Source: Oceanospirillaceae bacterium UBA2001
GTDB taxonomy: Bacteria > Pseudomonadota > Gammaproteobacteria > Pseudomonadales > Balneatricaceae
Direction: 5' to 3'
Length of the DNA stretch: 35,775 bases
NCBI GenBank assembly: GCA_002335115.1
Contig: DDCR01000168.1
Span: forward strand, 2,705-38,479
Shown here: piece after piece, positions 1 through 35,775 of the stretch
Position numbering within the stretch: position 1 is the stretch's first letter
How the letters are laid out: each line of letters begins with the position of its first letter
Notes under the pieces: model-generated
The model's input: the letters and a program-made list of their open reading frames with translations, nothing else
What the model was told of the DNA's origin: nothing
Databases searched by the model: none
Program-made: the position numbers and the translations under genes

Positions 1-20
1 AAATCCTGCCGTCCCGACCA
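1..20 (+). tRNA. 3' end of a tRNA gene, probably tRNA-Pro (partial, cut by window edge)
   Basis: The first 20 bases read as the 3' part of a T-loop, the T-stem strand CCTGC, the acceptor strand CGTCCCG, discriminator A and an encoded CCA. The acceptor partner would be CGGGACG. A 5' CGG start with discriminator A is typical of bacterial tRNA-Pro. Only the 3' end is in the window, so the anticodon is not seen and the amino-acid assignment is an inference. The sequence also forms most of a direct repeat found again near 23.9 kb, as expected for an integration site in a tRNA gene. Confidence 0.7.
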
Positions 21-28
21 ATTATTCC
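1..28 (+). repeat. Direct repeat copy 1, putative att site at tRNA 3' end
   Basis: These 28 bases match 23869-23896 in the same orientation at 25 of 28 positions; the mismatches are at repeat positions 11, 16 and 18. The copy covers the tRNA 3' end plus 8 bases beyond CCA. A tyrosine-integrase remnant lies directly beside it. Integrative elements typically rebuild the tRNA 3' end on one side and leave a copy on the other. This is the intact (tRNA) side. Confidence 0.65.
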
Positions 29-29
29 A

Positions 30-398
30 TTAAAATTTGACATCTAGCGTGTCTTTTTTTGGATGTTTTAAAAGTCTAGTTAGTAAAGAATTTGTAATGT
101 CTAACGTCTCAGCCATTATTGTTGCTGATTCGCCAAACCTTCTTTTGTATCACTTACCTGCCAATGCATTACTCTGTCGCATGCCTGGTTGTCCAATTTC
201 TGTCTAAACAGGGTATGTATTAACCCTATCTCTAACGTCTTTAAATGCTCTATTCAAATACACTGGCGTTATGTATGTTCTATGGTTACCTGAGTCCATT
301 GCCACCTGAGTTATCTTATTAGGCACTCTATGAATTGGGTGAGAGAAAACCCCCTTATTAAACCCCCTTCTTGACGTTAATATAGTTTTACTAGCCAT
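30..398 (-). pseudogene. Tyrosine recombinase/integrase C-terminal remnant (P4-like site-specific integrase)
   Basis: Reading leftward from 398 in one frame, the product resembles the C-terminal catalytic domain of P4-like integrases. It has an FSHPIHR-type segment and, after two in-frame stops (TAG at 204-206, TGA at 150-152), a stretch MAETLDITNSLLTRLLKHP (about 116-60). That stretch matches the family pattern AESLDI..Y.LKRLLNHK just before the catalytic Tyr region; the usual GY(I/V) ending and the Tyr itself are degraded. A further decayed piece in another frame (about 391-540, with an LTGYK motif like the family's LTGxR) may be upstream sequence, with a frameshift between. No intact 5' end is visible. 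The gene ends one base from the tRNA-side repeat, the usual position for a tRNA-targeting integrase. It is certainly non-functional. The identification is good for the 3' part and weak beyond 400. I see nothing else in the AT-rich stretch up to 622. Confidence 0.68.
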
Positions 399-622
399 TA
401 AAAAACCGATCTAAATTCATTCTTAGCTGAATATTGTGCTGTGGTCGTTTATGGTGCAAAAGGTGTTCTGCTGGGTTCACTATGGTGCACCCTATCAATT
501 TATAACCTGTTAAAACCATTAATAAAAACTCTAACCATATGAAACATATATATAAAAATAAAACTATTATATTTTTATATAATTGGCATGAAGGTTGCGT
601 TTGAGTAATTAGTAAAATCACT

Positions 623-886
623 TTGGTGCTAGTTATTTGGCTTAAATTACTCATACTGGATGAACCCACAGAAGGGATTCAGCCTAATATTGTGCAGGAA
701 ATAGGTGACATTATTGTGCAGTTGAATCAACAGTTGGGTTTAACGGTGTTGTTGGTTGAGCAGAAATTAGCCTTTGCTAGAAAGGTGGGTCATCAGTTTT
801 GTATCCTTGATTGTGGCTGTGCTATTGCACAGGGTCGTATCAAAGATTTAGATGACAGTCTCATCAAACAATATCTAACAGTATAG
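623..886 (+). pseudogene. urtE: UrtE remnant: C-terminal part of urea ABC transporter ATP-binding protein
   Basis: The product begins almost exactly at the Walker B region (KLLILDEPTEGIQP, from about 644) and continues through the H-loop-equivalent segment and the C-terminus typical of branched-chain/urea ABC ATPases (LLVEQ, then an ARKVGHQF helix). Walker A and the LSGGQ signature are missing. About 80 residues remain of the roughly 230 usual for UrtE, so no functional ATPase can be made from it. The only available starts (for example TTG at 623) lack a convincing ribosome binding site. It stops 9 bases before ureD, the normal urt-ure operon order, which is why I call it UrtE rather than LivF. 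The break lies at about 640, where integrase debris begins. Confidence 0.8.
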
Positions 887-895
887 GCACGATTT

Positions 896-1729
896 ATGGA
901 AGCGGTGGCTAAAAATACCAATTGGCAAGCTGACCTGGCTTTAGACTTTGCACCTAGGGCTGGAAAGACACGCCTGATTGCTTCCCAACGGCGGGGCCCA
1001 TTAACAGTGCAGAGGGCTTTTTACCCAGAAGGAAATGTTAATCATACCTACTTACTCCACCCGCCCGGTGGCGTAGTTGGGGGTGATGAACTGAATATCA
1101 ACATTAATGTGCAGGGGGGAGGTCAGGTGCTTTTAACAACACCCGGCGCCACCAAGTTTTATCGTTCAGCAGGGCCCCAAGCCTTGGTAAAGCAAAGCTT
1201 ACACATTGCTGATGGTGCAACATTGGAATGGATGCCATTAGAAAGCATTTTCTTCCCTGCGACCAATGCGGCCATTAAAACAGAAGTTCATTTGATGGCT
1301 AATGCTAAGTTTATTGGTTGGGAAATGAATTGTTTGGGTCGACCGGCCAATGGTGAAGGCTTTGCCATGGGTACTATTAATAGTGACTTTGCGTGTTATC
1401 GCGATGGCAAGATCGTGTTGTTAGATCGGTTTGCGACGCAGGGCGAATCAATGATGGCTTCGCCTGTGGGTATGCGAGGATTTAGCGCGCAATCGATGTT
1501 AGTGGCAACCGTGTCTGATGAATCATTAATTCGACAGGTGCAAACTATGCTTGCTGGTTATGCACCCAAAATTTGGGCGGGAGCTAGCTGTGTTGATGGT
1601 TTGTTAGTGGTGCGTGTATTGGCACATCAGAGTCAGGATATGCTGCTCCTGCTCGTTGCAGTATGGCGCTTGCTGCGGCCAGTAATCATGGAACGCCAAG
1701 CCGAGCCGCCCCGTATTTGGGCAACTTAA
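896..1729 (+). CDS. ureD: Urease accessory protein UreD (UreH)
   Basis: This 277-residue protein is the scaffold that binds apo-urease and, with UreF and UreG, takes part in nickel delivery and lysine carbamylation. It shows the family's N-terminal landmarks: RRGPLTVQRAFYPEG near residue 32, HPPGGVVGGDEL near 55, and the TTPGATKFYRS segment near 81. The length is normal for UreD. ATG at 896 follows the urtE remnant by 9 bases, so the gene probably depended on transcription from the lost urt genes. It starts an unbroken run ureD-A-B-C-E-F-G on the same strand. The reading frame is intact and the assignment is secure. Confidence 0.96.
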   Translation: MEAVAKNTNWQADLALDFAPRAGKTRLIASQRRGPLTVQRAFYPEGNVNHTYLLHPPGGVVGGDELNININVQGGGQVLLTTPGATKFYRSAGPQALVKQSLHIADGATLEWMPLESIFFPATNAAIKTEVHLMANAKFIGWEMNCLGRPANGEGFAMGTINSDFACYRDGKIVLLDRFATQGESMMASPVGMRGFSAQSMLVATVSDESLIRQVQTMLAGYAPKIWAGASCVDGLLVVRVLAHQSQDMLLLLVAVWRLLRPVIMERQAEPPRIWAT

Positions 1730-1747
1730 AATATAGAGTGTATAGAT

Positions 1748-1767
1748 TAGTGCCTTTTTAGGCACTA
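1748..1767 (+). promoter_or_regulatory. Intercistronic stem-loop just before the ureA ribosome binding site
   Basis: A perfect 8-bp stem (TAGTGCCT / AGGCACTA) closes a TTTT loop. It is followed at once by a TAGGAG Shine-Dalgarno sequence and the ureA ATG at 1781. It lies in the only sizeable gap inside the urease operon (51 bases). It lacks a downstream T-tract, so it is more likely an mRNA processing or stability element, or a translation modulator, than a terminator. The function is inferred from position only. Confidence 0.55.
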
Positions 1768-1780
1768 TAGGAGTGAATTT

Positions 1781-2083
1781 ATGGAATTAACACCGCGCGA
1801 AAAAGACAAATTAATGCTATTTACCGCAGGTTTGTTGGCTGAGCGACGCAAAAACCGGGGTCTAAAGCTTAACTATCCAGAATCTGTGGCTTACATCAGT
1901 GCCGCACTTCTGGAAGGCGCTCGCGATGGTCGCAGTGTGGCAGAGTTAATGGATTATGGCAGTACCCTGCTGACCCGAGACGATGTAATGGATGGCATCC
2001 CTGAAATGATTCAGGATGTTCAAGTAGAGGCCACCTTTGTCGATGGCACCAAACTAGTCACAGTTCACGAGCCAATTGTTTAA
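1781..2083 (+). CDS. ureA: Urease subunit gamma
   Basis: This 100-residue structural subunit of cytoplasmic nickel urease (urea + H2O to NH3 and carbamate) has the classic start [17 protein letters not shown] and the [13 protein letters not shown] segment near residue 28. The length is exactly what is expected for a stand-alone bacterial gamma subunit. The Shine-Dalgarno AGGAG lies 8 bases before the ATG. Its stop is 10 bases before the true ureB start. Together with UreB and UreC it forms the (alpha-beta-gamma)3 enzyme. Confidence 0.98.
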
Positions 2084-2093
2084 GGAAAAACAG

Positions 2094-2402
2094 ATGATAC
2101 CAGGTGAATATCGCGTTGCTAAGGGCAGTATTGTATTAAATGCTGGTCGTGAAACGATAGAGGTTGAGGTAGCCAACAAAGGCGATCGTCCAGTGCAAAT
2201 TGGCTCTCATTATCATTTCTTTGAAGTGAATGAAGAACTCCATTTTGATCGCCAAGCCAGTCGTGGCTTTCGGTTAAATATTGCAGCGGGCACTGCCGTG
2301 CGCTTTGAACCAGGACAAACTAGGCGGGTTGAATTGGTGGCTTTAGCAGGTAAGCGTCAGGTTTACGGCTTTCAGGGTAAAGTGATGGGTGCATTAAATT
2401 GA
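2094..2402 (+). CDS. ureB: Urease subunit beta
   Basis: This 102-residue beta subunit starts [11 protein letters not shown], the family's standard N-terminus, and carries the HYHFFEVN motif near residue 40 and FEPG near 78. An in-frame TTG at 2076 would add six residues and overlap ureA. I prefer ATG 2094 because the ribosome binding site TAAGGA (2081-2086) is correctly spaced for it and homologues begin there. It is 10 bases upstream of ureC in the same operon. Confidence 0.97.
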
Positions 2403-2412
2403 GGAATGGAAG

Positions 2413-4116
2413 ATGGTAGCAATATCACGCAGTGCTTACGCAGAGATGTTCGGCCCAACCACGGGCGACAAGGTGCGTTTAGCAGACACAGAATTGTGGC
2501 TTCAGGTGGAAGACGACTTGACACATTATGGGGAAGAGGTGAAGTTTGGTGGTGGTAAGGTTATTCGTGACGGCATGGGACAGAGCCAGGCCTGCAGCGC
2601 TCAGGTGCCAGACTTAGTCATTACCAATGCCTTGGTCATCGATCATTGGGGCATCATCAAGGCTGATATTGCGATCAAAGATGGGCGTATTCAGGCCATA
2701 GGTAAAGCGGGTAACCCAGACATTCAACCTGGCGTGAGTATTGAGATTGGGCCAGGTACAGAAGTGGTGGCAGGGGAGGGGCAATTGTTAACAGCGGGGG
2801 GTGTTGATGCCCATATCCATTTTATCTGTCCACAACAGGTAGAAGAAGCACTATGTTCTGGTGTCACTACCATGCTGGGCGGCGGCACTGGGCCCGCAAC
2901 AGGCACTAAGGCCACCACCTGCACTCCAGGGCCTTGGAATATTGCGCGTATGCTGGAAGCTGCTGATGTGCTGCCGATGAATCTTGGGTTTCTTGGCAAG
3001 GGCAATGCGAGCCTTCCAGAGCCCCTGCGGGAGCAGGTTGAAGCGGGTGCCATGGGTTTAAAATTACATGAGGATTGGGGTTCCACACCTGCGGCTATTG
3101 ATAACTGTTTATCAGTGGCTGAGGAATATGATGTGCAGGTGGCAATTCATACAGACACACTGAACGAAGGTGGCTTTGTTGAATCTACATTGGCAGCCAT
3201 TGGTGATCGGGTCATTCATACCTATCACACCGAAGGTGCTGGTGGTGGCCATGCGCCAGATATTATTAAAGCCGCCGGGCTAATTAATGTTCTACCGTCG
3301 TCTACTAATCCAACTCGTCCGTATACGGTCAATACTGTGGATGAGCATTTGGATATGCTCATGGTATGTCATCACTTGGACCCTAGTATTCCTGAAGATG
3401 TGGCGTTTGCCGAATCGCGCATTCGCCGTGAGACGATTGCCGCAGAAGATATCTTGCACGATTTGGGGGCTTTTTCTATGATTTCCTCCGATTCTCAAGC
3501 CATGGGTCGGGTTGGTGAGGTAATTACCCGCACTTGGCAAACAGCCCACAAGATGAAGGTGCAAAGAGGCCCATTAGCAGAAGATTCTGCCGAAAATGAT
3601 AACTACCGGATTAAACGGTATATCGCTAAATACACCATTAATCCAGCCTTAACCCATGGCATTGCCCACGAAGTGGGGTCTATTGAAGTAGGAAAGTTGG
3701 CAGATTTAGTGCTATGGAAGCCCGCTTTTTTTGGCACCAAGCCCAGCCTGATTATGAAAGGTGGCATGATTGCAATGGCGCCTATGGGAGATCCCAATGC
3801 CTCAATCCCTACCCCACAGCCAGTTCATTACCGTCCTATGTTTGGTAGTTTGGGCGCCGCATCCCAAAGCACAAGCATGATCTTTTTGCCCACCGTGGCA
3901 GCAGAAAATGGCTTGGCAAAAACATTGGGATTGCGCTCGTTAATTGGTTATGTACGAGGCTGTCGTGATTTGTCCAAAGCCAGCATGATTCACAACGATT
4001 GGCTGCCCGACATTGACGTGGACCCACAGACCTATGTGGTACAGGCTGATGGAGTTGCATTAACTTGTGAACCCGCTAGCGAACTGCCTATGGCGCAACG
4101 TTATTTTCTATTCTGA
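2413..4116 (+). CDS. ureC: Urease subunit alpha (catalytic, dinuclear nickel)
   Basis: This 567-residue catalytic subunit has all its metal ligands in the register used for Klebsiella urease: HIH at residues 134 and 136, the carbamylated lysine at 217 with His219 (GLKLHEDWG), the HTDTLNEGG region with the next nickel His near 246, [12 protein letters not shown] near 272, the mobile-flap histidine in MVCHHLDP near 320, and the nickel Asp in SSDSQAMGR near 360. The C-terminus ends RYFLF as in the family. The frame is intact and no key residue is missing, so the enzyme should be active if nickel is inserted. Eight bases separate its stop from ureE. Confidence 0.99.
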
Positions 4117-4124
4117 GGCCAGTC

Positions 4125-4562
4125 ATGATCAAATTTATTAACAAGGTGGAAGGTGAATCAATACCCCATCTTCAACTTAGCCTCAGTATTGAGCAGCGTA
4201 TAAAAAGTCGGTTACGAGTGACTTTAAGTGATGGCCAAGAAGCGGGTTTAGACCTACCTCGAGGCATCACATTAAGGCATGGGGACATACTGGCTAGTGA
4301 ACATGGAGACCGCGTAACAATTGTGGCTGCCGCAGAAACCTTGTCTGTGGTGCGCACTGATGATGATCTGTTGCGGGCTCGTGTCTGTTATCACTTGGGC
4401 AATCGTCATACACCTATAGAAATCAAACCCCATTTCGTCAGTTACCAGCATGATCATGTACTGGATAAAATGGTGATGGGTTTAGGAGGCACGGTAACCC
4501 TTGAAGAACTGCCATTTGAACCAGAAACGGGGGCCTACGGTGGTCATAGTAATGATCATTAA
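4125..4562 (+). CDS. ureE: Urease accessory protein UreE (nickel metallochaperone)
   Basis: This 145-residue chaperone delivers nickel to the UreG complex. The N-terminal half is the peptide-binding domain. The C-terminal metal-binding domain shows the conserved VCYHLGNRHTPIE segment near residue 87 and the HDHVLDKMVMGLG segment near 108, which contains the metal-binding His. The tail ends GGHSNDH with only two histidines, so it lacks the long poly-His extension of Klebsiella UreE. The gene is colinear with ureC and ureF. Confidence 0.97.
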   Translation: MIKFINKVEGESIPHLQLSLSIEQRIKSRLRVTLSDGQEAGLDLPRGITLRHGDILASEHGDRVTIVAAAETLSVVRTDDDLLRARVCYHLGNRHTPIEIKPHFVSYQHDHVLDKMVMGLGGTVTLEELPFEPETGAYGGHSNDH

Positions 4563-4580
4563 GGCTAAGGTGTTTCTATA

Positions 4581-5246
4581 GTGGTGCCAACATTTAGATT
4601 GTTCCAGCTCATTAGCCCGTCACTGCCCGTGGGGGCCTTTTCATACTCTCAGGGGCTGGAGTGGGCCGTAGAATCAGGCTGGATTCATGATCAGGCAACT
4701 TTTGATGGCTGGTTGAGAGCTCAGCTCAGTGAGTGCCTAACCCGGCTCGAATTACCCATGCTAAATGCTGCCTGTGCAGCTATAGAGAGGCAGGATTGGC
4801 AGCGACTGCAGGATATTAGTCGAACTCTGATGGCCTGGAGGGAGACCAAAGAACTAAGGCAAGAAGAACAATTACGAGGCGAGGCATTAATGCGATTGTT
4901 ACCAAATCTAGGGATTATTGTGCCCGATATCATTCGCTCAGCAGCTCAGCGTAGTCAGGTGGTGGGATTAGCCATAGCGGGGGTTCAGTGGCATATTCAA
5001 ACTGAGGATTTATGCCGCGGTTATGTTTGGAGTTGGTTAGAAAATGCCGTCATAACAGGGGTGAAATTAATCCCTTTAGGGCAGACACAAGGCCAGCAGA
5101 TATTGCATGGGATGTCCTCTGCACTCGAACAAGCAGTTCAATCAGCTGCAGCAATTGCCTATGAAGACGCTGGCAGCAGCGCTCCAGCATTAGCCATTGC
5201 TAGTAGCAATCACGAAATTCAATATACACGTTTATTTAGGAGTTAA
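4581..5246 (+). CDS. ureF: Urease accessory protein UreF
   Basis: This 221-residue protein links UreD to the UreG GTPase and acts in fidelity and GTPase control of nickel insertion. The conserved N-terminal motif [20 protein letters not shown] (residues 9-28) is unmistakable, and the GxxWxxxxE-type C-terminal helices are present. Translation appears to start at GTG 4581: the conserved family N-terminus follows directly and there is no ATG nearer. It is one base short of abutting ureG's GTG start region (stop 5246, next start 5249). Confidence 0.96.
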
Positions 5247-5248
5247 TT

Positions 5249-5863
5249 GTGAATGAATATAAAATGCCCTTACGTATAGGGGTTGGTGGGCCCGTAGGTT
5301 CTGGCAAGACCGCATTGCTTGAAGCTGTCTGTAAAGCCATGCGAGATGACTATAATTTAGCAGTGGTCACCAATGATATTTATACCCAAGAGGATGCAAA
5401 AATTTTAACTCGGGCTGAGGCTTTAAGTGAAGATCGCATTATTGGGGTGGAAACAGGGGGATGCCCACATACAGCCATTCGAGAGGATGCTTCTATGAAT
5501 TTGGCTGCCATTGATACCCTTGCCCAGCGCCACAAAAATTTAGACATTGTATTTGTGGAAAGTGGAGGCGACAATTTAAGTGCCACGTTTAGTCCTGAGT
5601 TAGCAGACCTTACCGTCTTTGTTATCGACGTAGGAGAAGGAGAAAAAATTCCTCGCAAAGGTGGCCCGGGCATTACTAAATCCGATTTACTGGTCATCAA
5701 TAAAACCGACCTAGCCCCTTATGTTGGTGCTGACTTAGGCATTATGGAAGCTGATACCAATCGCATGCGCCCCGAAAAGCCATGGGTTTTTACTAACTTG
5801 AAAACGCTTAACGGTTTGGACGACATCATAGAATTCATTCGCCATTATGGTATGTTAACTTGA
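5249..5863 (+). CDS. ureG: Urease accessory protein UreG (GTPase)
   Basis: This 204-residue SIMIBI-class GTPase powers nickel insertion into urease. The P-loop GPVGSGKT is at residues 14-21, the metal-binding Cys-Pro-His at 72-74 ([13 protein letters not shown]), the [17 protein letters not shown] segment near 102 and the guanine-specificity motif NKTD near 151. GTG 5249 is used as start, with GGAG upstream inside the end of ureF. It is the last gene of the urease operon. The next gene points the other way, 89 bases downstream. Confidence 0.98.
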
Positions 5864-5877
5864 CCTAGGGCACCGAT

Positions 5878-5911
5878 AAAGCCATTCCTTGGCCAACAAT
5901 GTGGTGGCTTT
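5878..5911. terminator. Weak inverted repeat between convergent ureG and flavoprotein genes
   Basis: AAAGCCA (5878-5884) pairs with TGGCTTT (5905-5911) around a 20-base loop, in the only gap between two converging operons. The position suits a terminator but the loop is long and no clean T-run follows in either direction. This is a low-confidence call. Confidence 0.25.
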
Positions 5912-5952
5912 GTGGGTGCAAAAACTTGTAAACGCGGTACATGCAGTGTTGC

Positions 5953-8007
5953 CTAGGGTGTCACCATCTTGAGTTCATTAACCATACGTTCACGGCGCTT
6001 ATCGTCGGGTTGGATGGGTGCTGCTCCCAGCTCGCGTGCCGCTTGGTGGCCCCCGTAGACAGCATGAGCGATTAAACCAGGTGCTGCACAGTCGCCAATG
6101 CGTTGTAAGGTTTTGAAGTGCTCAGCGAAGGGCTGTAACCCATGCCATAGTGAATCATTGGCAATGCGTGATGTTACAGGCACTAGATACTCGGCTTCAA
6201 TGGTGCTCACTGAACCTGTGAAGACACATTCTAATTGCGCCCTAGAATCTTGCCAAGACAGTAAGCCACGGTTATAGATGATGTCGATACCGGCGTCGAT
6301 GAGTTGCCGCATGACTGCGGCTTGGTCATCGGTGTAGGAATGCCAGCCGCCCACTAAAGAGGCAGGTGTGATCAGCGTCACTGCAATGCCACGTTGGCGT
6401 AATTTAAGTGCCAATAAGTTGCCCATGGAGTAATGATCGTCATCATAGACGATGGCCCTTCCATCGGGTATTTCATCACCCATAATGTCTTCTACTGAAA
6501 CCACTGTGTGGTCTTGGAAGCCGTCAAATGGGGACGCACTGTGACGGCCCACACCATCGGTGCGCCAATGGGCACCCGTGGCGACGAACACGTGTGTTGG
6601 GCTTAGTTCGAGTATGGCCTCTGTATCCAGCAGACTACTGGGGTAGATAGCCACGTTATCCATCTTTGCCAGCTGCCCCAGGCGCCAGTCTCTTACCCGT
6701 GCTACCTCAGACATGCCTGGCAAGCGTGATTCTTGGTTTATCCTGCCACCTAGCTCGCGTTCGGCTTCAGCAATGGTGACGGCGTACCCACGTTGGCCTA
6801 GGGCGCATGCGGCTTCTAGTCCTGCTGGGCCACTGCCGATGACCAGAACTGATTCATCTGCGTGTTGCTTAGCAATGCGCTCAGGGTGCCATCCTCGACG
6901 CCATTCTTCGCCCATGGTTGGATTCTGTGTACAACGAATCGGTGCGTTAAGGGAATCGTGGGCGTAACAGACGTTGCAGCCAATACACTCTCTAATGTCG
7001 TCGGGACGCCCATGTTTGATCTTATTGGGTAGAAAAGGATCGGCAATGGATGGGCGTGCAGCGCCAATGAAGTCTTGGGTGCCACTAGTGATCTGCTTAA
7101 GCATGGTATCTGGAGAAGTGAACCTGCCGACACTCACCACAGGCTTACTGGTGAGGGACTTGATTTTTGCGACAGCTAACTGGTTAGAGGCTTCTTCAAC
7201 AAATCGAGCGGTGCCCATTTCTAATGCATAATCGGTGACCGTGATATCCCATAGATCAGGTAATTCAGCTATTTGTGAGAACATACCTACCAAATCATCA
7301 GGGTCTTGATGGGGTACTGCTGGAATAGAATAACGCACTGCGACTGCACATTCGCCCTTCACTACCTCTAGGGTGTCTTGGATAATCTCTCTAATCAAGC
7401 GTACTCGGTTCTCTGGGCTACCACCATATTCGTCGTCGCGTTGATTCCATTCAGCCGACAAAAAGTTATTCAGCAAATAACCATGGTTGGTGTACACATA
7501 AACAATATCAAACCCTGCTTCAATGGCTCGCTGGGCGGCAGCTTTATGCCATTTGCGCAGCTTGGTAATATCGTCTTTGGTCATGGCTTGAGTTTGCAAA
7601 GGCATGCCAACGAGGGCGTCATTGGGGCGGCTTGATGCCGAAATAGCCTGCTCACGAGTGTACAAATTAGCGCTACTTTGGCCACCGTGCCATAGTTCTA
7701 TACCCGCTAAGGAGCCATGGGCATGCACTGCGTCTGTCATCAAACGTAAATTCTTAATATCGCCTTTATCCCATATAGAGGCGTGGGGGAACGGCATATC
7801 ATCGGAACTAGGGTGTATAGAACAATACTCGGTACAAACCACGCCCCAGCCACCCTCGGCTTTGATACCGCGCATCGCAGCCATCATCTGTGGGCGCATG
7901 TATCCCATGCCGCAACAGTGGGGTACTTGGTAAAACCGGTTGGGCGCTGTTACTGGGCCAATTTTAAGTGGCTCAAACAGAATATCATATTTGGGGTCGC
8001 GGCTCAT
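5953..8007 (-). CDS. Trimethylamine-dehydrogenase-like flavoprotein (NADH:flavin oxidoreductase family), first copy
   Basis: This 684-residue protein has the full trimethylamine dehydrogenase architecture. An FMN-binding TIM barrel comes first, with NRFYQVPHC placing Cys31 where trimethylamine dehydrogenase attaches FMN covalently. A 4Fe-4S motif follows near residue 345 (CIGCNVC, eleven residues, then CTQNP), and then an ADP/dinucleotide-binding half (GSGPAGLEAA). The active-site Tyr-x-x-His (VYVYTNH) is kept. Family members oxidatively remove N-methyl groups from tertiary or secondary amines (trimethylamine, dimethylglycine, N-methylproline). I chose ATG 8007 because AGGAAA precedes it and the family N-terminus begins there; an in-frame GTG at 8061 would add 18 unrelated residues. 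It is the third gene of the leftward arm, after the Rieske oxygenase. The exact substrate is unknown. Confidence 0.9.
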   Translation of the reverse strand: MSRDPKYDILFEPLKIGPVTAPNRFYQVPHCCGMGYMRPQMMAAMRGIKAEGGWGVVCTEYCSIHPSSDDMPFPHASIWDKGDIKNLRLMTDAVHAHGSLAGIELWHGGQSSANLYTREQAISASSRPNDALVGMPLQTQAMTKDDITKLRKWHKAAAQRAIEAGFDIVYVYTNHGYLLNNFLSAEWNQRDDEYGGSPENRVRLIREIIQDTLEVVKGECAVAVRYSIPAVPHQDPDDLVGMFSQIAELPDLWDITVTDYALEMGTARFVEEASNQLAVAKIKSLTSKPVVSVGRFTSPDTMLKQITSGTQDFIGAARPSIADPFLPNKIKHGRPDDIRECIGCNVCYAHDSLNAPIRCTQNPTMGEEWRRGWHPERIAKQHADESVLVIGSGPAGLEAACALGQRGYAVTIAEAERELGGRINQESRLPGMSEVARVRDWRLGQLAKMDNVAIYPSSLLDTEAILELSPTHVFVATGAHWRTDGVGRHSASPFDGFQDHTVVSVEDIMGDEIPDGRAIVYDDDHYSMGNLLALKLRQRGIAVTLITPASLVGGWHSYTDDQAAVMRQLIDAGIDIIYNRGLLSWQDSRAQLECVFTGSVSTIEAEYLVPVTSRIANDSLWHGLQPFAEHFKTLQRIGDCAAPGLIAHAVYGGHQAARELGAAPIQPDDKRRERMVNELKMVTP

Positions 8008-8056
8008 GGCAGTGTTTCCTGTGCTATGCCTATCCTGGGTGAACTCCTGTTGCGTT

Positions 8057-8104
8057 ACCACAACAGTGGGGCACTTGGTGAAGCCCCGTTAGTTTGAGGG
8101 GCTC
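8057..8104 (-). pseudogene. Fragment of a duplicated flavoprotein 5' end
   Basis: Read leftward in one frame, these 16 codons give EPLKLTGLHQVPHCCG. This mirrors EPLKI...FYQVPHCCG at residues 12-33 of the flavoprotein that starts just downstream at 8007, but with about six codons deleted. It is not in the frame of the functional gene. It sits between the Rieske gene and the intact flavoprotein, so it looks like the scar of a tandem copy or of gene replacement. Confidence 0.65.
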
Positions 8105-8121
8105 AACATTAAATGGTGAAG

Positions 8122-9321
8122 TTAATCTGCTGCTACCATCTGTTGATTGGTCTGTGCTAAGGTGCCTGCAGAGGGTGGAACGTCTAACGAGGTGACCGGG
8201 AGGGTTCTGCGTAACTGATTGTGAAAGGCGCAGGTCCCTATCTCCAAATTAGACATGATTGCCCCATTAAAGGCACTTGAGCGCATGCCTTCTGCTGACC
8301 ACTTAACAAGTTGTATATCTTCCTCACCTACCATGATGTTAATTTGTCGATTGTACTCTCGTGCACTTTTCATTTTGGGCCGGTCATCTGCAAGCGCATA
8401 GCTGCGTCCAGCCATGGCACTTTTTTGAAAGCCAATGGGGTAAGAGTGATAAATTTCAATTTGATCTGGAAACAGTGTGATCACAAAGCCTGGAAATGTG
8501 GACCAGTAAATCCATTGCCGCTGATGTGAGGGGGGTAGATAACTTTCTGTGGGGAGTGTATTCACATAATCCTGATTAAGTTGAGATTTATGTTTGCCTG
8601 CATCAATATCACCATATGAACGACTCACTTGATCATTCAGTACCTGATCTTCATAACTTCTGCCCACTAAGTCGTAGTAATCTTTATGTCCCATAGGTAC
8701 ATGATATCCCTCGCTATCAATATCGACGATTGACTTCCAATCACAGTTAAATTTCATCGTCCAGGGCTCATTAATTGGCTGCATGTCTTCAATTTTATAG
8801 AGTGAAATCTCTGTTTCGGCCTCTTTAAATGTTTCTGCAATACTCGGGCCACTACCAAAAAATCGGATAAAGATCATACCGTGCCATAGTTCGCATTCGA
8901 TGGGCTTTAACCCCAGTGTAGACTTGTCGATAGCGGGAAATGTTTCGGCCCGAGGGATATTCTTTAGGCGTCCATCAAGATGATAAGACCAGCCATGAAA
9001 AGGGCACACTAATGCATTTCTGCAATGACCTTTATCATTGGGAACCACTCTTGATGCACGATGGTTACAGACATTGTGAAAAGCCCGAACAACACCATCT
9101 TCGCCACGAATAATGAGCGCACGTTCATTAGCCATCTCCACACATTGGTAATCTCCTGTTTCAGCAAGCTCCGAGATATGGCCAGCCCACAACCAGCTTT
9201 TCAAGAAAACACTATTGATTTCTAGTTCCGTTAGTTCAGCGTTATTGTAAGTCCACGCGGGTAAGCCTTGGCGACCATTTTTGGCTTGTGCATAGACACT
9301 TTCTGGACTCTTAAATTTCAT
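8122..9321 (-). CDS. Rieske non-heme iron oxygenase, alpha subunit (candidate quaternary-amine N-demethylase)
   Basis: This 399-residue protein has an N-terminal Rieske 2Fe-2S domain with the ligand set Cys85-x-His87 and Cys106-x2-His109 (CNHRAS and CPFHGWSYH). The C-terminal catalytic domain shows the iron site DSEGYHVPMGH near residues 205-215. Relatives include glycine-betaine (GbcA), stachydrine (Stc2) and carnitine (CntA) oxygenases, as well as aromatic-ring oxygenases. The neighbourhood (amine flavoproteins, BetI-like regulator, cationic-substrate importer) favours a quaternary-amine substrate. No ferredoxin/reductase partner gene is in the window, so electrons must come from elsewhere. 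CGGAG precedes ATG 9321. It lies 26 bases after the aminotransferase in one operon. Confidence 0.88.
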   Translation of the reverse strand: MKFKSPESVYAQAKNGRQGLPAWTYNNAELTELEINSVFLKSWLWAGHISELAETGDYQCVEMANERALIIRGEDGVVRAFHNVCNHRASRVVPNDKGHCRNALVCPFHGWSYHLDGRLKNIPRAETFPAIDKSTLGLKPIECELWHGMIFIRFFGSGPSIAETFKEAETEISLYKIEDMQPINEPWTMKFNCDWKSIVDIDSEGYHVPMGHKDYYDLVGRSYEDQVLNDQVSRSYGDIDAGKHKSQLNQDYVNTLPTESYLPPSHQRQWIYWSTFPGFVITLFPDQIEIYHSYPIGFQKSAMAGRSYALADDRPKMKSAREYNRQINIMVGEEDIQLVKWSAEGMRSSAFNGAIMSNLEIGTCAFHNQLRRTLPVTSLDVPPSAGTLAQTNQQMVAAD

Positions 9322-9347
9322 TGTTAACGCTCCGAAAATACACCCAC

Positions 9348-10730
9348 TTAAAGGCTTTTAAAGGTCCCGTCAGCGATGCAATCCTGCATGGCTAACGCTA
9401 CGCCTTTGTAAAGAATATCGACTAAATCATCGACCTGTGCTTTGGTAATAATCAGTGGGGGCGATAAAACACACATATTGGCGAGTGGTCGCACAATTAA
9501 GCCCATGGCTTGGCAATGTTGGTCAATGCGATCCCCAATTTCATAGTCCATTTCTAAGTCGTCTGCCCCCCTAGTGAGTTCGCATTCAACACAGGCCATT
9601 AGGCCCAGCCCACGGACATCTCGAACAATGGGAATATCATAAAGTGATTTAATTCTTTGTTGGAAATAAGCACCGACTTCGCGCGCATTTTCGCATAGTT
9701 TTTCACGCTTTATTATTTCCAGATTTTTTAATCCAGCTGCAGCGGCCACTGGATGTCCAGAATAAGTAAAACCATTGGAAAATATAGCGCTCTCAAGGTC
9801 TGGGTTATTGAATTCATTGAGTAGTCGGTCTGAAACTAAAAAAGCCCCCATAGGGATGTAAGCCGAAGTCAAGCCTTTGGCCGTGGTGATAATATCAGGC
9901 ACAATATCAAACACAGCCTCGGAGGCAAAAATATGCCCAAGTCTGCCAAAGGAAGTAACAACTTCATCGGATATATAAAGCACGTCATATTGATGGCATA
10001 CGTCAAGGCAACGCTTGTGATAACCCGTGGGTGGAACAATGACGCCACCAGAAGCCAGAATCGGTTCCGCCACAAAAACGGCGACCTTGTCTGCTCCCAG
10101 TTCAAGAATTTTGTTTTCTAGGTCGGCAACACATTGATCGAGAAAATCTGCGTCAGTCATCTGCTCTGGTTTCAACAACGGGTGTGGTGCGGGTATGTGG
10201 TGCACAAGGTCGGTCGCAAAATCCAGATAGTTTTTATCTCGCTCCTTGCCAGACACACTTGCAGACAGGTAAGTACTGCCATGATAGCCCTTTAACCGAG
10301 AAATGATTTTTTTCTTCTCAGGTTTGCCCCGATAATTATTATAAAACTGGACAAAGCGTAAAGCTGAATCAACGGCTGTTGATCCGCACGTGGTGAGAAA
10401 TGCGTGGTTAAGATCACCCGGTGCTTCAGCTGCAAGTGCTTGACTAAATTGCGCGGCTGGGCTGGTGGCCATCGACCATGGCGAAGTGAATGGTAACTGC
10501 ATAACCTGATCATAAATGGCCTGTGCCATTTCCTTGCGACCATGCCCAATATTAACGCACCACATGCCTGAAGGACCGTCTATTGAGCGATTACCCTGAC
10601 TATCGTAAATATAAATCCCATCGCCTTTCTCAACCACAGTGCGTTGATTATTGCCCAAGTTTTGGAAGTTATCCCATGGGTGGATAAATAGATTGTCCTG
10701 TTTTTGAACCTGCGAAGTAGGGTTATTCAT
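9348..10730 (-). CDS. Class III (omega) aminotransferase, PLP-dependent
   Basis: This 460-residue fold-type I aminotransferase has the PLP lysine at residue 285 (TTAKGLTSAY), the cofactor aspartate at 255 (SDEVVTSFGR) and the phosphate-binding CGSTAVDSA segment near 115. Class III members move amino groups from terminal primary amines such as putrescine, beta-alanine, GABA or taurine to a keto acid. It is the first gene of the leftward arm. CTGGAG lies 7 bases before ATG 10730, and the promoter region is shared with the tetR-type gene. In context it could act on the primary amine left after N-demethylation. The specificity is not readable from the sequence. Confidence 0.9.
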   Translation of the reverse strand: MNNPTSQVQKQDNLFIHPWDNFQNLGNNQRTVVEKGDGIYIYDSQGNRSIDGPSGMWCVNIGHGRKEMAQAIYDQVMQLPFTSPWSMATSPAAQFSQALAAEAPGDLNHAFLTTCGSTAVDSALRFVQFYNNYRGKPEKKKIISRLKGYHGSTYLSASVSGKERDKNYLDFATDLVHHIPAPHPLLKPEQMTDADFLDQCVADLENKILELGADKVAVFVAEPILASGGVIVPPTGYHKRCLDVCHQYDVLYISDEVVTSFGRLGHIFASEAVFDIVPDIITTAKGLTSAYIPMGAFLVSDRLLNEFNNPDLESAIFSNGFTYSGHPVAAAAGLKNLEIIKREKLCENAREVGAYFQQRIKSLYDIPIVRDVRGLGLMACVECELTRGADDLEMDYEIGDRIDQHCQAMGLIVRPLANMCVLSPPLIITKAQVDDLVDILYKGVALAMQDCIADGTFKSL

Positions 10731-10782
10731 AGATCTCCAGGAGCCAGTTCATTGGTCTAAGTTACGCTTATTACTATCACTT

Positions 10783-10800
10783 ACTGAGTAAATACTCAGT
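10783..10800. promoter_or_regulatory. Palindromic operator in the divergent promoter region
   Basis: ACTGAGTA-AA-TACTCAGT is a perfect 8-2-8 inverted repeat between the divergent aminotransferase (start 10730) and TetR-family gene (start 10871). On the minus strand, a -35-like TTGACT (revcomp of 10798-10803) overlaps the palindrome. On the plus strand the palindrome is just upstream of the tetR promoter. Size and symmetry suit a TetR-family dimer, so the adjacent regulator is the likely ligand-controlled repressor of both arms. Confidence 0.65.
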
Positions 10801-10810
10801 CAATTTATAC

Positions 10811-10839
10811 TGGACAAAACTTTATTTGTCAATAATAAT
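10811..10839 (+). promoter_or_regulatory. Sigma-70-like promoter of the TetR-family gene
   Basis: TGGACA (10811-10816), a 17-base spacer and AATAAT (10834-10839) form a reasonable sigma-70 promoter 32 bases before the regulator's start codon. Ten bases separate the palindromic operator from the -35 box, close enough for autoregulation. This is a prediction from consensus only. Confidence 0.45.
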
Positions 10840-10870
10840 GAAGTCATAAAGTGTTCCATAAGGAGCGTCA

Positions 10871-11545
10871 ATGGACGTTGCGCTAGTCCAAAAAAGCCAC
10901 CAGTCACACCGAAGTAGAGCGGTTCAATCACTACTTCGAAAGCAACAGTTAATTGGTTCTACCATTGAATGTATAGACCAGTTTGGCTTGTCACAAACGA
11001 CCATAGCCAAGATAGCTCTGCATGCAGGAGTATCGCAGGGGGTGGTTATCTTTCACTTCCAAACTAAGGAACTGTTGCTTGAGCAGGTCCTGCGGTTTTT
11101 GTCCAAGGCCTACACTGACAACTGGAAATCGGCGATTGCTTTAGCCGGAGAGGCCCCTATTGATCAATTGTGTTCAATCGTTTTATCAGCCTTTAGCCCA
11201 GAAGTGTGTAATCGCAAGAATGTGGGAGTGTGGTATGCATTTTGGGGTGCGTCACAATCGAGGCCAACCTACCAAGAAGTCTGTGGTCAAACGGATAGGG
11301 AGTTTTCATCGACATTACTGAGTTTATGCACCCAGTTATGTGTGGGTGTAAAAATGTCGGTGTCAGCGGAAGTCGCTGCCATGGGCATCGAAGGGATGCT
11401 CGATGGTTTGTGGCAAAGTTGCCTGATTGAAGAAAGTAAATTCAGCCCGAAAGAGGCCAATAAAACAGTGTTCGCTTTAATGGAACTTATGTTTCCATTG
11501 GAGAAAAGCACCATAGAGGAGTATAAAGAGTCACTAGTGATGTAA
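10871..11545 (+). CDS. TetR/AcrR-family transcriptional regulator, BetI-like
   Basis: This 224-residue regulator has an N-terminal helix-turn-helix (TIAKIALHAGVSQGVVIFHF, residues 45-64) in the typical TetR position. The C-terminal ligand domain shows the BetI-type segment (WYAFWGASQSRPTYQEV near 123, then GIEGMLDGLW near 173). BetI represses choline/betaine genes and responds to choline, so a quaternary amine is a plausible inducer here. AAGGAG lies 4 bases before ATG 10871. It heads the rightward arm and faces the aminotransferase operon across a palindromic site. Its N-terminus is about 20 residues longer than in BetI. Confidence 0.88.
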   Translation: MDVALVQKSHQSHRSRAVQSLLRKQQLIGSTIECIDQFGLSQTTIAKIALHAGVSQGVVIFHFQTKELLLEQVLRFLSKAYTDNWKSAIALAGEAPIDQLCSIVLSAFSPEVCNRKNVGVWYAFWGASQSRPTYQEVCGQTDREFSSTLLSLCTQLCVGVKMSVSAEVAAMGIEGMLDGLWQSCLIEESKFSPKEANKTVFALMELMFPLEKSTIEEYKESLVM

Positions 11546-11594
11546 AAATAATAAATAGTTTTAATTAATTATTGGACTTGTTACTATGATCATT

Positions 11595-11617
11595 ATTTTG
11601 AACAATGTGTTCAAAAT
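11595..11617. promoter_or_regulatory. Perfect 10-3-10 inverted repeat upstream of the binding-protein gene
   Basis: ATTTTGAACA-ATG-TGTTCAAAAT lies 34 bases before the chosen start of the solute-binding protein. It could be a second operator, unlike the TetR-type palindrome in sequence, or a leader hairpin. It falls inside an open stretch that would extend the binding protein by 22 residues, but that extension would push the signal peptide away from the N-terminus, so I treat this stretch as non-coding leader. Confidence 0.5.
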
Positions 11618-11651
11618 CGTGGACACATTAAACATGCAAATTGGAGAGAAC

Positions 11652-12770
11652 ATGAAATATAAAAACAAAAAGTTCGTTCAACACTTAACAGGTGGAACCA
11701 TAGCCTTGAGTCTTTTGGTAGGTGCATCTGCTGTGCAAGCTGCAGGTGTATTAAATGTAACTAACTGGGCAGAGTATATTGCTGAAGACACCATCGCGAA
11801 TTTTGAAAAAGAATTCGACATTAAGGTGACCTATGATAACTATGATTCAGAAGAATCCATACAGTCAAAATTGCTCGCTGGCAGTTCTGGCTATGATGTG
11901 GTGAGTCACTCAAGTAGCGCAGTTGCAAGGTTACTTCCTGCCAATATTCTGCAAAAGCTAGATAAATCCAAACTGCCGAATCTCAAACATATAATGGATA
12001 GCCTTGATCAGCAAATGGATTCTAATATAGACCCAGGTAACCATTATTTCACACCTTATATGTGGGGCACACACGGTGTTACCTATAATAAGGCATTGGT
12101 TTTAGAAACTTACCCAGATGCCCCCATTGGATCAATGGATATGGTTTTTGATCCAGTACATATGGAAAAACTGGCAAAGTGTGGCGTAGCCTTTTTAGAC
12201 TCGCCTACAGACATCCTGCCCATGGCGTTGGCACATATGGGACTAGACCCCTATTCAGCAAGCAAGGCGGACTATGCCGCTGCTGAAGAAATGTTGTCTG
12301 CCATTCGACCTTACGTCAAAACCTTCGACAATTACGCCTATAATCAAATGCCACTGAAAGAGTTTTGTATTGCAGTGACCTGGGGACCAGATGGTTTATT
12401 AGCCATGTCCGGTGCCGAAGAAGCAGACACAGGTGTCGTGCTTGAGTTTTTTGTACCACCAGGAAACGGTAAGGCGATGTTGTGGATTGACGGTTTGGTG
12501 ATTCCATCAGATGCGAAGAATGTTGAAAATGCTCACTTGTTCATCAACTATATGATGCGCCCTGAAGTGGCGGCAGCTAATAGTAATTACACTTGGTATG
12601 CCAGTGGCAACAAGAGTGCCTTTGACTTGATTGATCCAGCAGTGACAGGTAGCCCAGCAGCTTACCCTACTGCTGAATCAGTGGCGCAAATGTACACCTA
12701 CAAAGCGATCCCAAGAAAAATACAGAAAGCACGGACTCGTGCTTGGACAAAGTTTAAATCTGGCCAATAA
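11652..12770 (+). CDS. Periplasmic substrate-binding protein of a polyamine-type ABC importer (PotD/PotF-like)
   Basis: This 372-residue protein has a signal peptide: a basic start MKYKNKK, a hydrophobic core and a cleavage site near VQAAG (about residue 30). The mature part follows PotF closely: NWAEYIAEDTIANFEKEFDI, then AGSSGYDVV, PYMWGTHGVTYN and a C-terminal RTRAWTKFKSGQ. PotF has NWSDYI where this protein has NWAEYI, and its sugar-like central region differs (VTWGPDG, LWIDGLVIP). The cationic ligand may therefore not be putrescine. ATG 11652 is chosen over an upstream in-frame ATG because GGAGAG precedes it and it begins the signal peptide. It is followed by an 11-bp stem-loop and the ATPase gene. 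Confidence 0.92.
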   Translation: MKYKNKKFVQHLTGGTIALSLLVGASAVQAAGVLNVTNWAEYIAEDTIANFEKEFDIKVTYDNYDSEESIQSKLLAGSSGYDVVSHSSSAVARLLPANILQKLDKSKLPNLKHIMDSLDQQMDSNIDPGNHYFTPYMWGTHGVTYNKALVLETYPDAPIGSMDMVFDPVHMEKLAKCGVAFLDSPTDILPMALAHMGLDPYSASKADYAAAEEMLSAIRPYVKTFDNYAYNQMPLKEFCIAVTWGPDGLLAMSGAEEADTGVVLEFFVPPGNGKAMLWIDGLVIPSDAKNVENAHLFINYMMRPEVAAANSNYTWYASGNKSAFDLIDPAVTGSPAAYPTAESVAQMYTYKAIPRKIQKARTRAWTKFKSGQ

Positions 12771-12784
12771 TATCGCAAGCCTTG

Positions 12785-12811
12785 CAGTTACCGTTTCTCG
12801 AACGGTAACTG
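12785..12811 (+). promoter_or_regulatory. Intercistronic stem-loop between binding protein and ATPase genes
   Basis: A perfect 11-bp stem (CAGTTACCGTT / AACGGTAACTG) closes a five-base loop, TCTCG, 14 bases after the binding-protein stop. No T-run follows. Such hairpins often protect the upstream mRNA, or partly terminate transcription, so that the binding protein is made in excess over the membrane parts. The role here is inferred from position. Confidence 0.7.
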
Positions 12812-12854
12812 TCTGGCCTGTGACCTATTAAATATCAGCCACTGGATTTTCACG

Positions 12855-13997
12855 ATGTCACAACAAACTAATGATTCTCATAGACCTTGGCTCGATGGTG
12901 ACGCTGAGCCATTTATTAAAATTCGCAATGTTACTAAAAAATTTGGCGAATTCACTGCAGTAGACAATATTGATCTTGATATTTATAAAGGTGAACTATT
13001 TTCCTTACTGGGTGGGTCTGGTTGTGGAAAAACAACCTTATTGCGCATGCTAGCTGGATTTGAACCTCCATCAAGTGGCACTATTTATATCGACGGTGTT
13101 GATATGACTGATGTACCTCCCTATGCTCGCCCGATCAATATGATGTTTCAATCTTATGCTCTATTCCCGCACATGACGGTTGAACAAAATGTTGCCTATG
13201 GACTTAAACGCGATAAAATTTCAAAGGACGAAATTACACGGCGTGTTGATGAAATTCTCAGCATGGTTGAATTATCAGATTTTATTAAGCGCAAACCCCA
13301 TCAGCTTTCAGGTGGGCAGCGGCAACGGGTGGCCCTTGCTCGTGCTCTGGTTAAACGGCCGAAAGTACTTTTACTCGATGAACCCCTCGGAGCATTAGAC
13401 AAACGCTTAAGGGAGCAGACGCAATTTGAGTTGATCAATATTCAAGATGACCTCGGCGTGACCTTCGTCGTTGTGACCCATGATCAGGAAGAAGCCATGA
13501 CCTTGTCGACTCGCATGGCGATGATGGATGCAGGTAAGTTCCAGCAAATTGGTACCCCAGCAGAAGTGTATGAGTACCCTGAATCACGATTGGTGGCCAA
13601 CTTCATTGGTTCAGCAAATATGTTTGAGGGACGGGTTAGCCAGAGTGGTCCTGATCATGTGATTGTTGCCAGTAAAGCGTTAGGTGTCGAGTTTAATACT
13701 GAGCACACTAATTCAATCATCGAGGGAACAAAAGTCTGGATCGCAGTGCGCCCAGAAAAAATTACCCTATCAAAAATGCCTTTGGATGCGATCACTAACC
13801 AGCTTAAAGGAGTTGTCGTTGATATTGGCTACAATGGTAAAACCTCCACCTATCGAATACGTATTAGTAACGATCAAATTATTGAAGTGAGCGTGCCAAG
13901 CCAAAAGCGCCCAAAGGGTGATCGACAATTAATAGACTGGGATGAAGAAATTTATCTGAACTGGGACCAATCTAATGCCGTGGTGCTGATGAAATGA
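12855..13997 (+). CDS. ABC importer ATP-binding protein, PotA-like
   Basis: This 380-residue ATPase powers the polyamine-type importer encoded around it. Walker A is GGSGCGKT (53-60), the Q-loop lies in MMFQSYALFPHMTV near 100, the signature is LSGGQRQRVALARAL near 155, Walker B is LLLDEPLGALD near 175 and the H-loop is VTHDQEEAMT near 209. The C-terminal third is a TOBE-type regulatory domain, as in PotA. Its stop overlaps the next gene's start (ATGA at 13994-13997), so translation is probably coupled. The Shine-Dalgarno is weak (CTGGA). Confidence 0.93.
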   Translation: MSQQTNDSHRPWLDGDAEPFIKIRNVTKKFGEFTAVDNIDLDIYKGELFSLLGGSGCGKTTLLRMLAGFEPPSSGTIYIDGVDMTDVPPYARPINMMFQSYALFPHMTVEQNVAYGLKRDKISKDEITRRVDEILSMVELSDFIKRKPHQLSGGQRQRVALARALVKRPKVLLLDEPLGALDKRLREQTQFELINIQDDLGVTFVVVTHDQEEAMTLSTRMAMMDAGKFQQIGTPAEVYEYPESRLVANFIGSANMFEGRVSQSGPDHVIVASKALGVEFNTEHTNSIIEGTKVWIAVRPEKITLSKMPLDAITNQLKGVVVDIGYNGKTSTYRIRISNDQIIEVSVPSQKRPKGDRQLIDWDEEIYLNWDQSNAVVLMK

Positions 13998-14953
13998 ACC
14001 CAGTGAATCATGCCAATCATTCAGCGGGGCCATTAGTCAACCGATTGCTATTACGCTTGGTGGAACTCTTGCAGTCGCGCTGGAAGGTGATTGTTGTTGG
14101 TATTCCCTTTTTCTGGCTACTGTTGTTTTTTTTGGCACCATTTATTATTGTGATTAAGGTCAGTCTTGCTGAATCAATAATTGCAAGCCCACCTTTTTCG
14201 CCGTTGTATGAACGAGCTGAAGATGGTGCGCTCAGCATTAGAGTAATTTTTGAAAACTATAGCTATCTTTGGGAAGATGATCTTTACATAAATAGCTATA
14301 TTAATTCGGTCAAGATAGCGTCGGTATCAACTGTGTGTTGCTTACTTATCGGCTACCCGATGGCCTATTGCATTGCCCGTTCTAACCCAACCACCAAAAA
14401 TATCTTGTTAATGTTGGTCATTTTACCATTTTGGACATCATTTCTTTTGCGAGTCTATGCATGGATGGGTTTGCTAGCAGATCAAGGGACAATTAACAGC
14501 CTCCTAATTTGGCTGGGTGTCATTGATGAACCGATTCGGATGCTCTATTCAGAATTGGCCGTTTATATTGGCATTGTGTATTCCTACCTACCATTTATGA
14601 TCTTACCTTTGTATGCGAATATGGAAAAGCTTGATGTAACCCTTGACGAGGCGGCCGCAGATTTGGGTGCTAAACCTACCATCGCATTTCTTACAGTAAC
14701 TCTGCCGTTAACCTTGCCCGGTATTATTGCCGGTTCTTTGTTAGTGTTTATTCCAGCAACTGGTGAATTTGTTATTCCAGATTTATTAGGTGGTGGAAAT
14801 GTGTTGATGATTGGTCGGATTCTTTCAGATGAATTTAACGCCAATAGCGATTGGCCGTTAGCCTCTGCTGTGGCCATTGTGTTGCTCATCGTTTTGGTAT
14901 TGCCGATGGTGCTATATCAACGGATTCAGGCACGTGAACGGGGTAATCTATGA
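13994..14953 (+). CDS. ABC importer permease, PotB-like
   Basis: This 319-residue inner-membrane protein has about six transmembrane segments. The first is at residues 36-56 (GIPFFWLLLFFLAPFIIVI), and a large periplasmic loop follows before the transport core. The cytoplasmic EAA loop, which contacts the ATPase, reads LDEAAADLGAKPTIAFLTVTLP near residue 216. It overlaps the ATPase gene upstream and the partner permease downstream by 4 bases each, so the three are one translationally coupled set. Confidence 0.92.
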   Translation: MNPVNHANHSAGPLVNRLLLRLVELLQSRWKVIVVGIPFFWLLLFFLAPFIIVIKVSLAESIIASPPFSPLYERAEDGALSIRVIFENYSYLWEDDLYINSYINSVKIASVSTVCCLLIGYPMAYCIARSNPTTKNILLMLVILPFWTSFLLRVYAWMGLLADQGTINSLLIWLGVIDEPIRMLYSELAVYIGIVYSYLPFMILPLYANMEKLDVTLDEAAADLGAKPTIAFLTVTLPLTLPGIIAGSLLVFIPATGEFVIPDLLGGGNVLMIGRILSDEFNANSDWPLASAVAIVLLIVLVLPMVLYQRIQARERGNL

Positions 14954-15774
14954 AGCAGCGCCGCTCAACATTTGTCCTGTCGATGCTGTGCTTTGGTTTA
15001 GCATTTCTTTACATTCCCATGATTTTGCTGATTATTTATTCGTTTAACTATTCAAAACTTGTGCCTGTATGGGGTGGTTTTTCAACGCGTTGGTATACCG
15101 TATTGTTTGAAAGTGAAGAGATGTGGGCTGCGTTAGGTTTAAGCTTACGCATCGCCTTGGTTAATGCGACGTTTGCGATGATACTGGGAACGCTTGCTGG
15201 TATTGCCTTGGTGCGTTTTGGACGGTTTCGAGGGCGTACACTATTTACAGGCTTGATTACGGCACCATTGGTGATGCCTGAAGTAATCACGGGTTTGTCA
15301 TTGCTGCTGCTCTTTATTGCTTTAAGTCATGCATTTGGCTGGCCACAGCGAGGCTTTACCACCATCACCATTGCTCACATAACCTTTTCCATGGCCTATG
15401 TTGCGGTTATTATTCAGTCGCGACTCTCTGGCATGGGTACTGATTTAGAGGATGCCGCCCAGGATCTAGGTGCTCGGCCTTTAAGAGTTATGTTTGACAT
15501 TACACTGCCACTATTGGCCCCCGGCATGGTTGCAGGATGGCTATTGGCATTTACACTATCAATTGATGACTTAATTATTGCCAGTTTTGTGTCTGGGCCT
15601 GGGTCCAATACTCTGCCTATGCTCATTTACTCACGGGTAAAAGTAGGTTTGCGTCCTGATATTAATGCACTGGCAACGATTATGATTGTGATGGTCAGCA
15701 TTGGCGTATTACTCGCATGTTGGTTAATGATCCGTCAAAAGCATTTGCTGGAGCGTGATGCGAACACTAAGTAA
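14950..15774 (+). CDS. ABC importer permease, PotC-like
   Basis: This 274-residue second permease has an N-terminal membrane segment (LCFGLAFLYIPMILLIIYSF), about six spans in total, and the EAA loop LEDAAQDLGARPLRVMFDITL near residue 164. The SFNYSK/W-G-G-FS segment near 30 is typical of PotC. It completes the importer formed by the three preceding genes and is followed 34 bases later by the second flavoprotein gene of the same arm. Confidence 0.92.
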   Translation: MKQRRSTFVLSMLCFGLAFLYIPMILLIIYSFNYSKLVPVWGGFSTRWYTVLFESEEMWAALGLSLRIALVNATFAMILGTLAGIALVRFGRFRGRTLFTGLITAPLVMPEVITGLSLLLLFIALSHAFGWPQRGFTTITIAHITFSMAYVAVIIQSRLSGMGTDLEDAAQDLGARPLRVMFDITLPLLAPGMVAGWLLAFTLSIDDLIIASFVSGPGSNTLPMLIYSRVKVGLRPDINALATIMIVMVSIGVLLACWLMIRQKHLLERDANTK

Positions 15775-15808
15775 AGTAATCAAAATTAATTGCCATGGGG
15801 CAAAGTAA

Positions 15809-17899
15809 ATGCCTAATTATGATGTGTTATTTGAAGCCGTTAAGATTGGCCCAGTAACGGCTAAAAATCGCTTTTATCAAGTGCCCCATTGCTGTGGTAT
15901 GGGACACTTGCGTCCCCAAGCCCACGCTGCGATGCGGGGTATGAAAGCCCAAGGTGGATGGGCTGTAGTAAGTACGGAAGAAACAGAGATTCATCCCAGT
16001 TCTGATTTGTCGCCTGCTGTGGAACAACGTCTCTGGGACGAGCGCGATATCCCTGCACTGCAATTAATGACTCAAAGCGTACATGAGCATGGTGCTTTGG
16101 CAGCCATTGAATTAGTGCATAACGGCCATCACTCTTCTAACTTATATTCTCGCACCCCAGCATTGGCGCCCAGCAGCCGTTCTTTGGACATTATTTATCC
16201 AAAACAAGCGCGGGCCATGGATAAAGCTGATATTCGAGAGTTTCGTCGTTGGCATAAAGCTGCGGCTATACGCGCCAAGCAAGCTGGTTTTGACATCGTT
16301 TATGTCTATGCTGGGCACGAAATGTCTTTGCCACATCATTTTTTATTACCTGAATATAATCAAAGAATAGATGAATATGGTGGCAGTTTGGAAAACCGGT
16401 TAAGACTCACCAAAGAACTGCTACAGGACACGCAAGAGGCCATAGGTGACAGCTGTGCTGTCGCATTTCGTTTTGCTGTAGACCAAATGCTTGGTCGTAA
16501 TGGTATGCAAGCGCATGAAGAAGGCAGGGCAGTTGTGGAAATGCTGGCAGATATCCCAGATCTGTGGGACGTGAATGTGTCAGGTTGGGGCAATGACTCG
16601 GCCACCTCACGTTTTCAACCCGATTCAGGCTACCAAACCGAATACACAAAGTTTGTAAAACAAGTGACCAATAAACCGGTGGTGGGGGTGGGTCGGCTCA
16701 CCTCACCTGACATGATGGTGTCGTTAATTAAACAAGGCGTGCTTGATTTTATTGGGGCGGCAAGGCCGTCTATCGCAGACCCCTTTTTACCCAATAAAAT
16801 CCAACAACAAAGGATCGAAGAAATTCGAGAATGTATTGGCTGCAATGTGTGTGTGTCTTGCGATAATCTAGGTGTGCCCATTCGTTGTACACAAAATCCG
16901 ACGATGGGTGAAGAGTGGCGTCGTGGCTGGCATCCAGAAAAAATTGTGGCTGCTAAAACCCCACAGCCTGTGTTAGTTGTGGGTGCTGGACCCGCGGGTT
17001 TAGAGTGTGCTTTACAATTAGCCAACCGTGGCTATGAGGTGATTCTTAGTGAAGCGAGTAAGCAATTAGGGGGCCGAGTAATATCTGAGTCTAATTTAAA
17101 AGGGTTGGCGATATGGCGCCGTGTAAGTGATTACCGCATCTATCAGTTACAACAGATGGACAATGTTAATATCTACCTCGACAGTGCCTTAGACGTGCAA
17201 CAAGTATTGGAACTAGGTATTGAACACGTGTTTGTTGCCACAGGCGCTCTCTGGAGAAAAGACGGTATTGGCCGTTCTTCCCGAACGCCGATCCTTGGCT
17301 TAGACCAAGTCGCCATCTACACCCCTGATGACATTATGAGTGGTGTCTCCCTAGGCCCCGGTCCAATAGTGATCTATGACGATGAACAAGGTTACTTGGG
17401 CAGCGTGGTGGCCGATCATTTGAGTGATTTAGGACATGGGGTTAGTTTTGTCACTAGTGCCAGTATCGTATCACCTTTTACAGAACTTACGCTTGAACAA
17501 AAACAAGTACAACAGGGCTTGGTCGCTCAAGGTGTAGGCATTTACACCAACAAGATCATTGCTAGCCTTAGCCAAAAGTCTGGTCATGTTGGTGTTGAAT
17601 TGAAGTGTCACTATGGTGGTGAAGATCAATGGCTTGCTTGTGCCAGTTTAGTATTAGTCACAGAACGCGAATCAGCCTCACTTTTGTATGAACAATTACA
17701 GCAGTTGCAAGAAGATAATGGCGCCTCCTCCCCCATGCCAATACCTATGTCAGTCACCTTAATTGGTGATGCGCTGGCGCCAGGTTTGATTGCTGACGCT
17801 GTATTCTCTGGCCACCAAGGCGCACAGGAGTTTGAAGCTGATCCTGAAAGGGTACAACAAGGGCTATTCAAGCGCGAAATGCCGAGCCTCAATGCATAA
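15809..17899 (+). CDS. Trimethylamine-dehydrogenase-like flavoprotein, second copy
   Basis: This 696-residue protein is a paralogue of the flavoprotein at 5953-8007 with the same domain order. It has an FMN barrel with Cys28 in NRFYQVPHC (the covalent FMN site of trimethylamine dehydrogenase), a 4Fe-4S motif CIGCNVC followed eleven residues later by CTQNP, and a dinucleotide-binding half starting VLVVGAGPAGLECA. The Tyr-x-x-His pair is kept (VYVYAGH). The barrel segment after DLWD differs (NVSGWGNDSATSRF here, ITVTDYALEMGTARF in the other copy), which suggests a different amine substrate. ATG 15809 gives the family N-terminus directly. It is in the rightward arm with the transporter and the cupin. 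The reaction is inferred as oxidative N-demethylation. Confidence 0.9.
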   Translation: MPNYDVLFEAVKIGPVTAKNRFYQVPHCCGMGHLRPQAHAAMRGMKAQGGWAVVSTEETEIHPSSDLSPAVEQRLWDERDIPALQLMTQSVHEHGALAAIELVHNGHHSSNLYSRTPALAPSSRSLDIIYPKQARAMDKADIREFRRWHKAAAIRAKQAGFDIVYVYAGHEMSLPHHFLLPEYNQRIDEYGGSLENRLRLTKELLQDTQEAIGDSCAVAFRFAVDQMLGRNGMQAHEEGRAVVEMLADIPDLWDVNVSGWGNDSATSRFQPDSGYQTEYTKFVKQVTNKPVVGVGRLTSPDMMVSLIKQGVLDFIGAARPSIADPFLPNKIQQQRIEEIRECIGCNVCVSCDNLGVPIRCTQNPTMGEEWRRGWHPEKIVAAKTPQPVLVVGAGPAGLECALQLANRGYEVILSEASKQLGGRVISESNLKGLAIWRRVSDYRIYQLQQMDNVNIYLDSALDVQQVLELGIEHVFVATGALWRKDGIGRSSRTPILGLDQVAIYTPDDIMSGVSLGPGPIVIYDDEQGYLGSVVADHLSDLGHGVSFVTSASIVSPFTELTLEQKQVQQGLVAQGVGIYTNKIIASLSQKSGHVGVELKCHYGGEDQWLACASLVLVTERESASLLYEQLQQLQEDNGASSPMPIPMSVTLIGDALAPGLIADAVFSGHQGAQEFEADPERVQQGLFKREMPSLNA

Positions 17900-17934
17900 T
17901 TTATTAAGCACAATCATGCCTCAAGGAACGCACG

Positions 17935-18282
17935 ATGAAACCCATCCCTAAAACAGATCGACGCGTGGTGAATATTTTTGAAAGCGCGTTTACTCCCATT
18001 CAATCAAACGGTAAACCCGATGGTGAAGTGCTGCAACTTAATACTGATAAACCTTTAGGCAGTGGCTTTTATATTTATAAAATGGCTCCAGGAGCTGCAA
18101 CAGTGCCCCATAAACACAAAGGTGACGAGGAATTCTTGATTATCCAAGGAGACTTAAGAGACCATGATGGTGTCGATTATGGCCCTGGTGATCTAGTGTG
18201 GTTGCGCGACGGTACTGTGCACAATTCATCCACAAAAAACGGTTGTCTTATCGCAGTCAGCGCCTTGGAACCTGATTTTTAG
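17935..18282 (+). CDS. Small cupin-domain protein
   Basis: This 115-residue single-domain cupin has motif 1 as VPHKHKGDEEFLIIQGDL (residues 57-74), with the two metal-type His and the Glu, and motif 2 as PGDLVWLRDGTVHNSSTKNG (near 83). It could bind a metal ion or small ligand. Stand-alone cupins are common in amine and amino-acid catabolic operons, but a defined reaction cannot be assigned. It is the last gene of the rightward arm. Its stop codon (18280-18282) directly abuts the stop of the convergent FAD oxidase, leaving no space for a separate terminator. Confidence 0.8.
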   Translation: MKPIPKTDRRVVNIFESAFTPIQSNGKPDGEVLQLNTDKPLGSGFYIYKMAPGAATVPHKHKGDEEFLIIQGDLRDHDGVDYGPGDLVWLRDGTVHNSSTKNGCLIAVSALEPDF

Positions 18283-19569
18283 CTAAATATTTAAGCTGTC
18301 CATGAATCGGTAATACATAAGAGATGGTGCAAGAAACCATGGCTTTCCTGTGTAGAGGGGACGCGTCTGAAATTTAATGTCATTAAAAGGGGTCTGGCCT
18401 TGCTCTAGTCCCAGCACCTGTTGTCCCATTCTCATCCCAAGATACCCAGCCATGCCTACGCCTGAGCCACAGTAGCCCATGGCATAGTGTAGGCCATCTT
18501 CTGCTCCTACATGCATGAGGGAGTCAAAAGTAAAGGCCACAAAGCCCATCCAAGAATGGCTTATTTTTGTATGTTCTAATTCTGGGAAAATTTGAGTCAG
18601 GGATTGATGGAGCTTGGGGGCACTGAAGCGAGGATTACTTTCTCTTAGAGACACGCGTCCACCGAATATAATACGACTTCTGTCAGGGCTTGGACGATAA
18701 TAATACACCACCTTACGGGTGTCACTAACGATGCGATCTTTGGGCATTAGCTTATCCATCAGCTCTTTTGCAACGGGCTCTGTGGCAATGACATAGCTGC
18801 CTATAGGAATAACCCTGCGTTGCAAACGGGGGGTTAGGGAGCCTGTATAACCGTTGGTCGCAATAATCACCTTATCGGCTTGCACAGTACCTTTTGAGGT
18901 TTTTACGCTAAAACCACTTTTATCCCGGTTGATATTTTCAGCTGCGCAGCAAGAAATAATGGATGCGCCAGCATCACGCGCTTTACCCATTAAGCCTTTA
19001 TGATAAGCGGCAGGGTCGACTGAAGCATGCTGAGGGAATATCGCCCCACCAAAATAGGTATCTGTGCCTAATTCGAAGTGCTGCTCTGATCTTGGGATCA
19101 TATAGGCGTCATGCTCAAGTCCGGGAACTTGATAATCAAGCGCCCTTGCAAGTTTGTCATATTGCGCACTGTTATGTGCGGCATGAAAGCACCCTACCTC
19201 AGCATAACTGCAGTCAAGGTTTTCCTCTCTAATAAAATCGCCAGTAAACTTTAATGAGTGTTCACCTTCTTTATGAATGGCAAAAGCCATGTCTTTGCCG
19301 TGTGTTTTTTCAAGTTCAGAAAAACTCGGTTTGATGCTGTTACTGACTTGGCCACCGTTTCTTGTACTGCAACCCCAGCCAGCATGTTCGGCATCAATGA
19401 CTAACGTGTGCCTTGACCCTCGAGCGGTCTGGATGGCTGCATGAAGCCCTGTATAGCCTGCACCAATGATCAGCACATCAACCTTTTTAGGAAGTTCTGT
19501 GGTTTGCTCTGTGGGTGGTGCGCTGCGATCCCACCAATAAGGCTGGGCTTTGAAATCTTGTGTGAACAT
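18283..19569 (-). CDS. FAD-dependent amine oxidase of the DAO family, PuuB-like
   Basis: This 428-residue flavoprotein has the dinucleotide motif VLIIGAGYTGLHAAIQTA (residues 32-49), the CSTRNGGQVSN segment near 68 typical of gamma-glutamylputrescine oxidases (PuuB) and sarcosine/N-methyl amino acid oxidases, and the C-terminal FAD-binding MGYCGSGVGMAGYLG near 374. The N-terminal YWWDRS box matches PuuB-type proteins. It probably oxidises a secondary or primary amine to an imine with transfer of electrons to O2 or a quinone. AAGAGA precedes ATG 19569. It could take part in the amine pathway next door or serve the D-amino-acid genes upstream; the sequence does not decide. Confidence 0.85.
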   Translation of the reverse strand: MFTQDFKAQPYWWDRSAPPTEQTTELPKKVDVLIIGAGYTGLHAAIQTARGSRHTLVIDAEHAGWGCSTRNGGQVSNSIKPSFSELEKTHGKDMAFAIHKEGEHSLKFTGDFIREENLDCSYAEVGCFHAAHNSAQYDKLARALDYQVPGLEHDAYMIPRSEQHFELGTDTYFGGAIFPQHASVDPAAYHKGLMGKARDAGASIISCCAAENINRDKSGFSVKTSKGTVQADKVIIATNGYTGSLTPRLQRRVIPIGSYVIATEPVAKELMDKLMPKDRIVSDTRKVVYYYRPSPDRSRIIFGGRVSLRESNPRFSAPKLHQSLTQIFPELEHTKISHSWMGFVAFTFDSLMHVGAEDGLHYAMGYCGSGVGMAGYLGMRMGQQVLGLEQGQTPFNDIKFQTRPLYTGKPWFLAPSLMYYRFMDSLNI

Positions 19570-19658
19570 AACGTGTCTCTTTAATTAGGCCCCATTCTTA
19601 ACATTTTTGTGAGTTAAAAGGCATTTATATATCTCTTATCCACTAGATGATGTTGAGA

Positions 19659-21134
19659 TCAGTCTAAGGGATAAATGGGCCTAGGTACCCTGTGATAATT
19701 CAAGGCTTTATAATTTATCGTACACAGTGCACCACTATCACAAACGATGACTTCTCCAGCTATAGGTTCGAATGCCGCTCGAAAATGCTGCATCGATTTT
19801 AATGCAACCACAGACTTTTCGCGAGGATCGATACCAAATGTTTGAAATTGATTAAGGTCTAAAATCTGGTGAGCAATACTCACTAAAAGTACTTCAATGC
19901 CTTGGATTTTTAATACGATGCACTCCCCAAAGTTTTTTTGTAAACCACCTAGCATTGGGCCTGTTCCCAACACTAAACCACTCCCTTGCCAAATAACCTG
20001 TGCCAAAACTTGCAGTGGGCCACCCCCCATTTTGGGGTCTACTTTTCCTCCGATACTAATACGTACTTGAGTCCCTAACTTCTGACTTTTTAGCTTTAAA
20101 ACAGCTTGTGGGTCAAATAATGGTCCAAAGCAGGCATTGTCAATATGGTTATCTAAAAGCGATTTTAGTAGTGCAGTACTGTCACCATAAGCCCCTGCAC
20201 CTGGGTTATCTGCGTAATCAGCGATAACCAGAGGGCCTTCTTTTTTTAGTCCTGGCCACTGACTAGCTATATCTGCAACTTCAGTGCAGCTGTAATAAAC
20301 ATTTATTACTTGATCCCGTTTGGTCCAAATATCTTCAGCTATATTTTCTGCCTGCGCTATATGAAGAGCAGGGTCTCCAGAGCAGCATATTAATACTGTA
20401 GGGCCTAACTCGCTGACATCAGCACTGGGAAAACCACCATTGATACTCACTGCATAAACATCTGTGTGTAGTTCATATTCCCTTGCCAATTTATGCCGTT
20501 CGACCATCGGCCCCAAATCAGTTCTGCCACCATTAATTTCTTCTAGCATTGGTCGGTGAGCTCGAAGCGTCTGTGGCTGAATTTCTTTAAGTAACGTGCG
20601 CTGTAAAATTTGTGCTGCACTGCGTCCTGTCTCACGCATATCTATATGGGGATAAGTATCATAGGAAACTAAAATTTGTGCTAATTGGCACATTTTTGGA
20701 GTTACATTGGCATGGGGATCTAAGGTGACAGCAATTGGAATATCTGGACCTAAAGCAGCACGTACCCTACGCAGTATTTCCCCCTCGCCATCATCACAAA
20801 AATCAGTCACCATAGCACCGTGCAACATCAAAAAAACACCGTCCCAATGCTCAGAAAATTGGTGCTCCAAAGGTTTTAATATTTCATCAAAAGTATTTTT
20901 TGTTACTTTACCTCCTGGTCCAGCTGAGGCACTAAAGCAGTGCTCTATTTGCCAATGGTGTTCGGCACCAACATCTAATAATCCTGCCAATTGAGTATTT
21001 TTGTTTCCCCTTTGTGCTATAGCCTTGTCACCGTCGAGTAATAGATCATTAGCAAAATCAGCCAACGTCGTTGAACAAACATTGAATGTATTTGTTTCAT
21101 GAGAAAATTCGGCGCTCAGTATTTTAAAAGTCAT
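19659..21134 (-). CDS. M81-family metallopeptidase (MlrC/microcystinase C-like)
   Basis: This 491-residue protein has the N-terminal domain landmarks of the MlrC family: EFSHETNTF (residues 9-17), MLHGAMVTD near 107, TLDPHANV near 137 and YDTYPHIDMRETG near 158. These carry the expected zinc-binding Asp and His residues. The C-terminal domain shows the conserved ADYADNPGAGAYGDSTALL near 302. MlrC cleaves small peptides, including the linear microcystin tetrapeptide, but most members have unknown substrates. It lies downstream of dgcN-dgcA on the same strand but is separated by the dadA remnant. A role in releasing D-amino acids from peptides is possible but unproven. Confidence 0.87.
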   Translation of the reverse strand: MTFKILSAEFSHETNTFNVCSTTLADFANDLLLDGDKAIAQRGNKNTQLAGLLDVGAEHHWQIEHCFSASAGPGGKVTKNTFDEILKPLEHQFSEHWDGVFLMLHGAMVTDFCDDGEGEILRRVRAALGPDIPIAVTLDPHANVTPKMCQLAQILVSYDTYPHIDMRETGRSAAQILQRTLLKEIQPQTLRAHRPMLEEINGGRTDLGPMVERHKLAREYELHTDVYAVSINGGFPSADVSELGPTVLICCSGDPALHIAQAENIAEDIWTKRDQVINVYYSCTEVADIASQWPGLKKEGPLVIADYADNPGAGAYGDSTALLKSLLDNHIDNACFGPLFDPQAVLKLKSQKLGTQVRISIGGKVDPKMGGGPLQVLAQVIWQGSGLVLGTGPMLGGLQKNFGECIVLKIQGIEVLLVSIAHQILDLNQFQTFGIDPREKSVVALKSMQHFRAAFEPIAGEVIVCDSGALCTINYKALNYHRVPRPIYPLD

Positions 21135-21241
21135 TATTAGCTCTTCTTTTAATTTTTTGGTAACTAAGCTTTGCTTTTCGAGAAATCTATTTTTATTGAC
21201 TTTTTATATCATTTTTGGGTTTGCTTAACGAATTTATTTTT

Positions 21242-21601
21242 AGAGTAATACTTTTGAACTTACTAGTGATTGGCGGCGGTGTTGTCGGTGTGACAACTGC
21301 TTATTACCTTTCTCAAAAAGGGTTGAATGTCACTGTTCTAGAGGCACAAGAAAAGGATGCGGATTTTGGAGCCACGGCTGGAAATGCGGGTCTTCTAAGC
21401 CCCAGTGATGCATTTGCCTAGGCGTCCCCCTATGATTTAAAACTAATGATTAAATCATGATTAAACCCACAGTTAGGTATTCAGTATAAGTAGCATATGG
21501 ATCCTACACTATGGCGTTGGACAGCATCTTTTCTATCTCAGTGTCTGAACGCTCTAAAGAGAGCCTCAGCCATTTATGTATGGCTAACCCCAAAATCCTA
21601 A
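21242..21601 (+). pseudogene. D-amino-acid dehydrogenase (DadA-like) N-terminal remnant
   Basis: The frame gives a DadA-type FAD motif LLVIGGGVVGVTTAYYLSQK followed by NAGLLSPSDAFA. It is then broken by TAG at 21419-21421, TGA at 21458-21460 and TAG at 21491-21493. Between and after these stops it still reads like DadA: ASPYDLKLMIKS, then DPTLWRWTASFLSQC, matching the family's W.APG..LK and P..YRWM..FL..C regions. It ends at TAA 21599-21601, inside the 3' end of the convergent dgcA. Roughly 115 of about 420 residues remain, so it is dead. Confidence 0.8.
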
Positions 21602-22570
21602 GTCTGATGGATGCACATTACTGCCTTGGTATATCAACCCGCCTGTATGGTCTTTGGCCAACAACAAGGGTCCATCTATATCGACCCACTTAGCCTCTTG
21701 TGCTAACAATAACGCGGGAGCCATGGCTAGAGATGTGCCAATCATACAGCCAACCATCACTTCAAAACCACGTAACTTAGCTTCTTTTATCAGCTCTAGG
21801 GCTTCTGTCATGCCTCCGGTTTTATCCAGTTTTACGTTCACCACTTGATAGCAGCCTTCTAACAGGTCTAAAGAGCTTCTATCTATACAAGATTCATCCG
21901 CACATATTGGTAATTCTGGATTTAGCCCCTTGAGCCGCCAATCTTGACCCACTGGCAAAGGTTGCTCCACCATTTCCACACCTAACTGTTTAAGCCGCGG
22001 AAGGTATTGTTTAAGCTGTTCTAGAGACCAACCAGTATTGGCATCAATCACCAATCGGCAATTAGGCGCAGCCGTGTGAACAGCGTCAACGCGTTCTAAA
22101 TCACCATCACGGCCCAATTTCAATTTCAAAATTGGTCGATCCTTATTTCGTTTTGCCACTTTGGCCATATTTTCTGGCGTATCTAATGACAAGGTGAAAA
22201 CCGTAGTCACGCTTCTTGGTGGACACTGCAGTTGTGCTAATTGACATGCACTGATGCCGGCCAACTTAGCTTCCAGCTCAAATAGCGCACAATCAATAGC
22301 ATTCCTAGCATTTCCTGGTGGCAGTGCTTGCAGTAGTTCTTGCCTCGTAATACCTGCCTCTATCTTAGCTAACACTGAGTTAATCTCAGCCACTACATTG
22401 GGGCTACCTGGTTCTAATAGGTCCGTTCGTTCACATTCACCGCGGCCAACCTTTCCCATCTCATGAATTTCCACCACTAACACTTCTCCGTTCAACTGAG
22501 GAGCGCTGCGTGAGATAACAAAAGGCTCTTTCAAGGGCCATTGTTCGGTCGAAAATTGCATTTGGCGCAT
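21584..22570 (-). CDS. dgcA: N-acetyl-D-glutamate racemase DgcA-like (enolase superfamily, dipeptide-epimerase type)
   Basis: This 328-residue enolase-superfamily enzyme has the two acid/base lysines as ILKLKLGRDGD (near residue 144) and NVKLDKTGG (near 245). The magnesium ligands are in IDANTGW, EQPLP and CADESC. The C-terminus has MVGCMIGTSLAMAP. The fold group includes L-Ala-D/L-Glu epimerases. In marine Proteobacteria the partner of a DUF1611 protein (DgcN) in this arrangement acts as N-acetyl-D-glutamate racemase. Its ATG overlaps the stop of the upstream DUF1611 gene by one base (TAATG at 22570), which supports the pairing. Dipeptide epimerase activity remains an alternative. Confidence 0.82.
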   Translation of the reverse strand: MRQMQFSTEQWPLKEPFVISRSAPQLNGEVLVVEIHEMGKVGRGECERTDLLEPGSPNVVAEINSVLAKIEAGITRQELLQALPPGNARNAIDCALFELEAKLAGISACQLAQLQCPPRSVTTVFTLSLDTPENMAKVAKRNKDRPILKLKLGRDGDLERVDAVHTAAPNCRLVIDANTGWSLEQLKQYLPRLKQLGVEMVEQPLPVGQDWRLKGLNPELPICADESCIDRSSLDLLEGCYQVVNVKLDKTGGMTEALELIKEAKLRGFEVMVGCMIGTSLAMAPALLLAQEAKWVDIDGPLLLAKDHTGGLIYQGSNVHPSDLGFWG

Positions 22571-23583
22571 TAATAGTGCTCCAAAATATCTACAATTTTA
22601 GCTACTCCTGTGCGGACAGGATCTACCACGGGCACACCATACTTAGCTTCATAACGGGCTAATTCAGCTAACGCCTCAGGCTCACTCATAGCGCTGGTAT
22701 TAAGTGCTATACCCGCCAAAAACTGATTAGGGTTGGTCAAGCGACCATGTTTAAGGTTAGTTTCTATTAAGGTTTCAAAATCTGCTACAGGGTAACCCTC
22801 AATTTCGTCCATTTGAGTGCGCCCCGCTTCATGGCACAGCACTAAGGCATCGGCTTGAGCGCCATGCAGTAAGCCTAAGCTAACGCCTGCATAAGCTGGA
22901 TGAAACAGAGAACCTTGACCTTCAATTACATCCCAATGGTGCTCATCGTTGGCAGAGCATAATTGCTCTACTGCTCCCGCTATAAAATCTGACACGATGG
23001 CATCTACAGGGATACCAGAACCTTCAATTAAAATACCAGTCTGGCCTGTGGCCCTAAAAGTAGAGGCAATATTACGGTGCTGCATTTCTTGATGAATAGC
23101 TAGGGTTGTGAACATTTTTCCAACACAGCAGTCGCTACCTACAGTTAATAGGCGCTTACCTGGACGCCGCAGGCCTGTACCACAATCAAAATTGAGTGAT
23201 GGTTGCCTTACGTCCACCATTTTTTTTCCTGTAGCTTGCGCCACTGTCACTAAATCATCAACTTGATTGAGCCTAGTATGTAAGCCAGAGGCAATATCTA
23301 GCCCAGCTTCCATAGCTTCCTTAAGGATTGGCACCCAGCTGCTAGGTAAAGTTCCACCCATCGGCGCAAGGCCGAGGATAAATGTCTTTGCACCTGCTGC
23401 AACAGCTTGTTTCATTGTCATATCTGGCAAGCCGAGGTTTACTTTAGCCGCAGGTAGGCGCATTTGGGCAATGCACTTTTCTGGCCTCCAATGGACCATA
23501 CCTTTAGCAACTTTTGCCATTAAAAAATCTTTCGCATCACCCAAAAATATTATATAAGGTGCAGATAACTGCTGTTGAGACAT
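22570..23583 (-). CDS. dgcN: D-glutamate N-acetyltransferase DgcN-like (DUF1611)
   Basis: This 337-residue DUF1611 protein has an N-terminal Rossmann-like part (LGLAPMGGTLPSSW near residue 91) and a P-loop-like C-terminal part (GSDCCVGKMFTTLAIHQEM near 147, IEGQGSLFHPAYAG near 221). Members paired with DgcA acetylate D-glutamate, feeding N-acetyl-L-glutamate and then L-glutamate metabolism. ATG 23583 is chosen because AAGGAG lies 7 bases upstream; an in-frame TTG one codon earlier is less likely. It heads the dgcN-dgcA unit, close to the right-hand direct repeat. Confidence 0.83.
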   Translation of the reverse strand: MSQQQLSAPYIIFLGDAKDFLMAKVAKGMVHWRPEKCIAQMRLPAAKVNLGLPDMTMKQAVAAGAKTFILGLAPMGGTLPSSWVPILKEAMEAGLDIASGLHTRLNQVDDLVTVAQATGKKMVDVRQPSLNFDCGTGLRRPGKRLLTVGSDCCVGKMFTTLAIHQEMQHRNIASTFRATGQTGILIEGSGIPVDAIVSDFIAGAVEQLCSANDEHHWDVIEGQGSLFHPAYAGVSLGLLHGAQADALVLCHEAGRTQMDEIEGYPVADFETLIETNLKHGRLTNPNQFLAGIALNTSAMSEPEALAELARYEAKYGVPVVDPVRTGVAKIVDILEHY

Positions 23584-23709
23584 CAATAACTCCTTTGAAT
23601 ATCGGATAATGTACGATTATTAAATACGGTATAAGTGATGACTTAATCTAAGCTCAGCTTTGCGCCAAAACCACACGAAAATACTGGTCATTAATAAATA
23701 TATAATTGC

Positions 23710-23844
23710 AGCCCGCAGATAAACGCTGAAAATGCAGTGTTGCGAAGCGACTTCTACGATAAACCTAAGTATGGTGAAGACTTTAATAAAGATATTACTT
23801 TATTGGTACTAACGGATTTAATCAACTATACTTTTCCCTGCTAA
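23710..23844 (+). pseudogene. Possible gene fragment, unrecognised
   Basis: In the 351-base gap between dgcN and tdk, one frame runs 44 codons without a start codon at its 5' end. The encoded text (for example SDFYDKPKYGEDFNKDITLL) has the balanced composition of a real soluble protein rather than of random AT-rich DNA, and ends at TAA 23842-23844. I do not recognise the family. The fragment sits 24 bases inside the right-hand repeat, where debris of an integrated element is expected. The rest of the gap holds only the repeat. Confidence 0.35.
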
Positions 23845-23868
23845 CTTGGGGGGCAGAATGGTTTGTTA

Positions 23869-23896
23869 AAATCCTGCCATCCCAAACAATTATTCC
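23869..23896 (+). repeat. Direct repeat copy 2, degenerate att site
   Basis: This is the second copy of the 28-base sequence at the window start, with 3 mismatches (positions 11, 16 and 18 of the repeat). All three fall in the acceptor/CCA part, so this copy could not end a tRNA. Its orientation equals that of copy 1, as expected for attL/attR flanking an integrated element of about 23.9 kb. It lies 42 bases before tdk. Confidence 0.65.
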
Positions 23897-23937
23897 TACA
23901 AGGGTAACGCGCCCTAACCAGTGAAAGGCTTGTTACT

Positions 23938-24522
23938 GTGGCCCAGCTTTACTTTTATTACTCTTCCATGAATGCCGGTAAGTCTACCGCTTTATTGCAG
24001 TCAGCCTATAATTATGAAGAACGTAATATGCGTCCGTTTATCATGTCTGCTGCTTTAGATGATCGTTATGGCCTTGGCAAAGTGACCTCTCGCATTGGTT
24101 TAGCTGCCGAAGCTCAACTATTTAATGCCAAAGATGATTTATATAGCATCTTGAAAATTGAAAATCTTAAAAAGCCGCTGGATTGCATCCTTATAGATGA
24201 AAGTCAGTTTTTAAGTCGCGAGCAAGTTAAGCAACTCACTTTAGTGGTAGACCAACTAAATATTCCTATATTATGCTATGGCATTCGCACAGACTTTAGA
24301 GGAGAACTATTCCCTGGTAGTCAATATTTGTTAGCTTGGGCAGACAAGTTGGTGGAGTTAAAAACAGTTTGCTACTGTGGCCGTAAGGCGACCATGGTGG
24401 TGCGCATGGATGGTGATGGCATGGTGATCAAAGACGGTGACCAGGTAGTGATTGGTGGTAATGATCAATATCAATCCCTTTGCCGTCGTCATTTTAGTGA
24501 GCACATGTGGAGTGTATCGTAA
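23938..24522 (+). CDS. tdk: Thymidine kinase
   Basis: This 194-residue class II thymidine kinase phosphorylates thymidine in nucleotide salvage. The P-loop is SMNAGKST (residues 10-17), the Walker-B-like motif is ILIDESQF near 83, the lasso/thymidine-binding segment is near 159 (VVIGGNDQY) and the zinc cysteines are in CYCGRK near 147 and CRRHF near 183. GTG 23938 is the start, giving the usual [15 protein letters not shown]-terminus. It is an ordinary housekeeping gene and marks the return to non-island DNA right of the repeat. It converges with the next gene, 2 bases away. Confidence 0.97.
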
Positions 24523-24524
24523 GC

Positions 24525-24902
24525 TTAGGTAGGTCTGTGACCTAAGGCGAATTCAGGTCGAATGCTAGTAGGCACCATTTTATTAAATAACAGGGTTAAG
24601 GCAACCCAAGTCCAAAGATGAGCCGTCACTGTGGCTGCCAAGGGTGGCAGGTCTAAGCCATGAGTAAGACCCAATTTAAGCCCTAAAAAGGCAAGGCAAG
24701 AGCCGCCCATAAGGCCTAAATCATATCCAATGTTTCGTTTTACCGCATGTCGATTGAGACTTAGTTTAAGAATATAACTGGTCATTATGAGAGTGAATGC
24801 GCCATTCCAGCTCAAAGGTAGCAAAAATAACCAGCTAAGATTAATCCCAAGGCCACTGATCAATAATAGGCCAATGAGGGGTGAGTTAAGAAAAAGTTTC
24901 AT
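24525..24902 (-). CDS. Small integral membrane protein, unrecognised
   Basis: This 125-residue protein has an N-terminal hydrophobic segment (LIGLLLISGLGINLSWLFLL, residues 9-28), a second near 29-46, a third around 65-78 and a fourth around 90-107. The tail is short and polar with His and Arg. I do not recognise a family. It converges on tdk with 2 bases between the stops, and the sequence at the junction contains a short inverted repeat (CTTAGGT/ACCTAAG, 24524-24546). No clear Shine-Dalgarno precedes ATG 24902, so the start is uncertain, but the hydrophobic pattern supports a real gene. Confidence 0.6.
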   Translation of the reverse strand: MKLFLNSPLIGLLLISGLGINLSWLFLLPLSWNGAFTLIMTSYILKLSLNRHAVKRNIGYDLGLMGGSCLAFLGLKLGLTHGLDLPPLAATVTAHLWTWVALTLLFNKMVPTSIRPEFALGHRPT

Positions 24903-25170
24903 AATACTGTTGCCTTGCTGCTGCTAAAAAATCTCGTTAAGGTGATATTTGTCACTCAACCACCTGCGTTCAATAGCAGCCTTCAAGCGCCATTGGGCTT
25001 TCAAATCTTGGCACACTCCAAGTAAAGTACCCCCTTAACAGTTTACCATGATCCTTCGATACAATTTAGACAAAAATCACTTTCCCTGTGGAATAATCCA
25101 ATGGTATGTTAGCCCATAGAGGCCGCCATGAAAGGCCATGATTAAGCACTAATTTTGGGAGTAATTACAG

Positions 25171-27177
25171 ATGATGAACAATCTTGATTTTACCCACACT
25201 GTTGAAGAGTGGACACATTTTATAATCCCTCTTAAAGACGGTACACAACTCGCAGCAAGGGCTTGGTTGCCCATTAATGCCGCGTCTGATCCAGTGCCCA
25301 GTATTTTAGAATACATTCCCTATAGAAAGCGTGATGGAACAGCGATTCGTGATGAACAAATGCATCCCTATTGGGCAGCCTTCGGTTATGCTTGTATTCG
25401 GGTTGATATGCGGGGGTGTGGTGAGTCCACAGGATTGATGCTGGATGAATATTTGCAGCAGGAGCTTGATGACGCAGTAGAGGTAATTGCGTGGTTGGCT
25501 GAGCAGGCTTGGTGTTCGGGCAAAGTCGGTATGATGGGTAAATCTTGGGGTGGTTTTAATAGTCTTCAAGTGGCTGCCATGGCACCTGCAGCCCTAAAAG
25601 CCATCGTTACTGTTTGTTCTACCGATGACCGTTATGCGGATGACATTCATTATCGAGGAGGTGCTTTGTTGTTAGAGAACTTCAGTTGGGCTTCAACCAT
25701 GACCTGTTATATGGCTAAGGCACCAGACCCACTGTTATTACCAGACACATGGCGCACACAATGGCTGCAGCGCTTGGAGAATATGCCCTTTTTGGCTAAG
25801 CAGTGGCTCGAACACAGCTACAAAGATGATTACTGGAGACATGGCTCTATTAATGAAGACTATAGTGCAATTAAGGCTGCCGTCTACTGTGTTGGGGGTT
25901 GGGGTGATGCCTACTCGGAAACGATTCCGCGCATGATGCGAGGTTTGTCTTGTGGTAAAAAAGCCCTTATTGGGCCTTGGGCCCACAAATACCCCAACTA
26001 TGCATCGCCTAAACCAGAAATGGACTTTCTTGGTGAAGCGAAGCGTTGGTGGGACTATTGGTTAAAAGACATTGATAACGGCATTATGACAGAGCCTACT
26101 ATTGCTGCTTATATTCAAGACGGCGTGCCGCCTCAAGCGGCATACGATGAACGCCCTGGGTTGTGGGTAGAAGGTGATCAGTGGCCCATACAAACACACA
26201 GCATTAATTTACAACCAAGTGAATCAGGCCAATTAGTTGAAACTGATGCTGGTGGGCAACTGAGCGTTAATAGTCCTCTCACTACGGGTGCTGCAGGTGG
26301 TGAATTTTGTGTCATTTGGTGTGGGCCAGATTTCCCCACAGAACAACGTCAAGACGACGCTAATAGCCTTTGTTTTGATACACAACCCATGGCGCAGGCG
26401 GTCTCTATGTTAGGTGGTGCTGTGTTTAGAGCTCGGGTTACAAGTGACCAAGCTTGCGGTCAAATAATTTTGCGACTGTGTGATGTAGCACCTGACGGCA
26501 GTAGTACTCGTATCACTTATGGCATGCTCAATTTGGCCATGCGCGCAGGTTTAGAAAATCCACAACCTGTGGTTGCAGGGCAGTCTATGGAAATCACGAT
26601 AAAGTTGGACGACATAGGCTATGAAATTCCTCAAGGCCACAAATTACGTTTGGCTGTCTCCACAGCGTACTTTCCCCTGCTATGGCCAGCGGCACAAAAG
26701 GCGAGCCTAACTATAGACCTAAGTACTGCTCATTTGAGTATTCCATGCCATGACCGGAGTGGACGCTTAAGTCGTGATTTAGGTCATGGTTATGTCTGTC
26801 CAGTGAATACAATGACCCATATAAGGCCTGAAAAGCATACACGTAGCACCCAAATAAATGCAGCCAATGGTTTACACACCACCATCATTGATGATGACTT
26901 TGGTGAGTTTACCTTTGATGACCACGGCCTAACTGTGGGTGAAATATGTCATGAAGAGCATGCAGTATTACCCCATGACCCGCATTCAGCAACGAGTCTA
27001 TGTCAGTGGCATTCGCGCCAATCTAGGTCTGGTTGGGAGATCGACGTCTATAGCAGTTTAAAAGTCACGTGTGACGCCACTCATTATTATCTCGATGCTC
27101 GATTAGAAGCGTTAGAAAATGGCCAGCAAGTGCACCTGAAAACGTGGCAGGAATCTATACCACGAGGCTTTTCATGA
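25171..27177 (+). CDS. CocE/NonD-family alpha/beta hydrolase (X-Pro dipeptidyl-peptidase S15 type)
   Basis: This 668-residue protein has an N-terminal alpha/beta-hydrolase domain with nucleophile Ser125 in GKSWGG, the probable acid Asp in GGWGDAYSE near 255 and the His in GPWAHKYPN near 282. The C-terminal beta-sandwich domain typical of CocE/X-Pro peptidases follows. The family cleaves esters or amides (cocaine esterase, acyl-Pro peptides). There is no signal peptide, so it is probably cytoplasmic. It is the first gene of a coupled trio: the next ATG overlaps its TGA (ATGA at 27174-27177). The substrate is unknown. The 268 bases upstream hold no gene and only a weak promoter-like stretch near 25066-25100. 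Confidence 0.88.
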   Translation: MMNNLDFTHTVEEWTHFIIPLKDGTQLAARAWLPINAASDPVPSILEYIPYRKRDGTAIRDEQMHPYWAAFGYACIRVDMRGCGESTGLMLDEYLQQELDDAVEVIAWLAEQAWCSGKVGMMGKSWGGFNSLQVAAMAPAALKAIVTVCSTDDRYADDIHYRGGALLLENFSWASTMTCYMAKAPDPLLLPDTWRTQWLQRLENMPFLAKQWLEHSYKDDYWRHGSINEDYSAIKAAVYCVGGWGDAYSETIPRMMRGLSCGKKALIGPWAHKYPNYASPKPEMDFLGEAKRWWDYWLKDIDNGIMTEPTIAAYIQDGVPPQAAYDERPGLWVEGDQWPIQTHSINLQPSESGQLVETDAGGQLSVNSPLTTGAAGGEFCVIWCGPDFPTEQRQDDANSLCFDTQPMAQAVSMLGGAVFRARVTSDQACGQIILRLCDVAPDGSSTRITYGMLNLAMRAGLENPQPVVAGQSMEITIKLDDIGYEIPQGHKLRLAVSTAYFPLLWPAAQKASLTIDLSTAHLSIPCHDRSGRLSRDLGHGYVCPVNTMTHIRPEKHTRSTQINAANGLHTTIIDDDFGEFTFDDHGLTVGEICHEEHAVLPHDPHSATSLCQWHSRQSRSGWEIDVYSSLKVTCDATHYYLDARLEALENGQQVHLKTWQESIPRGFS

Positions 27178-28133
27178 CCCTACTAGACCCTCAAATGCAG
27201 GCTTTTGTAGCACAAACGCTGCAGCACTACCCAGTTCATGGGGCGGTTACTAACGTCATCCAACAAAGGCAGTGTTATCGTGACATGTATCGATCATTCG
27301 CTGCTTCCAAACCGACTAGGGTGCTCATTAAAGATGAGCAGGTGAAAGGCCCAGACGGTCATTTAATCCCCATACGTCACTATCAACCTCAGGGTATTAG
27401 CAGCCCTAAGATGCTCAGTTATCCAGTGCAAGTGGTCTACTTACATGGGGGAGGGTTTGTCGTAGGTGATTTAGACAGTCACGATGACTTGTGCGCAGAG
27501 ATGGCCGATATTTGTGGCTTTAATCTTGTGTCTGTAGCCTACCGTTTAGCGCCAGAACATCAGTATCCCTGTGACATTAGCGACTGTTTGGCCCTAGTGG
27601 ATCACTTAATCCACCGAGGTAAGGCTATTATTTTGGTGGGTGATAGTGCAGGAGCCACATTGGCTGCCTGCGTGGCTAATGCGCGCTCAAGCTATACCGG
27701 TACACAATTATTAGGCCAAGTGCTCATTTACCCAGCCTTGGCAAATGATGCATCGACGTCATCGATGCATGAACATGCTCATGCGCCCTTGCTGACAAAA
27801 GAGGAAATGACCTTCTATCACGACATTAGAGTGGGCGGCAGTAAAGCCACTGCACCCATCCAAGACCCACTTTACTGCCCTATGCATGCCCAAAGTTTTG
27901 AGGGGCTGCCACCGAGTCATTTATTCCCAGCTCAAATTGACCCATTATTTGATGATTGTGAGTTATATGCCCAAGCCCTAAAAATAGCGGGTGTTGCAGT
28001 AAAAAATCATACCCAGGTTGGTTATGGTTTGGTGCATGGCTATTTAAGAGCGCGTCACATGAGTGATAAGGCAGGGGCTAACTTTCAACACATCTGCGCC
28101 ACTGTATCAGCTCTTGGACGAGGCTTATCATGA
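27174..28133 (+). CDS. Alpha/beta-hydrolase fold esterase, hormone-sensitive-lipase family
   Basis: This 319-residue esterase has the oxyanion-hole motif HGGGF at residues 91-95, nucleophile Ser158 in GDSAG, probable Asp in QIDPLFDD near 262 and His in GLVHGYLR near 293. All these are hallmarks of the HSL family acting on short acyl esters. ATG 27174 is chosen over an upstream alternative because it makes an ATGA overlap with the CocE-type gene. The stop again overlaps the next start (28130-28133), so the three enzymes are made together and likely act on one compound. Confidence 0.87.
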   Translation: MTLLDPQMQAFVAQTLQHYPVHGAVTNVIQQRQCYRDMYRSFAASKPTRVLIKDEQVKGPDGHLIPIRHYQPQGISSPKMLSYPVQVVYLHGGGFVVGDLDSHDDLCAEMADICGFNLVSVAYRLAPEHQYPCDISDCLALVDHLIHRGKAIILVGDSAGATLAACVANARSSYTGTQLLGQVLIYPALANDASTSSMHEHAHAPLLTKEEMTFYHDIRVGGSKATAPIQDPLYCPMHAQSFEGLPPSHLFPAQIDPLFDDCELYAQALKIAGVAVKNHTQVGYGLVHGYLRARHMSDKAGANFQHICATVSALGRGLS

Positions 28134-29752
28134 ATCAGTTTGATTACATTATCATCGGTGCGGGTTCCGCTGGCTGTGTACTTGCCAATCGCTTAAGCGA
28201 GAATGTGAACCATTCTGTGCTCTTGTTAGAAGCGGGCCCGAGTGATAAACGATTTTTTGTTCAAATGCCCATTGGCTATGGTAAGACATTCTATCAACAA
28301 AAAGTGAATTGGATGTATAACAGTCAGCCTTGTAGTGGGCTGAATGAACGCATTAGCTATTGGCCTCGAGGCAAGACCTTGGGAGGCTCCAGTTCTATCA
28401 ATGCCATGGTTTATGTGCGAGGTCACAAGCAAGACTTTAACGACTGGGAACAAGCGGGCAATCCTGGATGGAGTTACGATGATGTGCTACCTTATTTTAA
28501 ACGCATGGAGGCATGGCAGTGTGGAGCAGACAACTTTAGAGGAGGCAGTGGGCCTTTAAATGTGAGTGATGTGTCAGCAAAATTACACCCTCTATGTAAA
28601 CATTTTTTGGCAGCAGGTGAATCTCTTGGTTTCAAGTACAACGCTGACATGAATGGGGCCCAGCAGGAGGGGGTGGGTTATTATCAGTTGACAACCCATA
28701 AAGGTCGGCGCATGTCTGCAGCTCGTGCCTATTTAAAACCCGCTCGCAAACGACCTAATTTAACCGTAGTGTGTGAGGCCTTAGTAAAGCGCATTGTATT
28801 TGAAGATCAGCGGGCAGTAGCGGTGGAATATGAGCATAATGGTGTTTCTCATCGTGCTTATGGGTCTCAACAAATCTGTCTTAGTGCAGGAGCCGTTAAT
28901 TCGCCGCAACTCCTGCAATTATCGGGCGTAGGCCCGCGCAAAGTTTTACAGCAGGCTGGGGTTGAACAAGTCCATGAAAGCCCAGCTGTAGGTCAGCATC
29001 TGCAAGACCATATAGGCCACAGTTATTTTTATCGGGCTAATCAGCCAACTTTAAACCAGCAACTCAGGCCTTGGTGGGGAAAGCTTTGGCAAGGCCTACG
29101 ATACGTGCTAACGCGCACTGGGCCGTTAAGTCTAAGTGTTAATCAGGCGGGTGGTTTTGTGCGTACACGAGCAGGTTTAGACCGGCCTAATATTCAGTTA
29201 TATTTCACCCCATTGAGTTACACCAAGGCCCCTTTAGGTAAAAGGCCAATGATGAGTCCAGATCCATTCCCAGCGTATTTAATGGGGATTTCAAACTGCC
29301 ATGTTGAATCTGAAGGCCAAATTAATATCACCTCGAGTGATCCTAAGGTGGCGCCTAAAATTGAACCTAATTATTTAGCCCACGATGGGGAAATTCAGGA
29401 TCTGCTAGAGGGGGTTAAACTTGTGCGACAGTTGGCGCAAACCCCGCATTTACAAGCCATAACGATTGACGAGATGCGTCCGGGGGCTGACTGTCTCAGC
29501 GATGCCCAACTGATTGAGGATATTCGTAATAATGCGGATACGGTCTACCACCCTTGTGGTACCTGCCGCATGGGGCCTGACCCCACAAAAAATGTGGTAG
29601 ACAGTCGCCTCAAAGTGCATGGTTTAAGGGGTATACGAGTTGTGGATGCGTCCATATTCCCAAACCTAGTCTGTGGCAACATAAATGCAGCCACTATTAT
29701 GGTAGCCGAGAAAGCTGCTGATTTTATTTTATCTGAATCTGGGTTGGCTTGA
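28130..29752 (+). CDS. GMC-family FAD oxidoreductase (choline dehydrogenase/alcohol dehydrogenase-like)
   Basis: This 540-residue flavoprotein starts with the FAD motif YIIIGAGSAGCVLANRLSE (residues 5-23). It carries the GMC signature RGKTLGGSSSINAMVYVRG near 80, and the C-terminal catalytic region YHPCGTCRMG near 473, with the active His. It ends with the second FAD-binding stretch (DASIFPNLVCGNINAATIMV). BetA-type choline dehydrogenases and various alcohol dehydrogenases belong here. It is translationally coupled to the esterase gene. In context it could oxidise the alcohol released by the two hydrolases. A choline substrate cannot be confirmed from sequence. Confidence 0.9.
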   Translation: MNQFDYIIIGAGSAGCVLANRLSENVNHSVLLLEAGPSDKRFFVQMPIGYGKTFYQQKVNWMYNSQPCSGLNERISYWPRGKTLGGSSSINAMVYVRGHKQDFNDWEQAGNPGWSYDDVLPYFKRMEAWQCGADNFRGGSGPLNVSDVSAKLHPLCKHFLAAGESLGFKYNADMNGAQQEGVGYYQLTTHKGRRMSAARAYLKPARKRPNLTVVCEALVKRIVFEDQRAVAVEYEHNGVSHRAYGSQQICLSAGAVNSPQLLQLSGVGPRKVLQQAGVEQVHESPAVGQHLQDHIGHSYFYRANQPTLNQQLRPWWGKLWQGLRYVLTRTGPLSLSVNQAGGFVRTRAGLDRPNIQLYFTPLSYTKAPLGKRPMMSPDPFPAYLMGISNCHVESEGQINITSSDPKVAPKIEPNYLAHDGEIQDLLEGVKLVRQLAQTPHLQAITIDEMRPGADCLSDAQLIEDIRNNADTVYHPCGTCRMGPDPTKNVVDSRLKVHGLRGIRVVDASIFPNLVCGNINAATIMVAEKAADFILSESGLA

Positions 29753-29758
29753 ATAAAA

Positions 29759-29893
29759 ATGATCAGTATTGAAACATTTTCGAATGAATTTATAGGTTGG
29801 TTGCGCTCGTGCAACGATACGGGTGCATTAGGTTGGGGTCAAACGTGTTCCTACAATGCAAACATTGCTGCTCAGATCGTTTACAAACATTGA
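29759..29893 (+). pseudogene. N-terminal stump of a mandelate racemase/muconate lactonizing-type enzyme
   Basis: The 44 codons from ATG 29759, 6 bases after the GMC gene, read ISIETFSNEFIGWLR, then GALGWGQTCSYNANIAAQIV. This fits the N-terminal capping domain of MR/MLE enzymes (I..IETF.NEFVGFVRV..DDG..GWGQ...YNADI). TGA at 29891-29893 ends it, and I find no continuation in the following 150 bases. The gene was probably the fourth member of the trio's operon before being truncated. The 29894-30043 stretch appears empty. Confidence 0.55.
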
Positions 29894-30043
29894 ACAGATA
29901 ATATTCTACTTTAACAGAAAAAATTAAAGCACTAACCGCTCTTTATACATGGGGAATTGCGTACCATTCATCTACTGTTTATATATACGCATTCGAACAA
30001 CTCCCTGCATGCAGTTTTGCTTTGAACAAGAAGTAAGTCTGCT

Positions 30044-31480
30044 CTAGCTTCTCACTGGGGTGCAGTCGAACTCGTCTGAATTAAGAATCGCTTCCACACC
30101 GCCCAGTCTTTCAATGGCCTCAGCCTGATCTGCAAACGCCCGTTTATTTTCTATTTCTGGGTCTACTAATTCGAGCATTCTTTGATGGCAGTCAGTCAGT
30201 ACCTGTTGATGCTCTGCAGACTCAGCAAGGTTCACCAATTCATCCTTATCTTCGGCAATGTGGTAAAGCTCTGACGGGTATCCTGGGTAGTAATTGTACT
30301 TCCATTCATCTGTACGTAGCATAAACATACCCGTTAAGGATCCCCCATCATGATATTCAGAAAGAATATCGCGTTCGAGGTGATCACTGTTTGCAATGGT
30401 TTGCAATGCCATACCAGGGCGCTCCTTACTGTCATGGCTAGCGCCAGTGGCTTCAAGAATTGTAGGGTAAATATCTATCAGTGAACTTAGGGTGGTCACC
30501 ATTTTTTGCTTGGGGATGCCTGGCCCAGCGATGATCATGGGGATTGAAGACGATTCATCATACATAGTCATTTTGGTCCACAGACCACGATCTCCGTTGT
30601 GGTCACCATGATCACTAGTGTAAATGATTAAGGTGTTTTCAGCCTGACCTGAAGTTTCTAACGCTTTAAGTACCTGACCTACTTGGTAATCAAGAAAACT
30701 GCATAATCCGTAATATGAAGCACGAGCTACTTTTTTTGTTTCTGGGATGAAATATTTTTCATAGTCGAAGTTTTTCCTCAAGGCCTGCAATACTTGATGG
30801 GACGGGCGCTCGTCATCTCCTAAAAAACGTGGCTGGTCCATTTGATCCAATGGATATAGGTTATAAAATTCTTCCGGGCACGTCAGTGGATAATGAGGGC
30901 GGAGCCACGAAACAAATAGTGCCCAGGGTTTATCTGAGTCTTGATTTTCTTTGTTGTGCAACCAGTCACAAGCATTACGGGTAACGCCTAAATCATATTG
31001 AGTGTACTGATCATCTCCAGGACCGATTTCCTTGGCGTAGGATGAACAATCGAGTACGGCTTCGTGGTCACGTAACAAGCCTTTCGTCCAACCGACACCA
31101 TCGCGGATATACATGGGTATAATTTCTTGATCAAAACCATTGTCGAATTCATTTCCTCTATAGTGAAGTTTACCAATAGAGTCTACTCGATGGCCCTGTG
31201 ATTGAAGTTGATGCCCCCAGCTTTTGGGCTCGCCTTGATAAGCTTGGGCATTAGACCAGCAGCGTGTTTTATGAACATACTCTCCACTGGCCATTGAAGC
31301 CCGTGCAGGTACACAGATGGGTGATGTGGTATAGGCATTTAAAAACCGAGTTCCCTGTTGAGCCAGTCGATCGAGGTTTGGCGTCCGCACTAATGGATGG
31401 CCATCACAACTGAGGGCATCGCGTCGGTGTTCATCACTAAACAAAAATAATACATTTAGTTTGCTCATAGATCTTTTCAT
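30044..31480 (-). CDS. Sulfatase-family hydrolase (formylglycine-dependent)
   Basis: This 478-residue alkaline-phosphatase-superfamily enzyme has a metal-binding start FSDEHRRDAL (residues 14-23), the sulfatase signature CVPARASMASG beginning at Cys56 (the residue matured to formylglycine by an FGE-type enzyme), and the metal ligands TSDHGDHNGDRGLW near 290. It lacks an obvious signal peptide, so it is probably cytoplasmic and acts on an imported sulfate ester. Two starts are possible, 31480 or 31468 (MSKLN); neither has a strong ribosome binding site. It lies 94 bases downstream of the ABC transporter genes on the same strand. Substrates might be sulfated alcohols or sugars; phosphonate monoesterase activity is a known alternative in this family. 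Confidence 0.87.
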   Translation of the reverse strand: MKRSMSKLNVLFLFSDEHRRDALSCDGHPLVRTPNLDRLAQQGTRFLNAYTTSPICVPARASMASGEYVHKTRCWSNAQAYQGEPKSWGHQLQSQGHRVDSIGKLHYRGNEFDNGFDQEIIPMYIRDGVGWTKGLLRDHEAVLDCSSYAKEIGPGDDQYTQYDLGVTRNACDWLHNKENQDSDKPWALFVSWLRPHYPLTCPEEFYNLYPLDQMDQPRFLGDDERPSHQVLQALRKNFDYEKYFIPETKKVARASYYGLCSFLDYQVGQVLKALETSGQAENTLIIYTSDHGDHNGDRGLWTKMTMYDESSSIPMIIAGPGIPKQKMVTTLSSLIDIYPTILEATGASHDSKERPGMALQTIANSDHLERDILSEYHDGGSLTGMFMLRTDEWKYNYYPGYPSELYHIAEDKDELVNLAESAEHQQVLTDCHQRMLELVDPEIENKRAFADQAEAIERLGGVEAILNSDEFDCTPVRS

Positions 31481-31574
31481 CGGTTAATTTAAATTAGGCT
31501 AAATACCACATCTTATCTAATTTTAAGAATGTCACCTAAGAATGACATATAACGCAATGTGCCGACAAAGGTTG

Positions 31575-33188
31575 TTACTCTATTAACGCCCGTTGTTGCT
31601 GAAGTTGGGTCAGCCAGTCTGGATCCATTTCGGGTACTGATGACAGTAACAGTTCAGTATAAGCGGGGTAAGGTGCGGTAAATATTTCGTCTTTACCCCC
31701 TTGTTCTACCACTTGACCTTGGAACATCACCACCACCTGATCAGCGATGGCGCGCACTGTAGCGATGTCATGGGTAATGAAAATATAGGTAATACCAAGC
31801 TCTTTTTGCAAACGCAAAAGGAGCTTTAAAATGCCTTCTTGTACAATCTGGTCTAGGGCTGACGTGACCTCATCACAAATGATCAATTCAGGCTCTGCTG
31901 CTAAAGCACGAGCAATACAGATACGTTGTTTTTGGCCACCCGACAATTCATCTGGGTAGCGATCTAAAAAGCTCTCATCTAATTCAATGAGGCGCAATAA
32001 CTCCATTATTCTTTGGTCTTGAGCCGCGCCGACTAACCCCAAGTAAAAATTTAATGGTCTACCAATAATATCCCTGATCGTGTGTCTAGGGTTCATAGCG
32101 GTATCCGCCATTTGGTATATCATTTGAACGGCTTGTAATTGCTTTTTCGAGCGATTTTTTAAGGCTGAAGGTAACCTTTCACCGTTAAATATAATCTGAC
32201 CTTCCAAAGGAGGCAATAAACCCGTGATCACCCTTGCCGCAGTAGACTTCCCCGAACCTGATTCACCTACTACAGCTAAGGTTTGCCCACGTGGAACTTT
32301 GATACTAATGTCATCGAGTACTTTAATGCTCTTGCCATAGCTTGCATGTACTTGGTTAATTTCAAGAATGGTATCAATGGATGTCTGTGGTGGTTTTTCC
32401 AAGGCACGCACCGCCCAAAGAGATTGTGTGTAGGCCGCTTTAGGACTGGATATCATTTCCCTTGTGGGCGCATCTTCAATAGTTTCCCCGTAACGTAAGA
32501 CCTTTATATTGTCGGCCATTTGTGCAACCACTGCCAAATCGTGGGTAATGTATATGGCTGCTGTGTTGTATTTTTCAACAATCGTGCGCATGGATGTGAG
32601 CACTTCCACTTGCGTGGTCACATCGAGGGCCGTCGTTGGCTCATCAAAGATGATGAGGTCAGGTCGAGATGACATCGCCATGGCCGTCATGACTCGCTGT
32701 AATTGACCGCCTGAGACTTGATGAGGATAACGTTGACCTATGTTTTCAGGGTCTGGCAGTTGCAGGTCCCGATATAATTCAATGGCATCTTGTTTCGCGG
32801 TTTCAAGATCTGCAATCCCATGAGCGACGGTTGATTCTATGGTTTGATCGAGCAGGCGGTGGGCTGGGTTAAAGGAGGCTGCGGCTGATTGAGCCACATA
32901 AGCAATGCGTGAACCGTGCAAACGTCTAAGCTCGGCACTGCTGAGGTTTAAGAGGTCCATACCAGCAAACTCTATGCTACCCCCCACAAATTTACAGCCA
33001 GGACGGACAAACCCCATGGCTGCCAGTCCGAGTGTTGACTTGCCCGCACCAGATTCGCCAATAAAGCCAAGAATCTCTCCCCGCTTTAAGGTGACATCAA
33101 CACCCTTGATGATGTGGTGCCAGCGATCATCACTGAAGCCATCGATGCGCACATCGCGCATGGTGAGTAAAACGTCATTAGTGCTCAT
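31575..33188 (-). CDS. Double ATP-binding protein of a dipeptide/oligopeptide-type ABC transporter (DppD-DppF fusion)
   Basis: This 537-residue protein carries two complete ATPase domains in series. Domain 1 has Walker A GESGAGKST near residue 44, signature VSGGQLQRV and Walker B LIIFDEPTTALD. Domain 2 has GESGSGKST near 315, signature LSGGQKQRI and LIICDEVTSALD. Such fused ATPases (YejF, GsiA type) serve importers of peptides, glutathione, nickel or other small solutes. ATG 33188 is chosen because it overlaps the upstream permease end by 11 bases and begins a good domain start; an in-frame upstream start at 33230 would lie deeper in the permease gene. It is followed by the sulfatase gene. 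Confidence 0.92.
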   Translation of the reverse strand: MSTNDVLLTMRDVRIDGFSDDRWHHIIKGVDVTLKRGEILGFIGESGAGKSTLGLAAMGFVRPGCKFVGGSIEFAGMDLLNLSSAELRRLHGSRIAYVAQSAAASFNPAHRLLDQTIESTVAHGIADLETAKQDAIELYRDLQLPDPENIGQRYPHQVSGGQLQRVMTAMAMSSRPDLIIFDEPTTALDVTTQVEVLTSMRTIVEKYNTAAIYITHDLAVVAQMADNIKVLRYGETIEDAPTREMISSPKAAYTQSLWAVRALEKPPQTSIDTILEINQVHASYGKSIKVLDDISIKVPRGQTLAVVGESGSGKSTAARVITGLLPPLEGQIIFNGERLPSALKNRSKKQLQAVQMIYQMADTAMNPRHTIRDIIGRPLNFYLGLVGAAQDQRIMELLRLIELDESFLDRYPDELSGGQKQRICIARALAAEPELIICDEVTSALDQIVQEGILKLLLRLQKELGITYIFITHDIATVRAIADQVVVMFQGQVVEQGGKDEIFTAPYPAYTELLLSSVPEMDPDWLTQLQQQRALIE

Positions 33189-34107
33189 CGCGAAGTCCAC
33201 TTGTTTGATGTAAAAACCAATCCACGACAAAATTAACTGCGACTGTCAACAAAGCAATAGCAGCCGCTGGAATCATGGGAGTTAAGGCGGCCGTTAAATC
33301 GTATTCGGCAAATTGAATGAGCCCTGCATTTTCCCGTACCATGGAACCCCAGTCTGCTGTGGGTGGTTGAATACCCACGCCTAAAAAGGACAGGGCCGCA
33401 ATGGTTAAAAACACAAAACAAAAGCGCAAACCAAACTCAGCCACCAAAGGCGGCATAATATTGGGTAAGATTTCTCGGCGCATGATCCAGCCTAAGCCTT
33501 CACCACGCAGTTTAGCAGCTTCGACATAATCCATGACTACAACGTTAAGAGCGACTGCTCTAGTGAGGCGAAACACACGCGTGGCATCCAGTACAGCAAT
33601 AATAAATATTAAGTTCATTGCACTAGAGCCAAAAATTGAAAGTAGCATTAGTGCAAAAATGAGACTTGGAATCGCCATCAGTACATCGACAAAACGACTT
33701 AAGACTTGGTCTAGCCAGTTTCGACTGATGGCGGCTATTAAGCCTAAACTACCGCCAATCAAAAAAGCCAATAGGGTTGTGGCCACAGCGATGCCAATGG
33801 TGTTTTGTGCTCCATAAATAAGACGGCTAAATACATCACGGCCCAAGGCATCTGTGCCTAATATAAACTCTTCGCTCCATGGTGCATAAGCCATGGGAAA
33901 GACTTGTGCTTGCCCATGGGGAGCGAGCAAGGACGCAAACAAAGCCACGATTAAATAAAAAGTGATCACGACCATGCCAAACCAAGCGGTGGGTGGTGCC
34001 GTTTTTAGAGTCCGCCATATATTCTGTAATACGCTTCTTCTTGCTTTGACTAAGGTCACTTCGTTAGCCGCAGAATAGCTCCCATCAGTGGTGTTTGGTG
34101 TATTCAT
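33178..34107 (-). CDS. ABC transporter permease, DppC/OppC type
   Basis: This 309-residue membrane protein has an N-terminal span (GMVVITFYLIVALFASLLAP, near residue 44) followed by the typical periplasmic FILGTDALGRDVFSRLIYG segment near 81. A transport core follows, with the EAA-type loop YVEAAKLRGEGLGWIMRREI near 194. The stop overlaps the ATPase start and its ATG overlaps the DppB-type stop by 4 bases (34104-34107), so it is part of a coupled set. Confidence 0.92.
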   Translation of the reverse strand: MNTPNTTDGSYSAANEVTLVKARRSVLQNIWRTLKTAPPTAWFGMVVITFYLIVALFASLLAPHGQAQVFPMAYAPWSEEFILGTDALGRDVFSRLIYGAQNTIGIAVATTLLAFLIGGSLGLIAAISRNWLDQVLSRFVDVLMAIPSLIFALMLLSIFGSSAMNLIFIIAVLDATRVFRLTRAVALNVVVMDYVEAAKLRGEGLGWIMRREILPNIMPPLVAEFGLRFCFVFLTIAALSFLGVGIQPPTADWGSMVRENAGLIQFAEYDLTAALTPMIPAAAIALLTVAVNFVVDWFLHQTSGLRDEH

Positions 34108-35123
34108 CGTGGATGCAACAGCCTTGGGTTAGTGATAATGGAAATAACATCGGCAAATAAATTGAGTAAAATATAGGTGCCAGCAAAGATTAACGCACAA
34201 GCCTGCACTACAGGAATATCTCGGCTTGAAACTGCATCTACCATGAGCTGGCCCAACCCAGGATAAACAAAGACCACCTCTACCACGACCACCCCAACCA
34301 CTAAATAAGCGAGGTTAAAGGCGATCACGTTAACGATGGGAGCCCAAGCGTTGGGCAGGGCGTGGTGCAATATAACCTTGGCTTTAGATGCACCCTTGAG
34401 TTGCGCCATTTCTATGTATGGGCTGGCTAATAGGTTAATGATGGCGGCTCGGGTCATGCGCATCATGTGCGCAACGATCACCAAAGTGAGGGCAAAGGCG
34501 GGTAAGGTGGACCGGTAAATTTTTTCTAACAAAGGCGTGGAGTCAGAAATATTAGCTAGGGAGGGGAACACTTTAAAGTAAGTTGCAAAAATTAAAATTA
34601 AAATATAACCCACAAAAAACTCTGGGAAAGAAATAGTCGTGAGAGTCGTTGCATTAACGACTCGATCGTAAATCGAATTGCGGTAGAGTGCAGCAGTAAT
34701 ACCTAAGGCCAAGGATAATGGAACCGCGACAAGTGCTGCCATGGAAGCTAAAAATAAGGTATTGGCTAAGCGAGGTTGAATAAGTTGCCATACATCTCTT
34801 GAACGGTCTACACCTGAAGCATCGCGTCCCGAAAAAGAAGTTCCCAAATCGCCGGTGAGTACGTTACCAGCCCACATAAAATAACGTTCTACAGGCGGCC
34901 TATCTAAGCCAAGTTCTCGTCGAAAAGCCTCTACTGTCTCCGGGAGTGCGGCTTGTCCTAATACCGCTTGACCAAAGTCACCGGGTAAAAACTCGATAGA
35001 ACTAAAAATGATAACGGTCACTACAAAAAGGGTGAGAAGTCCTAGCCCTAAGCGCTGAATAATAGTCGTTAAAACGGGATGCACGTGAATGAATACTCGA
35101 TGATTTATTTTTGTTTGTAACAT
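34104..35123 (-). CDS. ABC transporter permease, DppB/OppB type
   Basis: This 339-residue membrane protein has the first span LGLGLLTLFVVTVIIFSSIE near residue 25, then LPGDFGQAVLG and LRRELGLDRP-type loop residues (FRRELGLDRPPVERYFMW near 68), and five more spans, as in DppB. The EAA loop is PYIEMAQLKGASKAKVILHH near 237. It is the first transporter gene in its operon. No substrate-binding protein lies between it and the right edge: only a chimeric ORF and a partial gene are seen, so the binding protein is either further upstream or lost. No strong Shine-Dalgarno precedes ATG 35123. Confidence 0.92.
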   Translation of the reverse strand: MLQTKINHRVFIHVHPVLTTIIQRLGLGLLTLFVVTVIIFSSIEFLPGDFGQAVLGQAALPETVEAFRRELGLDRPPVERYFMWAGNVLTGDLGTSFSGRDASGVDRSRDVWQLIQPRLANTLFLASMAALVAVPLSLALGITAALYRNSIYDRVVNATTLTTISFPEFFVGYILILIFATYFKVFPSLANISDSTPLLEKIYRSTLPAFALTLVIVAHMMRMTRAAIINLLASPYIEMAQLKGASKAKVILHHALPNAWAPIVNVIAFNLAYLVVGVVVVEVVFVYPGLGQLMVDAVSSRDIPVVQACALIFAGTYILLNLFADVISIITNPRLLHPR

Positions 35124-35150
35124 AACTGTATACTAAAATCTGAGTTATGC

Positions 35151-35627
35151 CTATCGGCAGTAAAAATTATGACCTATTAGTCTAGGTTCACAAAAATCTG
35201 AAGTTGTTAAGGCAGCTAAGCCTAACAATGATTGGAAGCTATCGTCATTAGCCCCCTCGCGCCAAGCTCTGGTTGCAGATTGCAAACCATGCTCCAAGCG
35301 GCTTATGGCTGGCGGATTAGGCTGCTTTGCCGCAGCTTTCATTATATTTTCCGTGGCATTAAACATAATATGCACACCCCGACTAGGGTAAGGATTACCT
35401 AGGGTGCTGACCACCACATCAGATCCAGCGACAACGGCAGCGACATCTTTGGCATTGGTAGCATCTCCTTCAATAACTTCAATGCGATTATCATTATCAA
35501 GGTCAAAACTACTACGATTTCTAACTAATAAACGCAGCGAATAGCCAGATTCAAGTGCCATTTTGGCAAACTCACAACCAACCTTCCCAGTACCGCCAAA
35601 TACAGCAATACATTTATTTTTAGTCAT
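35151..35627 (-). pseudogene. Chimeric ORF: NmrA-like NAD(P)-binding half joined to an HD-domain fragment
   Basis: Residues 1 to about 108 are a clear Rossmann domain of the NAD(P)H-binding/NmrA type (AVFGGTGKVGCEFAKMALES at residues 8-27, then LRLLVRN and VVVSTLGNPYPSRG). The usual length is over 200 residues, yet here the fold breaks off. The next stretch, ISRLEHGLQSATRAWREGAN, matches the first helix region of HD-domain phosphohydrolase-like proteins (RLEHSLQTATRAHRDG...), whose AALLHDIGD metal motif should follow but does not. The last 25 residues match neither. GGGG upstream of ATG 35627 is a plausible Shine-Dalgarno, so the ORF may be translated, but both parts are incomplete. I call it a deletion-fusion scar. 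Confidence 0.6.
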
Positions 35628-35689
35628 ATATAAACCCCTTTTTGATGTTTGAGATTGATGTCAATACCTATGGGTGCACGTGTTGACAC

Positions 35690-35775
35690 CTAATGTAACA
35701 AGGTCACCTCTTCCGGGGTTTCCTCTCCAGTTTCGCGGTTCTTGACCCGCTTTATCGCAGTGATCGGGACGATCT
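35690..35775 (-). CDS. C-terminal end of a gene running off the window (unrecognised)
   Basis: On the minus strand one frame is open from the right edge to TAG at 35690-35692. It gives 27 residues (ITAIKRVKNRETGEETPEEV is its core), rich in charged residues like the tail of a soluble protein. Base composition here is more GC-rich than in the neighbouring genes. The piece is too short to name. The 62 bases between it and the chimeric ORF hold no gene. Confidence 0.4.
   Translation of the reverse strand, partial: IVPITAIKRVKNRETGEETPEEVTLLH

Follow-up and report, generated by a model that had tools for sequence, protein, structure and literature searches.

The Rieske oxygenases CntA, GbcA and Stc2, which carry a bridging glutamate, have carboxylated betaines as substrates; CntA cleaves carnitine to trimethylamine. 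Glycine betaine breakdown in Pseudomonas by GbcAB, DgcAB and SoxBDAG is, as outlined in the part of PMC12093977 consulted, a serial demethylation opened by the Rieske enzyme. For methylated polyamines no bacterial breakdown pathway was among the papers that literature searches brought up, and searches on homarine, beta-alanine betaine, TMADH together with Rieske enzymes, and histamine dehydrogenase active sites brought up nothing on a cluster like the one described here. This cluster comprises ten genes in two divergent arms at positions 5953-18282 of the window (the whole stretch of DNA analysed, 35,775 nucleotides from Oceanospirillaceae bacterium UBA2001). We give about an even chance to its serving, controlled by a BetI-type regulator, the uptake and catabolism of a di- or polyamine that is N-methylated and probably quaternary.

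Features of the divergent cluster and its convergent neighbour, with positions in the window
Feature	Position	Strand	Evidence
Flavoprotein A, TMADH/histamine-dehydrogenase family, 702 aa	5953..8061	-	PDB matches, TMADH alignment
Rieske oxygenase, quaternary-ammonium type (suggested), 399 aa	8122..9321	-	Rieske and Ring_hydroxyl_A domains, ligands, tree
Class III aminotransferase, 460 aa	9348..10730	-	PRK07036, PDB matches
Operator-like palindrome CTGAGTAAATACTCAG, TGA-N8-TCA, divergent promoter region	10784..10799		Recurrence in homologous regions
TetR regulator, BetI-type C-terminal domain, 224 aa	10871..11545	+	PF13977, PF00440
PotF/SpuD-type periplasmic binding protein	11586..12770	+	PDB matches, pocket signature
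PotG-type ATPase	12855..13997	+	TIGR01187, 409 bits (above cut-off 355.6); PotG, 484 bits (cut-off 613)
PotH-type permease	13994..14953	+	PotH, 394.5 bits (cut-off 489)
PotI-type permease	14950..15774	+	PotI, 349.3 bits (cut-off 476)
Flavoprotein B, histamine-dehydrogenase/TMADH family, 696 aa	15809..17899	+	3k30 match
Small ChrR-type cupin, 115 aa	17935..18282	+	PF12973
FAD-dependent amine/amino-acid oxidase (DAO), convergent neighbour, loosely PuuB-like	18283..19569	-	PuuB identity, AmaA model

Domain and profile searches recovered every gene family that a first-pass annotation had named at 5953-18282, and the neighbourhood comparison it had proposed found the greater part of the set again in other gammaproteobacteria. 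Relatives were fetched by Rieske patterns alone (85 loci found, 80 kept, 79 counted; L029, which carries the aminotransferase, the regulator and both flavoproteins, is uncounted, a longer reading frame overlapping that of its Rieske gene), with identity thresholds of 50% for the aminotransferase, 40% for the regulator, 55% for PotF and PotG, 60% for PotH and PotI, 43% for the flavoproteins, 40% for the cupin and 28% for the oxidase. Among the 21 counted loci whose Rieske relative is at least 54% identical, an aminotransferase was present in 20, a TMADH/histamine-dehydrogenase-type flavoprotein in 19, the regulator in 16 and the importer in 15, many contigs among the counted loci being short. 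Since loci chosen by Rieske patterns alone have the other families alongside, the grouping is not a matter of chance. Such an importer is absent from 15 of 50 wider loci, and one relative holds the gene set without the Rieske gene, its importer arm carrying a PuuB-like gene (42%), a PuuA-like gene and a second aminotransferase gene. Related clusters are found in other bacteria, often apparently marine ones. Source names among the carriers point to symbionts of a worm and of a bryozoan and to a species named after a sponge, which fits a marine role.

In alignment, the Rieske protein has C85, H87, C106 and H109 as cluster ligands (C-H/C-H) and H207/H212/D335 as its 2-His-1-carboxylate iron site. 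Its bridging residue is E204, a glutamate also present in CntA, four GbcA sequences and Stc2, whereas the ring hydroxylases HcaE and BphA1 have an aspartate there; one of the patterns that fetched the 80 loci contains this glutamate, so these loci are not counted as support for it. A tree built from 54 of 99 aligned sequences splits the protein from the two aromatic enzymes (100/99) and places CntA as the nearest named branch at weak support (90/66), with GbcA and Stc2 in a clade apart; against the GbcA model NF058607 it scores 134.1 bits (cut-off 670). Bridging glutamate and tree suggest an enzyme of the quaternary-ammonium type. Stc2, terephthalate dioxygenase and CntA tie as nearest solved structures to the predicted fold; this ranking serves as support only, given a weak model whose mean pLDDT is 67.5 and which falls below 50 in places within the Rieske domain. 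The Rieske gene is present in 2 of 15 genomes of the genus searched, its own included. No adjacent FNR-type reductase, as in CntAB, was seen in an NCBIfam scan that covered 30 of the window's 39 frames, and a YeaX search of the genome (90% complete) returned no match, an empty answer that is little proof; a PF00175 search found two genes, one of which, lying outside the cluster and encoding Fer2, FAD and NAD domains, may be the Rieske partner. The description of the regulon as self-contained needs qualifying: the cluster showed no gene for a Rieske reductase or an aldehyde dehydrogenase, and the remaining polyamine genes identified sit on another contig.

Both flavoproteins are homologous over their whole length to TMADH and histamine dehydrogenase, with the FMN-linking cysteine and the four iron-sulfur cysteines aligned. 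The best PDB matches of flavoprotein A are the histamine dehydrogenase entries 3k30 and 6de6, followed by 6l6j and TMADH 1djn; flavoprotein B matches histamine dehydrogenase 3k30 at 692.9 bits. Neither has the aromatic bowl of TMADH proper, which we take to be Tyr60/Trp264/Trp355 (labels used here for the flavoprotein positions): flavoprotein A has Tyr, Tyr and Asp there, and flavoprotein B has Glu, Trp and Asp, its pattern Cys30/Glu60/Trp264/Asp355 being identical in all 14 relatives compared (sequences of more than 600 aa and 43% identity were kept, and those above 760 aa trimmed to their last 720 residues). The aspartate at the Trp355 position, as in histamine dehydrogenase, is replaced by Asn in 6 of 18 relatives of flavoprotein A, in which position 60 is Tyr in 15 and Trp in three. 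Flavoprotein B would fit amine dehydrogenation as well as demethylation. One flavoprotein per methyl group is not upheld, given that the ten clade-1 loci longer than 13 kb hold, at the thresholds used, both flavoproteins in four cases, only B in four and only A in two.

The binding protein, which by visual inspection probably begins at the later ATG, 11652, matches PDB entries of PotF and of what we take to be SpuD and SpuE at 276-294 bits, and the PotF model NF007962 at 312.2 bits against a cut-off of 636. Under our assumed numbering of the PotF pocket aspartates (247 and 278) and our assumed list of 24 pocket positions, it keeps W37, Y40, D247, D278 and Y314, departs at 14 positions on the list from the PotF of E. 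coli and gains no basic residue there. The derived pocket residues are E39, S182, D185, N226, P246 and W276; this signature is invariant in 46 binding-protein sequences (longer than 330 aa, above 55% identity), as are both aspartates. The cluster's binding protein is the sole PotF match in its own genome, and 274 genomes of the class held three further PotF-type matches, two of them with the signature and inside such clusters (one readable only from position 182 onward). The predicted pocket is of a dication type, in which two aspartates suit two cationic ends; they speak for a dication and carry no word on methylation. In Shinella, genes of the Rieske, aminotransferase and BetI types occur together with another kind of binding protein, in which both aspartates are missing (weak alignment, 22% identity).

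The aminotransferase passes the PRK07036 cut-off (680.3 bits against 618); its first PDB match is 3i5t (459.9 bits), and polyamine:pyruvate transaminase 9j4z ranks third (337 bits). Cupin homologues of at least 40% identity occur in 5 of the 50 loci L030-L079 and in none of the 21 clade-1 loci. The cupin is present at 91% identity in a sister genome, G013, where the adjoining oxidase (86%) is also kept next to cupin and flavoprotein B. This PuuB-like oxidase does adjoin the cluster, as annotated at first, but is only 30% identical to E. coli PuuB, and a better homologue (45%) lies on another contig. There, on contig C14, puuA, puuB and puuD homologues stand together (42-45% identity), accompanied by another PuuA-like gene and an aminotransferase matching PRK07480; the cluster itself has only the adjoining oxidase of a Puu pathway.

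Polyamine genes are also found beside the relatives' clusters. Of the 21 clade-1 loci, 11 have a PuuA-like ligase, 28-41% identical to that of E. coli, no more than 10 kb away; among the ten loci that exceed 13 kb, nine do. The PuuA-like proteins scanned score 181.8-206.2 bits, below the gamma-glutamylputrescine synthetase cut-off of 650. An agmatinase family is near nine clade-1 loci (one representative scanned, above its cut-offs), and a PuuB-like oxidase (40-50% to E. coli PuuB) adjoins 4 of 21, three of the four being contig-end or flank-end fragments. These neighbours could go with the Pot importer instead of with the demethylases. The glutamine amidotransferase c13, beside six loci, was dropped as a PuuD, its best match to E. 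coli PuuD covering 29 residues (E 0.009).

The regulator matches Pfam PF13977 (BetI-type C-terminal) and PF00440, and stays below the cut-offs of the BetI models TIGR03384 (101.5 bits, cut-off 201.3) and PRK00767/NF001978 (103.3 bits, cut-off 118). Its divergent region holds a predicted, operator-like BetI-type site: TGA-N8-TCA occurs in 17 of 18 homologous divergent regions as extracted, against 6.8% of shuffles, and appears in the eighteenth (L020) on reading one base further. The E. coli betI-betT region holds TTGATTGGACGTTCAAT, of the same layout.

In the proposed scheme, a dicationic methylated amine would be imported by PotFGHI, and the Rieske enzyme would oxidise one N-methyl of its quaternary nitrogen, giving off formaldehyde. 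Flavoprotein A, perhaps also B, would then oxidise the tertiary or secondary N-methyl amine, the class III aminotransferase would form an aldehyde from the primary amine thus set free, and the remainder may be broken down by the cell's Puu-type genes on the other contig. Observed are the genes present, their conservation, the operator and the active-site letters; the substrate, the order and products of the reactions and the ligand of the regulator are what we infer. We count in favour of the scheme the linkage of the genes, the bridging glutamate with the tree, the pocket signature, the sole PotF match in the genome, the puu-type genes beside related clusters, in the Rieske-less relative and elsewhere in the genome, the tyrosine at position 60 of flavoprotein A and the aspartate at the Trp355 position of both flavoproteins. 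Counted against it are the missing cluster reductase, PuuA-like proteins below cut-off, a c13 that is not PuuD, a Rieske gene in 2 of 15 genus genomes, the relatives' variable content, the Rieske-less genome and Shinella's different binding protein. N-demethylation followed by transamination, as first annotated, is still the best reading of the gene set, but variable flavoprotein content and the Rieske-less relative weaken it.

An ordinary route for unmethylated polyamines is unlikely but deserves some weight. Here a secondary amine would be N-dealkylated or hydroxylated by the Rieske enzyme, and the flavoproteins would act as dehydrogenases of polyamines, much as histamine dehydrogenase does on its substrate. 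This route would account for histamine dehydrogenase as the closest PDB match of both flavoproteins, for E60/W264/D355 in flavoprotein B and for the c8 genes (flavin amine oxidases, one representative being assigned to PF01593) that 16 of the 79 counted loci carry, but agrees poorly with a Rieske protein grouped with quaternary-ammonium enzymes, with tyrosine at position 60 in most relatives of flavoprotein A and with a pocket so changed from that of PotF.

There is a rather small chance that the substrate is a betaine of the omega-trimethylamino acid kind (beta-alanine betaine, gamma-butyrobetaine) and that the aminotransferase acts on the beta-alanine or GABA left by its demethylation. Class III aminotransferases accept both products, the characterised bridging-glutamate relatives work on carboxylated betaines, the regulator is of BetI type and Shinella has another binding protein; the two invariant aspartates, suiting two cationic ends, and the annotated shared neighbours (PuuA-like ligase, agmatinase, PuuB-like oxidase) point the other way. 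From the candidates first listed we thus favour N-methylated di- or polyamines and keep carboxylated betaines as a less likely rival, because of the dication pocket, these neighbours and the genome's own puuA, puuB and puuD homologues.

A free methylated basic amino acid (trimethyllysine/laminine, or the trimethyl-hydroxylysine of diatom silaffins) is improbable. Such residues are known from diatom cell walls, according to excerpts of PMC4557024, and the best NCBIfam model of the adjoining oxidase is the L-pipecolate oxidase AmaA (166.6 bits, under its cut-off of 600), but the compared pocket positions keep both aspartates and add no basic residue, and AmaA scores the genome's 45% PuuB homologue higher (198 against 167 bits), so this match is no specific sign of lysine breakdown. 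It is very improbable that the Rieske protein is an aromatic-ring hydroxylase in a cluster degrading an aromatic amine, as might be suggested by several homologues named at source as aromatic ring-hydroxylating or as phenylpropionate dioxygenases and by the tied terephthalate dioxygenase structure (weak model). This reading was rejected by the bridging Glu in place of Asp and the tree, with two ring hydroxylases as yardsticks. A grouping with such enzymes, which the first annotation had set as its own refutation, did not appear against these two, and no beta subunit or ring-cleavage gene was seen in the cluster.

If the methylated di- or polyamine reading is true, Rieske demethylases would be extended from betaines to polyamines. 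Diatom silica contains polyamines and lysines that are methylated, in some cases to quaternary ammonium, and sponge spicules contain long-chain polyamines, according to excerpts of PMC4557024, PMC2763108 and PMC4273220. As far as the literature searches reach, the cluster would be an undescribed bacterial route for methylated polyamines; we suggest only tentatively, and with low expectation, that such a route mineralises quaternary or methylated polyamines such as long-chain fragments from diatom or sponge silica by import, Rieske and flavoprotein steps, transamination and handover to Puu enzymes. The conserved gene set and a testable binding protein open the substrate question to direct test.

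Compared with known systems, the cluster shares with CntAB (YeaW/YeaX) a Rieske enzyme with a bridging glutamate, CntA acting on quaternary ammonium. In E. coli, however, the yeaX reductase gene comes next after yeaW, and the 10 kb examined there hold no such flavoprotein, aminotransferase or Pot importer, whereas no adjacent reductase was seen for the cluster in the frames scanned. Stc2 belongs to a clade apart and, unlike the cluster, has its reductase gene, Stc4, adjacent. Rieske-initiated serial demethylation, as proposed here, is shared with the glycine betaine route GbcAB, DgcAB and SoxBDAG, for which the consulted part of PMC12093977 describes no aminotransferase and no Pot importer; the cluster has both. 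With TMADH and histamine dehydrogenase the flavoproteins share the whole-length family, their active-site letters being mixed, and with the putrescine importer PotFGHI and SpuDE the cluster shares architecture and pocket aspartates, its pocket signature being derived. The E. coli puu locus is without a Rieske or TMADH-like gene, but the Puu pathway has its likeness in the PuuA- and PuuB-like genes beside the cluster in some relatives and in the PuuA, PuuB and PuuD homologues elsewhere in the genome.

The divergent gene set that the first-pass annotation had claimed for this window is indeed present: ten genes lie in two arms either side of a 140-bp region, with only small gaps (26–84 bp) or 4-bp overlaps between neighbors within an arm. 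The cupin gene is faced by a convergent FAD oxidase gene and that of flavoprotein A by convergent urease genes. The genome itself is 90% complete (2.45 Mb, 201 contigs).

Features of the window (positions in nucleotides)
Feature	Position	Strand	Content
Divergent cluster	5953-18282		Both arms
Minus arm		minus	Aminotransferase, Rieske oxygenase, flavoprotein A
Flavoprotein A	5953-8061	minus	
Operator-like site	10784-10799		CTGAGTAAATACTCAG, perfect palindrome
Plus arm		plus	BetI-type regulator, PotF, PotG, PotH, PotI, flavoprotein B, cupin
Flavoprotein B	15809-17899	plus	
Urease genes	896-5863		UreD, gamma and alpha subunits, UreE, UreF, UreG
Urease beta subunit (presumably)	2076-2402		
M81 metallopeptidase	19659-21134		MlrC-type, adjoins dgcA/dgcN
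dgcA/dgcN pair	21584-23586		D-glutamate metabolism; both above NCBIfam cut-offs
Open frame	24525-24902	minus	125 aa; unmatched in NCBIfam and Pfam at E 1e-5; possibly not a real gene
Oxidoreductase, sulfatase and importer genes	28130-35123		GMC choline-dehydrogenase-like oxidoreductase, choline-sulfatase-like enzyme (under its cut-off), oligopeptide/nickel-type ABC importer

Relatives were fetched from 84,980 species genomes by two patterns for the Rieske family alone (85 found, 80 kept), the flanks of the kept loci were read, and the presence of each gene family was scored at set identity thresholds. The close group comprises 21 counted loci with Rieske proteins at least 54% identical, L029 being left out through an overlap rule. 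Of these, 20 have the aminotransferase, 19 a flavoprotein of the trimethylamine dehydrogenase (TMADH)/histamine dehydrogenase type, 16 the regulator and 15 the binding protein, and several contigs stop short of the missing genes. All ten loci longer than 13 kb carry aminotransferase, regulator and a flavoprotein, and nine of them the binding protein. The proposed genome-neighborhood check for co-occurrence thus found most of the families adjoining one another in loci that had been fetched by the Rieske gene alone, and the grouping is not due to chance. Among the 50 loci of a wider group (Rieske identity 36–47%) we counted 35 with the importer and 15 without, 14 with a flavoprotein of this type, seven with the aminotransferase, five with the cupin and, at the thresholds used, none with the regulator. 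Eight loci with actinobacterial titles (L080–L087, Rieske identity 24–29%), several of which have neighbor clusters in common, showed no cluster partner at these thresholds except one distant oxidase; L080, the only one of them with a remote Pot importer (25–46%), also has a 36% flavoprotein next to the Rieske gene. Of the 79 counted loci, 16 have a flavin amine oxidase (cluster c8, whose representative matches PF01593); its gene diverges from that of the Rieske protein in L056, L077 and L078 and converges on it in L011. Carrier titles include the Olavius algarvensis Gamma 3 symbiont, a Bugula neritina symbiont, Candidatus Spongiihabitans, Arenicellales and Granulosicoccaceae, which suggests that most carriers are marine. 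Since the Rieske gene was found in just two of the 15 searched genomes of the genus, the window's own included, it is an accessory trait there.

TGA-N8-TCA was found in 17 of 18 divergent regions as extracted, the window included, versus 6.8% of shuffled regions, and a stricter form ending in TCAAT in 13 of the 18 versus 0.5% of shuffles. The one exception, L020, had been cut one base short, and its site, seen after the count, appears on reading further. The E. coli betI-betT region carries TTGATTGGACGTTCAAT, whose layout matches that of the window's palindrome. The regulator has a BetI-type C-terminal domain and scores under both BetI cut-offs.

The binding protein was compared at PotF pocket positions across 46 sequences, the window's included. 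All keep five residues of E. coli PotF, Trp37, Tyr40, Asp247, Asp278 and Tyr314, and 45 have Trp at position 244. Six others, Glu39, Ser182, Asp185, Asn226, Pro246 and Trp276, are likewise invariant but differ from those of E. coli PotF, and Ser38 is replaced by Ala or Gly in 45. Judged from these residues, this is a predicted dication pocket with altered ends. No second PotF was found in the window's genome at E ≤0.001. Three other genomes among 274 of the class have a relative at E ≤1e-90; two of these, both within such a cluster, show the pocket signature (one is cut and visible only from 182 on), and the pocket of the third is closer to the canonical one, with two Rieske genes 16–19 kb off. 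In G013 (locus L105), a sister genome from within the genus, the PotF gene lies in two overlapping frames (12108-13245), owing either to a sequencing error or to disruption of the gene. Between its flavoprotein B and PotI genes stand a further BetI-like gene and another copy of flavoprotein A (57% identical).

Both flavoproteins are homologous over their full length to histamine and trimethylamine dehydrogenases. At the TMADH bowl residues Tyr60, Trp264 and Trp355, flavoprotein A has Tyr, Tyr and Asp; among its 18 relatives the first is Tyr in 15 and Trp in 3, the second Tyr in all 18, and the third Asp in 12 and Asn in 6. Glu, Trp and Asp occupy these positions in flavoprotein B and all 14 of its relatives. 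Flavoprotein A therefore keeps the Tyr that in TMADH faces methylated amines, and both resemble histamine dehydrogenase in having an acidic or amide side chain in the distal bowl, from which we read their substrate as one that would carry a second positive charge. Either demethylation or amine dehydrogenation is a possible role for flavoprotein B.

Genes akin to those of polyamine catabolism lie near the cluster in some relatives. Within 10 kb of the 21 close-group loci we found PuuA-like ligases (11 loci; 28–41% to E. coli PuuA, those scanned scoring under the gamma-glutamylputrescine synthetase cut-off), agmatinase (nine; one representative scanned, above curated cut-offs) and PuuB-like oxidases (four; 40–50% to E. 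coli PuuB, three being contig-end or flank-end fragments). Also near some of them are genes for a second aminotransferase (PRK07480 type), for a GntR regulator and for a glutamine amidotransferase without recognizable likeness to PuuD. Agmatinase would yield urea, and urease genes adjoin the window's own cluster. Homologues of PuuB (45%), PuuA (44%) and PuuD (42%) stand together on another contig of the window's genome, C14, which also carries a PRK07480 aminotransferase and a further PuuA-like gene. In the relative G375 (locus L119), the importer arm is extended by genes for a PuuA-like protein, a second aminotransferase and a PuuB-like protein (42%); this locus lacks a Rieske gene, and the best Rieske protein in the genome (97% complete) is 29% identical.

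Taken together, a methylated diamine or polyamine would be taken up, the Rieske enzyme would demethylate its quaternary nitrogen, the flavoproteins would oxidize the tertiary and secondary methylamines with release of formaldehyde, and the primary amine would then be transaminated and its product enter a Puu-type breakdown. Gene set, linkage, operator-like site and active-site residues are the observed part of this proposal, and the Rieske-less cluster of G375 is consistent with Rieske demethylation as an optional first step. The cluster contains no Rieske reductase, which counts against the proposal. The variable flavoprotein content is a weak point: at the thresholds used, the ten long close-group loci have both flavoproteins (4), B alone (4) or A alone (2), although in L008, counted as A alone, flavoprotein B lies just outside the flank. 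So is a plasmid record of Shinella sp. PSBB067 (L100), where the Rieske (41%), aminotransferase (50%) and BetI-type (35%) genes are of the window's types but the binding protein is another, within a different Pot-type importer; flavin amine oxidase frames are also present. This strain is a possible culturable test organism.

No bacterial pathway demethylating N-methylated polyamines or lysines was found in the accessible part of the literature searched (PMC6356823 included, subscription papers mostly outside it); the enzyme families are therefore familiar ones, brought together in a conserved set for which no description was found. PMC4557024, PMC2763108 and PMC4273220 place N-methylated polyamines and lysines, some with quaternary ammonium, in diatom silica and long-chain polyamines in the spicules of sponges; they also list, from a coral, a conjugate of N-trimethylspermidine. 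The cluster is probably aimed at polyamines rather than betaines.
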